NCBI GenBank assembly: GCA_944326515.1
Contig: CALVEI010000001.1
Location: 1 to 64,000, forward strand
From: Candidatus Gastranaerophilales bacterium
Lineage (GTDB): Bacteria; Cyanobacteriota; Vampirovibrionia; Gastranaerophilales; Gastranaerophilaceae
Direction of reading: 5' to 3'
DNA: 64,000 nucleotides
The notes beneath the pieces are model-generated. The model had not been told where the DNA came from. It was given only the letters and a program-made list of their open reading frames with translations, and searched no databases. Numbering within the stretch: position 1 is the stretch's first letter; each line of letters starts with the position of its first letter. Below, in pieces: positions 1-64,000 of this stretch. Both the position numbers and the translations under genes were made by a program.

Positions 1-252
1 ACTTTGCTTGCCTCTATTAAAAACGATACTTAATCGTTTTTAACAGAGTTCTTGGGCGCGTTTTCTTCTTAATTTTTTAGTTGTCTTTTTGCCGAAGGAT
101 TCGAAGAATTTTTATACAGCACGCAGAAACTCCGTTTCTGACTTTGCTTGCCTCTATTAAAAACGATACTTAATCGTTTTTAACAGAGTTCTTGGGCGCG
201 TTTTCTTCTTAATTTTTATTTGTCTTTTCGTCGGAGGATTCAAAGAATTTTT
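1..252. repeat. Long direct repeat, two units 140 bp apart
   Basis: Bases 1-77 and 141-217 are identical, and similarity continues more loosely to about 112 and 252. Each unit contains a strong hairpin: in the first copy 17-27 pairs with 33-43 over a 5-base loop, and the stem extends to 12-48 with one mismatch. Between the units a second hairpin (CAGAAAC-TCC-GTTTCTG) lies at 124-140. No convincing reading frame spans the units. This looks like a non-coding, hairpin-bearing intergenic repeat, possibly a small non-autonomous element or a remnant of one. A similar GAAAC/GTTTC hairpin occurs between groES and groEL at 50730-50744. The left edge of the window may cut through further copies. Confidence 0.8.
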
Positions 253-314
253 GTTCTTAACATCACATAATTTTATCTGTCAAAAAAATTTTTTATGTGA
301 TTTATGTAAATATA

Positions 315-1202
315 ATGAAAATCACAGCCAAATATAATAATTTTTCATATTCTTGTCCTAAGCGTAAACCTTATGTGCCAAGTTTTGGCATAAGTTTTAA
401 GGCGCCAAAATTATTGTCTGATATTTTTATAAGACAAAGCAATCAACCTGCGCAAAAAGTATTCAAATTAAAAAAACTAAAAGCTGGGAAATTTGGAACA
501 GAGTGTAAAGATTCCACACCATTAAAGAGCTTTGATGATAGTGTTGATTTTGAAAAACTTAAGGAACTTTATAAAAACGGTTTTTCAACAAACACGGACG
601 GTTGGGCTGATTGCTTTTTAAAATCTAAAGCAAACAACCCGCTTTCTACATCATCGGTTTATGACTGCTCTGTTATGTATTTGTTTAATAAAGATACAAA
701 CACTCATTTTTTGTACCATTCATCTTTTCGATCTGTTCAAAAAGATTTCGACTTTTTAATAAAAACCTTTATGCCGGAAGGCTTTACAAAGGCAGAAATT
801 TTACCCGGAACAAAAAGGTGGCTTGAACGTCACTCACTGACTTTACCTGAAATGGTAAAAGCTATTCAAGCAAATAACAAACAAGCTGAAATAAACATTA
901 GACATTACAACTCAAAAATGCCTGAAGTGGTAGGTTATATGGGTGAATTATACGAAATACCAAATCACAGAATAGAAATGGGATTTTACGACAAAGGACA
1001 AGCAAGCTTTAGAATGTGTGATTTAAAAGCTAAATCATTAATTAGCGAATTAGATTTCAATTCTTCTTCAATTGAGAAACTTGAAACTACAAGACAATAC
1101 TATAAACAAGGAATTCCTGATATTGAAATTATGAAAATTATAAATCGAGAATTAGACAAAAACCTGCAAAAGCTCTTAGAGAAAGACATATCAAAAAAGT
1201 AA
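315..1202 (+). CDS. Lineage-specific protein with SFG box, function unknown
   Basis: I do not recognise a family. The ATG at 315 is preferred over an in-frame ATG at 297 because the resulting N-terminus (MKITAKYNNF) matches the start pattern of other unknown proteins in this window, with a P-S-F-G box at residues 22-25. Neither start has a good ribosome binding site. The protein is about 295 residues, basic and soluble-looking, with no membrane segments or signal peptide. A cysteine/aspartate-rich stretch lies around residues 85-110. It stands alone between the direct repeat and the convergent ArsP-type permease gene, which ends 11 bp beyond it. Coding status is supported by length and codon pattern. 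Confidence 0.7.
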   Translation: MKITAKYNNFSYSCPKRKPYVPSFGISFKAPKLLSDIFIRQSNQPAQKVFKLKKLKAGKFGTECKDSTPLKSFDDSVDFEKLKELYKNGFSTNTDGWADCFLKSKANNPLSTSSVYDCSVMYLFNKDTNTHFLYHSSFRSVQKDFDFLIKTFMPEGFTKAEILPGTKRWLERHSLTLPEMVKAIQANNKQAEINIRHYNSKMPEVVGYMGELYEIPNHRIEMGFYDKGQASFRMCDLKAKSLISELDFNSSSIEKLETTRQYYKQGIPDIEIMKIINRELDKNLQKLLEKDISKK

Positions 1203-1212
1203 TTTTTTGTTG

Positions 1213-2184
1213 CTATAAAACAAGGTTATAAAAATATCCGACAATAGTAAATGTAACAAACATAAAAAACACATATCTGATTATCAGTTCTTTTTTCATA
1301 ACCCTTGATAAAATAATCATCTCTGGCAACGACAACCCTACAACAGCCATCATAAAGACTAAAACAGTACCCACAGCAGCACCTTTTTGAATTAAAACTT
1401 GTGCAATAGGGATAATAGTTGTTGCATCAGCATAAAGCGGAATTCCTGCCATAACCGCTAAAGGAACTGCAAAGAAATTGTTATTTGACATATATTTCAT
1501 AAAAAATTCTTGCGGAACATATCCGTGTAAAAATGCTCCAACTCCAACGCCTAATAAAACAAATAACCAAATCTTTTGCATCAAATCTTTTGCATAAATA
1601 AACGCATCTATGACTCTTGATTTTATAGTTAATGCTTCTTGTGCAGAAGAACAAGAACAACAGCAACCGCCTGTATTTGTACCTAATTTTTTCAAATAAT
1701 CTTGCAAATATTTTTCAAACCTTAATTTTTCCATTAGAAAACCGCCGATAACACCAACAGCAATACCAGTAACCACATAAATCAAAGTAATTTTTATACC
1801 TAAAACACCAGCCAGGACAAGCATTGCAATTTCATTAATCATAGGCGAAGTAATTAAAAAGCTCATAGCAACCCCAAAGGGAATTTTTGCCTCTATAAAC
1901 CCTATAAATAATGGAATAGAAGAACAAGAACAAAACGGCGTTATCGCCCCAAACAAGGCCGCTAAAAGATGAGCCAAAAACTTTGGTTGTTTTTCAACGT
2001 ATGATTTAAATTTATTGCTATCAAGATAGCTTCTTAAAAATGCGATTACTGAAATTATCACAAATAACAAAAATAATATTTTAAGCACATCATATACAAA
2101 AAAGTGGAGTGCCGAACCCAAACTTGTTTTTGCCGAAAAACCTAATATTTGATATACAAACCAATCTGCAAATTTTAAAAACAT
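1213..2184 (-). CDS. arsP: ArsP-type permease (DUF318 family)
   Basis: A 323-residue polytopic membrane protein of the DUF318 permease family, which includes ArsP, an exporter of trivalent organoarsenicals, and related metal permeases. A conserved TPFCSCSS motif at residues 83-89 sits at the start of a membrane segment, as in this family. A cytoplasmic linker carries a cysteine cluster (C174, C175, C176, C178) likely to bind a thiophilic metal or metalloid. The ATG follows a GAGG Shine-Dalgarno. The gene is divergent from an arsR-like regulator and the shared gap carries two operator-like inverted repeats, so induction by a metal or metalloid is likely. The substrate (organoarsenical, copper, zinc or other) cannot be fixed from sequence alone. 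Confidence 0.8.
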   Translation of the reverse strand: MFLKFADWFVYQILGFSAKTSLGSALHFFVYDVLKILFLLFVIISVIAFLRSYLDSNKFKSYVEKQPKFLAHLLAALFGAITPFCSCSSIPLFIGFIEAKIPFGVAMSFLITSPMINEIAMLVLAGVLGIKITLIYVVTGIAVGVIGGFLMEKLRFEKYLQDYLKKLGTNTGGCCCSCSSAQEALTIKSRVIDAFIYAKDLMQKIWLFVLLGVGVGAFLHGYVPQEFFMKYMSNNNFFAVPLAVMAGIPLYADATTIIPIAQVLIQKGAAVGTVLVFMMAVVGLSLPEMIILSRVMKKELIIRYVFFMFVTFTIVGYFYNLVL

Positions 2185-2213
2185 ATTTACCTCACAAAAT
2201 TGACAGAAACAAA

Positions 2214-2239
2214 ACTATATGCCATTATTGGAATATAAT
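2214..2239. promoter_or_regulatory. Putative ArsR operator 1 (imperfect inverted repeat)
   Basis: ACTATATGCCA and TGGAATATAAT flank a 4-base spacer, with two mismatches from perfect dyad symmetry. A TATAAT suited to the arsR promoter (2234-2239) lies inside the right half-site, so binding would block initiation. It has the same architecture as the perfect repeat 31 bp downstream. Confidence 0.65.
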
Positions 2240-2244
2240 ATAAC

Positions 2245-2270
2245 ACTATATTCCATTTTTGGAATATAGT
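2245..2270. promoter_or_regulatory. Putative ArsR operator 2 (perfect inverted repeat)
   Basis: ACTATATTCCA, a 4-base spacer, then its exact reverse complement TGGAATATAGT. It lies between the divergent permease and regulator genes, immediately upstream of the regulator's Shine-Dalgarno. Its centre is 31 bp from that of operator 1, about three helical turns, so two dimers could bind on the same face of the DNA. Confidence 0.75.
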
Positions 2271-2288
2271 CAACCCCAAGGACAAACT

Positions 2289-2564
2289 ATGAATAATTTA
2301 TATGAAAAAAAAGCACAAATATTTAAAGCACTGTCTAACCCTGTAAGGCTTGAAATAATAGACTTTTTAACAGATGGCGAAAAATGTGTTTGTGAGATTG
2401 TTGAAAAATTAAATTATGAGCAACCTCATATTTCAAAAAGCTTGATTAAACTAAAAGAAGCAGGGCTAATTGAAGACAGAAAAGATGGCTTAAATGTCTA
2501 TTATTCCCTAAAATTTTGTTGTATGAAAGAATTTTTTAATTGTTTGAACAAGATGATTAAGTAG
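2289..2564 (+). CDS. arsR: ArsR-family transcriptional repressor
   Basis: A small winged-helix regulator of 91 residues. The ATG at 2289 is chosen because AAGGA lies 6 bases upstream; the longer reading from TTG at 2259 would run through the operator. The pattern ALSNPVRLEII then C-V-C-E-I-V-E-K-L is the classic ArsR helix region, the CVC pair being the usual metalloid-binding cysteines, followed by a recognition helix (QPHISKSLIKLKEAGLI). A second cysteine pair (FCC) lies near the C-terminus. It is divergent from the permease gene and probably represses both it and itself through the two inverted repeats. Confidence 0.88.
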   Translation: MNNLYEKKAQIFKALSNPVRLEIIDFLTDGEKCVCEIVEKLNYEQPHISKSLIKLKEAGLIEDRKDGLNVYYSLKFCCMKEFFNCLNKMIK

Positions 2565-2853
2565 TCAACAACTATAGTTGTAGCTCAGATTAGTAAATCC
2601 GACCTATGATAAAATATAGCAAAATCATTATTATAAAGATACATTAAAAGATGACAGAAATTTTAATAAAAACCTTAATTACATTCATTGCACACCTGTA
2701 AAATATTCGTTTATAAACAAGGTTTATATGATATTAATTAGGGTAATTCAAAAAATGTTGAAAATATAAAAAAATTGGGTTTTGAATAATCAATTTTAGG
2801 GTTAATTTTATTTAAACTGAAGGACCAATTTAAAAGCAACATTTTGTGATATT
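2565..2853. other. Intergenic region, no gene supported
   Basis: An AT-rich gap between the arsR-like gene and the end of the glycosyltransferase gene. It starts with a small palindrome (CAACTATAGTTG) soon after the arsR stop. A 16-codon reading frame at 2651-2701 and several frames broken by stops could be relics of a lost gene, but nothing is recognisable. No terminator with a clear U-tract is seen. Confidence 0.5.
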
Positions 2854-4065
2854 TTACTCAAATATATTCGGTGCAACCTGAATATCAGGATAATGTTCAG
2901 CAACATATTCCTTTATATACGGATAAATATATTTTGAATTATTTTCTATAGTAACCAAAATTACATCGGGATTTAAAATGCCTAAATCATCTATTGAATA
3001 TATCCTATATTCTCCTACATAATTGCCAACACAGACCTCATTCTTATCTACTATGCCCAATACTTCGGTGTTAGCAATTTTATTATTTTTTATATAATTT
3101 CTGAGAAAATTACTTGCACCCCAAAATACAACTTTTTTCCCTCTTATGTTGTTTAAAAATTTATCTTCTTTTATTTCTTCAGATAATAATAGTGTTTCAT
3201 AAATTTTATATTCATCAGCAAATTCATTTTTCAGGTCTCTTACAAAATTTTCATACGCAATTCCGGAAGCATTATTAATAATATATCTCATTATATCTTT
3301 AAAATTGTTCTCATAACTTTTTTGATATTTCTCATATAAAGCATTTTTTATGAGATAATCCTTCAGAATTAATCTTGCTTTAACATAATTTATATAATTT
3401 CTCTTTGAAGTAATTCCGTTTTCCCTTTTATAGCGATAATTAACAAACTTTTTATTTAATATCATTATTCTGTCTGCACATATTCTTGCAATATAATTTA
3501 AATCAGCACCATTACTTGATGACAAACTTGAAAAACGTATATTATTTTTTAACAAAAGTTCTTTTTTATACAAAGTACTCCAAGGTTCGGGAGCAAACAT
3601 ATTGAAAATGGAATCTATGCAGTCATTTGAATTAAAAACTTGATTATATTTTACAATATATTTATTTATAGGCCAAAAATCATTATCCTCAATAGCAACA
3701 CCATTTTCTATTCCTTTAGCTAAACATACAACCATATCTAAATTATTATTTTCTGCCACGGAATATAATTCTTCAAACATTTCAGGCTCAAAGGTATCAT
3801 CCGAATCTAAAAAATGTACATATTTTCCTGTCGCAACAAGTAAACCCGCATTTCTGGCGGCACCAACACCAAGGTGATTTTGTGTAATTACTTTTATCTT
3901 GCTGTGCTTTCTGGCATAATCTTCAAGAATTTCAAAACTGCAATCATCAGACCCATCATTTACGCAAATAATTTCAAATTCTTGAAATGTTTGGTTTAAG
4001 ATACTGTCCAAACATTCTTTTAAATATTTTTCTACATTATAAACAGGTAGTATTATTGAAATCAT
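2854..4065 (-). CDS. Family 2 glycosyltransferase with C-terminal Rossmann-like domain
   Basis: The first roughly 230 residues form a GT-A glycosyltransferase of family GT2: an ISIILPVYNVEKYL start, a VNDGSDD nucleotide-binding motif and a LDSDD motif (metal/DxD) near residue 90. Such enzymes transfer a sugar from a nucleotide donor on the cytoplasmic face. The C-terminal 100 residues begin KKVVFWGASNFLRNYI and resemble the nucleotide-sugar/Rossmann-like domain at the front of PglD-type enzymes. The same FWGASN domain opens the product of the adjacent upstream gene. The two genes are 6 bp apart and form one operon. Acceptor and sugar are unknown; a surface polysaccharide or glycoprotein is likely. 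Confidence 0.82.
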   Translation of the reverse strand: MISIILPVYNVEKYLKECLDSILNQTFQEFEIICVNDGSDDCSFEILEDYARKHSKIKVITQNHLGVGAARNAGLLVATGKYVHFLDSDDTFEPEMFEELYSVAENNNLDMVVCLAKGIENGVAIEDNDFWPINKYIVKYNQVFNSNDCIDSIFNMFAPEPWSTLYKKELLLKNNIRFSSLSSSNGADLNYIARICADRIMILNKKFVNYRYKRENGITSKRNYINYVKARLILKDYLIKNALYEKYQKSYENNFKDIMRYIINNASGIAYENFVRDLKNEFADEYKIYETLLLSEEIKEDKFLNNIRGKKVVFWGASNFLRNYIKNNKIANTEVLGIVDKNEVCVGNYVGEYRIYSIDDLGILNPDVILVTIENNSKYIYPYIKEYVAEHYPDIQVAPNIFE

Positions 4066-4071
4066 TTTTTC

Positions 4072-5061
4072 TCACTTTTCAATAATTATTGCAGAGTTTT
4101 CAGTTAATTTTATTTTATTTTTCTTGTAATTTTTTGATATAAAAAAGATTGGAGAAATTTCTTGTACTCTACCGTATTGACTAAACCTGTCAAAAATATC
4201 TTTACCGTATTTTCTTACATGATCAACCTGACCGTAATATTTTTCTCTATCTTCAGGCGTAACTATTGAAGCATCCTCAAATGTAATATCAAGATCATTG
4301 TAATAAGGAGTGGTCAATATAATTTTGCCATCGTGTTTTAAAACTCTTAATAATTCACTAAAAAAGCCTTTTTCGTCTAATACATGTTCTACAACATGAT
4401 TTGTTATAATAAAATCAAAATAATCATTTTCAAACTTCAAATCTAAAACATTCATTTTTTGGCAATTTATTGCATATCGGTACTTTTCAGGAAATAAATC
4501 AATCGAATAATATTCAATATTTTCTTGTTTTGAAAAAAGTTCATAAATACTCTTTTCCGGTGCAGTATGTAAGATTCTTAGTTTTTTTTGTTTAATATTT
4601 AAAATAAATTTTTCATACACATAATACAAAAAACGATGACGCTCAAGCGAACCGCATTCAATACAGCAGACATTTTGCCTTACAGGCCTTCCATAATCAA
4701 TAAAATGTTGTTCTTTTTGACAATAAGGACAATAATACTTTTTATTTTTCACAAAATTATCAACAACTTCTATATTTGGAAATTTTTGTCTTAACTCTTT
4801 TTTGAGTTGATTATAAGAATCTTTTATAGAGATAAAAGAAATATATATTTTATCCGGATTAATATTCGAAATATCGTATGGAGAAAAAATCTTATAACCG
4901 CAAAAATCAGCCCCCCATTTTTGTGAATCCATGTCTATGATTCCAACAACATTCGGAAAATGCTTATCTGCAAGAAAGTCCTTTAAAAGATTACTTGCAC
5001 CCCAAAATAAAATTTTTCTTTTAGCATCGTCTTGTAAAAGCTTATAATTTAATTGTGCCAA
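4072..5061 (-). CDS. SAM-dependent methyltransferase with N-terminal Rossmann-like domain and zinc ribbon
   Basis: Three modules are visible. First is an FWGASN Rossmann-like domain (about residues 10-100) shared with the downstream glycosyltransferase. Next is a short cysteine-rich ribbon (CPYC then CCIEC, about residues 108-140). Last is a class I methyltransferase with RILHTAPE as motif I and VVEHVLDEKGFFSELLRVLK in the usual methyltransferase_11 position. The start is taken as TTG at 5061 because AAAGGAG (5070-5076) sits 8 bases upstream; a longer frame from TTG at 5082 would include that Shine-Dalgarno. It is the first gene of a two-gene operon with the glycosyltransferase, suggesting methylation of a glycan or its carrier. 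The substrate is unknown. Confidence 0.78.
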   Translation of the reverse strand: MAQLNYKLLQDDAKRKILFWGASNLLKDFLADKHFPNVVGIIDMDSQKWGADFCGYKIFSPYDISNINPDKIYISFISIKDSYNQLKKELRQKFPNIEVVDNFVKNKKYYCPYCQKEQHFIDYGRPVRQNVCCIECGSLERHRFLYYVYEKFILNIKQKKLRILHTAPEKSIYELFSKQENIEYYSIDLFPEKYRYAINCQKMNVLDLKFENDYFDFIITNHVVEHVLDEKGFFSELLRVLKHDGKIILTTPYYNDLDITFEDASIVTPEDREKYYGQVDHVRKYGKDIFDRFSQYGRVQEISPIFFISKNYKKNKIKLTENSAIIIEK

Positions 5062-5202
5062 ACCGAGTGCTCCTTTCTTCAACGCATTTTATCATATAAA
5101 ACATTAAAAAAACAATAAAGGTAAGGCTAAAAATATCGTTTTGAAAAACTTGATCTGTTTTTATCTTTAGTTGTTTAAATAAAAAAATTAAATAATCAGC
5201 TG

Positions 5203-8172
5203 TTAAAGCCCATAGCCGACAATACGATTTTTAACGTTTTTATCTCTTAGAGAATTGTCTTCTTCAGGGTTGAGTGTAAACAATACCTCTTCTTCAACAT
5301 CTTGAGTATCTTCTGTATCGGAAGTGTTATTTATTTCAAGCAACTCATTTAAATAATCTTTATACAAAGCTAATATTTTATATAAAGCAGGTTTTTTATT
5401 TACGATCAATTCCAATGGCTTATCACTACCTGTTATATCAAAAGACAGTTTTGTCGGAAACTTTTTAACAAGCAAAGCTGATTCCATAATATCTGCTAAT
5501 TCTTCAAAATATAATGAATACAAACGTTCGTTTTGGGTAGATTCAAATAATATATCAGAAAGAGCTTCTTCCATTGCCAAAGATTGCAATTTTAAAGATA
5601 CAGGCATGTTTTGTTTTGGCAATATAACTATGTTTGCAATATCATCATATTTTTTTCTTTTAGTGCATACTTGTTTTTCAAATTCATCAGGCTGTAAGTT
5701 TTCATATCTCAAATGTTTATTCACTTCTGCAAAATATTCTTTTGTAAAAGCTTGAGGAACAAAACTATATTTTTGTAAAAATTTGTATTCTAAATTTTTA
5801 TATTCTTTTTCTTTTTCAAAAGCATTTGGTTTATCAAAACAACAATTCATGTTTACATCAGGATAATCACTTTCCCAAAAGATTTTAAATTTATTATAAA
5901 AAGCTTTTTTTACTTCTGCTGGATAATTGTTTTTGTCATCAAACAAAATCAATGCGCTTTTACCGAAGGTTTGTAAAAATTCTTCCAACTGTTTTGGAGT
6001 TGCTGTATTTTCAAACATTGGTTTTTCTGAATGTTTAGCAAATAAATCATTTTTAACAAAAAGATTTGAACCAACACGTTCATTAACATCAGGTTGGTAA
6101 AAATAATTTTTAATAATTTTATCTATTTCAAAATCAGAAAGTGGCTGTTTGTATTCAGAATATAATTTAGACATTTTATTAACATCAATCTTCTTTTTAG
6201 TCACATTCAAATCAATATATTTATTAGCATAATTTGAATAAACACTAAAATCTTGACCTTGTGAATACATCATTAAAGCATTTTTAATCTCTGATGGGAC
6301 TAATTGAAATACGTTCGGATTTTGGGTTAAAGAATACAACACATCAGCTGCTGCTGCACACATAGGATTATTTATCCGTTGAGTTTTATCGCTACCCATG
6401 TGTGTTATTTTTTGCAATTTCAATCTTTCTTCATCAGAAACAGCATATTCGGACAATATAGCTTTTGTCCAAAGTTTCACATATTCTTCAGGAATTTCAG
6501 ATAATGTCGTCTTAAAATAATCATCCAAATATTCTTGAGGCAGTTGTTTAACAATAGCAAAATGTTTGTTGTTATATGCAAACATAAACTCTTGCATATA
6601 TTTCGGCATATCATTAGTTTTAGGTTCTTCTGTTATCGATTTTAATGATTGAAGATTTTTTTCACTATCAATATCTTTTATACGCTGATATCTATCTCGA
6701 TTTATTTCTTTTTTTAGTTCTTCAAATGTTCCTCGAGAAATTGCCAAATTAACTTTTTCCCAAGCAAGAATTATTTTTTTGCCAAACTCTTTTGCTTCAT
6801 CTTCATGCAATGACCAAAACTCTGTCATAATTTCAGACTGATATTGACTAAATTCTTCTGAAGAAAATAACAAATCAGCAGGTTTTGTAATTTGTTTTTG
6901 CTGCATAAAGGCAGAAAGCTCACGAATTAAATCTTTGCTATGGTTCCAAGCATCAATCATGGCAAACCTCAAAGGTTCAGAACCTGATTTCATTTTTGAT
7001 ATGTAATCAGTTCTTTCCTCCGCTGTCATATTTGCCCAACGGGATGATAAAATATGCATGCGTTTTAAATGCAAAGTATCTTTTTGAGCTTCCGACAGGT
7101 TTGCTTCAAACAATTTAAGATTGTTTGTTGCCCATTTAACAAAAAGTTCATCTTGGCCTAATTTAGAAGAACTTGTTTTGATTCTTTGGGTCGGTTTTTG
7201 AGCAGAGTTAGTCTCAGCTTGTTCATTATTTTTTGAAGAAACCAACAAATCTTTCTTTTCTTGCTGTTTTTGCTCTTTCTTAAAATCTTTCAACATATCA
7301 AGAGCAGTCATTTGGGCAGCTATCATATCCAATTTTTCATTTTGTGTATGAGAATTCCACCAAATTTCAAACTTTTCTACGGATTTTTTTGCTCTTGCAG
7401 TTCTTTCACTGTCACTTAACGATGCCCAAAAAGCTTTTTGCACTTCCGAGATATATTCTCCCACCTTGTCAGAATAGCCTTCTCTTGTATATCTTAAAGA
7501 GTTTAGATAATTTTGATTAGGAAGTTTTATACCCAAGCCCTTGAGTGTACCGTCTTGAATATAAGCAGAATTAGGATATTTAAATCTAAAATCAGCTTTA
7601 AAATCCTCATCTAAATCTTTTTCTAAATCCTTATTTATTTCGTCATAGGTTTTTGCTTCAAGAAAGATTTTTTTAACAAGATAAACTGTTAAATTTTCTT
7701 TGCTTTTTAAAACACCTTGATTTGAAAGAGCAAGAAGCTCATCATTTTCCCTAACAGAAGCAAGCAAACCAATAGAAGCTTTTGTTTGCATCGGATCTAT
7801 CAGATTTTTGAATAACTCTTCGTCAGGAAAGAAATTCTTAATATCTTGAATTGTATTTGCATTTTTTAAGAAAGAATATGCTCTTTTTTGAGCCTCAATA
7901 GGTGTTAATCTTGTTTTATCATCTAGCGATTCAACATACCTTCTTACCGTAGAAGGCATTTTATTTTTGTTAAATTCGTAAAACCTATCAAGCCCTTTAT
8001 CTACTCTAGAACCACCGAAAGAAACAAGATAGCCTCTTATATTAGAACCTATCACAGGTATTTTGGGTTCCGATTTAAAAGTATTTGTAAAAACAGATTT
8101 ATTTGTTTTTGTTTTTTGCTCTCTGTTTTGTTTTTGAAAAGATAAAAAATTATTGATACTTCTTACATTCAT
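5203..8172 (-). CDS. Large lineage-specific protein with SFG box, function unknown
   Basis: A 989-residue protein with no family I recognise. It opens with MNVRSINNFLSF, has a linker rich in lysine and threonine, then V-S-F-G at about residues 50-53. The rest is strongly helical and charged, with a coiled-coil-like lysine/glutamine/glutamate stretch near residues 290-320. There are no membrane segments or signal peptide. The C-terminus is acidic (TEDTQDVEEE). Repeated patterns such as F-W-x-S-H/D-x-x-E hint at internally repeated helical units, for example around residues 245, 280 and 450. It lies 15 bp downstream of the 345-residue SFG-box gene, likely in one operon. Confidence 0.75.
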   Translation of the reverse strand: MNVRSINNFLSFQKQNREQKTKTNKSVFTNTFKSEPKIPVIGSNIRGYLVSFGGSRVDKGLDRFYEFNKNKMPSTVRRYVESLDDKTRLTPIEAQKRAYSFLKNANTIQDIKNFFPDEELFKNLIDPMQTKASIGLLASVRENDELLALSNQGVLKSKENLTVYLVKKIFLEAKTYDEINKDLEKDLDEDFKADFRFKYPNSAYIQDGTLKGLGIKLPNQNYLNSLRYTREGYSDKVGEYISEVQKAFWASLSDSERTARAKKSVEKFEIWWNSHTQNEKLDMIAAQMTALDMLKDFKKEQKQQEKKDLLVSSKNNEQAETNSAQKPTQRIKTSSSKLGQDELFVKWATNNLKLFEANLSEAQKDTLHLKRMHILSSRWANMTAEERTDYISKMKSGSEPLRFAMIDAWNHSKDLIRELSAFMQQKQITKPADLLFSSEEFSQYQSEIMTEFWSLHEDEAKEFGKKIILAWEKVNLAISRGTFEELKKEINRDRYQRIKDIDSEKNLQSLKSITEEPKTNDMPKYMQEFMFAYNNKHFAIVKQLPQEYLDDYFKTTLSEIPEEYVKLWTKAILSEYAVSDEERLKLQKITHMGSDKTQRINNPMCAAAADVLYSLTQNPNVFQLVPSEIKNALMMYSQGQDFSVYSNYANKYIDLNVTKKKIDVNKMSKLYSEYKQPLSDFEIDKIIKNYFYQPDVNERVGSNLFVKNDLFAKHSEKPMFENTATPKQLEEFLQTFGKSALILFDDKNNYPAEVKKAFYNKFKIFWESDYPDVNMNCCFDKPNAFEKEKEYKNLEYKFLQKYSFVPQAFTKEYFAEVNKHLRYENLQPDEFEKQVCTKRKKYDDIANIVILPKQNMPVSLKLQSLAMEEALSDILFESTQNERLYSLYFEELADIMESALLVKKFPTKLSFDITGSDKPLELIVNKKPALYKILALYKDYLNELLEINNTSDTEDTQDVEEEVLFTLNPEEDNSLRDKNVKNRIVGYGL

Positions 8173-8187
8173 TTTTTCAAATCCAAT

Positions 8188-9225
8188 TTAATTTTTGTTA
8201 TTTAAGTACTCAACAATGGCATTTCTAAAGTTTTCGTTTTCCACATTTGCCATTTTTTGTTTTACAAGGTGATTTATAAGATTTTTACATTCCTGTTCGG
8301 GAATGTTTTTGTCTATTGTAACAGTAATACAATCCCAATCACTTTTTGGAGTAGGAATCAATATAGCTGTCATATCTTTTTCTTGGTTGTTTTGTATAAA
8401 CTTGTCGTGAATTACTGTAAATTTTTTGCCGTTTTTTAAATAATATCTCAAGTAATCTTTTATTTCACGAGTATTATTTTTATCTGTTTTTTGGTCAATG
8501 TTTACGATATTTATGTCAGATGGTTTGAGTTTTGAATCTGTCTTATCATTATTAACCGTTTGAGTTTTAGTTGCAGAATTTACTTGTTCCGTTTCTTTTT
8601 GTTGAAGGAAGTGAGCTATTGCGGTTTTAATTTTTGGGTTTGCCATAAAATCTTTTGGATTCAATGAGTTTACATAATATTTTATGCCTGCAATCGAATT
8701 TTCATTCAAAATACCAACTTTTGCCATGTAGACAACCAGCTCATCAAGAACAGGTTTTTCAATATGTCCGCTCAAGACCATCGCCATATGATCGCCACCT
8801 CTAAGCCCCGGAGTTGAAGGATTTAATGGAAATACAATAGCTGTTGTTTCACCATTTATTTTTTCGTCAGCATTCTTGTTACGAACAATATGAGGATTTT
8901 CAAAATTTTTATACCAGTCCAAACCGTAAGCATATTGCATTGAGCAGCGATAGTCATATATCTTTCTTGTGTTGCCTTCTACTTGAGAATGACCAACACA
9001 GGTAACTTCAAAATTAATATCTTTTTCTGTAATATGAGGAATTTTCTTTTGCTTATTAAGTCTTTGTGCCGCCAATGCAGCAGCTTGTTCAGGAGTTAAC
9101 TCTTGAGACCCATTAGCATTTGAAGCCCCAAAAGACGGTTTTGACTGTGCAGATGATTTATTTGTATTTTGTGATGTTATTTTTGTAGCTGTGTGATAAG
9201 CAAAATTTCCATTTATTGGATTCAT
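8188..9225 (-). CDS. Lineage-specific protein with SFG box, function unknown
   Basis: A 345-residue protein starting MNPINGNFAY, with a low-complexity Ser/Thr/Asn/Gln linker and P-S-F-G at residues 30-33. Two regions of similar size follow, separated by a polar linker near residue 210. Both contain a V/I-x-x-E-K-x-V/D or E-Q-E-x-K-x-L pattern near their ends, so the protein may hold two copies of a small alpha/beta domain (for example KPVLDELVVYMAKVGI and PEQECKNLINHLVKQKM). No catalytic motif is recognised. It appears to lead an operon with the 989-residue gene. Confidence 0.72.
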   Translation of the reverse strand: MNPINGNFAYHTATKITSQNTNKSSAQSKPSFGASNANGSQELTPEQAAALAAQRLNKQKKIPHITEKDINFEVTCVGHSQVEGNTRKIYDYRCSMQYAYGLDWYKNFENPHIVRNKNADEKINGETTAIVFPLNPSTPGLRGGDHMAMVLSGHIEKPVLDELVVYMAKVGILNENSIAGIKYYVNSLNPKDFMANPKIKTAIAHFLQQKETEQVNSATKTQTVNNDKTDSKLKPSDINIVNIDQKTDKNNTREIKDYLRYYLKNGKKFTVIHDKFIQNNQEKDMTAILIPTPKSDWDCITVTIDKNIPEQECKNLINHLVKQKMANVENENFRNAIVEYLNNKN

Positions 9226-9367
9226 AATATAATTTTCCTTTTTACAGAAATATAAATCTGCTGAAAAAATTATGTTGCCTACCTACAACTCACAAAAATA
9301 AACATCTTTACATGATTTAACATCATTTTTAGCACTTAGCAAATAATATGACTAATATGGTAAAAAA

Positions 9368-11677
9368 TTAATCAATATCTATCGGCGAGCGATTTATTGC
9401 ATCTATTGCTGCACGTGCATTTTGAACAAGCTCATCAGAAACATTAGGTATAATTGTGAGTTGTCTTAAAACATCAATTGTACGTTTAAAACATCTTACA
9501 ACATCACCTTCTCCTGAAGGAACTTGTTCAATAAGTTCTTCCCATTCTCCACCATTTACCCAATACTCAATCAATGGTGAATAATAAGAATTTATATACA
9601 TTTCAGTTTCTATATCACAATCACGTTGGATTATAGTTACACGTCTTCTGATATCTTTAATTTTGTTAAGAGCCTTTCTTGTACCTTTGCTTATAGGTAT
9701 TTCAGGATAAACATCAGCTCTCAAATCTTCAGTTGTAATTGCACAAATAACAGAGGCAAGCTCGTCAACTTTTAAGGTGTCTAAAACGCCGCTAAAAATA
9801 ATTTCAGCAAGGAACAGCTCATTTTCTGCCCTAATTGCGCCAATCGTAAGCCCTTTTTCGTTAGGATAATTGTTTTCTAAATATCCCATTTTTTCAAGTG
9901 CATAAGTATGATTTAAAAACTTTCTCCAATAGATATCTTTTTCGTACTCTATTGTTTTTTCAAGTTTCATTGCACGTTTTTGAAAACGATCTAAAAGTTC
10001 TGTTTCTTTCATATGCTTGCGATAAAGTTTGCAAGTATCGCATTGATATGTTTGTACTTTGTGCAAAAGTTCTTTTGTTTTTGCTTCGAAATCCTGACAG
10101 TATTGAACATTTTCAGGGTTCTTTTTATTCATCTGTTTGCGTAAAACTTTAGAGGTTTTTCTTTGTTCCACATAAATATTGCGTAATTTGTTGTACTCAA
10201 ACATATCTTTTGAAGTACGTTTAAACGGACATTTAAAAGATTTAAAACCTTCAATTACATTGTTTAATTCTTCCTGTTGTTTCATCAAAGGTGTAAGCCT
10301 TGTTGTAGAAGAATAGTAGCCAAAACTTTTTAAAATAAGCTCTTTAGCTTCGTCAAGCGTAAACCTTTGCAAAAGGTTAACAACCATTGAATATGTCGGA
10401 GAAAAACGACTTTCCAAAGGATTTGCATCACTTGTCACAAGTTCTGCTACTTCTTCAGGAGATTGAAAAGCTGTACCAATGATTGTTACATAACCGATTT
10501 CATCCATACCTCGACGGCCCGCACGACCTGACATTTGCAAAAACTCGCTTGGAGTAAGCATTCTGTGACCAGAATCCGTACGTTTTGAAACAGCACTGAT
10601 AACTGTAGAACGAGCAGGCATGTTTATACCAGCAGCAAGTGTTTCTGTTGCAAAAACAACTTTTATCAAACCTTTTTGAAATAATTTTTCAACAAGAACT
10701 TTCCAAGCTGGTAAAAGCCCTGCATGGTGTGAAGCTACACCACATAGAATATATTCAAGATGTTTGTTGTTATACAAATACGGATTTTCTGCAATATATT
10801 CATCAACAATTTTTTTAATTTCTTTTTGTTCTTCAGGTGTTGTCAAACATAATCCTGCACATTTTTCCATTTGTTCATCACATTTTTTTCTGGAAAAAGT
10901 GAAATAAATTGCAGGCAGCATATTTTTCTTGTGTAAAATTGAAACAACATCTTTAGCAACTTGACGTTGCGGCATTTTACCGCCTCGTTTGCCAAAATAT
11001 TTCGCTTTTGATTCTGGTTTAATTTTTTTATTTAATCTTCCTTCCGGCGTCAACAAAGGCAAAATATCATTAGGTTTTGAAGAATCATAATAATAATATC
11101 TTAACGGTACAGGCCTAAAATCTGTATAAACAAGTTCTGTTCTTGAATGGACAGTATTAATCCAATCTGTAAGCTGTTGAGAGTTAGCAACAGTAGCAGA
11201 AAGTGCAATAATTTGGACGTTTGTCGGACAATATATTATACTTTCTTCCCAAACCGTACCTCTTTGTTCATCGTTCATGTAATGAACTTCATCAAGCACT
11301 ACAAATCTAACATCTTTTAAATTGTCTGAAACAGAACCAAAGTTTGTACCGTAAAGCATATTTCTAAAAACTTCAGTAGTCATAACGACAATCTGAGCTT
11401 CACGATTTATAGAAGTATCGCCTGTTAACAACCCAACCTTATCTGCACCGTACTTTTCCGAAAAATCATTATATTTTTGGTTAGAAAGAGCTTTCAAAGG
11501 AGTTGTATAAAAAATTCGATGATTTTCATTCAAAGCCTTGTGTATAGCCATTTGCGCAATACAGGTTTTTCCTGCTCCGGTCGGCGCACATACTACCACA
11601 CTTTTACCATTGTTGATATGGAATAGCGCTTCTTCTTGAAAATCATCGAGTTTAAAATCAAATTTGTATTCAGGCAT
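9368..11677 (-). CDS. Ski2/Mtr4-like DEAD/DEAH helicase with DSHCT domain
   Basis: A superfamily 2 RNA helicase of 769 residues. Walker A is APTGAGKT (31-38), Walker B is LDEVH near residue 128, motif III is LSATVAN, and motif VI reads QMSGRAGRRGMDEIG. A C-terminal DSHCT region (ELASVICAITTEDLR onward) is typical of Ski2/Mtr4 enzymes, which in bacteria are common in cyanobacteria and actinobacteria. It also has CDTCKLYRKH, a possible metal site, in the insert. These proteins unwind structured RNA in turnover or maturation; the exact role here is inferred. It appears to be a single gene with its own start after a 59 bp gap. Confidence 0.87.
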   Translation of the reverse strand: MPEYKFDFKLDDFQEEALFHINNGKSVVVCAPTGAGKTCIAQMAIHKALNENHRIFYTTPLKALSNQKYNDFSEKYGADKVGLLTGDTSINREAQIVVMTTEVFRNMLYGTNFGSVSDNLKDVRFVVLDEVHYMNDEQRGTVWEESIIYCPTNVQIIALSATVANSQQLTDWINTVHSRTELVYTDFRPVPLRYYYYDSSKPNDILPLLTPEGRLNKKIKPESKAKYFGKRGGKMPQRQVAKDVVSILHKKNMLPAIYFTFSRKKCDEQMEKCAGLCLTTPEEQKEIKKIVDEYIAENPYLYNNKHLEYILCGVASHHAGLLPAWKVLVEKLFQKGLIKVVFATETLAAGINMPARSTVISAVSKRTDSGHRMLTPSEFLQMSGRAGRRGMDEIGYVTIIGTAFQSPEEVAELVTSDANPLESRFSPTYSMVVNLLQRFTLDEAKELILKSFGYYSSTTRLTPLMKQQEELNNVIEGFKSFKCPFKRTSKDMFEYNKLRNIYVEQRKTSKVLRKQMNKKNPENVQYCQDFEAKTKELLHKVQTYQCDTCKLYRKHMKETELLDRFQKRAMKLEKTIEYEKDIYWRKFLNHTYALEKMGYLENNYPNEKGLTIGAIRAENELFLAEIIFSGVLDTLKVDELASVICAITTEDLRADVYPEIPISKGTRKALNKIKDIRRRVTIIQRDCDIETEMYINSYYSPLIEYWVNGGEWEELIEQVPSGEGDVVRCFKRTIDVLRQLTIIPNVSDELVQNARAAIDAINRSPIDID

Positions 11678-11736
11678 TTATTTTCCAACTATTATCTGTC
11701 TATATATATAATGCCACAAAACGTGATACTTTAAAC

Positions 11737-12216
11737 CTATTTTTTTGAATTAACTTCCTTAGATAATTTTTCCATATTAGAAACTATTTCGTTCAATTCA
11801 TCATATTCAGCTTTACACGAAGTAGTTATCTCTTTATCTAGTCCGTTTTTCAAATTTACTATTTCTTTTGTTGTTGAAGAAACTAATCCAGCATCTTTAC
11901 TGTTTGCAGCATTAGCAAATATAAGTTCCAATGTCAATTTTAAATTTGACAACGCTTGACACTTATCAACAGAAGTATCTTGCCCCTTTACAACAGCAAG
12001 ACAACTATCCTTAACCGCATGAATCTTGGCCATTTCTGGACCATCTACATCATAAGCTACATTATCTAATATTTCATACATAGGAACATATTTAGAGTTT
12101 TCAAAATTGATACAACCCTTTGGATTTTGTTCACTTCCCCAATATATTGCAAAGCCTAAAACTGCAATTAGTGCAATAATTATTACGGTAACAACCGCTA
12201 TAGCTACTTTTTTCAT
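11737..12216 (-). CDS. Small membrane-anchored protein, function unknown
   Basis: About 159 residues. The ATG at 12216 is chosen because AAAGGAG lies just upstream; an extended frame from 12279 would run through the promoter region. The first 28 residues form a membrane anchor or uncleaved signal (KKVAIAVVTVIIIALIAVLGFAIYW), followed by a soluble helical domain with four cysteines, probably outside the cytoplasm. No family is recognised. It is divergent from secA, with about 170 bp between their starts. Confidence 0.65.
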   Translation of the reverse strand: MKKVAIAVVTVIIIALIAVLGFAIYWGSEQNPKGCINFENSKYVPMYEILDNVAYDVDGPEMAKIHAVKDSCLAVVKGQDTSVDKCQALSNLKLTLELIFANAANSKDAGLVSSTTKEIVNLKNGLDKEITTSCKAEYDELNEIVSNMEKLSKEVNSKK

Positions 12217-12390
12217 AAAAACTCCTTTTTTATCGGTTATATTATGAATGATTATAAGTATTTTAGTATTAGTTGTCAATTTAAAATAGTCTGGCTGTCT
12301 TAATCCTAAAAATTAAGTTAATTATGTTCAAAATTCTTTGTGCGTGGTAAAATTGGAGTATATATTTGAGACTTGAGGAATTTTTATATA

Positions 12391-15195
12391 ATGATAGATT
12401 TACTTTTAAAACTTTTAGGGGATCCTAACCAAAAAAAAGTTAAAAAAATGATGCCAATTGTTGAACACATCAACAAACTTGAACCTGAAATGGAGAAGCT
12501 GTCTGACGAAGAACTCAGAGCAAAAACAGAAGAATTTAAAGAACATTTAAAAAACAGAGAATACTCATCCGATTTCAAAAAAGACAGAGAACTTGAAAAA
12601 AAAGCACTCGATGAAATTCTTCCTGAAGCTTTTGCCGTTGTGAGAGAAGCAGGCAAACGTGTTTTAAATATGCGCCACTTTGATGTACAGCTAATTGGTG
12701 GTATCTTTTTACACAACGGCCACATTGCAGAAATGAGAACCGGTGAAGGTAAAACTCTTGTAGCAACATTACCTGCATATCTTAACGCCCTTACAGGTAA
12801 AGGTGTCCATGTTATTACGGTTAACGACTACCTTGCAAAACGTGACAGCGAATGGATGGGTAAAATATATAAATTCCTCGGATTAACAGTAGGTGTTATT
12901 CTTTCTAACCAAGGAAGAGACCCTAATGAATTTGAAAGAAAAAAAGCAGCATACGCTTGCGATATCACATACGGAACAAATAACGAATTTGGTTTTGACT
13001 ACCTTAGAGACAATATGGCTGGCAGTATGGATATGCTTGTTCAGCGTCCTTATAACTACGCTATCATCGATGAAGTTGACTCTATCTTAATCGATGAAGC
13101 AAGAACTCCACTAATTATTTCTGGACGATTGGAACAATCTGCTCAACTTTATCAAACAATGTCAAAAGTAGCACCTCAACTAACAAAAGATACTGATTAT
13201 GAAGTTGACGAAAAGAATAAAAACGTTATTCTTTCTGAAGAAGGTATTGATAAAGCAGAAAAATTGCTTGGCATAGAAGACTTATTTGATGTTCATACAC
13301 AATATGCTCATCACCTTTTGCAAGCGTTAAAAGCTAAAGAACTTTACCAAAAAGATACAGACTATGTAATCAAAAACGGCGAAGTTGTTATTGTAGACGA
13401 ATTTACAGGTCGTTTGATGGAAGGCAGACGTTGGTCTGACGGACTCCACCAAGCAGTAGAAGCTAAAGAAGGAGTACAAATCCAAGACGAAACTCAAACT
13501 CTTGCAAGTATTACCTTCCAAAATTTATTCAGATTATATCCAAAACTCTCTGGTATGACAGGGACTGCAATGACAGAAGAAGCAGAATTCGGAAAGATTT
13601 ACAACCTTGAAGTAACAACTATTCCGACAAACAAACCTGATATTAGAGTCAACTTGCCTGACGTAGTTTATAAATCTCAAAAACAAAAATACATAGCAGT
13701 TGTTGAAGAAATCATTAAAATGCACAAAGAAGGCAGACCTGTTTTGGTTGGTACAATCAGTATCGACAAATCAGAATATCTTTCTTCTTTACTCAAAGCA
13801 AGAAAAATCCCACACAACGTATTGAACGCAAAACATCACGAAAAAGAAGCTTACATCATTGCTCAAGCAGGTCGTTACGGCGCCGTAACAATAGCAACAA
13901 ACATGGCCGGTCGTGGTACTGATATTCTGCTAGGTGGTAACCCTGAATATCTTGCAAAAGAAGAACTCGACAAAAAAGGCATAACAATAGACCACCCTGA
14001 CTACGAAATTCTTAGAGACGAAGCTCTAAAAGCAGCAAAAGCAATCACTGAAGAAGAACACGACAAGGTAGTAAAAGCTGGCGGTTTACACGTTATTGGT
14101 ACAGAAAGACACGAATCAAGACGTATTGACAACCAGCTAAGAGGTCGTGCAGCAAGACAAGGTGACCCCGGTTCTACAAGATTCTTCTTATCTTTAGAAG
14201 ATGACTTGATGAGAATATTTGGTGGTCAGCACATAATCAACCTTATGAACACACTTAACGTTGAAGAAGATATGGCTATTGAATCAGGTCTTATCACAAG
14301 ACAGATAGAAGCTTCTCAACGCAAAGTTGAAGTTTATCATTTTGATATAAGAAAAAGCGTCCTTGAATACGATGATGTTATGAATATTCAAAGAGAAAAA
14401 TTCTATCAACAAAGACGCCGCGTATTAAAAGGCGAAGACCTTACACCGGATATTTATTACATGATTGAATGTGAAATGGATAGAATCATTAAAAGCTACA
14501 TTTCACCGGGGCAAAACCCTCAAGAATATATTTACGAAGATATGCTTGGAATGGTAAAAGAAGTTCACTCTCTTGTACCTCAGCTTGATTATCTTGAAGT
14601 AAAAGATTTTCAAGGTTTAAGCTACGAATCAATCTTTGAAAAATTAAAAAAACTTGCTGTTGATGCATATAGAGAACACGAAGAAGAAACTATAAGATTC
14701 TATAACGATATACAAGCTCAATATGAAGCAGTTTTTGCACCTGAAGAACCATTTGCACATGACAATGTTATGCGCCACATAGAAAAAGACATTCTTTTAC
14801 GTGTTGTTGACAACAAATGGATTGATCACTTACACAACATTGATATGCTCCGTGATGGCATAGGTTTAAGAGCTTACGGACAAAAAGACCCTCTTATTGA
14901 ATACAAAAGAGAAGCCTATGACTTGTTCAACAATATGATGTACGAAATCCAGTCTGAAACAGTAAAATACCTGTTTAGAACAAGATTCGGAGTACAAATT
15001 GTTCAAAGAAGAGATGATGATGTTATCCAAACACAACTTGCACAAGCTGCTCAAAGCTTTCAGGCACCATCAGAAGAAGATGAGCAATCTATGATGAATT
15101 CGCCGATACATAACGGACAAAAAGTAGGAAGAAATGATCCTTGTCCTTGCGGCAGCGGAAAAAAATATAAAAATTGCTGCGGCAAAGAAGAATAA
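12391..15195 (+). CDS. secA: SecA preprotein translocase ATPase
   Basis: The motor of Sec export, 934 residues from the ATG at 12391 (GAGGA about 11 bases upstream; an in-frame TTG at 12373 is part of that Shine-Dalgarno region). Walker A MRTGEGKT is at residues 115-122; Walker B is [17 protein letters not shown]. The preprotein cross-linking domain, helicase motifs ([22 protein letters not shown]) and scaffold/wing domains follow in order. The C-terminus ends in the zinc-binding [13 protein letters not shown] motif that contacts SecB or ribosomes. It is full length and a single copy is visible. It ends at a bidirectional terminator shared with dnaE. Confidence 0.98.
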
Positions 15196-15213
15196 AATAA
15201 ACTAACATAATTT

Positions 15214-15249
15214 AAAAAAAGACAAGTACAAAAATACTTGTCTTTTTTT
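15214..15249. terminator. Bidirectional terminator between secA and dnaE
   Basis: AAAAAAAGACAAGTA and TACTTGTCTTTTTTT form a 15-bp stem over a 6-base loop, giving a U-tract on both strands. It lies between the convergent ends of secA and dnaE. Confidence 0.92.
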
Positions 15250-15255
15250 GTTAAG

Positions 15256-18200
15256 TTATTCATCCAAAGATTTTACCGAAATACTTACTCTGTTTGCAAA
15301 ATTGTTGTTAATAGCGTGTATAAGTTCGTTAGAAGATTCTACCCAAAAATGAGAATCGCTTAATATCCTTGCATTGCTGCCGTCAGGCTCTTTAAGACTC
15401 AGAACAAGAGGATCTCCACCTTTAAAACGAGCAAGTACATCCTTTACTGCAACTAAATCTTCAAACTTCATTTCATCTAAAAGTGACAAAGTAACAATAT
15501 TGCTATTTTCAATAGCTTTTACGGAATCAACAATTATATTGTATTGGTCTTCATCTTTTTTCTGAATTTTACCTGACAGAATAACTTTCTTTTCGTTTTC
15601 GATAAAAGAATTGTAATCAATCAAAGTCTTATGGAAAGCAACAAACTCTACCTTACCTGTTAAATCTTCAATAATACCTGCTTTTAAAAACTTTGTAGGG
15701 TCTTTTTTAGTAGGAATTTGTCTTACCTGTGTCAATAAACCGCACACAGTAACAGGCTTATCGTTAGGCATATCCTTTAACTCAGCAATATTGTGAGTTG
15801 TTAAAAACGGCAGCTTATCAACGATGCTTGAAAGCGGGTGGCTTGTAACGTAAAAGCCTAAGTACTCTTTTTCAAAAGCTTGAATCTGTTTGTCATCAAA
15901 CTCATCTTCACTGCCTGTTAATGTATATGTATCAAGCTCAACACCGGTACTTGTCGTCAAACCTGCAAATAAACTTGCTTGTCCAAGCATTTTAGCTTCA
16001 CTTTGTCTTTTTGCAGAAGCCATCAACGGTTCTAGGTTTTCTATAAGCTGTTTTCTGCTTTTTTCAATGTTTGCAAAAGCACCGGATTTAATCAAACTTT
16101 CCAAAGTCCTTGTATTAAGTGCTTTGGTATCAATTCTTGTACAAAAATCGTACAAAGATTTGAACTCACCGTCTTGAGTTTCTCTTTCTTTTTCAATAAG
16201 TTCAATTACACCTTCACCCACGTTTTTAATAGATGCAAGCCCAAAGCGAATGTTGTTTCCGTCTGGAGTAAACTTCGCATTAGACTTATTAATATCAGGC
16301 GCAAGAACCTTAATCCCCATTTTTTGACATTCTGCAATGTAAAGCTGAGTTTTTTCCTGATCACTTGAAACACTTGATAACAAAGCAGACATATACTCAA
16401 CAGGATAATGAGCTTTTAAATACGCTGTTTGATAAGACACAAAAGCATAAGCAGCAGAGTGGCTTCGGTTAAAACAGTATGCCGCGAATTTTTCAATCTG
16501 TTCAAAAAGTTCATTAGCTCCTTTTTCTGTCATACCATGGGCAGCAGAACGTTCGACAAACAAACCTTTTTGTTCAGCCATTTTTTCAATCTGTTTTTTA
16601 CCCATCATACGACGTACGTTATCCGCTTGACCGAGGGAATAATCAGCCAAAGTTTGGAATATCTGCATGATTTGCTCTTGATAAACAATTGTACCGTACG
16701 TGTCTTTCAAGATAGGCTCAAGTAACGGGTGAGCATATTCAATTTTTTGACGACCGTGTTTACGTTCAACGAAATCCTGAACCATCCCAGAACCCAATGG
16801 CCCCGGACGAAACAAGGCAACCAAAGCGCCTAAATCTTCAAATACAGAAGGTTTTAAGTCTTTAACAAGCTTTTTCATACCAGAAGATTCAAGCTGGAAT
16901 ACACCGTCTGTATCACCTCTTTGCAAAAGCTCAAAAGTCAGCTCATCATCAAGCGGAATGTTATTAATTTCAAGCCATTCGCCTGTCTTTTTTTCAATCA
17001 TCTTTAAGGCGTTATGAATAATGGTCAGGTTTCGCAAGCCCAAAAAGTCCATTTTCAACAGACCGATGTGCTCATCTTCAATCATCGTATATTCTGTTAC
17101 GATAATTCCTTCTTTTGAAGGTTCAACAGGCACAACATCTGACAATGGCATCTTAGAAATAATAACCCCTGCAGCGTGCATACCTGTATTGTTTTTTAGC
17201 CCTTCTATCGCTTTTGCCATATCAACAAGCTTTTTGACAGTAGGGTCAGAATCATAAAGCTTTTTAAGCTCCATACCATCTTTTAGGGCATCATCAATTT
17301 TTATTTTAGGTTCGGCAGGAATCAACTGCGCCCATTGGTTGCTTTGTGCAAAAGGAATATCATAAACACGAGCAACCGATTTCATAGCGTTTCTTGCAGC
17401 AAGAGTACCAAAAGTTACAATCTGACAAACCTTATCTGCCCCGTACTTTTTGGTAACATAATCAATTACCTCACCACGGCGTTCTACACAAAAGTCAACG
17501 TCGACATCGGGCATACTAACACGTTCTGGGTTTAAAAATCTTTCGAACAACAGATTATGCTTAATAGGGTCTAAGTCCGTAATTTCAAGAACATAAGAAA
17601 CTAAACTACCTGCGGCAGAACCACGACCAGGGCCTACTGGTATATCGTTTCTTTTTGCATATTGAATAAAGTCAGATACAATCAAGAAGTACTCGGCAAA
17701 ACCCATTTTATTAATTACACCGAGCTCGTATTCCAAACGCTCTTTTAACTCTGGGGTTAAACCACCATATCTTTTTTTAATGCCTTGCATACACATGTAA
17801 TCAAGATAAGATTCTGATGTGTAATTTGGAGGAATCTCAAAATACGGAATGTGATATTTTCCCATTTCGATTATCAAATGACACTTGTCAGCAATTTCTA
17901 CCGTATTTTTGATACATTCATCAAACATATCAGCTTCCATCCAACGGAAGGAATCTCTTAATTGCTCAGGAGTTTTAACATAAAATTCGTCATTTGGAAA
18001 ACGGAATCTGTCATTGCTTTCTTTAAGTGCGTTTGTTTGAATACAAAGCAAAGTATCGTGCCAGTCTGCATCTTCTTTTCTTAAATAATGGCTATCATTT
18101 GTAATAACCATTTTTATATCTAATTCTTTTGCAAGTTCTATTAACCCCGGATTAGACATTTTTTGTTTTTCAAGCCCGTGGTCTTGAAGTTCTATATAAT

Positions 18201-18702
18201 AATCCTCGCCAAACAGACCTTTATAGAACTTTGCTGCTTCGTAAGATTTTTCTTTTTCACCTTGAATAAAACCTTGAGCAACTTCACCTTGAACACAAGC
18301 AGAAAGACAAATCAAACCTTCATGATACTGCTCGATTAACTCATGGTTAATTCTTGGCTTATAATACATCCCCTGACATTTTGCTATAGAAACAAGTTTT
18401 ACAAGGTTTTTATAACCGGTTTGGTCTTTAGCAATCAAAACAAGGTGGTAGGGATGAGTTTTTGCAGGATTTTTTTCTGTAATATCACCGTCATAAACAT
18501 AAAACTCACAGCCAATAAGTGGCTTTACGCCCATTTCTTTAGCTGTTTCGTACATTTGAATAGCACCGTACATATTGCCGTGGTCAGTAATTGCAACAGC
18601 AGGCATATCATTTTCTTTGGCAAATTTGCACAACTCTTTAATTCTGATTGCGCCGTCTAAAAGGCTGTTTTCAGTGTGTAAGTGTAACGGTACGTATTGC
18701 AT
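15256..18702 (-). CDS. dnaE: DNA polymerase III alpha subunit
   Basis: The replicative polymerase, about 1148 residues, without an intein or split. It begins with a PHP domain (HLHTENS, then DHGNMYG). The polymerase core contains GRGSAAGS and the catalytic PDVDVDF motif at about residue 400. The helix-hairpin-helix and OB-fold (VTVCGLLTQVRQIPTKKD) regions follow, with the tau-binding C-terminal part. The ATG at 18702 is preferred over frames from 18714 (TTG) and 18708 (ATG) because GGGGATGGA lies directly upstream and the start then aligns with usual DnaE proteins. smpB follows upstream on the same strand with an 82 bp gap. Confidence 0.96.
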   Translation of the reverse strand: MQYVPLHLHTENSLLDGAIRIKELCKFAKENDMPAVAITDHGNMYGAIQMYETAKEMGVKPLIGCEFYVYDGDITEKNPAKTHPYHLVLIAKDQTGYKNLVKLVSIAKCQGMYYKPRINHELIEQYHEGLICLSACVQGEVAQGFIQGEKEKSYEAAKFYKGLFGEDYYIELQDHGLEKQKMSNPGLIELAKELDIKMVITNDSHYLRKEDADWHDTLLCIQTNALKESNDRFRFPNDEFYVKTPEQLRDSFRWMEADMFDECIKNTVEIADKCHLIIEMGKYHIPYFEIPPNYTSESYLDYMCMQGIKKRYGGLTPELKERLEYELGVINKMGFAEYFLIVSDFIQYAKRNDIPVGPGRGSAAGSLVSYVLEITDLDPIKHNLLFERFLNPERVSMPDVDVDFCVERRGEVIDYVTKKYGADKVCQIVTFGTLAARNAMKSVARVYDIPFAQSNQWAQLIPAEPKIKIDDALKDGMELKKLYDSDPTVKKLVDMAKAIEGLKNNTGMHAAGVIISKMPLSDVVPVEPSKEGIIVTEYTMIEDEHIGLLKMDFLGLRNLTIIHNALKMIEKKTGEWLEINNIPLDDELTFELLQRGDTDGVFQLESSGMKKLVKDLKPSVFEDLGALVALFRPGPLGSGMVQDFVERKHGRQKIEYAHPLLEPILKDTYGTIVYQEQIMQIFQTLADYSLGQADNVRRMMGKKQIEKMAEQKGLFVERSAAHGMTEKGANELFEQIEKFAAYCFNRSHSAAYAFVSYQTAYLKAHYPVEYMSALLSSVSSDQEKTQLYIAECQKMGIKVLAPDINKSNAKFTPDGNNIRFGLASIKNVGEGVIELIEKERETQDGEFKSLYDFCTRIDTKALNTRTLESLIKSGAFANIEKSRKQLIENLEPLMASAKRQSEAKMLGQASLFAGLTTSTGVELDTYTLTGSEDEFDDKQIQAFEKEYLGFYVTSHPLSSIVDKLPFLTTHNIAELKDMPNDKPVTVCGLLTQVRQIPTKKDPTKFLKAGIIEDLTGKVEFVAFHKTLIDYNSFIENEKKVILSGKIQKKDEDQYNIIVDSVKAIENSNIVTLSLLDEMKFEDLVAVKDVLARFKGGDPLVLSLKEPDGSNARILSDSHFWVESSNELIHAINNNFANRVSISVKSLDE

Positions 18703-18784
18703 TTCCATCCCCAATTCTTATGTATATTTAACCATACAAGACCGCTTTTTTCAGCACAATATATAGAAACGTAAACATTAAAAA

Positions 18785-19234
18785 CTATCTGATTTTAATA
18801 TTTCTTGCAATATCTCTATCCATAGCTTTTTTTGCAATAGCCTCTCTTTTGTCGTGAAGCTGTTTACCTTTTGCAAGAGCAATTTCTACTTTTGCCCAAC
18901 CGTTTTCAAGGTAAATATTCAAAGGAACAATTGTATATTGTTCTTTTTTTACCTTGCCTAGCATTTTTAAAATTTCGTTTTTATTTAAAAGAAGTTTTCT
19001 TTTTCTATCAGGGTCAGGATTAAATCTGTTACCTTGTGCGTAAGGATTTATATGGACATTATACAGCCAGACTTCATTATCTTCTATTTTAGCAAAACTG
19101 TCCTTTAAATTAACAGCACCTTGCCTGATTGATTTTATTTCAGTACCGGTTAAAACCATACCTGCATTGTACTTATCTAAAATCAAAAAGTCGTGAAATG
19201 CTTTTTTATTGTTTGCTACTATTTTTTTGCCCAT
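18785..19234 (-). CDS. smpB: SsrA-binding protein SmpB
   Basis: A 149-residue tmRNA-binding protein for trans-translation rescue of stalled ribosomes. The conserved core is visible: KAFHDFLILDKYNAGMVLTGTEIKS, the VWLYNVHINPY strand, then HDKREAIAKKAM, with a basic C-terminal tail (RDIARNIKIR). No Shine-Dalgarno precedes the ATG. Instead TAAAAT at 19241-19246 ends 7 bases before it, so translation may be leaderless. No tmRNA gene was found in the window. Confidence 0.96.
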   Translation of the reverse strand: MGKKIVANNKKAFHDFLILDKYNAGMVLTGTEIKSIRQGAVNLKDSFAKIEDNEVWLYNVHINPYAQGNRFNPDPDRKRKLLLNKNEILKMLGKVKKEQYTIVPLNIYLENGWAKVEIALAKGKQLHDKREAIAKKAMDRDIARNIKIR

Positions 19235-19284
19235 AAAATTATTTTAACATCAAAAGTACTATTTTATATACAGCACATTATTAA

Positions 19285-19557
19285 TCAATCTAAAATCTTA
19301 AAATCTTTTGGCAATTTTTGTTCTACTAATTTAAAAAATTCTGAAGGTTTTAAACCAAATGCCTCTGAAATCATCCATAAAGAACCTATTTTGGGCTCAT
19401 TATTCGCATTTTCGAGTCTGCTTAGTAAAGATTTTTGCATTTCAAATTCATCAGCAAATAGTCTTTGCGACTTTGACAAACTTTTTCTCTGTTCTTTTAT
19501 AACATCTGCTATAGCCTGAACAAGTATTTTTACTCTGTCGAAATTTGTGCGTTGCAT
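19285..19557 (-). CDS. XRE-family helix-turn-helix regulator
   Basis: A 90-residue protein with one Cro/C1-type HTH: LSKSQRLFADEFEMQKSLLSRLENANNEPKIGSLWMISEAFGLKPSEFF. The ATG at 19557 begins 5 bases after the stop of the upstream phosphomutase gene, with no Shine-Dalgarno of its own, so it is probably translationally coupled; a TTG at 19569 would overlap the phosphomutase by 7 bases. Targets are unknown. Coupling to a sugar-nucleotide gene suggests, but does not show, a role in envelope sugar regulation. Confidence 0.8.
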   Translation of the reverse strand: MQRTNFDRVKILVQAIADVIKEQRKSLSKSQRLFADEFEMQKSLLSRLENANNEPKIGSLWMISEAFGLKPSEFFKLVEQKLPKDFKILD

Positions 19558-19562
19558 ACAGT

Positions 19563-21062
19563 TTAACAATACTTTTTAACTGTCTTATCTAACAAATCAA
19601 CAAAGGTATCTTCATAGTGTTTGCAATTTTGTTGAGATTTTGCTTCAAATCTTAATGTGAAAACAGGTTCCGTATTACTTTGTCTTATCATTGCAAAACC
19701 GTCTTCCAGCACTATTCTCATACCATCTAAAGTTATGATGTCTTTTATTTTTGTGCCAAACAAATCAGGATTTTGTTCAACTTCTTTTTCCATATCAGCT
19801 AAAACAGATTTTTTAAATTCGTTTGGACAACGGAATCTTACTTCTTTAGAAGTACAAACACCGTCAAAAGGTTTTAACATATCTTCTATTTTAAAATCAG
19901 GATTATGCATTCTTTGTTTTGCAATAATTTCAATAATTCTGCATCCAGCATAAACGGCATCATCAAAACCGTAATATCTGTCTTTAAAGAAAGTATGACC
20001 TGACATTTCACCTGCCAAAATAGCATTAGCTTCTTTCATTTTAGACTTAATATAGCCGTGACCTGTTTTTGTCATTATGGCATTGCCGCCCATTTTATTT
20101 ATTGTGTCATACAAAACTTGAGAACATTTTACTTCCGAAACAACAGCAGGGCATTCACCACGTTTTGCAAGCGGTTCAATGATATCTTGTGCATAAATCA
20201 ACAGCAATTTGTCACCTGTTAAGGCATTACCTTGAGAATCAACAACCCCTATTCTGTCTGAATCACCGTCAAAAGCTATACCAATATCAGCTTTTTGTTC
20301 AACTACTGTTTTTTTAATAGTTTCTAAAGTTTTTTCATCACTTGGGTTAGGGTGGTGGTTAGGGAAAGTTCCGTCAGGCTCTGTGAATAATTCAATGACT
20401 TCACAACCCAAATCTCTGTACAATTGAGGAGCAACAACACCTGCTGTTGCGTTTCCGCAATCTGTCACAACTTTTATACCTCTGCCGATAGAAGCAAATT
20501 TGTTAACAATATTTTCAGAATACTGTTCGATAATATCGTATTTTCTTATAATACCGTGTCTGTTAGAAGTATCACGCGCGTCAACTTCTTCCATAGAATA
20601 TTTTTTAACTTCTTTAATTTGTTCTTCTGTTAAAGAAGCTTTATCAAAAGTCATTTTTAAACCGTTATATTCACTTGGGTTATGACTTGCAGTTACAATC
20701 AAAGCGCCGTTAACTTTGCCCACATTAATAACACTTTCAGGAATTTGAGCAAATTCTGAATAATATCCCAAAGGAGTAGGCACCATACCAATATTTAAAA
20801 CACAAGCACCTGTAGAAGTTACACCTTTTATAAGAGAATTTGTTAAAGATTCAGAGTGAGTTCTTGCATCACGAGCAACACTAACCCAAATATCTTTTGC
20901 TGCTATTTTGTCTTCTTCTGGCAAATTTTTATTAATATTTTCCACAATAAATTTGACATAGCCTCGACCTGCATAATAAAACAGTTCTTCGGTTACATCT
21001 TCACCGTAGATACCTCTAATATCGTTTTTTCCAAATGCTCTAAAATCCAGTGTTTCAGTCAT
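19563..21062 (-). CDS. Phosphomannomutase/phosphoglucomutase
   Basis: An alpha-D-phosphohexomutase of 499 residues (ManB/AlgC type), which interconverts hexose 1- and 6-phosphates for sugar-nucleotide and polysaccharide synthesis. The active-site serine loop is TASHNPSEYNG (Ser126), the metal loop is DGDSDR near residue 253, the sugar-binding loop is GEMSGHTFF, and the C-terminal phosphate-binding loop is RQSNTEP. It probably feeds the glycan pathways seen elsewhere in the window. An HTH gene follows directly. Mannose versus glucose preference cannot be settled by eye. Confidence 0.9.
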   Translation of the reverse strand: MTETLDFRAFGKNDIRGIYGEDVTEELFYYAGRGYVKFIVENINKNLPEEDKIAAKDIWVSVARDARTHSESLTNSLIKGVTSTGACVLNIGMVPTPLGYYSEFAQIPESVINVGKVNGALIVTASHNPSEYNGLKMTFDKASLTEEQIKEVKKYSMEEVDARDTSNRHGIIRKYDIIEQYSENIVNKFASIGRGIKVVTDCGNATAGVVAPQLYRDLGCEVIELFTEPDGTFPNHHPNPSDEKTLETIKKTVVEQKADIGIAFDGDSDRIGVVDSQGNALTGDKLLLIYAQDIIEPLAKRGECPAVVSEVKCSQVLYDTINKMGGNAIMTKTGHGYIKSKMKEANAILAGEMSGHTFFKDRYYGFDDAVYAGCRIIEIIAKQRMHNPDFKIEDMLKPFDGVCTSKEVRFRCPNEFKKSVLADMEKEVEQNPDLFGTKIKDIITLDGMRIVLEDGFAMIRQSNTEPVFTLRFEAKSQQNCKHYEDTFVDLLDKTVKKYC

Positions 21063-21110
21063 AACAGCCTCTCCAAAAATAAATGCTTACCAATTATCGC
21101 ATAAAAAGCA

Positions 21111-21139
21111 TTAAAGGTAAAACAACAACATGTTATAAT
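21111..21139 (+). promoter_or_regulatory. Promoter of the orphan ABC permease gene
   Basis: TTAAAG (21111-21116), 17 bases, then a perfect TATAAT (21134-21139). The expected transcription start is about 21146, which is the G of the GTG start codon, so the mRNA may be leaderless. Confidence 0.6.
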
Positions 21140-21145
21140 CATTTT

Positions 21146-22021
21146 GTGAAAAAATTAGTAAAAAAATTTTTTAATGAGAATAACTTAACAGATTTTTTTG
21201 TACTGCCAGCACTTGTCGGTACAATGATTTTTATTGTAATCCCTGTTTTTTTCTCTTTTTATTTAAGCTTTTGTCACTGGGATTTGTTAACAAAAATAAA
21301 ATTTGTAGGATTTGAAAACTACATAACACTACTTACAAGCCCAAGTTTTGGATTGATTTTAAAAAATACCTTTGTATTTGCTCTATCAACAGCAATAATA
21401 GCAATAATTATTCCGTTGATTCTTGCAGCTGTGTTAAACAATAAAATAAGAGGAACAGAATTTTTTAAAACAGCTTATTTTTTACCGTTTATAACCCCTA
21501 TGATAGTTGTTGCTATTGCGTGGGAGTGGATTTTTGACCCTAATAACGGGCTATTAAACTATATTTTAAAAGCAAACATAAACTGGCTTTATGATACAAA
21601 AACAGCTATGCTTGCTTTGATTATAGTTTCGTCTTGGAAGCTTATCGGATACAATATGGTTATTTTATTATCAGGTTTTTCAGGCATAAATCAAAATCTT
21701 TACGAAGCCTCAAAAATAGACGGAGCGAACCAAATACAAACATTTTTTAGAATAACATTGCCGCTTTTAAGCCCTACAATATTTTTTGTAATGGTAATAA
21801 CAACAATATCTTCTTTTCAGGTATTTGATTTAATTTACCTTATGACACGAGGCGGGCCAATGGACTCAACAAATGTTCTTGTATATTGGATATATAAAAA
21901 TGCTTTTGAATTTTTTAATATAGGAGAAGCTTCAGCAGGAGCATATATCCTGTTTTTGATAATTCTTCTTTTAACAATTGTTCAATGGAAAACAAGAAAA
22001 CAATGGGTTTTTAACGAATAA
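21146..22021 (+). CDS. ABC transporter permease, sugar type (MalF/UgpA family)
   Basis: A binding-protein-dependent transport permease of about 291 residues with six membrane segments. The EAA loop is clear (YEASKIDGANQIQTFFRITLPLLSP), characteristic of CUT1 carbohydrate transporters. The start is taken as GTG at 21146 because a promoter -10 element ends 7 bases before it; a longer frame from 21083 would start upstream of that promoter. No partner permease, ATPase or binding protein lies next to it, so the rest of the transporter must be elsewhere. Its last 11 bases overlap the end of gmk on the opposite strand. Confidence 0.85.
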   Translation: MKKLVKKFFNENNLTDFFVLPALVGTMIFIVIPVFFSFYLSFCHWDLLTKIKFVGFENYITLLTSPSFGLILKNTFVFALSTAIIAIIIPLILAAVLNNKIRGTEFFKTAYFLPFITPMIVVAIAWEWIFDPNNGLLNYILKANINWLYDTKTAMLALIIVSSWKLIGYNMVILLSGFSGINQNLYEASKIDGANQIQTFFRITLPLLSPTIFFVMVITTISSFQVFDLIYLMTRGGPMDSTNVLVYWIYKNAFEFFNIGEASAGAYILFLIILLLTIVQWKTRKQWVFNE

Positions 22022-22577
22022 CAGATTTTACAAGTTTTTCAAGTTCCGAAAGAGCTTTTTCCAAATCATCGTTAATTATTCTATAATCATAATTTTTTGA
22101 ACATTCAATTTCGCGTTTAACTTCGTGCAAACGACCTTGAATTGTTGCTTCATCTTCAGTATTTCTGCCTCTTAAACGATGTTCAAGTTCTTCTAAAGAC
22201 GGAGGCAAAATGAATATTAAAACTGCATCAGGCATTTTTTGTTTAATTTGTAATGCACCTTTTGTCTCTATCTCAAGAATAAGGTTTCTGCCTTTGTTAA
22301 GATTTCTTTCTACCCAAGCTTGTTTTGTTCCGTAATAATTTCCGTTAAATTCGGCCCACTCAAGAAAATCTCCATTTTCAACTTCTTTTAAAAAATCTTC
22401 TTTAGAAGTAAAAAAGTAATTTACTCCATCAACTTCACCCGGGCGGGGATTTCTTGTTGTTGCAGAAATTGAAACCTCGAGTTCGGGATTTCTTTGCACG
22501 AGCTGCTTTAACAGTGTGCCTTTTCCTACACCTGATGAACCTGATATTACAAATAATTTACCCTTTTTTATGTCCAT
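22011..22577 (-). CDS. gmk: Guanylate kinase
   Basis: Converts GMP to GDP with ATP; 188 residues from the ATG at 22577, chosen for its GGTGAAG Shine-Dalgarno and normal family length (a frame from 22628 adds 17 unlikely residues). The P-loop is GSSGVGKG (13-20). GMP-binding residues are seen in STTRNPRPGEVDGVNYFF and the lid in LRGRNTEDEATIQGRL. It overlaps the 3' end of the convergent ABC permease gene by 11 bp and so shares no terminator with it. Confidence 0.96.
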   Translation of the reverse strand: MDIKKGKLFVISGSSGVGKGTLLKQLVQRNPELEVSISATTRNPRPGEVDGVNYFFTSKEDFLKEVENGDFLEWAEFNGNYYGTKQAWVERNLNKGRNLILEIETKGALQIKQKMPDAVLIFILPPSLEELEHRLRGRNTEDEATIQGRLHEVKREIECSKNYDYRIINDDLEKALSELEKLVKSVIR

Positions 22578-22657
22578 TTTCTTCACCGTATTGTTACAGA
22601 TTATACATAAAGAATTTTTGTATAGCAAAAAAAATTTTTTTTTGATTTAAAACACTC

Positions 22658-24055
22658 GTGATTACCCCCATACAAAACATAAATTTACATAAAAATAAAA
22701 AGATTCAGCCTCAAACAAAAATTCAAAACACAAAAACTTTTGAAACAAAAAGTCTGAATCTTAATAACCTGCCTTCTTTTAAGTACCAAGTATCTTTTGG
22801 AATAAATGACGAAAACTCTATCAAAAAATATTTGGAAGAAAGATCAGCAAAATTAGAAAGACAAGGCCTTGAGCATCACAAATTAACTAAAAAAGATTTA
22901 GATAACATTGAAGGTATACAAAAAGGCATAAAAATTTTTGAAAATCTTTCGATGAGACAAATTAATCTTATTGCAGAAACTTTAAAAGAAATCCCCGCAC
23001 AAAGGGGCTGTTACAATATGTGCGTGCACTGTTACGCACAAGCAATGCCTCCGTCTTATCAAAAAGCAGAAAACAAAATAAACAAAATATCTTTTGAAGA
23101 TTTTGAAAATTTATATAAAGGTTTTAAAGAACTCAATAACAGATTAGGTTTCAATATTTTTCAAAGCCAAGATGACGGTTATTGTACATTATTTCACGAC
23201 TCTGATTCTTCAATAATTTATTTAGAAGATAAAAACGGCCAAACATACGATTATATTGATTTATCAAAAATGGTAAACGAAATAACAGGATTACCTGTTT
23301 TATTCGACACAGCAGGCTGGAATATAAAAGATAAAAAAACACAAACTAGAATGGAAGAATTAGTAGAAAAAGCCATAAATTCAGATAATTGTGATTTTTT
23401 AAAATTTAACATTTCTGCAAACCCCTTTCACTCTTTATACAGCCGTTCTTTAAAACACTACAATGAAAACAATGTTGAAAAAGAAGAAAAATTCAGAAAT
23501 ATTTATACAACAAGAATGGCAAATGTTTTGTTTACGTTGTCGCCTTTACTTGAAAAATATGACATAAACTTTATAGCCAGAGCCTTACCTAATGATATGG
23601 ATGATGTTAACGGGTACAGGGAAAATGATCTCATTGATTTGTACAATGAAATTTTTGCTAAACTGACAAAAATGTACAAAGATGATTTTGAAAGCGGTAA
23701 TAAAAAAGTAATAAAAAACAAAGAACAAATAGGGAAATATCTATTAGATTACCAATCTAAATTAAAAGAAATTACCACATTTTTAGGTGTTAGTGGCAGA
23801 CTCACAAACATAGTTAAAGACAAAAAAAATGAAGTTTATCAAAACAGCAAAATTCGTGAATTCAACAACAGTCGCTACGCTGCAAAACACTTTGAAAACG
23901 GAATTATAGACATTAACGGAAAATACTACCTAACCAACTGGCACGAATCTTACAAAACAGATATTCAGTTGAACTATGAAAACAAAGATAAACAAACAGC
24001 AGATATAAACCCCAATTTGAGAAGAAAAAAAATCAATAAAAACATGTTAAATTAA
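22658..24055 (+). CDS. SFG-box protein with radical-SAM cysteine motif
   Basis: A 465-residue protein starting at GTG 22658 (MITPIQNINL), with S-F-K (40-42) and S-F-G (46-48) boxes after a basic, Asn-rich leader. Residues C118-x3-C122-x2-C125 (RGCYNMCVHCYAQ) match the CxxxCxxC motif that binds the 4Fe-4S cluster in radical SAM enzymes, and what follows (VLFDTAGWNIKD, FLKFNISANPF, INFIARALPND) alternates hydrophobic strands and helices as in a radical SAM barrel. I cannot place it in a named subfamily; no auxiliary cluster is evident. It stands alone, ending at a hairpin terminator upstream of rpmI. No Shine-Dalgarno is seen. Confidence 0.75.
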   Translation: MITPIQNINLHKNKKIQPQTKIQNTKTFETKSLNLNNLPSFKYQVSFGINDENSIKKYLEERSAKLERQGLEHHKLTKKDLDNIEGIQKGIKIFENLSMRQINLIAETLKEIPAQRGCYNMCVHCYAQAMPPSYQKAENKINKISFEDFENLYKGFKELNNRLGFNIFQSQDDGYCTLFHDSDSSIIYLEDKNGQTYDYIDLSKMVNEITGLPVLFDTAGWNIKDKKTQTRMEELVEKAINSDNCDFLKFNISANPFHSLYSRSLKHYNENNVEKEEKFRNIYTTRMANVLFTLSPLLEKYDINFIARALPNDMDDVNGYRENDLIDLYNEIFAKLTKMYKDDFESGNKKVIKNKEQIGKYLLDYQSKLKEITTFLGVSGRLTNIVKDKKNEVYQNSKIREFNNSRYAAKHFENGIIDINGKYYLTNWHESYKTDIQLNYENKDKQTADINPNLRRKKINKNMLN

Positions 24056-24083
24056 ATTAACAGTTACAAGGTCAAAAGGCTTT

Positions 24084-24108
24084 CCATGCTTGCATGGATT
24101 TCTTTTTT
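24084..24108 (+). terminator. Terminator after the radical-SAM-like gene
   Basis: CCATGC-TT-GCATGG hairpin (24084-24097) followed by ATTTCTTTTTT. It separates the gene from the rpmI-rplT leader. Confidence 0.7.
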
Positions 24109-24111
24109 GCA

Positions 24112-24234
24112 TACAATTAATGTACAAAGGGTTATTGTGGACGGCATGTCACAATAGCTCGGGAAATAAAAACAGAGCTGCGGTTAAAAGTGGTTCACCA
24201 CCCGTAAGTTCAGACTTTGAAAGGAGAAAAAACT
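24112..24234 (+). ncRNA. Structured 5' leader of rpmI-rplT
   Basis: Three successive hairpins can be drawn: TATTGTG (24133-24139) with CACAATA (24150-24156); AGCTC (24156-24160) with GAGCT (24175-24179); and GTGG-TTCA-CCAC (24190-24201), which can extend through flanking CGG/CCG. The stretch has no reading frame and is more GC-rich than its surroundings. In other bacteria rpmI-rplT mRNAs carry leaders bound by ribosomal protein L20 for autoregulation, so this is a natural candidate, but I cannot match it to a specific Rfam model by eye. Confidence 0.55.
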
Positions 24235-24444
24235 ATGCCAAAAATGAAAACACACCGCGCGGCTGCAAAACGTTACAAAGTAACAGCAAGCGGCAAAATC
24301 ATGAGACTTTCTGCAGGTAAAAAACACTTACTTCAACACAAGTCTGCTGACAGAAAAAGAAGAATGACAGGCTTATGCGAAGTATCTGAAACACATTTGG
24401 ATTTAATTTCCAAAGAATTACCGTACAAAAAATATTCAAGATAA
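24235..24444 (+). CDS. rpmI: 50S ribosomal protein L35
   Basis: A 69-residue highly basic protein starting MPKMKTHRAAAKRYKVTASG, the usual bL35 start. ATG 24235 is preceded by AAGGAG with 8-base spacing. It is 13 bp upstream of rplT. infC, which precedes rpmI in many bacteria, is absent here. Confidence 0.97.
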   Translation: MPKMKTHRAAAKRYKVTASGKIMRLSAGKKHLLQHKSADRKRRMTGLCEVSETHLDLISKELPYKKYSR

Positions 24445-24457
24445 GGAAGGTTAAAAA

Positions 24458-24808
24458 ATGAGAGTAAAACGCGGAAACGTCTTAAGAAAAAGACATAAAA
24501 AAATATTAAAATTAGCTAAAGGCTTTATCGGCGCAAGAAGCAGAATCTTCAAAGTTGCTAATACTGCTGTAATGAAAAAACTTAAATATCAATACAGAGA
24601 CAGACGCAACAGAAAAAGAAATATGCGTCGTTTGTGGATTGTTAGAATCAACGCTGCTGTTAGACAACACGGCTTAAGCTATTCTAAATTTATGAACGCA
24701 TTGAAAAAAGCTGATATCCAAGTAAACAGAAAAATGTTAGCTGAAATGGCTGTTAAAGAACCTGAAGCTTTCTCTGTTATCGTTGAATCAGCTAAAGCTA
24801 AAGCATAA
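24458..24808 (+). CDS. rplT: 50S ribosomal protein L20
   Basis: A 116-residue bL20 protein ([17 protein letters not shown], basic N-terminal extension that enters 23S rRNA, then the globular C-terminal domain). Its N-terminal VKRG start and [12 protein letters not shown] segment are typical. In several bacteria it represses its own operon by binding the leader. It ends before a strong terminator. Confidence 0.97.
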
Positions 24809-24833
24809 TAAAAACTAATTTTAAAAGTTCACA

Positions 24834-24871
24834 AAAATACTCCGTTTGTTCCTGACAAATGGAGTATTTTT
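24834..24871 (+). terminator. Terminator of rpmI-rplT
   Basis: AAAATACTCCGTTTGT pairs with ACAAATGGAGTATTTT (one G-T wobble) over a 5-base loop; the stem's own T-rich end supplies the U-tract. The -35 of the next gene's promoter lies inside the loop and descending arm. Confidence 0.9.
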
Positions 24872-24879
24872 ATTATAAT
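24852..24879 (+). promoter_or_regulatory. Promoter nested in the rplT terminator
   Basis: CTGACA (24852-24857), 16 bases, TATAAT (24874-24879). The predicted start is 24886-24888, essentially at the ATG at 24888, with no Shine-Dalgarno. Confidence 0.55.
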
Positions 24880-24887
24880 ATTTAATT

Positions 24888-25424
24888 ATGAAAAAATTAG
24901 TTTTAACAATTTTGTCTTTTCTTATTATGTTGCCAGCTTCCGCATTGGTACTTGAAGGCAATGCCCAAATTAATGCAGAATTGGCTAGAGAAGAAACATT
25001 TAATAATATAAATTACGCACTTGGTCCTAATGAATTTAGAGACTATTGGACTGATCCAAATTATATGTCTAACTATAATTCTATGAAAAATGGAGTTCAT
25101 AAAGTCGGTAACAGATATTTGGCAATGTTTTCTGATGGAACTTATGGCGTAAGATATGAAAATGACCCTTATCACAATTATTACTACAGTGAAACAGGAT
25201 CTTTATTTAAAGTAGATGTATTAAACAAACCTTTTAATGTATATCCACACCGCTCAGTTGCTTATAACAAATATGGTGCTTTTAAAAATGCAACCTATGT
25301 AGTTTCTCAAAAAGAACAATTTATGTATGATTCAAAACAAAACCTCATTGGTCATTGGATTGATAACGCTTGTTACGATGAACAAGGCTCTGTTTTGATG
25401 TTGCGTAAAAGAGTTGAGAAATGA
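24888..25424 (+). CDS. Secreted protein of unknown function
   Basis: A 178-residue protein with a clear signal peptide (MKKLVLTILSFLIMLPASA, cleavage near residue 19). The mature part is rich in Tyr, Asn and Asp, with repeated pairs such as GNRYLAMFSDGTYGVRY and KFGAF-like turns, suggesting a beta-rich fold built from short repeats. No cysteine pattern or lipobox before the cleavage site. No family is recognised. Its stop overlaps the birA start by 4 bases (ATGA), so the two are translationally coupled. Confidence 0.75.
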   Translation: MKKLVLTILSFLIMLPASALVLEGNAQINAELAREETFNNINYALGPNEFRDYWTDPNYMSNYNSMKNGVHKVGNRYLAMFSDGTYGVRYENDPYHNYYYSETGSLFKVDVLNKPFNVYPHRSVAYNKYGAFKNATYVVSQKEQFMYDSKQNLIGHWIDNACYDEQGSVLMLRKRVEK

Positions 25425-26143
25425 AAATTTTAAAATTTGACAGCATAGACTCTACAAATACTTACGGCAAATCTAATTTTGAAAATTTAGAAGACAAAGC
25501 CGTTATTATTTCTGATGAACAAACTCAAGGCAGAGGTAGATTTAACAGAACTTGGATTTCTCAAGACTGCGATAATATCTACCTGTCTTTAATTTTAAAA
25601 CCTGAAAAAAAAGACTATTTAGCCAATCTTACTCAATACATGAGCGTTATCGCAGCAAAAACAATAGAAACTTATAATGTAGCACCGCAAATAAAATGGC
25701 CAAATGATGTAATGATAAACAACAAAAAAGTTTGCGGTATTTTATGTGAAGGGGTTATAAAAAATAACAAGTTGTCAGGTGTTGTATTAGGAATAGGTAT
25801 AAACCTAAACGCCAACGAAAAAATATTAGAAATAATAAATAAACCGGCAACATCTTTAAATATAGAAACAGGAAAAAAAATAGATAAAGATTTGTTTTTA
25901 AAAAAATTTCTTGATAATTTTTTTGAAAATTACGAAAATGCTATACAAAAGGGTTTTGAAAGTTTTGAACAGGATTATATAAAATACACAAACTTTCTTA
26001 AAAAAACCGTGTTTATCCAACAACGAGACAATGACACAAGAAAAGAATGCACAGCAAAAGCCATCGATAAAAACGGAAACCTTATTGTACTAACTGAAAA
26101 TAACGAACAAGAAATTATCTATAGCGGTGACTTAATTTATTGA
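25421..26143 (+). CDS. birA: Biotin--[acetyl-CoA-carboxylase] ligase
   Basis: Attaches biotin to the carboxyl carrier protein of acetyl-CoA carboxylase. At 240 residues it has the catalytic and C-terminal domains only, with no N-terminal DNA-binding domain, so it is not a BirA-type repressor. The GRGRFNRTW loop (38-45) binds biotinyl-AMP, KWPNDV (92-97) and KVCGILCEG form the active site. Start ATG overlaps the previous stop. Confidence 0.94.
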   Translation: MKILKFDSIDSTNTYGKSNFENLEDKAVIISDEQTQGRGRFNRTWISQDCDNIYLSLILKPEKKDYLANLTQYMSVIAAKTIETYNVAPQIKWPNDVMINNKKVCGILCEGVIKNNKLSGVVLGIGINLNANEKILEIINKPATSLNIETGKKIDKDLFLKKFLDNFFENYENAIQKGFESFEQDYIKYTNFLKKTVFIQQRDNDTRKECTAKAIDKNGNLIVLTENNEQEIIYSGDLIY

Positions 26144-26186
26144 ATATTGTAATATTATTTTATAAAACTTGAAAAAAGGAAGAATT

Positions 26187-26477
26187 ATGCAAGAAAATAG
26201 ATCTGAAAACAAAATTATAATAACCGTTTCAGGTGTTGACAGAATAGGTATTGTAGCAAAAGTTGCAAATGTACTTGCAGAATACAAAGTAAACATCGAA
26301 GATATAAAACAATCTATCATGCAAGATTATTTTGTAATGTTTTTGCTTGGAGATATTTCTCAATCTGAAAAATCTTTTAAAGAAATAAAAGAAGCTTTAC
26401 AAAAAGCAGGTGAAGAACTACAAATGGAAATTTGGGTTCAAAAAAAACAAATTTTTGACAAAATGCACAATATTTAA
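26187..26477 (+). CDS. ACT-domain protein (UPF0237 family)
   Basis: A 96-residue single ACT domain: IIITVSGVDRIGIVAKVANVLAEYKVNIEDIKQSIMQDYFVMFLLGDI. ATG 26187 follows AAGGAAG. Such stand-alone ACT proteins are usually encoded directly before a DUF711/UPF0210 gene, as here (15 bp gap). They are thought to bind amino acids or other small ligands; the pair's function remains unsettled. Confidence 0.92.
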   Translation: MQENRSENKIIITVSGVDRIGIVAKVANVLAEYKVNIEDIKQSIMQDYFVMFLLGDISQSEKSFKEIKEALQKAGEELQMEIWVQKKQIFDKMHNI

Positions 26478-26492
26478 TAATAGGAATAAAAA

Positions 26493-27860
26493 ATGAGTTA
26501 TATAAATGCTGATTCAATACTTGAAACTATAGACATGATTCGTGTTCACCATCTTGATATAAGAACAGTAACACTTGCTTTGAGCTTACGCGATTGTTGC
26601 GATCCTGATGTAAAAGTTGTTGGTGAAAAAATTTATAACAAAATCACTCATTATGCAAAAAATCTTGTGTCTATGGCAAACGAAATTGAAGAAGAATACT
26701 CTATTCCTATCATTAATAAAAGAATTTCCGTTACACCAATTTCTCTTGTAGGAGAATCTTGCAAAGAATACGATTATGTATACCTTGCAAAAGTTCTTGA
26801 TAAAGCAGCGCAAGAAGTTGGAGTTAATTTTGTAGGAGGTTTTGGCGCACTCGTTGAAAAAGGTTGCACAAAAGGAGATATAGCTCTTATTGAAAGTATC
26901 CCCGAAGCTCTTAAACAAACAGAAAGAATATGTTCATCTGTTAACGTTGCAAGTTCAAAAGCCGGGATAAATATGGATGCTGTTTTAAAAATGGGTAAAA
27001 CAATCAAAAAAGCAACAGAATTAACAGCAGACCGAGATGGTATTGGTGCAGCAAAGCTTGTTTGTTTCTGTAATGTACCAGGAGACAATCCTTTTATGGC
27101 AGGAGCTTTTCACGGATATGGAGAACCTGAATGTGCTTTAAACATAGGTGTTTCTGGCCCTGGCGTCGTCAGAGCAGCCATAGAGTCTTTGCCAGAAGGT
27201 ACAAACTTTAGCGAAATGGCAAACAAAATAAAACAAATTGCTTTTAAAATTACATCAACTGGTGAACTCGTTGGTAGAGAAATGGCTCAAAGAATGAATC
27301 TTCCTTTTGGTATTATAGATCTTTCTTTAGCTCCAACACCTGAAATTGGAGATAGCGTTGCAGGAATATTCCAAGCAATGGGGCTTGAACACGCAGGTGC
27401 TCACGGAACAACAGCCGCTCTTGCTATGTTAAATGATGCTATTAAAAAAGGCGGTATTATGGCAAGTTCTCACGTTGGCGGTTTATCAGGTGCTTTTATT
27501 CCTGTTTCAGAAGACGCAGGAATGATAGATGCAGCAACAAGAGGTTGTTTAACTTTTGACAAACTCGAAGCTATGACATCTGTTTGTTCTGTAGGCCTTG
27601 ATATGATAGCTATTCCAGGTGATACGTCAGCAGACACAATTTCAGGAATAATTGCAGATGAAATGGCAATCGGTATGATAAATAAAAAAACAACTGCCGT
27701 AAGAGTTATTCCCGCACCAAACAAAAAAGTTGGTGACAAAGTTGTATTTGGCGGATTGCTTGGAGAAGCTCCAATAATGCCAATTAATACATTGTCATCA
27801 AGCAAATTTGTACAAAGAGGCGGAAGAATTCCTGCTCCTATACATAGTTTGAATAATTAA
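26493..27860 (+). CDS. DUF711/UPF0210 (PFL family) protein
   Basis: A 455-residue member of UPF0210, recognised by [22 protein letters not shown] at the start, the GISG-type central segments ([24 protein letters not shown]) and the conserved [19 protein letters not shown]-terminus. Glycyl-radical (PFL-like) fold has been proposed for the family, but no glycyl-radical motif is seen and no activity is established. It is paired with the ACT-domain gene upstream. Its last 4 bases overlap the convergent 173-residue gene. Confidence 0.92.
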
Positions 27861-28378
27861 TCTTCTTTTATTGTTCCTACAACGTTATAAGCATAAGCAA
27901 CCAAAGCGCCCAAAGCTACACCGGGCAGAATAAAATGAGAATAAGGTCTTTGTTGTCTTACAGCATTTTTTATGTTTGCAATAGTGATATTTTTTGAAGC
28001 TTGCATTCTTGCAGCCAAGTCATTAACAAGATTTTTTACATTTTCTTGAACTTCTTGAGGTGCTTTTTTAATAGCATTTTTTGCAGTTTTTATTTGCTGA
28101 GTTGTTTCTGCTTTAGCTCTTTTTATAAATAACTTTAACGCTTCATTTTCTTTATCCGATTTAAAAGCTTCTTGAGCTTTTTCGATTATAACTTTTTTCA
28201 CAGCCTTCATATTGTCTTCTTTAATAACATCAGACTTATTAAATAAAACATAATCCATTTCAGGCTTATAAACAGGCAAAGCATATCTCACAGCAAGACC
28301 TGTTGCACCACCAACTGCCATAGCCCTGGGTATGCTTACGTTTTTAGGTTCTGTTGTATTAATTACAGAAACTTGCAT
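27857..28378 (-). CDS. Small membrane-associated helical protein, function unknown
   Basis: A 173-residue protein. Hydrophobic segments lie near residues 22-36 and 150-168 ([20 protein letters not shown]). The middle is a long lysine/alanine/glutamine-rich amphipathic helix that could form a coiled coil. It starts [11 protein letters not shown], loosely like the lineage-specific start pattern. The ATG follows GGTAAG. A consensus promoter lies 95-125 bp upstream. It overlaps the end of the DUF711 gene by 4 bp on the other strand. No family is recognised. Confidence 0.7.
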
Positions 28379-28474
28379 TAGTCTTACCTATAAATTCTCT
28401 TCTTAAAAAACTGGATAAACTTCGTGTATAAAGGAGCTAAGTCCCTTTTACAAGCGTTAATTTAAATTTTTTAT

Positions 28475-28503
28475 ATTGTATCACCGCATAATAAGTGTGT
28501 CAA
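28475..28503 (-). promoter_or_regulatory. Consensus sigma-70-type promoter
   Basis: On the minus strand, TTGACA (28503-28498), 17 bases, TACAAT (28480-28475). It would start a leader of about 90 bases for the 173-residue gene. This is one of the few near-consensus -35 elements in the window. Confidence 0.75.
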
Positions 28504-28505
28504 CA

Positions 28506-30014
28506 CTATATTTGGTTAGTTCCATTAGAATTAACAGAATTTAATAAATACTGCTCGAGCCCTGATTTTATTGATTCTGCAGCCTTTTGCCTAAAATCTT
28601 TATCTAACAATAATTTGTATTCCTCAGGATGAATCATATATGCAACTTCAATTAAAACAGATAAAGGCATAGAAGGACGAGTCATTACAAAACTACATTT
28701 GCTCACTCCGTCATCTTTTGTTCCCAATTTTTGAGTTATTACATCTCTCATTGTTTTTGCAAGTTCTGATGCTTCTTTGTTATAAAAAAATACAGAAGTT
28801 CCATGTTTTTTAAAAGGGTCAGCTCCGTCAGCAAGGGCATTTGCATGAATACTTATACAAATTAAAGAATCTGCTTGTTTAGCTATTTTTACTCTATCAT
28901 ACAAGGTAACATTTATATCTTCTGTTCTTGTTAAAACAACTTTTGCTCCAGCATCCTCAAGAACTTTTTGAAGTCTTTTTATAACATCCAAATTAATTTC
29001 TTTTTCTTTAACTCCCGTAGGTCCTATTGCACCTGCATCATCACCTCCGTGACCTGCATCCAAACAGATTGTTATATCTTTTAAAGGATTTTCTTTGTCT
29101 ATTTGAGGTGTTTTTCTAATTTTTAAAATAAGTTTGTTATCGTTTTGAAGGACGTCATAACCCCACAATTTATTATTCAACTCTATATAGTATGTAGAAG
29201 TTTTATCTACTGAAACAGAATTAACTGTTAAATTTTTTAAATCTTCGCTTGTTTGAAAAGTCATTGTATCAGCAGTATTTTTATCTACGTTATACAATTC
29301 CATTTTTAAACCGTTTTCTGTTTCTACAATTTTGTAAGGAACTTGAAAAGATAAATCTGTCGTGATATAGTTATACAATTTATCCTCTGTTAAAGCTACT
29401 TGAGAAACAGTTGCATACATTTTTTCATTAATGGTCGAATAATTAACAACAAAATCACTTCTTATCCAAGCATTTTCTGTTGGTGTTAAAGAGACTCTGT
29501 AATAATCACCTTTTTTTCCGTTAACCATAAGAACAGTATTTTTATTAAGATGAGTTATCCTCTTTGCATTTTCATCAGGCTCAGCTCTTAAAGGTGAATT
29601 ATTTTTTAGCACAGAAGCATAAATATATTGATTTTCAGGAAATTCTTCTAAAGCAGCCTGCATAGATTTAGAAATTTTTGGAGCAACACGATTAATTATA
29701 TAAGTAAGAGTGTCGTGTTCTTTTTCGTTTTGAGAATCAATTTTAATTTGATTAACCCCCTCACTTAAAGGTACAACCTGAACAAAAGAACCGTTTTCAT
29801 AAACTTTTACATCTACGTCATTTATTTTCAATTTTGAATCAGGGGTTGTATTACCAATGATAAAAGTTGATTCTGCGCTGATTTCAGTATTAAGCGTTTT
29901 TGGATAAACAACCTGCAAAGCCTCTGTTTGTAAAGAACTACTCATCAAAATTACAGGCAATAAAAAACAACTTCTTTTTATAAAATTCTCAAATCTATGT
30001 TTCGTAGTTTTCAT
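28506..30014 (-). CDS. N-acetylmuramoyl-L-alanine amidase, secreted
   Basis: A 502-residue periplasmic cell-wall hydrolase. After an N-terminal signal segment (RSCFLLPVILMSSSLQTEA) come a beta-sandwich-like region (to about residue 110), an SH3-type domain (SPLRAEPDENAKRITHLNKN to WIRSDFV, about 135-190), another beta-rich region, and a zinc-dependent Amidase_3 domain from about residue 310: ICLDAGHGGDDAGAIG (first His ligand), then a Glu in KEKEINLDV, CISIHANA (second His ligand) and SVLIEVAYM with the catalytic Glu. It cleaves the amide between MurNAc and the stem peptide, probably in cell separation. Confidence 0.92.
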   Translation of the reverse strand: MKTTKHRFENFIKRSCFLLPVILMSSSLQTEALQVVYPKTLNTEISAESTFIIGNTTPDSKLKINDVDVKVYENGSFVQVVPLSEGVNQIKIDSQNEKEHDTLTYIINRVAPKISKSMQAALEEFPENQYIYASVLKNNSPLRAEPDENAKRITHLNKNTVLMVNGKKGDYYRVSLTPTENAWIRSDFVVNYSTINEKMYATVSQVALTEDKLYNYITTDLSFQVPYKIVETENGLKMELYNVDKNTADTMTFQTSEDLKNLTVNSVSVDKTSTYYIELNNKLWGYDVLQNDNKLILKIRKTPQIDKENPLKDITICLDAGHGGDDAGAIGPTGVKEKEINLDVIKRLQKVLEDAGAKVVLTRTEDINVTLYDRVKIAKQADSLICISIHANALADGADPFKKHGTSVFFYNKEASELAKTMRDVITQKLGTKDDGVSKCSFVMTRPSMPLSVLIEVAYMIHPEEYKLLLDKDFRQKAAESIKSGLEQYLLNSVNSNGTNQI

Positions 30015-30070
30015 ACAAAAATTATTTCAAAAAAAGTTCACTTGTGCAAAAAAGTAAAAAAAATCAATAA

Positions 30071-30105
30071 AAAATCAGGCTTAGTAAAAACTTAAGCCTG
30101 ATTTT
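30071..30105 (-). terminator. Terminator downstream of lysS
   Basis: AAAATCAGGCTTA (30071-30083) pairs with TAAGCCTGATTTT (30093-30105). Read on the minus strand it ends in a T-rich run. It lies between lysS and the amidase gene. Confidence 0.88.
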
Positions 30106-30119
30106 GTTTGTTTATAAAA

Positions 30120-31622
30120 TTATTTGTTATCTATCGGTCTCATTGTTGGAAATGCTATTACGTCTCTAATTGTTTGAGAATCTGTTAATAACATAACCAA
30201 TCTGTCAATACCCATACCCATACCGCCTGTTGGTGGCATACCGTATTCAAGAGAAGTGATAAAGTCTTCATCAAGTTCCATTGCTTCTTCATCTCCGTTT
30301 GCTTTTGCAAGAGCTTGAGCTTCAAATCTGCTTCTTTGATCGATAGGATCCGTCAATTCAGAGAAAGCATTCGCAAGTTCCCAACCATTGATACGAGTTT
30401 CAAAACGTTCCGTTAATCTTGGGTTATCTCTGTGAACTTTTGCAAGAGGTGATATTTCTCTAGGATAATCAATTATGTGACAAGGTTGAATCAACGAAGG
30501 TTCAATTTTATCTTCAAATACTGCTTCAACAACTTGTCCCCAGTTCATATCCTCATCAACAGAAACATGAAGTTTTTTAGCTTCTTCAATAGCTTGTTTT
30601 GCGTCATAGATTTCCATAAAGTCAACGCCTGTTGCTTCTTTAATAGCACCGAGCATTGTTTTTCTGTCCCATGGTGGAGTCAAATCAATTTCGTTTTCAC
30701 CATATTTAATTTTCATTGTGCCGAGAACTTCTTGAGCAACATAAGCAACCATGTTTTCTGTCAAAGTCATCATATCATTGTAATCAGCATAAGCTTGATA
30801 CAATTCAATCATTGTAAATTCAGGATTGTGACGAGTGTCGATACCTTCGTTTCTGAAACATCTGCCTATTTCATAAACTCTTTCAGAAACACCGCCTACA
30901 ATAAGTCTTTTTAAGTAAAGTTCTAAAGCAATTCTCAAAGTAAGACCCATATCTAAAGCATTGTGATGAGTTGTAAATGGTCTTGCGTTAGCACCTGAAG
31001 CTGTTGTTTGTAAAATAGGAGTTTCAACTTCCAAAAATCCGTTTTTAGCAAGATATTCTCTAATTTTTTGAATAATCAAACTTCTTTTTCTGAAAGTATC
31101 TCTTACATCTTCATTCATAATTAAATCAACATAACGTTGTCTGTATCTTGTTTCAACGTCTGTTAATCCATGGAATTTTTCAGGTAAAGGAAGCAATGAT
31201 TTTGAAAGAAGTTTAAAATCAGTAGCTTTAATACTTAACTCGCCTCTTGGTGTTCTTCTTATTGTTCCTTGGAAACCTACAATGTCACCAATATCAACAA
31301 GTTTAAGAGTTTTAATTTTTTCAGGATCCATATTTTCTTTATGAGAAAATATTTGAATTTTTCCTGAAGCATCCATCAAGTCAATAAACATACCTGTATT
31401 TCTGATTGCCATTACTCTACCTGCAACCAAATATTCATCATTTGTTTCTTCACCTGCTGGTAAATCTTTGTATTTTTCTTGCAAATTTTTTGCAGAAGCA
31501 TTTTTATCATAAGAATAAGGATAAGGATTAATACCTTTATCAGCTAATTCTGTTAATTTTTGAATTCTTGTATTTCTAATAGCATTAAGTGTAGGTGCAT
31601 TAAGCGTGTTGTTTTCTGACAT
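30120..31622 (-). CDS. lysS: Lysine--tRNA ligase, class II
   Basis: A class II lysyl-tRNA synthetase of 500 residues. It has the N-terminal OB-fold anticodon-binding domain (VAGRVMAIRNTGMFIDLMD), motif 1 (FLEVETPILQ), motif 2 (RCFRNEGIDTRHNPEFTMIELYQAYADY) and motif 3 (GMGMGIDRLVMLLTDS). ATG 31622 is preferred over TTG 31628 because AAGGAA lies 7 bases upstream. Its own terminator follows. Confidence 0.97.
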   Translation of the reverse strand: MSENNTLNAPTLNAIRNTRIQKLTELADKGINPYPYSYDKNASAKNLQEKYKDLPAGEETNDEYLVAGRVMAIRNTGMFIDLMDASGKIQIFSHKENMDPEKIKTLKLVDIGDIVGFQGTIRRTPRGELSIKATDFKLLSKSLLPLPEKFHGLTDVETRYRQRYVDLIMNEDVRDTFRKRSLIIQKIREYLAKNGFLEVETPILQTTASGANARPFTTHHNALDMGLTLRIALELYLKRLIVGGVSERVYEIGRCFRNEGIDTRHNPEFTMIELYQAYADYNDMMTLTENMVAYVAQEVLGTMKIKYGENEIDLTPPWDRKTMLGAIKEATGVDFMEIYDAKQAIEEAKKLHVSVDEDMNWGQVVEAVFEDKIEPSLIQPCHIIDYPREISPLAKVHRDNPRLTERFETRINGWELANAFSELTDPIDQRSRFEAQALAKANGDEEAMELDEDFITSLEYGMPPTGGMGMGIDRLVMLLTDSQTIRDVIAFPTMRPIDNK

Positions 31623-31700
31623 TCTCAATTCCTTTTATTTTATCCATTAATTATAATTTTATCATCAAAAAAATTTTATATAAAATGTTCAAAATTTTAT

Positions 31701-31728
31701 AATAAAAAAAAGCCCGCTTTCGCAGGCT
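31701..31728 (-). terminator. Terminator of the flagellin gene
   Basis: On the minus strand AGCCTGC-GAAA-GCGGGCT followed by eight T residues: a 7-bp stem (one G-T pair) with a stable GAAA tetraloop. Confidence 0.92.
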
Positions 31729-31775
31729 CAGAAAGAAATACTGTATATATTGTAACTGTAAGATTATTTTTCTTA

Positions 31776-32687
31776 CTAACCTCCATTGACAAGGCTGATT
31801 GCAATCTGAGGCAATTGGTTTGCTTGTAAAAGGAGTGAAGAGGTTGTTTGTTGCAGTATTTGATATTTTGTATAGTTAGCTGTTTCTTCTGCAATATCAG
31901 CATCCATAATAGAAGATTTAGCTTCTGTCATATTTTCAATTGTCGTTGTTAAAGAATCAGCAGCTGCATCAAGTCTGTTTTGAGTTGCACCGATTGCAGC
32001 TTTTTTATCATTTATCGACGTAATAGCAGAATCAAGTAAATTAATATACTGTGCTGCAGCACTGGCATTTGCAAATGCCGCATCTACGTTGCCACTCAAA
32101 CCATTTCCAGGAGTCAAAGCAGGAGTATTTCCACCTGCGTAATCAGCACCCAATGTTGTTGAGTTTACTGCTTGGAAGAAATCTTCACTTAATTTAACAC
32201 AGTTTGCAGCTTCATCAGAGTTTGCACCTACTTGCATTCTTAAACCTACATCTGCAAGTTGGCTATTTCCATCTAACAAAGTTAAACCGTTAAAATTTGA
32301 GTTTAAAGAAATACGATCAATTTCAGCCAATCTTTGTTCTATTTCATCTTTCAGTGCATTCATAGAATTTTCACTATAAATACTGTTTGATGCTTGCACT
32401 GTCAAATCTCTTATACGCTGAAGGTTGTCTAACATTACGTCAAGGTCACCTTCAATTACGGCTAACATGTTTGTACCTGTTGAAATATTATTTTTAGCTA
32501 CTTTAGAACCTCTTATCTGAGTATCAAGGTTTGTAGCAATATACATATTTGCTGCATCATCAGCGGCACGGTTTATTTTAAAACCTGTTGATAATCTTTC
32601 CAATGCTGTATTCATCGAACTTGTCGCATTGTTTAAGTTTTTCTGCGCTTTTAGCGCAGCCATATTGGTGTTTACTATAATAGGCAT
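31776..32687 (-). CDS. Flagellin
   Basis: A short flagellin of 303 residues, the filament subunit exported by the flagellar type III apparatus. The N-terminal D0/D1 helices (NTNMAALKAQKNLNN, LERLSTGFKINRAADDAA, ISTGTNMLAVIEGDLDVMLDNLQRIRDL) and C-terminal helices (AAIGATQNRLDAAADSL, then LLLQANQLPQIAISLV) are intact. The central D2/D3 region is small, about 100 residues. No other flagellar genes are in the window. The gene has its own terminator and a leader of more than 100 bases containing a structured element. AAAGGAAAA lies upstream of the ATG. Confidence 0.96.
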   Translation of the reverse strand: MPIIVNTNMAALKAQKNLNNATSSMNTALERLSTGFKINRAADDAANMYIATNLDTQIRGSKVAKNNISTGTNMLAVIEGDLDVMLDNLQRIRDLTVQASNSIYSENSMNALKDEIEQRLAEIDRISLNSNFNGLTLLDGNSQLADVGLRMQVGANSDEAANCVKLSEDFFQAVNSTTLGADYAGGNTPALTPGNGLSGNVDAAFANASAAAQYINLLDSAITSINDKKAAIGATQNRLDAAADSLTTTIENMTEAKSSIMDADIAEETANYTKYQILQQTTSSLLLQANQLPQIAISLVNGG

Positions 32688-33039
32688 AATACAGTTTTCC
32701 TTTCTTAATTTCCTCTCTGGCTGAGTGCATTAATTTGCATCAGCAATTACAGTTACAGTACTTCTATTTTTTTACGTGGTGATTTATTGGCCAAAAAATC
32801 GTAGCAGGCTAAAAGCCTCACTATAGGTGATTTTTTGAAGGTCTTATTTCCTTCACACTTATTAATTCGGCTATTTAAAAGGTTTCTAGATTCTCAAAAA
32901 GTTGCAACTTTAACAAACTAAAGTATGAGTTTTTAATAAAAACATGTTATATTTTTTGAACATGCTAACAATTCGTAATAAATTACACGAATACAAGTTT
33001 TGAGATAAAATAGTAAAAGAACACAATCGGAGAAGGTTT
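32688..33039. other. Divergent intergenic region between flagellin and the REC/GGDEF-like gene
   Basis: About 350 bp with no gene. The flagellin side holds a structured element (32792-32837). A GCCGAATT at about 32866-32873 (minus strand GCCGAATT) loosely resembles a sigma-28 -10 element (GCCGATAA), but the expected -35 is poorly spaced. GGAGAAGG at 33029-33036 is the Shine-Dalgarno for the plus-strand gene. Confidence 0.5.
32792..32837 (-). ncRNA. Structured element in the flagellin leader
   Basis: CAAAAAATC (32792-32800) pairs with GATTTTTTG (32829-32837) in a 9-bp stem that encloses a second hairpin GGCT-AAA-AGCC (32807-32817). An alternative pairing TCAC (32818-32821) with GTGA (32827-32830) would compete with the outer stem, a layout seen in regulatory leaders. 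I cannot assign a known riboswitch class. Confidence 0.45.
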
Positions 33040-34263
33040 TTGCAAAACAATATTGTTCTTATTACAGATAATGAAAAAGTGGCACAAAAAATTAATAAAA
33101 AAGTGCTACTGCTTCGTAATGAAGACAAATTGCAAACAATAAAACATGCTGATTGTTTTGATGTTGTAAGAAAAATAAAGCCTGTTCTTGTTTTGTATCA
33201 TCTCAAATTAAACAGAGAAGATGATTTTTTAAATTTTTTGCAAAAGGTAAAACAAAATAAAGAACTAAAAACATGTTCGGTTATTCTTATTTATGACGAA
33301 CTTGATGAAAACTTGCTATGTACTTCCTTTGAAAAAGGTGTAACAGATTTTATAAAAACAACATCATCAGAAACAGAATTCACAATAAGGACCTTGTGGT
33401 GTCTTCAAAAAAGAGAAGCAGTCAAAGACAACAAAAGTAAAAAAGATTTGTTATCTCAATTAAAAATATTAGATAGAAAAAATCAAGTTTTTACAGAAAA
33501 CTATACTTATACAGTTTTAAAAGAAGAAAGCAAAAAAGATTGGGGATGTTTTGTAGTTGTTGCTCCTGATATCAATAGTAGAAACAAAATTTCACCAGAC
33601 TCATTGATGAGTATTATAAAAAATAATGTAAGAACATGTGATATTTTGGGTTTTGCTTCTGATTTTAAAATATATTTATGGTTTAGAAACACAAATTGTG
33701 AAAATACAAAAAAAATTCTTTATAAAATAAAAAAAGCTTTAACGGATGATTTTACTATAAGCGCAGGATTCATAGACACAAAAGAAATTCCTTTTGATAA
33801 AGCAGAAGTTCTTGCGAACAATGCATTATCAAAAGCACTTTTAAAAGGAAATTCATTTATTTGTGCAAAAGAAAATGAAAAAAAAGAAAAAATAAAAACA
33901 ACAGTAAATATAAATAATTTTAAACAACATAAAGAAAATTTTGTAAAAAAATTAGAAAATATATTGTCACCACTTTTTTATCAAATGCAAAAAAGAAATG
34001 AAGACAAACTTTTTGAAACTAAAATTACTCAAAATGTTACTGAACAAAGAAGTTATTTTAATTTAAAAACAGAAGATGCAGAAAGTTCTTTTATTGTAAC
34101 TTATCCGGGTTTCACAACAATAAACATTGAAATATTACACAAAATACAAGAAAACGAAAAAAGAGAAAAATTCTATATTGATACAAATGAATTGAGCGAA
34201 GAAAAAATAGAAGAAATGCTCGAAGAATTTATAAATGATTATCAAACACAATCAAATATTTAA
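33040..34263 (+). CDS. Degenerate receiver plus degenerate GGDEF-like protein
   Basis: A 407-residue protein starting at TTG 33040, supported by GGAGAAGG three bases upstream. Residues 1-120 look like a response-regulator receiver fold (VLITDNEKVAQKI, VLVLYHLKLN, SVILIYDE), but the phosphoacceptor aspartate position holds Tyr53 and the lysine-proline motif is not kept. Residues 165-280 resemble a diguanylate cyclase fold (FVVVAPDI, VRTCDILGFASDFKIYLWF, ISAGFIDT, AEVLANNALSKAL) with FASDF (205-209) in place of the GGDEF signature, so catalysis is unlikely. The last 130 residues are lysine/glutamate-rich and unassigned. It is divergent from flagellin, so a non-catalytic signalling role near motility is plausible. 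Confidence 0.7.
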   Translation: MQNNIVLITDNEKVAQKINKKVLLLRNEDKLQTIKHADCFDVVRKIKPVLVLYHLKLNREDDFLNFLQKVKQNKELKTCSVILIYDELDENLLCTSFEKGVTDFIKTTSSETEFTIRTLWCLQKREAVKDNKSKKDLLSQLKILDRKNQVFTENYTYTVLKEESKKDWGCFVVVAPDINSRNKISPDSLMSIIKNNVRTCDILGFASDFKIYLWFRNTNCENTKKILYKIKKALTDDFTISAGFIDTKEIPFDKAEVLANNALSKALLKGNSFICAKENEKKEKIKTTVNINNFKQHKENFVKKLENILSPLFYQMQKRNEDKLFETKITQNVTEQRSYFNLKTEDAESSFIVTYPGFTTINIEILHKIQENEKREKFYIDTNELSEEKIEEMLEEFINDYQTQSNI

Positions 34264-34277
34264 AAGAAAGGTATTAT

Positions 34278-34820
34278 ATGACAATTGATATTACAGCACA
34301 AAACTCAGCTTTTTTATTTATAGATGTACAAGAAAAATTAGTAGGAATGCTAAGAAAAGATAAAGCTGCAAAAAAATCAGAAATACTAGCAAAAACTGCA
34401 AAAATTTTAAACATCAAAACTATATTAACAGAACAATATCCTCAAGGTTTGGGAGCAACAATTCCGACTGTAAAATACAACTTGCCTGATAGTGCAAAGT
34501 TTTTTGAAAAAACAAGTTTTAATGCTCTTTTAACAGACGGAGTAAAAGAAGCAATCGGTGATGTAAAAAATGTTTTTATTTTTGGTATAGAAACTCACAT
34601 CTGTGTTTATCAAACAGCTCTTGCTTTATTAGAAAACGGATATAATGTTTTTGTTGTAAAAGATGCCTGTGCGTCAAGAGAAACCAACGAATTTAAAGCA
34701 GGAATTAATTTGATGGAAAAAGAAGGTGCAAAAATTTTAACAACAGAAATGGTAATTTTTGAACTTTTAAAATCATCAAAACATCCAAATTTTAAAGAAG
34801 TACAATTTTTAATAAAGTAA
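34278..34820 (+). CDS. Isochorismatase-family cysteine hydrolase
   Basis: A 180-residue hydrolase with the Asp-Lys-Cys triad of the family visible: D16 in FLFIDVQ, K78 in FEKTSFNA and C109 in ETHICVYQT. The family hydrolyses amides or related bonds (nicotinamidase-like and others); the substrate here is not determined. It lies 14 bp after the receiver-like gene and 1 bp before a small unknown gene. Confidence 0.9.
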   Translation: MTIDITAQNSAFLFIDVQEKLVGMLRKDKAAKKSEILAKTAKILNIKTILTEQYPQGLGATIPTVKYNLPDSAKFFEKTSFNALLTDGVKEAIGDVKNVFIFGIETHICVYQTALALLENGYNVFVVKDACASRETNEFKAGINLMEKEGAKILTTEMVIFELLKSSKHPNFKEVQFLIK

Positions 34821-34821
34821 A

Positions 34822-35130
34822 ATGATATTAAAAGAATTTTCAGATTTTTTAAAAGAAAACGAAGACAAGCCATCTGTATCGTTATTGTACGTGTGGCTTA
34901 AATTAAAAATAGAAATTCCTGCAAAAAATAATGTTGATAGAATTTTGCAAAAAGAAATTTATATTGCAAAAAATAAAGCAGGAAATTTTTTGTTCATTGG
35001 TAAATCTCCGTCAGGTAGAAATTTGATTCAAAGCTTGTATAATTTTGCACTGAGTTTTGAACAGCAAAAAATGGCGAGATGGGTTCACAAACAAAAAGCA
35101 AATAATTTCAAAAATATTAAGCAAAGTTAA
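34822..35130 (+). CDS. Small basic protein, function unknown
   Basis: A 102-residue lysine-rich protein (MILKEFSDFLKENED) in the same operon as the isochorismatase-like gene. No family is recognised. It ends with an aromatic/basic tail (KMARWVHKQKANNFKN) that could bind nucleic acid, which is only a guess from composition. A strong terminator follows, then the candidate origin. Confidence 0.6.
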   Translation: MILKEFSDFLKENEDKPSVSLLYVWLKLKIEIPAKNNVDRILQKEIYIAKNKAGNFLFIGKSPSGRNLIQSLYNFALSFEQQKMARWVHKQKANNFKNIKQS

Positions 35131-35580
35131 AAATAAGGCATGGTAAAGGTTTTCATGATTACCATGCCAATTTTTTGTAATATCATGATGTAATTTTTTG
35201 CATTTCAGACCTGTAGAAAACTTGTTCAAAACTATATTTTGAATGTTCAAACTTTTACAAAAACTTTTTAGTTTTCTACAAATAAAAATTAAAAAATAAT
35301 TTTTTAAAAAGTTTTGAAAAATTATTGAAAATTTTTCTACAAAAAATTAACAAAGTTTTGAACAGGTTTGTTGCTTTATATTGTTTAGTTTATAATAGTT
35401 TTATACAGAAATTTATTTCTTTATTACTTATTATTATTTATTATATTATTTATATTAATTAATTTATAAATAAAAAAATTAAAAACAAAAAACTTTCAAA
35501 GAAATATTTTAAAAAATTTTTTAAATAAAATCATTTTGAAAATAAAAAAAATTTAAAAAGAAAAACTGTCAGGAGAAAAA
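35131..35580. other. oriC: Candidate replication origin (oriC) next to dnaN
   Basis: A 450 bp gene-free gap ending at dnaN. TTTTCTACA occurs three times: 35272-35280 and 35333-35341 on the plus strand and 35212-35220 on the minus strand. It is one base from TTTTCCACA, the DnaA box reported for cyanobacteria, and resembles TTATCCACA generally. TTGTTCAAAAC (35222-35232) and GTTTTGAACA (35355-35364) form an inverted pair around two of them, and TTATACAGA (35401-35409) is box-like too. The adjacent 35410-35560 is almost entirely A and T, suited to unwinding. Cyanobacterial origins commonly lie beside dnaN. dnaA itself is not in the window. Confidence 0.6.
35137..35175 (+). terminator. Terminator upstream of the candidate origin
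   Basis: GGCATGGTAA (35137-35146) pairs perfectly with TTACCATGCC (35159-35168), followed by AATTTTTT. It closes the 33040-35130 operon. Confidence 0.9.
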
Positions 35581-36711
35581 ATGTCAAACATGGAATTTAC
35601 TATAGAAAAAGAATCCTTGCTTACTAACTTAAAAATTGTTGAAAAAACAACAGTTGCCAGAGGTATCCAACCTGTACTTTCAAATATTTTAATTGTTGCA
35701 TCTTCTGACAATTACATTACATTTGCAGCAACAGATTTAGATATAAATATTGTTTCAAAAACAGTTGCTTCTGTTCAAACTCCTGGAAAAATTACTTTGC
35801 CTGCAAAAAAACTTTCTGAAATTGTTTCAAAATTAAGCAACAAACCTGTAGTTTTTTCTTTGAATGCAGAAACAAATGTTGTTAATATAATTTGCGGAAA
35901 TTCTAAATTCGAACTTATAGGAATAAGTGCAGATGAATTTCCTCAAACAATTTGTGAAGAAGAATTAAAAGATAAAGAATGTGTTGAAATTGATTTGAAT
36001 CCTTTTATTAAATCAATAAAATATACAGCTTTTTCTGCAGCAAATTATGAAAACAGAAATATTATCAGTGGTGTTTATTGCTCAATATCAAAAGAAAATA
36101 TTGAAATGGCTGCTACTGATGGAAACCGTTTAACAAGAATTATTGAAAAAATTACAAACGAAAAAGATACAAACATAAGTTGTGTAATTCCTTCTAAAAC
36201 TTTGCAAGAATTTTTGAGAATTGCTTCTTTTGTTAATGATGAAAAATTATGTTTGATAATTGAAAAAACAAGAATTATTTTCAAAACTTCTTCGATGATT
36301 ATGTCTTCAAGAATTTTAGAAGGAGAATATCCTCCATACAAACAACTTATTCCTCAAAGTTGCGAAAAAAATGCGATTGTTGTGAGAGAAGAAATGATTT
36401 CTGCTCTTGAAAGAGTTGCCGTAATGGTTAATGAAAGAACAAATATTGTTAAATTCATTTTTGGAGAAAATACTTTATTCTTAAAAGCAGATACTCCTGA
36501 TGCAGGTTTGGGTGAAGATTCTATTTCTGCAGAATATACAGATGAAGAATTAACAATTGCATTCAATTACAGATATGTTTTAGATTCTTTAAAAATTATG
36601 GAATCAGAAAAAGTAAAAATAGGTTTGGGTGGCAGTTTGTCAGCAACATTGTTTAGACCTGACAGCGAAGATGATTATCTCTGTTTGATAATGCCGATTC
36701 AAATCAGATAG
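35581..36711 (+). CDS. dnaN: DNA polymerase III beta sliding clamp
   Basis: The ring-shaped processivity factor of replication, 376 residues with three similar domains and the usual C-terminal end YLCLIMPIQIR. AGGAG lies 5 bases before ATG 35581. It follows the AT-rich candidate origin directly, the position seen in many cyanobacteria. thrB begins 31 bp downstream. Confidence 0.97.
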   Translation: MSNMEFTIEKESLLTNLKIVEKTTVARGIQPVLSNILIVASSDNYITFAATDLDINIVSKTVASVQTPGKITLPAKKLSEIVSKLSNKPVVFSLNAETNVVNIICGNSKFELIGISADEFPQTICEEELKDKECVEIDLNPFIKSIKYTAFSAANYENRNIISGVYCSISKENIEMAATDGNRLTRIIEKITNEKDTNISCVIPSKTLQEFLRIASFVNDEKLCLIIEKTRIIFKTSSMIMSSRILEGEYPPYKQLIPQSCEKNAIVVREEMISALERVAVMVNERTNIVKFIFGENTLFLKADTPDAGLGEDSISAEYTDEELTIAFNYRYVLDSLKIMESEKVKIGLGGSLSATLFRPDSEDDYLCLIMPIQIR

Positions 36712-36742
36712 TTTTGCTATATAGATAAATAGAAGGTTAAGT

Positions 36743-37672
36743 ATGAAAGTTAGTGTTAAAGTACCTGCTACTACAGCAAATTTAGGACCTGGTTTTGATT
36801 GTTTAGGATTAGCGTTGCCTATTTATAATACGGTTACTGTAGAAGAAACAATTATGCCTGGAACTGGTATTGAGATTAACATAATTGATGAAACTCACGA
36901 GCAAGATATTATTTCTATTCCTACAGATGAAAATAATATTGTTTATAAAGCTATTGAACTTTTGTACAATTCTATAGGACAAACTCCAAGTGAATTAAAA
37001 ATTACAATAAAAACTCATATACCTATAGCAAGAGGTTTAGGTAGTTCTGCTGCTGTTATTGTTGGAGGTCTTATGGCTGCAAACGAACTTTTGGGTCGTC
37101 CTGCTGATGAAGCAGCTTTATTGTCTATTGCAACAGAGATTGAAAATCATCCTGACAATATTACTCCTGCAGTGGTTGGAGGTTTTGTAGTTTCTTCTTT
37201 AGAAGAAGATGGAAGTGTTATTTATAGCAAAATGAATTGGCCAAAAGATTGGAACATTACTGTATGTATTCCTGATTATGAGTTGGCTACTGATATTGCT
37301 CGTTCTGTTCTTCCTCCGGAAGTTCCTATGAGAGATGCAATTTTTAATTTAAAACATACAGCAATGCTTGTTCAAGCTGTAAATACTCACGATGAAAAAT
37401 TGATGAAAGCTGCTTTAAACGACAGACTTCACCAACAGTACAGAGAAAAATTGATTCCTGGTTTAAAGGAAATTAAAGAAGCCCTAAAACATGAAGAAAA
37501 TGTTATGGGTGTTGTAATCAGTGGTGCTGGTCCTTCTGTTCTTGTTGTATCACACGGAAACAATCTCGATAAAATTAGAGAGACTGTTTCTAAAGTTTGG
37601 TTAGATTTAAATGTAAAATCAAAAATTTTAACTTTACAAGTAGAAGAAAACGGTGCCTGTATAATAGATTAG
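36743..37672 (+). CDS. thrB: Homoserine kinase
   Basis: A GHMP-family kinase of 309 residues that phosphorylates homoserine on the path to threonine. The opening VKVPATTANLGPGFDCLGLAL and the ATP-binding IARGLGSSAAV (about 96-105) are diagnostic; GVVISGAGPSVL near the C-terminus completes the family pattern. It sits between dnaN and atpD with no other threonine genes nearby. Confidence 0.95.
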   Translation: MKVSVKVPATTANLGPGFDCLGLALPIYNTVTVEETIMPGTGIEINIIDETHEQDIISIPTDENNIVYKAIELLYNSIGQTPSELKITIKTHIPIARGLGSSAAVIVGGLMAANELLGRPADEAALLSIATEIENHPDNITPAVVGGFVVSSLEEDGSVIYSKMNWPKDWNITVCIPDYELATDIARSVLPPEVPMRDAIFNLKHTAMLVQAVNTHDEKLMKAALNDRLHQQYREKLIPGLKEIKEALKHEENVMGVVISGAGPSVLVVSHGNNLDKIRETVSKVWLDLNVKSKILTLQVEENGACIID

Positions 37673-37756
37673 TTCTTTATTTCATCCTTCTGAATCATTG
37701 AAAAAATTTATTTTTGTATAATGATGATTACAAATGTATAATAAATTATATATTAA

Positions 37757-39184
<1,428 letters not shown>

Positions 39185-39189
39185 AATCT

Positions 39190-39594
39190 ATGTCAAAAAA
39201 AATAAACTTAAAAATTATAACTCATGAAGAAGAACTTTTTAATGAAGAGGTTGATGGCATTTATTCCAAAAGCGTTGAAGGTGAATTTGGTATATTACCT
39301 GATCACCAACCTTTCATGAGTGCATTGGATATTGGTGTAACCAGAGCTGAAAAAGACGGTAAAATGGAATATTTTACAACAATGGGCGGTATTTTTCAGT
39401 TTAAAAACAATGAGGCTCTTATCTTGACTGATTTGGCTGAAAGAGGTAGCGATATCGATGTTACTCGTGCTAAATCTGCTAAAGAAAGAGCTGAGGCAAG
39501 ACTTGGTTCACACGAAGCAGAAATAGATAATGCACGTGCACAAATTGCACTTGCAAAAGCTATGGCAAGACTAAAAGCTGCTTTACAAAAGTAG
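39190..39594 (+). CDS. atpC: ATP synthase F1 epsilon subunit
   Basis: A 134-residue rotor-stalk subunit. The N-terminal beta sandwich (SVEGEFGILPDHQPFMSALDIG) and C-terminal two-helix regulatory domain (AKERAEARL to ALAKAMARLKAAL) are both present. Co-transcribed with atpD and ended by a terminator. Confidence 0.96.
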   Translation: MSKKINLKIITHEEELFNEEVDGIYSKSVEGEFGILPDHQPFMSALDIGVTRAEKDGKMEYFTTMGGIFQFKNNEALILTDLAERGSDIDVTRAKSAKERAEARLGSHEAEIDNARAQIALAKAMARLKAALQK

Positions 39595-39615
39595 TTTTTA
39601 GTTAAACAAAACTTT

Positions 39616-39649
39616 AAAAGGCAGAGTTTTTGGCTCTGCCTTTTATTTT
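39616..39649 (+). terminator. Terminator of atpD-atpC
   Basis: AAAAGGCAGAG (39616-39626) pairs with CTCTGCCTTTT (39634-39644), followed by ATTTTT. Confidence 0.93.
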
Positions 39650-39696
39650 TATTTAGAATATAATATTAAAAGGGATTTAAAAAAGGGTAGTTAATT

Positions 39697-40422
39697 TTGG
39701 AACTTTTATCAGATCAAAACATAAAAAACATTGTTGAATCAACAAATCTTAAACACATTGCAATTATTATGGATGGAAACAGACGTTGGGCAAAAGAAAA
39801 ATTTCTGCCATCTGCTATGGGACATCAAAAAGGCGTTGATTCTCTGAGAAGTACAATGAGATTGTTTGATAAATTTGGAATTAAGTATCTTACTGTATAT
39901 GCATTTTCTACAGAAAATTGGAACAGAAAAAAAGAAGAAGTTGAGTTTTTAATGGGCTTGTTAGCAAAAACTTTGCTAAATGAGCTTGATGATATGCATA
40001 AAGAAAATGTTAGAATAAGATTTTTGGGTAATATTTCTCAACTTAATTCTAACTTAATAGAAATAGTTAAAAATGCAGAAGAAAAAACTAAAAATAATAC
40101 AGGTGTAAATCTTAATATTGCATTTAATTATGGTTCAAGAGATGAAATAACAAATGCTGTAAAACAAATTGTAAAAGAAGGTATAAATTCTGAAGATATT
40201 ACAGAAGAACTTATTTCACAATATCTTTATACAAAAGATGTCCCTGACCCTGATTTGTTAATACGTACAGGTGGAGAAAAAAGAATAAGTAATTATCTTT
40301 TGTGGCAGCTTGCTTATTCTGAATTGTATGTAACAGATGCATATTGGCCTGAGTTTGACAAAAGTGAACTTACAAAAGCAATACAGGAATTTGAAAAAAG
40401 AAATAGACGTTTTGGAAAATAG
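39697..40422 (+). CDS. uppS: Isoprenyl transferase (undecaprenyl diphosphate synthase)
   Basis: A cis-prenyltransferase of 241 residues that makes the C55 lipid carrier for peptidoglycan and surface glycans. The start TTG 39697 lies 19 residues before the family motif IAIIMDGNRRWA (21-32, catalytic Asp26); ENWNRKKEEVEFLM and the C-terminal DLLIRTGGEKRISNYLLWQ are conserved. The carrier it makes is what the gtrB/GT-C system at the right end would use. It ends 2 bp from a convergent gene. Confidence 0.95.
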   Translation: MELLSDQNIKNIVESTNLKHIAIIMDGNRRWAKEKFLPSAMGHQKGVDSLRSTMRLFDKFGIKYLTVYAFSTENWNRKKEEVEFLMGLLAKTLLNELDDMHKENVRIRFLGNISQLNSNLIEIVKNAEEKTKNNTGVNLNIAFNYGSRDEITNAVKQIVKEGINSEDITEELISQYLYTKDVPDPDLLIRTGGEKRISNYLLWQLAYSELYVTDAYWPEFDKSELTKAIQEFEKRNRRFGK

Positions 40423-40424
40423 TT

Positions 40425-41192
40425 TTATGTACTGAAGAACTTTTCTTTTAGTTTGTTTTTTATTCTTTTTATATTAAAAAAATCTTTGTTTGGAGCTATA
40501 GCACACCCAGGGTCTATAAGATATATTTTACCGTTTTTTGCTCTACCAAATTGAGATGTTTTTATTGTTGCTCCATCATTTTCTTCATCATAATGCATAA
40601 GGTAATCTTTCATATGATAACCTTTACCTTTTATATGTTTTACAAGTTGTCTTAATTCTTCTTGTGACAAATTTTCTTGTGATATTTTTTCTTCAAAATA
40701 ATAATAACAGTTTTTTATTTTGCCTTTTTGTTTTATTGGTAAATCAAAATCATCGGGTTTTCTGTTTTGTGGAAAATGGTTTACGTCTGTGATTTTTAGT
40801 ATATTTCCGTCTTCTGTTTCAAACACTAAAGCAAACGCTCCTATCCCTATAAGAGATTTTACTTTTGTATTTCCTATTTTTGATGATTCAAGTTCTATTG
40901 CTGTTTTTTCTAAATCTTCAGGAGAGTGTAAGTGTTTTAAAAGTTCATCAGATATAAAAGTATCTTTTGTTAATGAAAGTTCGTAAAAAATATCTTTAAT
41001 TTTTGTTGGTCTTTTAAATATTATTGATTTGAGATGATTATTTTTTGTTGTCTTTACAAAAGCAATATTTTTTTTATCACCTTCAAAACGCTCGCTAAAA
41101 GAATCTTTTAAAGAGTCGTAATCGATGTCTTGTTTAAAAGATAGTTTAATTATTTTATTGTTATATGCAAAATTTACTGCTTTTATATTCAT
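40425..41192 (-). CDS. Kinase-fold-like protein, function unknown
   Basis: About 255 residues from ATG 41192 (MNIKAVNFAYNNKI); an ATG at 41210 is also possible and neither has a good Shine-Dalgarno. The second half has kinase-like signs: a glycine-rich loop G-I-G-A-F-A-L-V-F (about residues 115-124) with a lysine nine positions on (NILKITD), a hinge-like YYYFEEKI and a DFG-like LIDPG (about 225-229). A canonical HRD catalytic loop is not visible, so activity is doubtful or of a divergent type. Its start resembles the other lineage-specific proteins. I cannot name a family. Confidence 0.6.
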   Translation of the reverse strand: MNIKAVNFAYNNKIIKLSFKQDIDYDSLKDSFSERFEGDKKNIAFVKTTKNNHLKSIIFKRPTKIKDIFYELSLTKDTFISDELLKHLHSPEDLEKTAIELESSKIGNTKVKSLIGIGAFALVFETEDGNILKITDVNHFPQNRKPDDFDLPIKQKGKIKNCYYYFEEKISQENLSQEELRQLVKHIKGKGYHMKDYLMHYDEENDGATIKTSQFGRAKNGKIYLIDPGCAIAPNKDFFNIKRIKNKLKEKFFST

Positions 41193-41264
41193 ATTTTGTG
41201 TAAAAAACATAAAGAATAAAATTTGCTTATTAATGATAAAATAAATAAAAATTAGGAGAATATT

Positions 41265-41858
41265 ATGTTAAAAATAGCTTTGGGTACTTCAAACCCACAT
41301 AAATTGGAAGAAATAAATGACATGATACAAGAAGTTCACCCTGATAGTGTGGAATTTGTTCTTGTAGAAGGCGAATTTGATCCGATAGAAAACGGAAAAA
41401 CTTTTGAAGAAAATTCTTACATAAAAGCAGCAGAAGCTGCAAAAATAATGGGGATTCCTGCTCTTGCTGATGATACCGGTTTATGCGTTGATGCTTTAGA
41501 CGGACGCCCTGGAATTTATTCAGCAAGATATGCTCTTGATCAAAAGTCTAAGATTTCAAAATTACTTAATGAGATGAAAGATGTTGAGCAAGAAAACAGA
41601 AAAGCTCATTTTGTTTGCACAATGACTCTAGTTGCTCCTAATGGAGAAAAATTGTTTTCAAATACAGGACGTATTGATGGTTACATAGATACAAAACCAT
41701 CAGGTGAACATGGTTTTGGTTATGACCCTTTGTTTTTTATACCTGATTTGAATAAAACAATGGCAGAAATGACTTTAAAAGAAAAAAATACTCTTTCTCA
41801 TAGAGCTAGAGCTCTAAGACCAATGATTGAGTGGATAAAATCTAATTTAGCTGATTAA
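41265..41858 (+). CDS. rdgB: XTP/dITP diphosphatase (RdgB/HAM1 family)
   Basis: Removes non-canonical purine triphosphates from the nucleotide pool. 197 residues: the TSNPHKLEEI substrate loop, the catalytic LADDTGLCVDALDGRPGIYSARYA segment (Asp69/Asp70), and the GYDPLF and SHRARAL signatures are all present. Preceded by AGGAG. Confidence 0.95.
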   Translation: MLKIALGTSNPHKLEEINDMIQEVHPDSVEFVLVEGEFDPIENGKTFEENSYIKAAEAAKIMGIPALADDTGLCVDALDGRPGIYSARYALDQKSKISKLLNEMKDVEQENRKAHFVCTMTLVAPNGEKLFSNTGRIDGYIDTKPSGEHGFGYDPLFFIPDLNKTMAEMTLKEKNTLSHRARALRPMIEWIKSNLAD

Positions 41859-41869
41859 TTATAAAATAT

Positions 41870-41895
41870 TAAAAAAATCAGACCTTTCGGTCTGA
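41870..41895 (-). terminator. Terminator of the 97-residue gene
   Basis: TCAGACC-TTTC-GGTCTGA (41878-41895). Read on the minus strand it is followed by seven T residues, so it mainly serves the minus-strand gene; it may also slow transcription from rdgB. Confidence 0.85.
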
Positions 41896-41974
41896 GTTTA
41901 CTGCATCTATTCAAATTAAAATTATAAACGGGGGAAAAAATTAGTTTGTTATAATGTTTTGGCTTAAAAATATA

Positions 41975-42268
41975 TTATGCGTTGTATAATATATTTTGAG
42001 TTGAATCATAGCTTTCGATAGCTTTTTTCAATTGTTGAGCATGTCTTGTATTTTCATCAGAGAATAAAACGTCTTTGAGGAAATTTATTTTGCTCACAAA
42101 ATTGTTTTTGTTTTTCTTATCGTTAGAAGATTCAACAAAAGCTTCTAAAATAGCCGGAGAAACAACGCTATCTGTTTGAGATTGTTTGAATACAGGTCTA
42201 GTAGCGTATAGTTTGTGGTTATTATTTATATTTGAATAGCTATTTGTATTAATGCTATTAATTTTCAT
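41975..42268 (-). CDS. Small lineage-specific protein, function unknown
   Basis: A 97-residue protein starting MKINSINTNSYSN, Asn/Ser-rich, with a P-V-F-K box (residues 25-28) in the place of SFG/SFK in the larger unknown proteins. The rest is helical and charged. It has its own terminator and a large upstream gap with inverted repeats, consistent with a separately regulated gene. Confidence 0.65.
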   Translation of the reverse strand: MKINSINTNSYSNINNNHKLYATRPVFKQSQTDSVVSPAILEAFVESSNDKKNKNNFVSKINFLKDVLFSDENTRHAQQLKKAIESYDSTQNILYNA

Positions 42269-42455
42269 TTTTTCTGTCCTTATGTTGTGACTGAATTTAA
42301 TTAAGTGTTTTATCTACACTATTTAGTACATTTTTATTATGTACTATAAAGATTTTTTTGTCAACCCTTCTTAAAAAATTCTTAATAAGTTCTGAAAACC
42401 CTTGTAAATACTATATTTTTTGATAAAGTGCTTTTTGTACACTTAATAAGTGTTT

Positions 42456-42485
42456 TTGTACTATTTTTTATTAATTTGATATAAA
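42456..42485 (+). promoter_or_regulatory. Promoter of the candidate sRNA
   Basis: TTGTAC (42456-42461), 18 bases, TATAAA (42480-42485), giving a start near 42492. The -35 has the same sequence as the one proposed for the YitT-like gene. Confidence 0.5.
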
Positions 42486-42491
42486 ATCAGA

Positions 42492-42631
42492 AGAATTATT
42501 CAAAAATACCCACTCGGCTAATTGTATAAAGACCCTATTTAAAGTTATATATAATTAAATCTTTTTCATACTTCCAACTATTCTTAATTCCAGACAGCTA
42601 GGGCTTTTCTAGACCAAAGCCCTATTTTTTT
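42492..42631 (+). ncRNA. Candidate small RNA
   Basis: A plus-strand promoter and a strong plus-strand terminator bracket about 140 bases that hold no convincing reading frame, while the nearest upstream plus-strand gene (rdgB) ends 740 bp away. The terminator therefore needs some other transcript to end. No known RNA family (tmRNA, 6S, SRP, RNase P) is recognised in the sequence. Confidence 0.45.
42599..42631 (+). terminator. Terminator of the candidate sRNA
   Basis: TAGGGCTTT and AAAGCCCTA pair over an 8-base loop, followed by seven T residues on the plus strand only. The minus strand has no matching U-tract, so it does not terminate kdsC. Confidence 0.88.
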
Positions 42632-42720
42632 ATTTAAAATTTTGCAAAAAATTGAATATTAAAAAGTGTAAAATTGACAATTATTTTTTAGGTATAAATT
42701 TGGTAATAACGAGAAAAAAA

Positions 42721-43260
42721 CTAGTCTTTATTGATTATAGTAGAAGTTACTTGCTCGTATTTCCCTGTTGCTTTTAATATTATGTTGCAGAGTTCCCTAA
42801 CAGCGCCTCTACCGCCATTTTTAGTTGATATAAACAAGGCATGTGATTGAACTTCTTCTACTGCATCAAAAGGGCATGATGGCAATCCTACAACCTTTAA
42901 ACAACATATATCAGGCAAATCGTCGCCCATATAGGCTATTTCTTCATAATTCAGGTTGTATTCTGCCATCAGTTCTTTAAGTGCAGCTATTTTGTTTTTG
43001 CAGCCTTCTACCAGTTTTGTCATTCCAAGGTTGTTAAATCTATGACGAACAGTTCCGTTTTGTCTCGCTGTTATAATAGCAGTAACAAATCCTGATTTGT
43101 TTAGCATAACAATACCTTGACCGTCTTTTGCGTTAAAAGTTTTGTATTCAACGCCGTTTTCATCAAAAACTAACGAACCGTCTGTCATAACGCCGTCAAC
43201 ATCAAGTACTAAGGCTTTTATTTTAGAAGCTTTTTTTAAAATTTCTTGTTCTTTTTCCAT
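42721..43260 (-). CDS. kdsC: 3-deoxy-D-manno-octulosonate 8-phosphate phosphatase
   Basis: A HAD-family phosphatase of 179 residues that makes free Kdo for lipopolysaccharide. The DVDGVMTDG motif (D20, D22) is the KdsC-type catalytic motif, followed by NAKDGQGI, IITAR and GDDLPDI. Its ATG shares one base with the stop of kdsD (TAATG), so the two are coupled. Its presence implies an LPS-bearing outer membrane. Confidence 0.95.
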   Translation of the reverse strand: MEKEQEILKKASKIKALVLDVDGVMTDGSLVFDENGVEYKTFNAKDGQGIVMLNKSGFVTAIITARQNGTVRHRFNNLGMTKLVEGCKNKIAALKELMAEYNLNYEEIAYMGDDLPDICCLKVVGLPSCPFDAVEEVQSHALFISTKNGGRGAVRELCNIILKATGKYEQVTSTIINKD

Positions 43261-44246
43261 TATGCAACACCTGCTTTTAATAGGTCATGGATATGTATTA
43301 ATCCGACTGGTTTTCCATCTTTGTCACATACAGCAAGAGAAGTGATTGAGTGTTTTTCCATTATATGTAAAGCTTTTGCTGCAAGGTCTGTTTCTAAAAT
43401 TATTTTAGGATTTTTTGTCATTACATCTTTTGTTACAAGGTTTGAAGTATCGTTGTATTTTAATAATGTACGTCTTATATCACCGTCTGTGAGAATACCT
43501 GTCATAAGACCTTTGTTATCAACCATAATCGCACAGCCGAGTTTTTTGTCTGAAATAAATTGTATTGTTTCGTGGAATCTTGTGTTTTCGCTTAATACCG
43601 GTATTCTGTCGCCAGTAATCATTAAATCAGAAACGTGGTATAAAACACCTCTGCCAAGAGCGCCTGACGGATGGAACATTAAGAAATCTTCTTCTGTAAA
43701 ACCTCTTTTTTTCAAAAGACATATTGCAACAGCGTCACCCATTGCTAATGTTGCTGTAGTGCTTGCTGTAGGAGCCTTCCCAAGAGGGCATGCTTCTTTT
43801 TCAACAGAGATATCAAGAACAACATCGGCTTTTTTACCGAGAGTTGATTCTTTTTTTCCTGTCATAGCAACCATTTTTACGCCAAATCTTTCAATAAGAG
43901 GTAAAAGATTCATTAATTCTGCTGTTTCTCCGCTGTTTGATATCGCTATAACAACGTCTTCTCTTGTTATAAGACCTGAGTCGCCGTGTGTGCTTTCTGC
44001 TGGGTGAAGAAAATATGAAGGTGTACCTGTTGAAGATAAAGTTGCTGCAATTTTCTTGCCGATATGGCCTGATTTGCCCATACCTGTAACAATTACTCTA
44101 CCTTTGCAGTTGTATAGAATGTCTATTGCTTTTTCAAAATCTTCACCGATTCTTTCTTTTAGTTTTAATATAGAATCAGCTTCGATTTGAAGAACTTCTT
44201 GTGCTAAATCGCGTATAGAATTAATTTTATTTAGTGTTTGCAGCAT
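43260..44246 (-). CDS. kdsD: Arabinose-5-phosphate isomerase
   Basis: Makes arabinose 5-phosphate from ribulose 5-phosphate, the first step to Kdo. 328 residues: a SIS domain (GMGKSGHIGKKIAATLSSTGTPSYFLHPAESTHGDSG split over two motifs in residues 55-95) and two CBS domains from about residue 200. ATG 44246 follows a GAGGGTGAGG Shine-Dalgarno; a GTG at 44255 is in that sequence. First gene of a kdsD-kdsC pair. Confidence 0.95.
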   Translation of the reverse strand: MLQTLNKINSIRDLAQEVLQIEADSILKLKERIGEDFEKAIDILYNCKGRVIVTGMGKSGHIGKKIAATLSSTGTPSYFLHPAESTHGDSGLITREDVVIAISNSGETAELMNLLPLIERFGVKMVAMTGKKESTLGKKADVVLDISVEKEACPLGKAPTASTTATLAMGDAVAICLLKKRGFTEEDFLMFHPSGALGRGVLYHVSDLMITGDRIPVLSENTRFHETIQFISDKKLGCAIMVDNKGLMTGILTDGDIRRTLLKYNDTSNLVTKDVMTKNPKIILETDLAAKALHIMEKHSITSLAVCDKDGKPVGLIHIHDLLKAGVA

Positions 44247-44316
44247 AATCCTCACCCTCTTTTTCTTTTAATTATATGATAAAAAGGTCATTAAAGGCAA
44301 AATTATTATTGTTTTA

Positions 44317-47300
44317 CTAATCCAAAGAGAAGATATCTTTTAAATCTTCGTAAGTTAATGATTTACCAATATTTCTATCGACAGAAATTACGCTGTCAAC
44401 AAGGTCTCTTTTTCTTGATTTAAGTTTTTGAATTTTTTCTTCAACAGTACCTTTAGTAATCATTCTATAAACAAATACTTTTTTAGTTTGACCGATACGA
44501 TAAGCTCTGTCTGTTGCCTGATCTTCAACAGCAGGGTTCCACCAAGGGTCATAGTGTATTACGTAATCTGCACCTGTAAGGTTCAGACCTGTACCGCCGG
44601 CTTTTAAACTGATTAAGAAAATAGGTATAGTCGGGTCAGAGTTGAATCTTTCAACAACTTCTTGTCTATCTTTTGTGCTTCCTGTTAAGTATTCGTGTTT
44701 GATACCTTCTTTAGTAAGCCATTCTTTAACTATATCAAGCATATCTACAAATTGGCTGAATAGAAGAACTCTGTGTTTTTCTGCAATAATTTCTTCCAAC
44801 ATTACTTTGAGTTGCTCAAATTTGCCTGATTGTTTTATGCCTTTGACATTGTCTTTGTCGTAAAGTCTCGGGTGGCAGCAAATTTGTCTCAAGCGCAACA
44901 ACGCAGAGAAAATAGACATTCTGCTTTTTTCGATACCTTTTTCTTCGATAGATTTAAAGAGTTCTTCTCTTGTTGAATCCATAACTTCAAGATAAAAGTC
45001 TTTTTGTTCAGGTGTAAGTTCGCAGTATGCAACGTTTTCAATCTTATCTGGCAAGTCTTTTGCAACGTCTCTTTTCATACGACGTAAAATGAACGGATAA
45101 ATCTGTGATTTCAAACGTTTTTCCACAGTTTTATCTTCTCTTTCCATAATAGGAGTTACATATCTATAGTTAAATTCACTCTTATCAAACAAGAAACCAG
45201 GCATTAAGAAATCAAATATTGACCATAATTCTTCGAGTCTGTTTTCAATAGGTGTACCAGACAGAGCCAATTTATGTCTGCAGTTGAGTTGTTTAACACT
45301 TTGAGCAGTCATAGATTCTGCGTTTTTGATATTTTGAGATTCATCTAAGATAACATATCTGAACTCGTATTTTTTAAGTTTTGCTATATCTCGTCTGATT
45401 AATGCGTAGCTTGTTATAACTACGTCATATTTAGGTATTTCTTTAAATAAATCGTTTCTTTCTGTTCCGCTAAGTTTTAGACAAGATAACCCGGGAGCAA
45501 ATTTTTCAATTTCATTTTCCCAGTTGAATACAACAGAAGTTGGGCATATTACAAGGTTTGGTGCTTTTTTGTTTTTTTCTTTTGCTTTTTGAAGCAAAGC
45601 AAGAGCTTGTAATGTTTTACCAAGACCCATATCATCAGCCAAAATACCGTTTAAGCCGTATTGATACAAGAACCATAACCAGCCAAAACCTCTTGTTTGG
45701 TATTCACGAAATTCTGCTTTGATTCCTTTAGGAAGCGCAGGAACATCCATTGTTGAGAAGGTAGAAATTTGTTTCCAGAATTTATTAAATCTTCTGCTCA
45801 TTTTTAGTTTGAGTCCAAGATTTTCCATTTCTGAAATCAAACCTGCTCGATAGGTTTTTACTATATATTTGTTGTCGTCGTTTTTGTAAACATCGAATGT
45901 GTTGAATGCTCTCATTAATGAATAAATATCCATTGTAGGAACTTCAGCAAAACCTAAGTTTCTTATTCTTACGTATTTGCTGTTATCGATGGTTAATGAG
46001 TAAACATCGTCAAACGGAATAATTTCTTCTCCGACTCTACCGTACAATTCGAGTTCAAAACTGTCTGTCGAATCAATTGCAAAGTCTATATCCGCGCATA
46101 ATTCAAAAGGATCTTTTGTAAGTTTAAAGAATGACATGTCGTCTTTTTCTTCAAATCTCCAGCCGTCGCCTGCTTGTTGAATATAGTAGTTATAAAAATC
46201 TATAGCGTTTTCTTTTTCTAACGCCAGATTGTTTGTTTGCATTGGTGCAAATTTACAAGCAAGAAGCATGTTGTATGCGGCTTCTTCGTGTTGAGGGTTT
46301 CTTTTCACCCAGTACAATAAATCTTCTTTAGGTTTTTTGATTGTTACATAAGGGGTTTTTTCTGTGTGTTTTGAGTATGGAACACGAGTACCATCGTATT
46401 CAAATTCAAGTTCTGCTTTTAATGAACCGTCATAATCAAGACCCATTGTAACAATATTTATTGGCGGTTTTTGCTCTAGGAACAACTTTTCTATTGTTTC
46501 TGAGACAGTTACTTTCATTGCTTTTTGAAGTTTAGGTAATTCTTCGTATAAGAATTTTGCTCCATCAGCGTCTTTTACATCTGTAAAGCTTGCTTTAATA
46601 AGGCTTTGAGGTAAGGCTGATACAGGTGTTGATGTTGGGAAAATAACGTTTTTATATCTTCCCCATTTTAGCTGTCTTGAAAAATATCTGATTTCTTCAA
46701 ACGGATAAGAATCGCTTCCGTCAGGTCTTTCCCAAGTTAGAGAAAGAAGAACATTGCCTACCATTGAGAAATTGACAGACAAAGACAAATCCCATTCTTG
46801 GTCGTCAAAACGTAATCTTTCTTTTGTTTTTCCATCGATAACTTCTTCTGCTTTAGATAAAAGTTGGAAGAATCCGTCAAATTTGTTTATAGGTACATCA
46901 TACCAGCCTGCTTTTTTGTCTAATCTTGAACGTTGTAAAAGCAGTTGGAAAATTGCTATTTCAAGTTTTTCTTCATCGTTTAATACAAAAGATTTGTCGT
47001 TTCTTTGAACTTCAATGATTGCTCTTAAAATAGCCTCTAAATCTCTTATAACTTTGCCTGATTCTCTATCCATAACAAGGATTGAGAAAAAGTTTTGTCT
47101 TCTTTTAGGGTTGAAATGGAAGACATATCTGCCGGTAGGGTGTTCAACAGGAGGAACATCTTCATCGGGATATTCCGGTTTTATTTTGTGAACACGTTCA
47201 AGATATTCATCAAAAACTTTATCTTCAATAATTTTTAAACCTACGGCAATAGAGTGTTTACACCATTCTTCTTTTAATGGGCAGCTGCAATCAGCTTTTA

Positions 47301-47493
47301 CGCCGTTTTTTGTAAAAGTAAGGCTTGTTTCATAGGCATCTTTAAAGTTGCCTTTTACTTTTGCATCAACACCGGCAATTTTCTTTTCATAAGACATTAC
47401 AATGTCTTTTTGAAAGCCTTCGTAACCCCTTCTCCAACTTCCGGGGGTGGCTTTATCTTTGATGTATTTGTAATTAAATTTGCAAACGCTCAT
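44317..47493 (-). CDS. SNF2-family ATPase with SWIM zinc finger
   Basis: A 1058-residue superfamily 2 translocase. A SWIM zinc finger lies at the front (C69, C71, C78, H80: CSC then CKH), then a long SNF2-associated region, and from about residue 600 the SNF2 ATPase: DDMGLGKT (Walker A), LDESQNIKN (DEAH-box equivalent), LSGTPIENRLEELWSIFDFL, and the helicase C-terminal half with SLKAGGTGLNLTGADYVIHYDPWWNP and QATDRAYRIGQ. Bacterial proteins of this type remodel protein-nucleic acid complexes such as stalled RNA polymerase; the role here is not known. It stands alone. Confidence 0.9.
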   Translation of the reverse strand: MSVCKFNYKYIKDKATPGSWRRGYEGFQKDIVMSYEKKIAGVDAKVKGNFKDAYETSLTFTKNGVKADCSCPLKEEWCKHSIAVGLKIIEDKVFDEYLERVHKIKPEYPDEDVPPVEHPTGRYVFHFNPKRRQNFFSILVMDRESGKVIRDLEAILRAIIEVQRNDKSFVLNDEEKLEIAIFQLLLQRSRLDKKAGWYDVPINKFDGFFQLLSKAEEVIDGKTKERLRFDDQEWDLSLSVNFSMVGNVLLSLTWERPDGSDSYPFEEIRYFSRQLKWGRYKNVIFPTSTPVSALPQSLIKASFTDVKDADGAKFLYEELPKLQKAMKVTVSETIEKLFLEQKPPINIVTMGLDYDGSLKAELEFEYDGTRVPYSKHTEKTPYVTIKKPKEDLLYWVKRNPQHEEAAYNMLLACKFAPMQTNNLALEKENAIDFYNYYIQQAGDGWRFEEKDDMSFFKLTKDPFELCADIDFAIDSTDSFELELYGRVGEEIIPFDDVYSLTIDNSKYVRIRNLGFAEVPTMDIYSLMRAFNTFDVYKNDDNKYIVKTYRAGLISEMENLGLKLKMSRRFNKFWKQISTFSTMDVPALPKGIKAEFREYQTRGFGWLWFLYQYGLNGILADDMGLGKTLQALALLQKAKEKNKKAPNLVICPTSVVFNWENEIEKFAPGLSCLKLSGTERNDLFKEIPKYDVVITSYALIRRDIAKLKKYEFRYVILDESQNIKNAESMTAQSVKQLNCRHKLALSGTPIENRLEELWSIFDFLMPGFLFDKSEFNYRYVTPIMEREDKTVEKRLKSQIYPFILRRMKRDVAKDLPDKIENVAYCELTPEQKDFYLEVMDSTREELFKSIEEKGIEKSRMSIFSALLRLRQICCHPRLYDKDNVKGIKQSGKFEQLKVMLEEIIAEKHRVLLFSQFVDMLDIVKEWLTKEGIKHEYLTGSTKDRQEVVERFNSDPTIPIFLISLKAGGTGLNLTGADYVIHYDPWWNPAVEDQATDRAYRIGQTKKVFVYRMITKGTVEEKIQKLKSRKRDLVDSVISVDRNIGKSLTYEDLKDIFSLD

Positions 47494-47588
47494 ATCTATA
47501 AGTAAACAAAAAACTTCTTAAACAAAAGAGAGAGATTCAACCAACTACTCTTTTGTTTAAATAAACAACAGCAGTAAAAAACCTTTTA

Positions 47589-47672
47589 TTACACTGCTAA
47601 TAAGATTATACACAAAATAATGAAAATAACAAGACCAATTTTATTTGTAATAGCTTTTAGCTTATAAGACAT
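47589..47672 (-). CDS. Possible 27-residue single-span membrane peptide
   Basis: A short frame with a basic start (MSYKLKAITNK) and a hydrophobic helix (IGLVIFIILCIILLAV) to its end. TACAAT on the minus strand (47680-47685) ends 8 bases before the ATG. No Shine-Dalgarno and no homologue recognised. It diverges from the YitT-like gene. Weakly supported. Confidence 0.3.
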   Translation of the reverse strand: MSYKLKAITNKIGLVIFIILCIILLAV

Positions 47673-47680
47673 ATATATTA

Positions 47681-47710
47681 TTGTACATGAATCAGTACAC
47701 ATGCTATTAT
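47681..47710 (+). promoter_or_regulatory. Promoter of the YitT-like gene
   Basis: TTGTAC (47681-47686), 18 bases, TATTAT (47705-47710). The predicted start coincides with the A of ATG 47717. Confidence 0.55.
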
Positions 47711-47716
47711 TGTTGT

Positions 47717-48565
47717 ATGAAGAAACATTTGATAAACTTTTTTGTAATGTCTCTTGGTGCTCTGGTCGCGGCATTTGCTTTGGAATGTTTTTTGATTCCG
47801 AATAAAATCATTGACGGTGGAATTTTGGGTATAGCAATTATGACTAATTACAAAACGAATTTTGCTCTTGGTTGGTGCATATTTTTGCTTAACTTACCTT
47901 TTATATTTCTTGCTTTGCAAAAAATGGGTAAAATGTTTGTTTTTTCTACTTTTTATGCAGTAACAATTTTATCTTTAGGTGTTTCTTTCATACCTGTATG
48001 GGTATCTCATAAACATGTATCAGATCCTTTTCTTGCGTGTATTTTTGGCGGTTTGATACTTGGTGCAGGTGTAGGTTTTGTTTTAAGAAGCAATTCTTCA
48101 CTTGATGGAACAGAAATTTTGTCTATACGATTGTCAAAAAAATGGGGCTTTTCAGTAGGCGAAATTATAATGTTTTTTAATCTTTTTATCTTTACTGCTG
48201 CAGGGTTTGTTTATAATAACTGGCGCAGTTCAATGTATTCGATAATATCTTATTTTATTGCTTACAGGGTAATAGATATCGTTATAGAAGGTTTGAATGA
48301 ATCTAAAGCGGTTAGAATAATTACAGAAAAGCACACTGATATAGGTAACGCTATTATGGAAAACTTTGATGTTAGTGTTACTTATTTAAAAGCCAGAGGC
48401 GGATATTCAGGAGCTGAAAAAAAGATTATTTTTTGTGTAATAAACAGGCTTGAAATTGCAAAGTTAAAACAGGTTGTTAAAAATGTTGATGAGTCTGCAT
48501 TTATTACGATTGAAAACGTTCATGAAGTTGATGGCGGACGTGTTAAAAGACACAATTATTTGTAA
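47717..48565 (+). CDS. YitT-family membrane protein
   Basis: About 282 residues: five or so membrane segments of the YitT (DUF161) type, with FLIPNKIIDGGILGIAI and LDGTEILSIRLSKK signatures, then a cytoplasmic DUF2179 domain ending in ITIENVHEVDGGRVKR. The family's transported substrate is not established. ATG 47717 is preferred over 47681 because the promoter lies between them; no Shine-Dalgarno is present, suggesting leaderless translation. Confidence 0.85.
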   Translation: MKKHLINFFVMSLGALVAAFALECFLIPNKIIDGGILGIAIMTNYKTNFALGWCIFLLNLPFIFLALQKMGKMFVFSTFYAVTILSLGVSFIPVWVSHKHVSDPFLACIFGGLILGAGVGFVLRSNSSLDGTEILSIRLSKKWGFSVGEIIMFFNLFIFTAAGFVYNNWRSSMYSIISYFIAYRVIDIVIEGLNESKAVRIITEKHTDIGNAIMENFDVSVTYLKARGGYSGAEKKIIFCVINRLEIAKLKQVVKNVDESAFITIENVHEVDGGRVKRHNYL

Positions 48566-48574
48566 TTAATACTT

Positions 48575-48823
48575 TTAGTCTTCGTTTGAATAATTTATGT
48601 TTAAATGAACAATGATGTTTTCTAATGGTGTTTCTAACCCTCTGGCATATTTTATAAGGGTGCAGAATTTTGTATCGACAAGGCCGTTTTCTATTCTACT
48701 TACTGTAGCTGTTGTAAGGTCGTTTTCGTATGCGAAGATATTAAGAGAGATTCCCTTATTCTCTCTTAGCGTTTTTAGGTAGTTTCCTAAATTTTTTCTT
48801 ATGTTTTCTTCGCTAAATTCCAT
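48575..48823 (-). CDS. XRE-family helix-turn-helix regulator
   Basis: An 82-residue single-domain Cro/C1-type DNA-binding protein (NYLKTLRENKGISLNIFAYENDLTTATVSRIENGL). TATAAT on the minus strand (48831-48836) ends 8 bases before ATG 48823, so the message may be leaderless; an upstream in-frame ATG at 48856 is possible. It is convergent with the YitT-like gene (9 bp gap). Targets unknown. Confidence 0.75.
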   Translation of the reverse strand: MEFSEENIRKNLGNYLKTLRENKGISLNIFAYENDLTTATVSRIENGLVDTKFCTLIKYARGLETPLENIIVHLNINYSNED

Positions 48824-48929
48824 ATCTGTAATTATATTTATTTTGAAATTTAACATATTACATATACGTAATTTTGAGCGTATTTTCCGTTTTGCTAAAA
48901 AAATAAAAAATTTTTTTGAAAATATAAAA

Positions 48930-48957
48930 AAACAGACCCAAATTTTTGAGTCTGTTT
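48930..48957 (-). terminator. Terminator of groEL
   Basis: AAACAGAC (48930-48937) pairs with GTCTGTTT (48950-48957). On the minus strand the stem ends in seven T residues. Confidence 0.9.
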
Positions 48958-48987
48958 CTTTTTTATAAAAGCTTTTGATGTTAATAA

Positions 48988-50818
<1,831 letters not shown>

Positions 50819-50823
<5 letters not shown>

Positions 50824-51106
50824 CCAATACGCCTAGTACATCTTTAACAGACAAGATTTTTAAGATATCATTGCCCATTTTTACGTCTGTACCTGCATAT
50901 TTTGCAAATAAAACAATTTCTCCTACTTTGACATCCATTTCGTCTTTTTTACCGTCTTCAAGAGTTTTGCCAGGGCCTACAGCAATAACTTCACCTTTTT
51001 GTGGTTTTTCTTTTGCTGAATCAGGAATAAAAATACCGCCTGAAGTTTGTTCTGTATCTTCAATAACTTTGATAACGATTTTGTCGCCTAACGGTCTGAT
51101 TGACAT
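50819..51106 (-). CDS. groS: 10 kDa co-chaperonin GroES
   Basis: The lid of the GroEL chamber, 95 residues (IRPLGDKIVIKVIEDTEQTSGGIFIPDSA split around the mobile loop, and GEIVLFAKYAGTDVK). AGGAGG Shine-Dalgarno directly upstream. Followed by the structured spacer and groEL. A TATAAA lies upstream but no heat-shock operator of the CIRCE type. Confidence 0.97.
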
Positions 51107-51207
51107 AATGTCCTCCTTTTTGATATTACTTTTTACATTTATTTTATTTTACTATTCCTTTATAGCATTTCATTTTGAAAAATTTTTAAATATTAATGAA
51201 AAATTAA

Positions 51208-52719
51208 TTATTTGTTTTCGCCCATATATTCGTATATTCTAAACCCTTCAAATTTTACGATTGCAGGGTGGCTTTCATATATCAGTTTGTAATTTTTCAG
51301 TTCAGTAACGTTTAATCTGTCTGCATCAAAAAATGGTACGAGAGCGTATATTTTTTTGTTTTTAAAATTTGGCAGGTATTCTAAGGCGTATTTTGCATAT
51401 TCGTTCCAACCGTTTTTATCTAGTATGTAGAATATCTTTTGATCCCAAACAACGTATTTAATACTGTATTCGTGTTGGGCAGACCAAATTTCGTTTTTTC
51501 CTTTAAGGTAATAGACAACTCCAATAGCATGTGGATCGTTATCAGTTACAATAACAGAATTATTTTTGTTTATATTTTGAGTTATCCATTGTGCGGTTTC
51601 TTTTGCAGCAGAATAGTTGTATTTAATATCCATTATCGAATATTTAAGACCGTTCATTAGTGTAAAAATAAAGAACAAACCGATTATACAATTTGTTGTT
51701 ATTTTTAATTTTTCGGATAGATTTTCTTGGTTTAAAAGTAACCACAAGCAGAACAATAAAATGATATGTCCGCAAAATATTCTTGTAACAAATATCCAGT
51801 GGTTATAACCGAGAATATAAATAATCAGTTGAAATAAAATGCTTAGAAAAGCTATAGTAAAGAGTTTTTTGTTTTTTATATAAAGAATTACAAATAAAGA
51901 CAAATATAATAATACAGAAAGTATAATCAATGGTACATTTAATACAGGGAACATTATTTTCCCTATATCCGGCCATTGATTATCAACAGCATTTATAAAG
52001 AATTGGCTTAATACTTTGGTAATGCTTACATCTAACTCGCTTGTATCAATTTTTATAACTATATTGCTTGAAGTAGTTCCGTGTAATTGCAATACCACTG
52101 CAATCAAACCAATAGTCATAATGGCAAAAGCTGTGGAAAATATCTTTTTTTGCTTTGGCTCCATTGTTTTCCACTTAATAAAAATGTTTTTGTATAAAAA
52201 ATCTATAGTCAACAGTCCACAAAAGGCCAACATAATAATGTGTGTGTTTGCCAACATAAATATTAAAGAAGCATACCAAAACGGATGTTTGTCAGATTTT
52301 GGATAAAGGTATGCAAGAGCAAAAACTAATAGTGGTAAAATAGAATAACTTCTTGCTATTACGGGGAAAAAGTACAAAAAACCCGCACTTGTTATAATTG
52401 CAAATTTAGCAAATTTGTTAAATGGTGAGTATTGCAAAAACAGGAATACAGCAGCAACCATACTTAACCAGCAAAAAATTTGCATAAACATAATTGATAT
52501 ATTCAACTTTGCAAAGGGCATCATCAGTAAATAAAAAAATGACGGATGGCCTTCGTTAACAAGGTGTTTGAATAATTGAAAAATGTTCATATTTTTGGCT
52601 AACAACCAAACTTGTGCTTCGTCTGCCCAGGTTTCGTGGTGTATAACCAGTATTAGTGTAAAAATAGCGTATAAAAATGTGATTAGAACATTTATTAATA
52701 AACTTTTAGTTTTACTCAT
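51208..52719 (-). CDS. GT-C-type membrane glycosyltransferase, subtype A (A1)
   Basis: A 503-residue protein with about ten membrane segments. The first periplasmic loop carries W-A-D-E-A-Q (31-36), the acidic pair expected at the catalytic site of GT-C (PMT/ArnT-like) enzymes, then E-G-H-P-S (56-60). After the last membrane segment comes a conserved YSAAKETAQWI motif and a C-terminal periplasmic domain of about 120 residues. Such enzymes use polyprenyl-phosphate sugars in the periplasm. This is the last gene of the eight-gene array, 8 bp after its neighbour. The sugar and acceptor are unknown. Confidence 0.8.
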   Translation of the reverse strand: MSKTKSLLINVLITFLYAIFTLILVIHHETWADEAQVWLLAKNMNIFQLFKHLVNEGHPSFFYLLMMPFAKLNISIMFMQIFCWLSMVAAVFLFLQYSPFNKFAKFAIITSAGFLYFFPVIARSYSILPLLVFALAYLYPKSDKHPFWYASLIFMLANTHIIMLAFCGLLTIDFLYKNIFIKWKTMEPKQKKIFSTAFAIMTIGLIAVVLQLHGTTSSNIVIKIDTSELDVSITKVLSQFFINAVDNQWPDIGKIMFPVLNVPLIILSVLLYLSLFVILYIKNKKLFTIAFLSILFQLIIYILGYNHWIFVTRIFCGHIILLFCLWLLLNQENLSEKLKITTNCIIGLFFIFTLMNGLKYSIMDIKYNYSAAKETAQWITQNINKNNSVIVTDNDPHAIGVVYYLKGKNEIWSAQHEYSIKYVVWDQKIFYILDKNGWNEYAKYALEYLPNFKNKKIYALVPFFDADRLNVTELKNYKLIYESHPAIVKFEGFRIYEYMGENK

Positions 52720-52727
52720 CGTTCCAA

Positions 52728-54215
52728 TTATTCTCCTTTTTTAATGTATTTATATATTTTGTAGGCTTCTCCATTTTTGATTGCCGGAGGAGAAGAGTAA
52801 ATTAATTTGTATTTATCCGGCATCAATATGTCATAACGATAAAAATTTTCTAATAAAGAAGAAGATAAAATATAGGCATTTTTATTATTTTGTTTTTCCA
52901 TTTCTTCTTCTAACAACTGAGATATAACATGTGGAGAGTAAAAACCGGTAACAGTCCATTTACTGAATTTCAGTTTTTTATTGTAATAAATGCTATAAAA
53001 ATTGTAATCGGGTAGATAAACCATTACGGATGTAATGTAAACATCAATATCTGGGATAATTAGTGCTTTTTTATCAATTTTATTTTTTATAAACTGTGCA
53101 GTATTTTTAGCACTTGAATAAGGATACTTTAAATCAATATAAATACTCTTGAAACTGCACATAAAAGTCAAAATAAATATTAATGAAAGAATGATTTCAA
53201 TGAATAGTTTTCTTTTAGCAGCTATTTCAATATTTTTAAAAGAAATCCAAAAGCAAAAAAGCAGTATATTTAGTGCACAAAAAATTCTTGTAGGATACAT
53301 AACATTGTAGCTAAAAATATAAATAAAAAACTGAAATGCAATTGAAAAAAATCCAAAAGTAAAAGCTATTTTATTTATAAAAAATAAAGCTATAAATGAT
53401 AACAAAAAGAATATCCACTCAACTGTTGCTACAAAAAATGCCGTTTTAGAAAATGCTCCAAGTTGTTGAGCAGTAATACTATCAGATACACAATCTGTTA
53501 TGTTTAAAAAGAACAAAGACAGTACTTGTTTAGTATTATCGCCTATATTTTTAAGATCAAAAGTGATTGCATTATTAGATTCTATAGAGCCTGATAATTG
53601 CACAATGACGGCAATAATTCCCAGTGTTACCAACATCAAAGAGAATAAATGGATTTTGTCTGTATTTTTTTTGCTAATTATATCGTACAGAAATTTTAAA
53701 GCTAAACACAAACAAAATACAAACATAATTACGTGTGTATTAGCTAGAAATACGAGTAATAATGTATATAATACAGGGTATTTTTGTTGTTTGGGATATA
53801 AAATAGCAATTAAAAACATTAATAAGGGAATAATAGAATAACTTCGAGCCATAACAGGCAAATAATATAAAAAACCCGCACTCATAATAATTGCGAATTT
53901 AGTAAATTTGTTAAAAGGTGAATATTCTAATAATAAAAAAACGCTTGCTACCATACTGAGCCAACATACAATTTGCATGGCAAGTATTGGCAAACCTATT
54001 TTAGCAAAAGGCATAATTAGTAAATAAAAGAAGGACGGATGACCTTCGTTTACAAGATGGTTGAATAGTTCAAATATATTCAAATGTTTTACAAGAAGCC
54101 AAACCTGTGCTTCATCAACCCAAATTTCATGATGTAATACCACGATTAATGTAAAGATTGCATATAAAAATGTGATTAAGATGTTTTTTATAAGACTTTT
54201 TTTTGTTTCGCTCAT
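52728..54215 (-). CDS. GT-C-type membrane glycosyltransferase, subtype A (A2)
   Basis: A 495-residue paralogue of A1. The motif reads W-V-D-E-A-Q with D34 and E35, one residue different from the others, then LVNEGHPSFFYLL. YSSAKNTAQFIKNKI begins the C-terminal periplasmic domain. The N-terminal halves of A1, A2 and A3 are close, while the soluble ends differ strongly, which suggests different acceptors. Separated from its neighbours by 8 and 17 bp. Confidence 0.8.
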   Translation of the reverse strand: MSETKKSLIKNILITFLYAIFTLIVVLHHEIWVDEAQVWLLVKHLNIFELFNHLVNEGHPSFFYLLIMPFAKIGLPILAMQIVCWLSMVASVFLLLEYSPFNKFTKFAIIMSAGFLYYLPVMARSYSIIPLLMFLIAILYPKQQKYPVLYTLLLVFLANTHVIMFVFCLCLALKFLYDIISKKNTDKIHLFSLMLVTLGIIAVIVQLSGSIESNNAITFDLKNIGDNTKQVLSLFFLNITDCVSDSITAQQLGAFSKTAFFVATVEWIFFLLSFIALFFINKIAFTFGFFSIAFQFFIYIFSYNVMYPTRIFCALNILLFCFWISFKNIEIAAKRKLFIEIILSLIFILTFMCSFKSIYIDLKYPYSSAKNTAQFIKNKIDKKALIIPDIDVYITSVMVYLPDYNFYSIYYNKKLKFSKWTVTGFYSPHVISQLLEEEMEKQNNKNAYILSSSLLENFYRYDILMPDKYKLIYSSPPAIKNGEAYKIYKYIKKGE

Positions 54216-54232
54216 TTTGTTTTATCCGTAAT

Positions 54233-55597
54233 TTAGTAGTATCTGACAAAAGTCATTATAAAAGTTTGGAAAAGTAAAAATAAAGATAATAAAACCAAAC
54301 TTATCGGTAGTACTTTATTTTTTATTGAAAATTTTGTTAAACTTAAAAGAAGTATTAAAGGTAATATCAATGGGGTTAAATATCGACCTTGAACTCCTAT
54401 AATATAGGGTTTTGTTTGATATATCAGGTAAACAGAAGTCATTATAATAAAGTGAATAAGTATAATAACTGCAAAAAGTACTAGTTTATCCACAATTTTT
54501 ATATCGCACTCGGTTTCATTTTCTGATTTGTAAAATACTGATGCAATCAACCCTATCCATGCAAAATGAATGTATTGTGTAGGTATCATTGCGAGTGTTA
54601 CACCTATGCTTGAAATCATGTTTTGGTATAAAAATCCTTTTAAAAAGTTTGTTGAAGCCAAAACATTTTTTACATAAGCAAAAGGTGCAAAAATAATTTC
54701 TTTAATCAAATCAATTTTATTTACAAATTGGTGTTCAAGCCCATAGTTGCTTGTTATTGGTGATTGCATAATTGTCAAAAGAAACAAGCAAATAATTAGT
54801 ATATTGATTACTGTTGTTATTGAAAAAATTTTTAAGTAATTTTTTGTACTTTCAAATTTGTCTTTTGGTATCAAAAAATATAATAAAATTAATGGAAAAT
54901 AAGCGAATTTTAAAATGCTTACAAGAGTAATTAAAACACCCCACACAAAAAACTCATTATGACTTATTTGTTTAGAATCACCATAAGCAAGTTTTAATGT
55001 GTATGCAATGTATAACATTATAAAACCTAAATTTATACCGTCAGTGCTTACTGATGCTGCTTGATAGACATTTATTGGCAATAATGCAAAGAAAAATATC
55101 AACCATTTTTTGCAGGGAGCAATTTTTATTGCTGAATAAATCAATGCCAGATAAACTAACAAAGAACAAAACCTTAAAATATACATCATAAAAAGAGGTT
55201 TAATATTCAAAAGTTTTAAAATCCACAAAACAATAAAAGACGGAAAATACGATAAAGGAGTGTAACTTGTTGGTGTAAAGTTTAAAAATTGAGTGTTGTT
55301 TTTATCAAGTTTTATTTTAGCAGCGTTTAAAGTTGCGTTAAAAGGAATTTTTTCATTCGACATTCTATATGCGTTGTAAAATTCGTGTATGTTAGAAAAA
55401 CTTTTTGGTAAAGTAAGCCCTGTTTGTCCATCTTTAATTTCGTATTTTAGTATGTGTTGTGTATATCCCCACATTTTGTAAAAGTGTTCAAGCTCGTCAG
55501 GAGATTGAAAAGGAGGGTTTAAAAATAAAAAAACAATGCCCCAAAACAAACACAGTATTAAGAATATGTTTTCTGTGTTTAATAATGTTTTTTTCAT
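54233..55597 (-). CDS. DUF2142-like membrane glycosyltransferase (B1)
   Basis: A 454-residue protein with many membrane segments and no large soluble C-terminal domain. NPPFQSPDELEHFYKMWGYTQ-type motif at residues 27-47 carries P33, D34, E35 and H38, the DUF2142 signature, a family related to GT-C transferases. LRFCSLLVYLALIYSAIKI and VQGRYLTPLILPL are shared with B2. GAGGA lies before the start. It sits in the middle of the array between A-type genes. Confidence 0.8.
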   Translation of the reverse strand: MKKTLLNTENIFLILCLFWGIVFLFLNPPFQSPDELEHFYKMWGYTQHILKYEIKDGQTGLTLPKSFSNIHEFYNAYRMSNEKIPFNATLNAAKIKLDKNNTQFLNFTPTSYTPLSYFPSFIVLWILKLLNIKPLFMMYILRFCSLLVYLALIYSAIKIAPCKKWLIFFFALLPINVYQAASVSTDGINLGFIMLYIAYTLKLAYGDSKQISHNEFFVWGVLITLVSILKFAYFPLILLYFLIPKDKFESTKNYLKIFSITTVINILIICLFLLTIMQSPITSNYGLEHQFVNKIDLIKEIIFAPFAYVKNVLASTNFLKGFLYQNMISSIGVTLAMIPTQYIHFAWIGLIASVFYKSENETECDIKIVDKLVLFAVIILIHFIIMTSVYLIYQTKPYIIGVQGRYLTPLILPLILLLSLTKFSIKNKVLPISLVLLSLFLLFQTFIMTFVRYY

Positions 55598-55611
55598 TGT
55601 CTTGTCCTCAC

Positions 55612-57033
55612 TTAATTTTGTCTTTTTACTATATGATAAATTGCAAATTTTTCTTGGTTATTAAAGACTTTATCTGATGAAGCATAAATTGGTATTAAGT
55701 CTTCGTAAAAAGAACCTGCGCTCATAATAACATAAATTTCTTTGTGTGTTTTTAAGTATTCTTCTAGTGGTATTGGATGATAACTTGGATAGATTTTTTT
55801 TGTCCAAATGGTATATGTATAATAGTCATTATATCCATAGTAGAAAAATTTCCATTTTTTACTGTTTTTAGGTAAATATGCACTGATAACTACGGTTGTT
55901 AGCGGATAATTTGATACAATAAATGCATTTTCGGGAATATTTTTTTGAATAAATTTTGCGACATTTTCACCATCTGAAAAACTTTTTTGCATATCTTGTT
56001 TGATTATGTCAAGATTACCGGGTAAGGTCGATAAAAAGACAATTACAATTGCAATATTTATGAAGATTTTATGTTTGTTGCTAAAGTCTTTGAACATGAT
56101 CCAAAAACAAAATAAAATTACAAAATATAATGTATATATTCTTTGTGGAAGTTGTCCCCAAATAAAAATATAAACAGCAAATTGGAAAAACATGCTAAAA
56201 ATATAGACAGAGAACATTTGTCTGTTTTTAAAGAAAGTTATGACAGCAGTTACGGCTGTGAAAAAATAAAATAAAGTAGTATAAAACCATCCAACATTTC
56301 CATAAAGATTAAAAACAGCTCTGTCTAAAGCATGTATTATACCTTTCGATAATGGTAATATAAGTGAATTTTTTACTACTACATTTTCGTTTTGGCTGTT
56401 CCACAAATAACCTGTTAAAAAGGCAAAAGATAAAAACATTAGCCCTGCTGCAATTATTGATTTTTTATCTTTGTTATTCCATAGAAAAATTATTGCTAAA
56501 GCAGTACAAAAACCAAGCATTATTACATGGGTATTTGCAAGTGCTATTATTAAAAAGGCGTAAATAAAAGGATGCTCTTTTTGTTTTTGATAAAAAGATG
56601 CAATTAAAAACATGAATAAAGGTATAAGACAGTAGCTCCTTGCTATTGCTACATACCAATACAAAAAACCCGAACTGAAAACAACTGCAAATTTGCTGAA
56701 AAAATTAAATGGTGACTTAAATATCAAAATGCCAACAGATATGACCACCAAAAGCCAATTTAAAATTTGCATAGATAATACTGATAAGTTTAATTTTGCC
56801 AGCGGTAGTAAAGAAAAATACCATAAAAGCGGGTGGCCTTCTGTTCTGACATGTCTTATTATGCCTAAAATATCTAAATCTCTTACAACAACCCAAGCTT
56901 GAGCTTCATCTGCCCAAATTTCGTGGTGCAGTACAATGATTAGTGTAAAAATAGCGTATAAAAAAATCCATACTATGTTAATAATAAAAGATTTTTTATT
57001 TTTTATTTGTTCATTAATTTTGTTGGTAAACAT
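55612..57033 (-). CDS. GT-C-type membrane glycosyltransferase, subtype A' (A'1)
   Basis: About 473 residues from ATG 57033, chosen for GGAGAGGC upstream and for its fit to the paralogues; a frame from 57078 would overlap the preceding gene more. W-A-D-E-A-Q has D42 and E43, followed by the A'-type VRTEGHPLLWYFSLLPLAKL. A SFSDGENVAKFIQKNI motif marks the soluble end. It overlaps the end of the upstream gene by 20 bp, indicating translational coupling. Confidence 0.8.
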   Translation of the reverse strand: MFTNKINEQIKNKKSFIINIVWIFLYAIFTLIIVLHHEIWADEAQAWVVVRDLDILGIIRHVRTEGHPLLWYFSLLPLAKLNLSVLSMQILNWLLVVISVGILIFKSPFNFFSKFAVVFSSGFLYWYVAIARSYCLIPLFMFLIASFYQKQKEHPFIYAFLIIALANTHVIMLGFCTALAIIFLWNNKDKKSIIAAGLMFLSFAFLTGYLWNSQNENVVVKNSLILPLSKGIIHALDRAVFNLYGNVGWFYTTLFYFFTAVTAVITFFKNRQMFSVYIFSMFFQFAVYIFIWGQLPQRIYTLYFVILFCFWIMFKDFSNKHKIFINIAIVIVFLSTLPGNLDIIKQDMQKSFSDGENVAKFIQKNIPENAFIVSNYPLTTVVISAYLPKNSKKWKFFYYGYNDYYTYTIWTKKIYPSYHPIPLEEYLKTHKEIYVIMSAGSFYEDLIPIYASSDKVFNNQEKFAIYHIVKRQN

Positions 57034-58516
57034 ATATTTTAAAAGCCTCTCCAATTGCAAAACAAGGTTTAGAAACATACATTAATTTGTATTTTTCAGG
57101 TAAAGTAGATTCAAATTGATTTGTATTCATAAAATTTGAAGCAAGTATGTAAATTGTTTTGTTTTTTAAATTATATTTTTTTATTTCTTTTTCGAGCAAT
57201 TTTGTAAAGGTAATGTTGTAATTTTTAATATCTGTAATATTTTCTTTATTCCAAACCATATATTTTATTTCTTTGTGTTTATAAACAGAGTAAAATTTAT
57301 AGTCAGGTAAATAATAATAAACACCAAGTCCAAAAGCGTCGGCTGTTGGGATAATTAAGGCATCTTTATTAATATTGTTTTTGATATATTCTGCAGTTTC
57401 TTTTGCACTTGAATAATTGTATTTAATATCTTTTTGAATAAAAGAGATTCCATTGGCGCTTGTGATTAAAAAGAATATGCTTATAACTATATTAATTAGC
57501 ATTTTTTGATTATCAGATTTTTGTTCTAATAAAATCCAGTACCCGAAAATGATTATTAAAAAAGCTGAAAATATTCTTGTAGGATAAATGAGTGTAGAAT
57601 AGGCAAAAGCATATATCATTAATTGAAAAACAATGCTGGTAAAACATATAAAAAAAAGTTTTTTATCTTTTAAAAAAAGAATAATAAAAAGAACTATAAA
57701 AAATATACTAAATAAAAGACAACAAACAAAATAATTAATAACGTGAGGGGGCATGAACATATTGTGTATCATAAAAGTATCTATATAACTGACAGCTCCA
57801 CCAAAAAATTGGCAAAGTACACTATATGCTGAAGTTAGTATGTTTTGTGAATTAAAATCTATTGTGCCATTTGAGGCTTCGCTTCCTGCAAGTTGGATAA
57901 TTGTTGTCAAAAATGACAAAATTATTATAAAGATCGATATAATATGTTGTGAAGATTTGTTTTTTATATTTTTAAAAATTTTATGTATAAAATCTACAGC
58001 GAGTAAAACACAAAAAGCAAACATTATTACATGGGTATTTGCTAAAATTGATAATAAAATAGAATACACATAAGGGTGTTTTTCTGCTTTTTTATAATAT
58101 ATTGCGAGTATAAAAACGATTAAGGGCAAAATGGAATAACTTCTTGCAATTACAGGAAAGAAATATAAAAAACCACCGCTTATAACTATAGAAAATTTGC
58201 AAAAATTGTTAAAAGGTGATTTTTTTAAAAGTAAAAATACACTGACAACAGAACAAAACCAACACAAGATTTGCATAAATATTATAGATGTATTTAATTT
58301 TGCAAAAGGCATAATTAAAAGATAAAAAAATGATGGGTGTCCTTCATTTACTAAATGTTTAAAAAGGCTAAAATCAAATATTGAAAGATTTTTGGCAATA
58401 AGCCAAGCTTGAGCCTCATCTGCCCATATTTCATGGTGGAATACCATAATTAACGTGAATAAAGCATATAACATTGTAACAATTATGTTTATTGCTAAAT
58501 TTTTACTGTCTTTCAT
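57014..58516 (-). CDS. GT-C-type membrane glycosyltransferase, subtype A (A3)
   Basis: About 500 residues from ATG 58516 (a TTG at 58531 is also in frame). W-A-D-E-A-Q with D33 and E34, LVNEGHPSFFYLLIMPFAKL as in A1 and A2, and NYSSAKETAEYIKNNI before the C-terminal domain. Although it is closest to A1 and A2 it is flanked by A' genes, so the array order reflects more than one round of duplication. Overlaps its upstream neighbour by 14 bp. Confidence 0.8.
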   Translation of the reverse strand: MKDSKNLAINIIVTMLYALFTLIMVFHHEIWADEAQAWLIAKNLSIFDFSLFKHLVNEGHPSFFYLLIMPFAKLNTSIIFMQILCWFCSVVSVFLLLKKSPFNNFCKFSIVISGGFLYFFPVIARSYSILPLIVFILAIYYKKAEKHPYVYSILLSILANTHVIMFAFCVLLAVDFIHKIFKNIKNKSSQHIISIFIIILSFLTTIIQLAGSEASNGTIDFNSQNILTSAYSVLCQFFGGAVSYIDTFMIHNMFMPPHVINYFVCCLLFSIFFIVLFIILFLKDKKLFFICFTSIVFQLMIYAFAYSTLIYPTRIFSAFLIIIFGYWILLEQKSDNQKMLINIVISIFFLITSANGISFIQKDIKYNYSSAKETAEYIKNNINKDALIIPTADAFGLGVYYYLPDYKFYSVYKHKEIKYMVWNKENITDIKNYNITFTKLLEKEIKKYNLKNKTIYILASNFMNTNQFESTLPEKYKLMYVSKPCFAIGEAFKIYVYQQN

Positions 58517-59933
58517 TACTTTTTCTTTCAAATTTGTAGATTCTGAAAATTTCGCTATCCATTATTGTATTTAAATTAGATTCATACAATGGTGTAATAT
58601 TGCTATAGTTTAAATATACAGCAGTAATGACATAAACTTCTGGCACTTGTTGTAAAATTTCATTAACTGGTATTGTTTGATAAGGGTTTAAAATAGGTTT
58701 TTTCCAATCATAATATGTGAAAAAATTATTGTATGGAACATAAAATATTTTCCAATTGTTTTTTGGTAAATAGGCCAGTATTGAAGCTGCTGAAATTGGA
58801 GAATTTGTTACTAATAATGTATTTTGAGGAATGTTGTTTTTTATGTATGCGGCAGTATTTTTACTGTCAGAAAACGGGTATTTTAAATCCTTTTTTATAA
58901 CATCCAGTGTATTTGGCCAAGTGAGCAAAAATACTAAAGAAAAGATTGTGTTAATGAGTATTTTTTCTTTTGTATTCAAATTTTTATATAATATGAACAC
59001 ACATAACATAGGCACAAATAACAACAAAAATGTTCTTTGTGGAATCATTCCCCATATGAAAATAAATATTGCAATAACATAAATAATGTTTATTGTATAA
59101 ACAAAAAACTGTTTTTTATCTTTTATTAAAAGAAAAATGAAATTAAAAACAATAAAAAAACCTAATATTATTGAATAAAACTTATTATTATATCCATAAA
59201 TATTTTTAGTGATTTCAAAATATAAATTTTTTAACCAAAATGTATTGTTTTTAATGTTGTAACTTTTTACGATAAAATTTTCATTTTGACTTCCATTTAA
59301 ATATAAAACAACAAAAAGCATTGAACAAATTATTATCAAAAACGGAAAGATATATTTTTTTCTAATTTTATTATCTTTTTCTTTTAAGATGTTCTGATAA
59401 AAAAACAAACAAGCAAGAGCAATACTTAATCCAAAAGCTATTACGTGAGTATGAGCTAATAAAGCCAAACTGGTTGCATATAAATAAGGTCTGTCTTTTT
59501 GTTGTTTGTACAAAACAGTTACTAAAATTAACAACAAAAACATTAATCCATAGCTTCTTGTTACTATTGGATACCAGTATAAAAAAGCAGAGCTTGTAAT
59601 AATGCAAATATTAGTTATTTTATGGAAAGGCGATTTTAACAAAAAGATTGTTGCTGCAACAAGCATAAAAAACCAGTTTAATATTTGGGCAGCAAAAACA
59701 TTGTATCCCATTTTCGCGAATGGCAATAAGCTAACATACCACAATAAAGGATGTCCCTCTGTTCTGACATGTTTGATTATTTCCAAAATATTTAAATCTC
59801 TTACTACTAACCATGCTTGGGCTTCGTCTGCCCAAACCTCATGATTAAAAACAAGAATCAATGTAATAATTGCATACAAAAATATACAAATGAGATTAAT
59901 TATTAGAGATTTTTTGTTTTCAATTTTGAACAT
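58503..59933 (-). CDS. GT-C-type membrane glycosyltransferase, subtype A' (A'2)
   Basis: A 476-residue paralogue closest to A'1. W-A-D-E-A-Q with D36 and E37, then VRTEGHPLLWYVSLLPFAKM. PFSDSKNTAAYIKNNI begins the C-terminal domain, which shares with A'1 a T-x-W-x-K-x-I-x-x-x-Y-x-x-I-P pattern. Its end overlaps the next gene and its start overlaps the previous one by 14 bp each. Confidence 0.8.
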   Translation of the reverse strand: MFKIENKKSLIINLICIFLYAIITLILVFNHEVWADEAQAWLVVRDLNILEIIKHVRTEGHPLLWYVSLLPFAKMGYNVFAAQILNWFFMLVAATIFLLKSPFHKITNICIITSSAFLYWYPIVTRSYGLMFLLLILVTVLYKQQKDRPYLYATSLALLAHTHVIAFGLSIALACLFFYQNILKEKDNKIRKKYIFPFLIIICSMLFVVLYLNGSQNENFIVKSYNIKNNTFWLKNLYFEITKNIYGYNNKFYSIILGFFIVFNFIFLLIKDKKQFFVYTINIIYVIAIFIFIWGMIPQRTFLLLFVPMLCVFILYKNLNTKEKILINTIFSLVFLLTWPNTLDVIKKDLKYPFSDSKNTAAYIKNNIPQNTLLVTNSPISAASILAYLPKNNWKIFYVPYNNFFTYYDWKKPILNPYQTIPVNEILQQVPEVYVITAVYLNYSNITPLYESNLNTIMDSEIFRIYKFERKSNERQ

Positions 59934-61338
59934 TTTTTTGCTTACCGTCTAAACTATCTAAAATGTAAAATCTTTCAGTCATAATTAGTGTTGTGTCTTT
60001 TGATTTGTATAAGATATCTTTTTCAGGTACATCAACAGAACTATAAAGATAATATATTTTTTTATTTTTAAATTTTTGTATGTTTTTTTCTTGCATTTCT
60101 ATAGAAATATAATTATTTGCTTGGTTGTCATAACCGTATGTATAGAACGTATCTGTAATTGGATAGTAGAACTTGTAGTCTTTAATGTATGCTGCAATAC
60201 TACTTGTAAAAATAGGTTGATTTGTAATTATTACGTCATCTTTTTTTATATTGTTTTTTATAAAGTTTGCTGTATTTTTGCTACCGGAATAGTCATATTT
60301 TATGTCGTTTTCTCTAAGTTGAAAGCCTAGATTAATGCTGAATCCGAAAAATAAAATTAAAATTAAGTTATATAAAATTTGTTTTGTTTTGTTTAAATTA
60401 TTTTGTAAAAATATTATCCAAAAACAAAAAAGCAAAACAGTTGTTCCTGTCCAAACTTTTTCGGGCGCAGACATCCAAATATAGTTATATATGAAAAATT
60501 GATATACCAAATTTATAAAAAAGGCACAAAATAACTTTTTATTTTCAATAAATATGACCACTCCTGAAAATAAAAGTAATAATGAAAGAAAGATTCCTTT
60601 TATGTTTCCCATAATTCCAAATAAGTGAATCATATACGTTACATAAGTTTTGGTAAAAAATTTGTTAGCTAGAACAGTGTATTCCAAAACACTTTCATTT
60701 TTATGCGGGCAAGTAAAAATGTACAATGCTAAAAATAGAATGGGTAAAAAGATAGTTAACAAAGGGCCAATGTAATTTTTCTTGTTAATTTTGTTTTTAA
60801 AAATATTGTCATAAAAAAATAAAAAACCCATTATACTACAGAAAGCACACATTAATACATGGGTTTGTGATAATAAAGCAAGACTTATTGAATATAAATA
60901 AGGTCTTTGTTTCTGTGTTGGATAAAAAATTGCTGCTAAAAAAATAAAGAAAGGTACCAAGGAATAGCTTCTTGAAATAACAGGAAGCCAATATAAAAAG
61001 CCTGCACTAAAAATTATGCTCAATTTAGTTATTATGTTAAACGGAGATTTCCATAAAAAAATTCCAACCGCTATTATCATAAATAACCAACTGATTATTT
61101 GCATTGATAAAATTGACATTCCAAGTTTTGCAAAGGGTAATGCCATAAAATACCACATTAAAGGGTGACCTTCTATTCGAACATGGTCAATTATTCCAAA
61201 TAAGTTTAAATCTCTTACAACAAGCCAAACTTGTGCTTCATCTCTCCATACTTCATGATTTAACACTGTAATAAATGTTAATACTGCATATATCAATAAG
61301 ATAAATATATATGTTAAAGTGCTTTTTTTGTTAGTCAT
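59920..61338 (-). CDS. GT-C-type membrane glycosyltransferase, subtype A' (A'3)
   Basis: A 472-residue member with W-R-D-E-A-Q (D33, E34; Arg in place of Ala) and VRIEGHPLMWYFMALPFAKL. DYSGSKNTANFIKNNI begins a C-terminal domain that is the shortest of the group. AGGAAAA precedes the ATG. It is second in transcription order, 8 bp after B2. Confidence 0.8.
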   Translation of the reverse strand: MTNKKSTLTYIFILLIYAVLTFITVLNHEVWRDEAQVWLVVRDLNLFGIIDHVRIEGHPLMWYFMALPFAKLGMSILSMQIISWLFMIIAVGIFLWKSPFNIITKLSIIFSAGFLYWLPVISRSYSLVPFFIFLAAIFYPTQKQRPYLYSISLALLSQTHVLMCAFCSIMGFLFFYDNIFKNKINKKNYIGPLLTIFLPILFLALYIFTCPHKNESVLEYTVLANKFFTKTYVTYMIHLFGIMGNIKGIFLSLLLLFSGVVIFIENKKLFCAFFINLVYQFFIYNYIWMSAPEKVWTGTTVLLFCFWIIFLQNNLNKTKQILYNLILILFFGFSINLGFQLRENDIKYDYSGSKNTANFIKNNIKKDDVIITNQPIFTSSIAAYIKDYKFYYPITDTFYTYGYDNQANNYISIEMQEKNIQKFKNKKIYYLYSSVDVPEKDILYKSKDTTLIMTERFYILDSLDGKQKNVQN

Positions 61339-61346
61339 TGGTTTTC

Positions 61347-62714
61347 CTAGTAGTAGTACATGAAAATAATTATAGTTGTTAAAAGTAATAATACTTGTGA
61401 AATTAATGTCAAAAGAATAGGAATAATTTTATTAGAGATATAACCTTTTTTAGAATCAAATAACAACAAGAATAAAAGTATAAATGGTGTTAAATACCTG
61501 CCTTGTATGCCTGTAATATATGGCTGTGTTTGGTAAATTATATAGATAGCTGTTACTATCAACAGGTAGGATAAAATGATTGATATAACAATCAATTCTT
61601 TGTTTTTAAAATTTAATGCAGTTATTTCTTTATTTGTTTTATTACAAAAAGCAGAAACAAATAATATAAACCAAGTTAAGTTTAATAAAAATGGTGGAAG
61701 CATAACTAAATTGCCACCAACACTTGAAATCGTGTTATAGAAGAAAAAGTTTTTTAAATACCATGTTGATGATATGACGAGTTTTGTATATTGCAATGGT
61801 GAGCTTAGTATTTTTTTTATCATTTCATAACTTGGTAATAGTTGGTTGTTATACACGTGTTCTGTCATACCAGGCTTATGCATACTAAATAATAAAAATG
61901 CAATTATAATTGCTGTGTTTATAGCTAAGGTTAAAAGAAAATTTGTGTAATATGTTTTTTTGTCTTTAAATTTTTTGGTTGGTATTAAAAAATACAATAA
62001 AATTAATGGAAAATAAGCAAATTTTAATAATCCTATACAAGTAATTAAAAAAAACCAAACGGATATATGCAGTTTATTTAATTTTGTTATTGTGTTGTCA
62101 GAGGCTAATTTTAATGTAAAAGCAATAAATACCCCTATTGTCCCAAATGTTATACCATCAGTACTTATTGAAGCTGCCTGATAAACATTAATTGGCAATA
62201 ATGCAAATATTAAAAACAGCCATTTATGTGTAGGTGTTATTTTTATTGCTCCATACATAAGTGACAAATATACAAGTAAGGAGCAAAATCGTAAAATATA
62301 CATCATACAAAGAGGTTTAACATTAAAAAGTTTTAACAACCATAAAACTATAAAAGACGGAAAATAAGATAGTGGTGAATAACTTGATGGATCAATTTTG
62401 ACAAAATATTGTTCTTGTTTTTCTAAAGGAAGTTTGCTATATGTGATAGTCTTGTACAATGGAATTTTTTCTGATGAATAAACATGTTTTGCATAGGCGT
62501 AGTATATTTCTTTCATGTTTTTAGAAATTTTTATGCCTGTCCAACCGTCCTTTATTTGATATCTGAGTGTACCTTGAGTGTAACCCCACATTTTAAAAAA
62601 ATGTGCAAATTCATCAGGTGCCTGAAATGGTGGGTTTGCTATTAAAAGCACTAATCCCCAGAATAAACAAACTATTAAAAATAAATTCTCAATTTTAAAT
62701 AAATTTTTTTCCAT
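61347..62714 (-). CDS. DUF2142-like membrane glycosyltransferase (B2)
   Basis: A 455-residue close paralogue of B1, with the same motif at the same positions (P33, D34, E35, H38 in NPPFQAPDEFAHFFKMWGY) and IQGRYLTPFILLF near the end. It is the first gene of the eight-gene operon, only 27 bp from the divergent gtrA start. The shared gap holds several TATAAT-like elements on both strands. Confidence 0.8.
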   Translation of the reverse strand: MEKNLFKIENLFLIVCLFWGLVLLIANPPFQAPDEFAHFFKMWGYTQGTLRYQIKDGWTGIKISKNMKEIYYAYAKHVYSSEKIPLYKTITYSKLPLEKQEQYFVKIDPSSYSPLSYFPSFIVLWLLKLFNVKPLCMMYILRFCSLLVYLSLMYGAIKITPTHKWLFLIFALLPINVYQAASISTDGITFGTIGVFIAFTLKLASDNTITKLNKLHISVWFFLITCIGLLKFAYFPLILLYFLIPTKKFKDKKTYYTNFLLTLAINTAIIIAFLLFSMHKPGMTEHVYNNQLLPSYEMIKKILSSPLQYTKLVISSTWYLKNFFFYNTISSVGGNLVMLPPFLLNLTWFILFVSAFCNKTNKEITALNFKNKELIVISIILSYLLIVTAIYIIYQTQPYITGIQGRYLTPFILLFLLLFDSKKGYISNKIIPILLTLISQVLLLLTTIIIFMYYY

Positions 62715-62741
62715 CTCTATAATTTATAATATTATAAAATT
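62715..62741. promoter_or_regulatory. Compact divergent promoter of the GT-C array and gtrAB
   Basis: Only 27 bases separate the start codons. TATAAT at 62718-62723 and 62725-62730 and TATAAA at 62733-62738 (plus strand), and TATAAT at 62736-62731 (minus strand), overlap one another. The -35 regions must lie inside the opposing coding regions, so the two promoters probably compete. gtrA has no Shine-Dalgarno. Confidence 0.45.
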
Positions 62742-63116
62742 ATGAAATTAGATTGGCTTTTTATAAAATTTATTCTTGTTGGAATTTTAAATACAGCGTT
62801 TGGGTATTTTGTATTTGCAGCGTTGTTGTATTTTGGTTTGCATTATACGCTAGCGGTTGTTTTGTCAACAATTGCGGGGGTGCTTTTTAACTTCAAAACA
62901 ACGGGTAAGCTAGTTTTTAAAAACGATAATAACAAGCTTATATTTAAGTTTGTTGCAGTATATGCGTTTACCAGCATTATTGGTATAATAGTTTTGCGTT
63001 TGGCAGAATTGGTTAATGTAAATCTGTATTTTGCAGGCATGGTTTCAACCGGAATCTGTGCGATTATATCATTTATACTTAACAAAAATTGGGTTTTTAA
63101 ATATGAAAAAAATTAG
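62742..63116 (+). CDS. gtrA: GtrA-family membrane protein (lipid-linked sugar flippase)
   Basis: A 124-residue, four-span GtrA protein: FILVGILNTAFGYFVFAAL, FNFKTTGKLVFK, and a C-terminal SFILNKNWVFKYEKN. In O-antigen modification systems GtrA is thought to flip undecaprenyl-phosphate-glucose to the periplasm. It overlaps the next gene (gtrB-like) by 14 bp and diverges from the GT-C array. Confidence 0.93.
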   Translation: MKLDWLFIKFILVGILNTAFGYFVFAALLYFGLHYTLAVVLSTIAGVLFNFKTTGKLVFKNDNNKLIFKFVAVYAFTSIIGIIVLRLAELVNVNLYFAGMVSTGICAIISFILNKNWVFKYEKN

Positions 63117-64000
63117 TCTTGTTTCAAGTTGTTATAACGAAGAAGAAAATATAGATACTCTTTATGACAGAGTTACAAAAGCTATAGAACCTTTTTGTGA
63201 CAAATATGAGTTTGAATATATTTTGCTTGATAATGGTTCAACTGATAATACCGAATTAAAATTGAGAGAAATAGCAGCTAAAGATTCAAGAATAAAAATT
63301 ATACTAAACGCAAGAAATTTTGGCCATATCCGCTCTCCTTATTACGGAATGATTCAAACAACAGGTGATGCTGTTATTTACCTTGCGTCTGATTTACAAG
63401 ACCCGCCGGAATTGATAAAAGACTTTATACAAAAATGGGAAGAAGGATATAAGGTGGTTCTAGCTCAAAAAACTAAAAGCGAAGAATCTATGCTTATGTT
63501 TTTAGTTAGAAGTGTATATTACGAGCTGCTTTCCCGTATTGCGGACGACGATTCGGGCCTTGTTAAAAACTGCACAGGGTTTGGCTTGTATGACAAAAAG
63601 GTTATAGAAATAATAAAAAGCATGGATGATCCATACCCTTATATTAGAGGTCTTGTTTGTGATATAGGTTTTGAAAAAGCTTTTGTAGAGTTTACTCAAC
63701 CTTCAAGAAAAAGAGGTATTACAAAAAATAATTTTTATACTTTGTATGACAACGCAATGATAGGTATCGTAAAACATTCTAAGGTTCCACTTAGAATAAT
63801 GACTTTTTTAGGTTTTGGATTTTCGTTTTTAAGCCTTTTGATTGCATTTTTATATTTTGTTTTAAAACTGATTTTCTGGGAAGAATTTTCTCTCGGCTTA
63901 GCACCTATAATCATCAGCCTGTTTTTCTTTGCTTCAATTCAGTTGTTCTGCTTGGGAGTTCTGGGCGAATATATTGGGGCTATCTATACAAGGGTAAATA
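63103..64000 (+). CDS. gtrB: GtrB-like polyprenyl-phosphate glycosyltransferase (cut by window end)
   Basis: A GT2 enzyme of the DPM1/GtrB type; 299 codons visible and no stop before the window edge. Residues include SLVSSCYNEEENIDTLYDR, LLDNGSTDNT, ASDLQDPPELI (the DxD-like site), a GITKNNFYTLYDNAMIG segment and two C-terminal membrane segments, the last ending LGEYIGAIYTRV. Such enzymes load a sugar onto undecaprenyl phosphate at the cytoplasmic face. With gtrA it would supply the donor for the eight transferases. The start ATG 63103 is inside the gtrA end. Confidence 0.92.
   Translation, partial: MKKISLVSSCYNEEENIDTLYDRVTKAIEPFCDKYEFEYILLDNGSTDNTELKLREIAAKDSRIKIILNARNFGHIRSPYYGMIQTTGDAVIYLASDLQDPPELIKDFIQKWEEGYKVVLAQKTKSEESMLMFLVRSVYYELLSRIADDDSGLVKNCTGFGLYDKKVIEIIKSMDDPYPYIRGLVCDIGFEKAFVEFTQPSRKRGITKNNFYTLYDNAMIGIVKHSKVPLRIMTFLGFGFSFLSLLIAFLYFVLKLIFWEEFSLGLAPIIISLFFFASIQLFCLGVLGEYIGAIYTRVN

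Follow-up and report, generated by a model that had tools for sequence, protein, structure and literature searches.

O-antigen glucosylation by the classical Gtr systems of Shigella and Salmonella involves GtrA, GtrB and a serotype-specific Gtr protein. In mycobacterial arabinan, the Emb and Aft GT-C enzymes share one lipid-linked arabinose donor. GtcA of Listeria, a GtrA-like protein, was found to serve the glycosylation of both LTA and WTA (PMC7389260), and in S. mutans SccN makes Glc-P-Und, which has been proposed to supply SccM and one more transferase (PMC11754754). DUF2142 proteins encoded in streptococcal and lactococcal cell-wall polysaccharide loci have been suggested to be polymerases or transferases (PMC9746298, PMC12599335), and loci carrying several candidate GT-C genes have been mentioned (PMC11127046). 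That several GT-C enzymes can draw on one lipid donor is already known in principle. As far as we searched, the size of the tandem array described here, the way it mixes two families, an ordered content that nevertheless varies between species, and one of the two families (A) are new, and our search for literature on Melainabacteria cell-envelope glycosyltransferases returned no relevant paper on the surface-glycan enzymes of this gut lineage.

The locus lies in a stretch of 64,000 nucleotides that was analysed as a whole (the window) and combines a gtrA–gtrB pair with eight GT-C-like genes, six of family A and two of family D (DUF2142). As in Gtr-dependent O-antigen glucosylation, GtrA and GtrB homologues adjoin GT-C enzymes and a polyprenyl-P-sugar donor is probable; unlike there, the pair is accompanied by as many as eight GT-C-type enzymes, drawn from two families, instead of one serotype-specific enzyme, and the genes are arranged divergently on the chromosome of an uncultured Gastranaerophilales genus. 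The initial annotation had pointed to this departure from one transferase per gtrAB pair, which holds both here, with eight, and in the complete arrays of relatives, with four to eight. Mycobacterial arabinan resembles the locus, as we read it, in that many GT-C enzymes draw on a single lipid donor, but mycobacteria use another type of synthase, have no GtrB and build a single polymer stepwise. The proposed likeness to Listeria GtcA is that a single GtrA-family protein serves more than one glycosylation (PMC7389260); however, the Listeria pathways differ in sugar and transferase, whereas this locus has a single synthase next to a tandem transferase array. Similarly, one Und-P-sugar pool is proposed for two GT-C enzymes in the SccN/SccM/SccP/SccQ system for SCC side chains (PMC11754754), although S. 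mutans has two or three transferases, paired synthases and no identified flippase. The streptococcal and lactococcal DUF2142 proteins share the Pfam family of D1 and D2, but sit in rgp/cwps loci without A-type paralogues.

Layout of the locus and its two families of predicted transferases

The ORF list confirmed that eight tandem membrane-protein genes, on the minus strand at 51208-62714, diverge from gtrA and gtrB; all eight are intact and retain an acidic motif. Neighbouring ORFs in the array overlap by 14-20 nt or are spaced by 8-17 nt, and their order, starting at the gtrA side, is D2, A6, A5, A4, A3, D1, A2, A1. The features are as follows:

51208-52719, minus strand: A1, 503 aa, predicted A-family GT-C protein, terminal gene of the array; 93% identity to the last gene of the sister genome L024
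52728-54215, minus strand: A2, 495 aa, predicted A-family GT-C protein, modelled by AlphaFold; counterpart absent from L024
54233-55597, minus strand: D1, 454 aa, DUF2142 membrane protein, GT-C-like; PF09913 E 6e-49; 94% identity in L024
55612-57033, minus strand: A3, predicted A-family GT-C protein; start probably 57033 (longest ORF from 57078)
57014-58516, minus strand: A4, predicted A-family GT-C protein; probable ATG at 58516 (longest ORF from a TTG at 58531)
58503-59933, minus strand: A5, 476 aa, predicted A-family GT-C protein
59920-61338, minus strand: A6, 472 aa, predicted A-family GT-C protein
61347-62714, minus strand: D2, 455 aa, DUF2142 membrane protein, first gene of the array; PF09913 E 5e-48; 50.5% identity to D1
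62725-62736, no strand: 12-bp perfect palindrome TATAATATTATA, proposed common -10 of gtrAB (plus strand) and the array (minus strand)
62742-63116, plus strand: gtrA, 124 aa, GtrA/DPMS transmembrane protein, putative polyprenyl-P-sugar flippase
63103-64000, plus strand, running past the window to contig position 64044: gtrB, 313 aa, GT2 polyprenyl-P glycosyltransferase

The eight proteins had been taken as one kind, but BLASTP separated them into two families (six A and two DUF2142) with no detectable similarity to each other, the A proteins being pairwise 32-48% identical. D1 and D2 scored 167 and 164 bits for DUF2142 (PF09913; Pfam cut-off 30.1), while no NCBIfam model matched either protein. 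Among the families suggested for the array, DUF2142 was recovered for these two genes (E about 1e-48), and PMT (PMT_2), GT39 and GT83 were not, since no window A protein gave such a Pfam match. In fact, A1-A6 matched nothing in Pfam or NCBIfam at a meaningful level, and PMT_2 was weakly matched by one of 64 aligned A-family members. When sequence profiles of both families were searched against the chains of the PDB, nothing matched up to E 10, and a search of viral contigs found no relatives of A.

The acidic DE motif noticed in the first loop was borne out, with D34/E35 kept in both families. In the A family (A2 numbering), H29, E30, W32, D34, E35, W39, G58, H59, P60, R124 and Y126 are invariant or nearly so, the acidic pair lying in HE.W.DEAQ. 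The D family has, among others, invariant P29, D34, E35 and H38, and D34/E35 (PPFQ.PDE) is invariant across 36 DUF2142 sequences. The last 130 residues of the A family, at the C-terminus, vary far more than the rest. Soluble C-termini, ascribed to all eight proteins, were found for the six A proteins but not for D1 and D2, both of which end in a TM helix.

AlphaFold models of A2 and D1 had mean pLDDT of 94.6 and 91.0, and in both the acidic pair is placed at the beginning of the helix following TM1. When A2 was compared with the PDB by Foldseek, the matches up to E 0.001 were exclusively GT-C proteins (STT3/OST, ArnT, ALG12 and DPY19) with a TM-score of about 0.5, such as ArnT 5f15 (E 1.6e-4, TM-score 0.52). 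For D1, the top 18 matches were GT-C without exception (PglB, Pmt4, AftB and ALG12), with a best E of 0.024 and TM-scores up to 0.43, and none reached E 0.001. On these models, a GT-C fold is well supported for the A family and probable for DUF2142; the proposal that all eight are GT-C enzymes is thus strong for A and moderate only for DUF2142, and these Foldseek matches gave no sign of another fold. The A family would represent a GT-C family lacking a Pfam or NCBIfam model, and the array context aids in assigning a function to DUF2142.

The donor pair and the distribution of the array

The GtrA protein matched PF04138 with 62.5 bits (cut-off 26.1; E 5e-17). The GT2 domain of GtrB was recognized by Pfam at E 5e-23, and its residues 4-305 matched the solved Synechocystis GtrB sll0501 at E 7e-52, with ArnC matching less well, in agreement with the GtrB-like identity first given to this plus-strand neighbour. 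In all 13 genus sequences examined, the DxD motif of GtrB has its first D substituted (ASDLQD, ASDLQDPP), which could mean a different chemistry for the sugar or the metal. Among NCBIfam models, GtrB matched best to PgfS (E 1e-55), which in streptococci has a role in protein glycosylation, and subunits of oligosaccharyltransferase and C-mannosyltransferase are among the Foldseek matches for A, raising the possibility that the acceptors are surface proteins and not a polysaccharide. We consider protein acceptors rather improbable, because the GT-C fold does not allow the acceptor type to be deduced and the PgfS match, at 189 bits, falls far under the cut-off of 500. No acceptor gene is encoded at the locus; LpxC and one O-antigen ligase/polymerase-like protein are encoded in the genome, making an LPS-type acceptor possible.

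The window's genome (2.23 Mb, 97.8% complete) contains one GtrA above the cut-off and one close GtrB, the next match scoring just 29 bits. Every one of its six A genes lies in the array, as do two of its five DUF2142 genes. One of the three DUF2142 genes outside, on contig C50, is immediately preceded by a DPM1-like GT2 gene, and a second polyprenyl-P-sugar synthase is therefore possible. These two genes form a divergent pair (L022:8300-12379) with a gene for a 595-aa multi-TM protein that has no Pfam match. On contig C26, a highly divergent DUF2142 gene (L021:7247-8602; tree branch length about 4) sits among unrelated genes.

The A family occurs chiefly in Candidatus Gastranaerophilales; more remote relatives were found in Cyanobacteria, Leptospiraceae, Elusimicrobia and others. 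Prevalence was assessed in 79 genomes picked by kinship and independently of the A gene, 23 from the same genus and 56 from outside. All 23 same-genus genomes carried A genes (1-7 each), and outside the genus 8 of 56 gave A matches, two of them marginal. A gtrB of at least 81% identity was present in 16 of the 23, and in 15 of these 16 the array adjoins it. Overall, the array adjoins gtrB in 14 genomes besides the window's, showing that the locus is conserved next to gtrB within the genus, and complete arrays adjoining gtrB comprise 4-8 genes, ranging from 7 A + 1 D (L026, L027) to 1 A + 3 D (L028). The gtrA gene adjoins gtrB in 11 array genomes and is located elsewhere in five (G008, G010, G011, G039 and G041), in one of which (G039) gtrB and the array sit on separate contigs. 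At L097, L099 and L100, gtrA lies apart from gtrB, solitary amid unrelated genes.

Twelve non-array gtrB loci in related genomes had no adjacent A or D gene, and so gave no instance of a gtrB with a dedicated transferase of these families; several lie amid epimerase-like or ThDP-enzyme-like genes (names read from the sequences). The gtrB homologues outside the genus array at L103, L105, L106, L107, L111 and L113 sit beside genes of ThDP-dependent (acetolactate-synthase-like) and epimerase-like enzymes, a hint of an unusual sugar donor.

A genes also occur without the pair: 19 genomes without any GtrA still have 1-4 A genes each, and 18 of them likewise have no GtrB of at least 45% identity. 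At several non-array A loci, the A genes are placed after a DPM1-like GT2 gene. Elsewhere in the Gastranaerophilales, two or three A genes (L049, L050, L054, L056) or D-A-A (L040, L043) come after the DPM1-like gene.

The main rival to a shared GtrAB donor is that GtrAB supplies some of the eight enzymes and the rest use the product of the C50 DPM1-like synthase or of another GT2. Such a mixture of donors is favoured by the A genes retained in genomes without GtrA, by the DPM1-like synthases of other Gastranaerophilales, which head arrays of two or three A genes and at times a D gene, and by the synthase gene that immediately precedes a D gene in the window's own genome. However, that DPM1-like locus has no A gene, and all six A genes stand with gtrAB at the same promoter region, so we regard mixed donors as quite possible but not as the reading we favour. 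The original suggestion that one pair could serve up to eight enzymes is strengthened by the lone GtrA, the lone close GtrB, the conserved array and the common palindrome, and weakened by the A genes of GtrA-less genomes and by the DPM1-like synthase. From the gene numbers, their position, the common control region and the precedents, we infer that one GtrAB donor is shared by several GT-C enzymes.

The palindrome between gtrA and the array

From start codon to start codon, gtrA and the first array gene are 25-27 bp apart in seven species. The palindrome TATAATATTATA in this gap is exact in six of the seven and differs by one base in L025, and within the surrounding block ATTTATAATATTATAAA 16 of 17 positions are invariant, compared with 27% of the third codon positions of gtrA. 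Either half of the palindrome reads TATAAT on its own strand, the leaders being predicted to measure about 5 and 10 nt, and symmetrical -10 elements driving divergent transcription have been described (PMC12825309). A consensus promoter scan gave matches no commoner than in shuffled sequences, with -10-like matches unenriched, so the promoter claim stands on conservation and symmetry only; a search for RNA families in the region found none. In our reading, the palindrome is probably a bidirectional promoter of gtrAB and the array, which would couple donor supply with transferase expression. The more distant relatives L036 and L038 have wider gaps in which the palindrome is absent, suggesting that the compact form is probably derived.

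Fixed ends and variable interior of the array

In the protein tree, the six window A genes fall into six separate old groups, whose orthologues elsewhere stand in the same order, and D1 and D2 are separate types as well. The A1 orthologue is terminal in nearly all complete arrays. Recent amplification within the genome was rejected, since the tree shows the six A genes as old separate lineages. Likewise, the base composition does not support a recent foreign origin, as GC3 of A2-D2 is 0.19-0.23, like that of groEL (0.21). A search for signs of phase variation was negative: homopolymer runs of at least 8 have about the same frequency in the array and in the remainder of the window (6 versus 4.8), and no relevant tandem repeats were found in the array region.

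Comparison of the window with its sister genome L024 showed that A1, D1 and gtrB are 93%, 94% and 96% identical, with 92-94% identity in the DNA on the flanks, while A6 and A3 are 82% and 74% identical, A2 and A5 have no counterpart, and the genes opposite A4 and D2 are non-orthologous (48.5% and 50% identical). In a second sister pair, L029 and L035, gtrB, gtrA and the terminal A gene are 95%, 94% and 98% identical, and two A genes in one genome occupy the place of a D gene in the other. In both pairs, therefore, the ends are 93-98% identical and the inner genes are diverged, absent or non-orthologous. Between species, the locus has a constant frame with a variable interior and its gene content is combinatorial, which suggests that it is a species-level surface-variation locus. 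The terminal A gene at L030:9986-11623 encodes 545 aa and, compared with its orthologues, carries an internal extension.

The conserved gene order and the old, distinct orthologue groups could also mean that the enzymes build a single defined glycan residue by residue rather than adding alternative decorations, for which mycobacterial arabinan, with one donor and many GT-C enzymes, is a precedent. We think this unlikely, because inner genes are absent or replaced between close sister species, which would hardly be expected if each gene encoded an indispensable step in making one chain. Still less probable is that the array consists of redundant or decaying duplicates of which one or two matter. 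Patchy presence between species and the unusual extension of the L030 A gene would fit decay, but the eight window genes are intact with their acidic motif, and the old paralogues each have orthologues in other species.

With somewhat more confidence than doubt, we interpret the locus as an unusually large and variable form of three-component extracytoplasmic glycosylation, in which the last step has expanded and one GtrAB donor serves up to eight GT-C enzymes. Besides the A genes of GtrA-less genomes and the DPM1-like synthase, the five array genomes with gtrA away from gtrB, the substituted DxD motif and the lack of an acceptor gene at the locus speak against this interpretation. By homology to the solved GtrB, GtrB would load one sugar onto polyprenyl phosphate on the cytoplasmic side, and GtrA, as its family implies, would assist the transit of the sugar-lipid across the membrane. 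Outside the membrane, up to eight GT-C enzymes (six A and two DUF2142) would then transfer the same sugar onto different positions or acceptors, presumably on a surface glycan or protein. The old paralogue types, in fixed order, would be retained, lost or swapped around a constant gtrAB and terminal A gene, and because the transferase set differs by species, the decoration pattern would differ by species too. More tentatively, a constant donor pair and a terminal transferase may enclose ordered, exchangeable GT-C cassettes from two unrelated subfamilies, which yield species-specific combinations for the same sugar under one symmetrical promoter. If true, the donor supply of a Gtr system would not have to be tied to one dedicated transferase but could serve a large set that evolves.

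Elsewhere in the window, a 989-aa ORF without a Pfam match (5203-8172) lies beside a GT2 glycosyltransferase gene that adjoins a methyltransferase gene (2854-5082).
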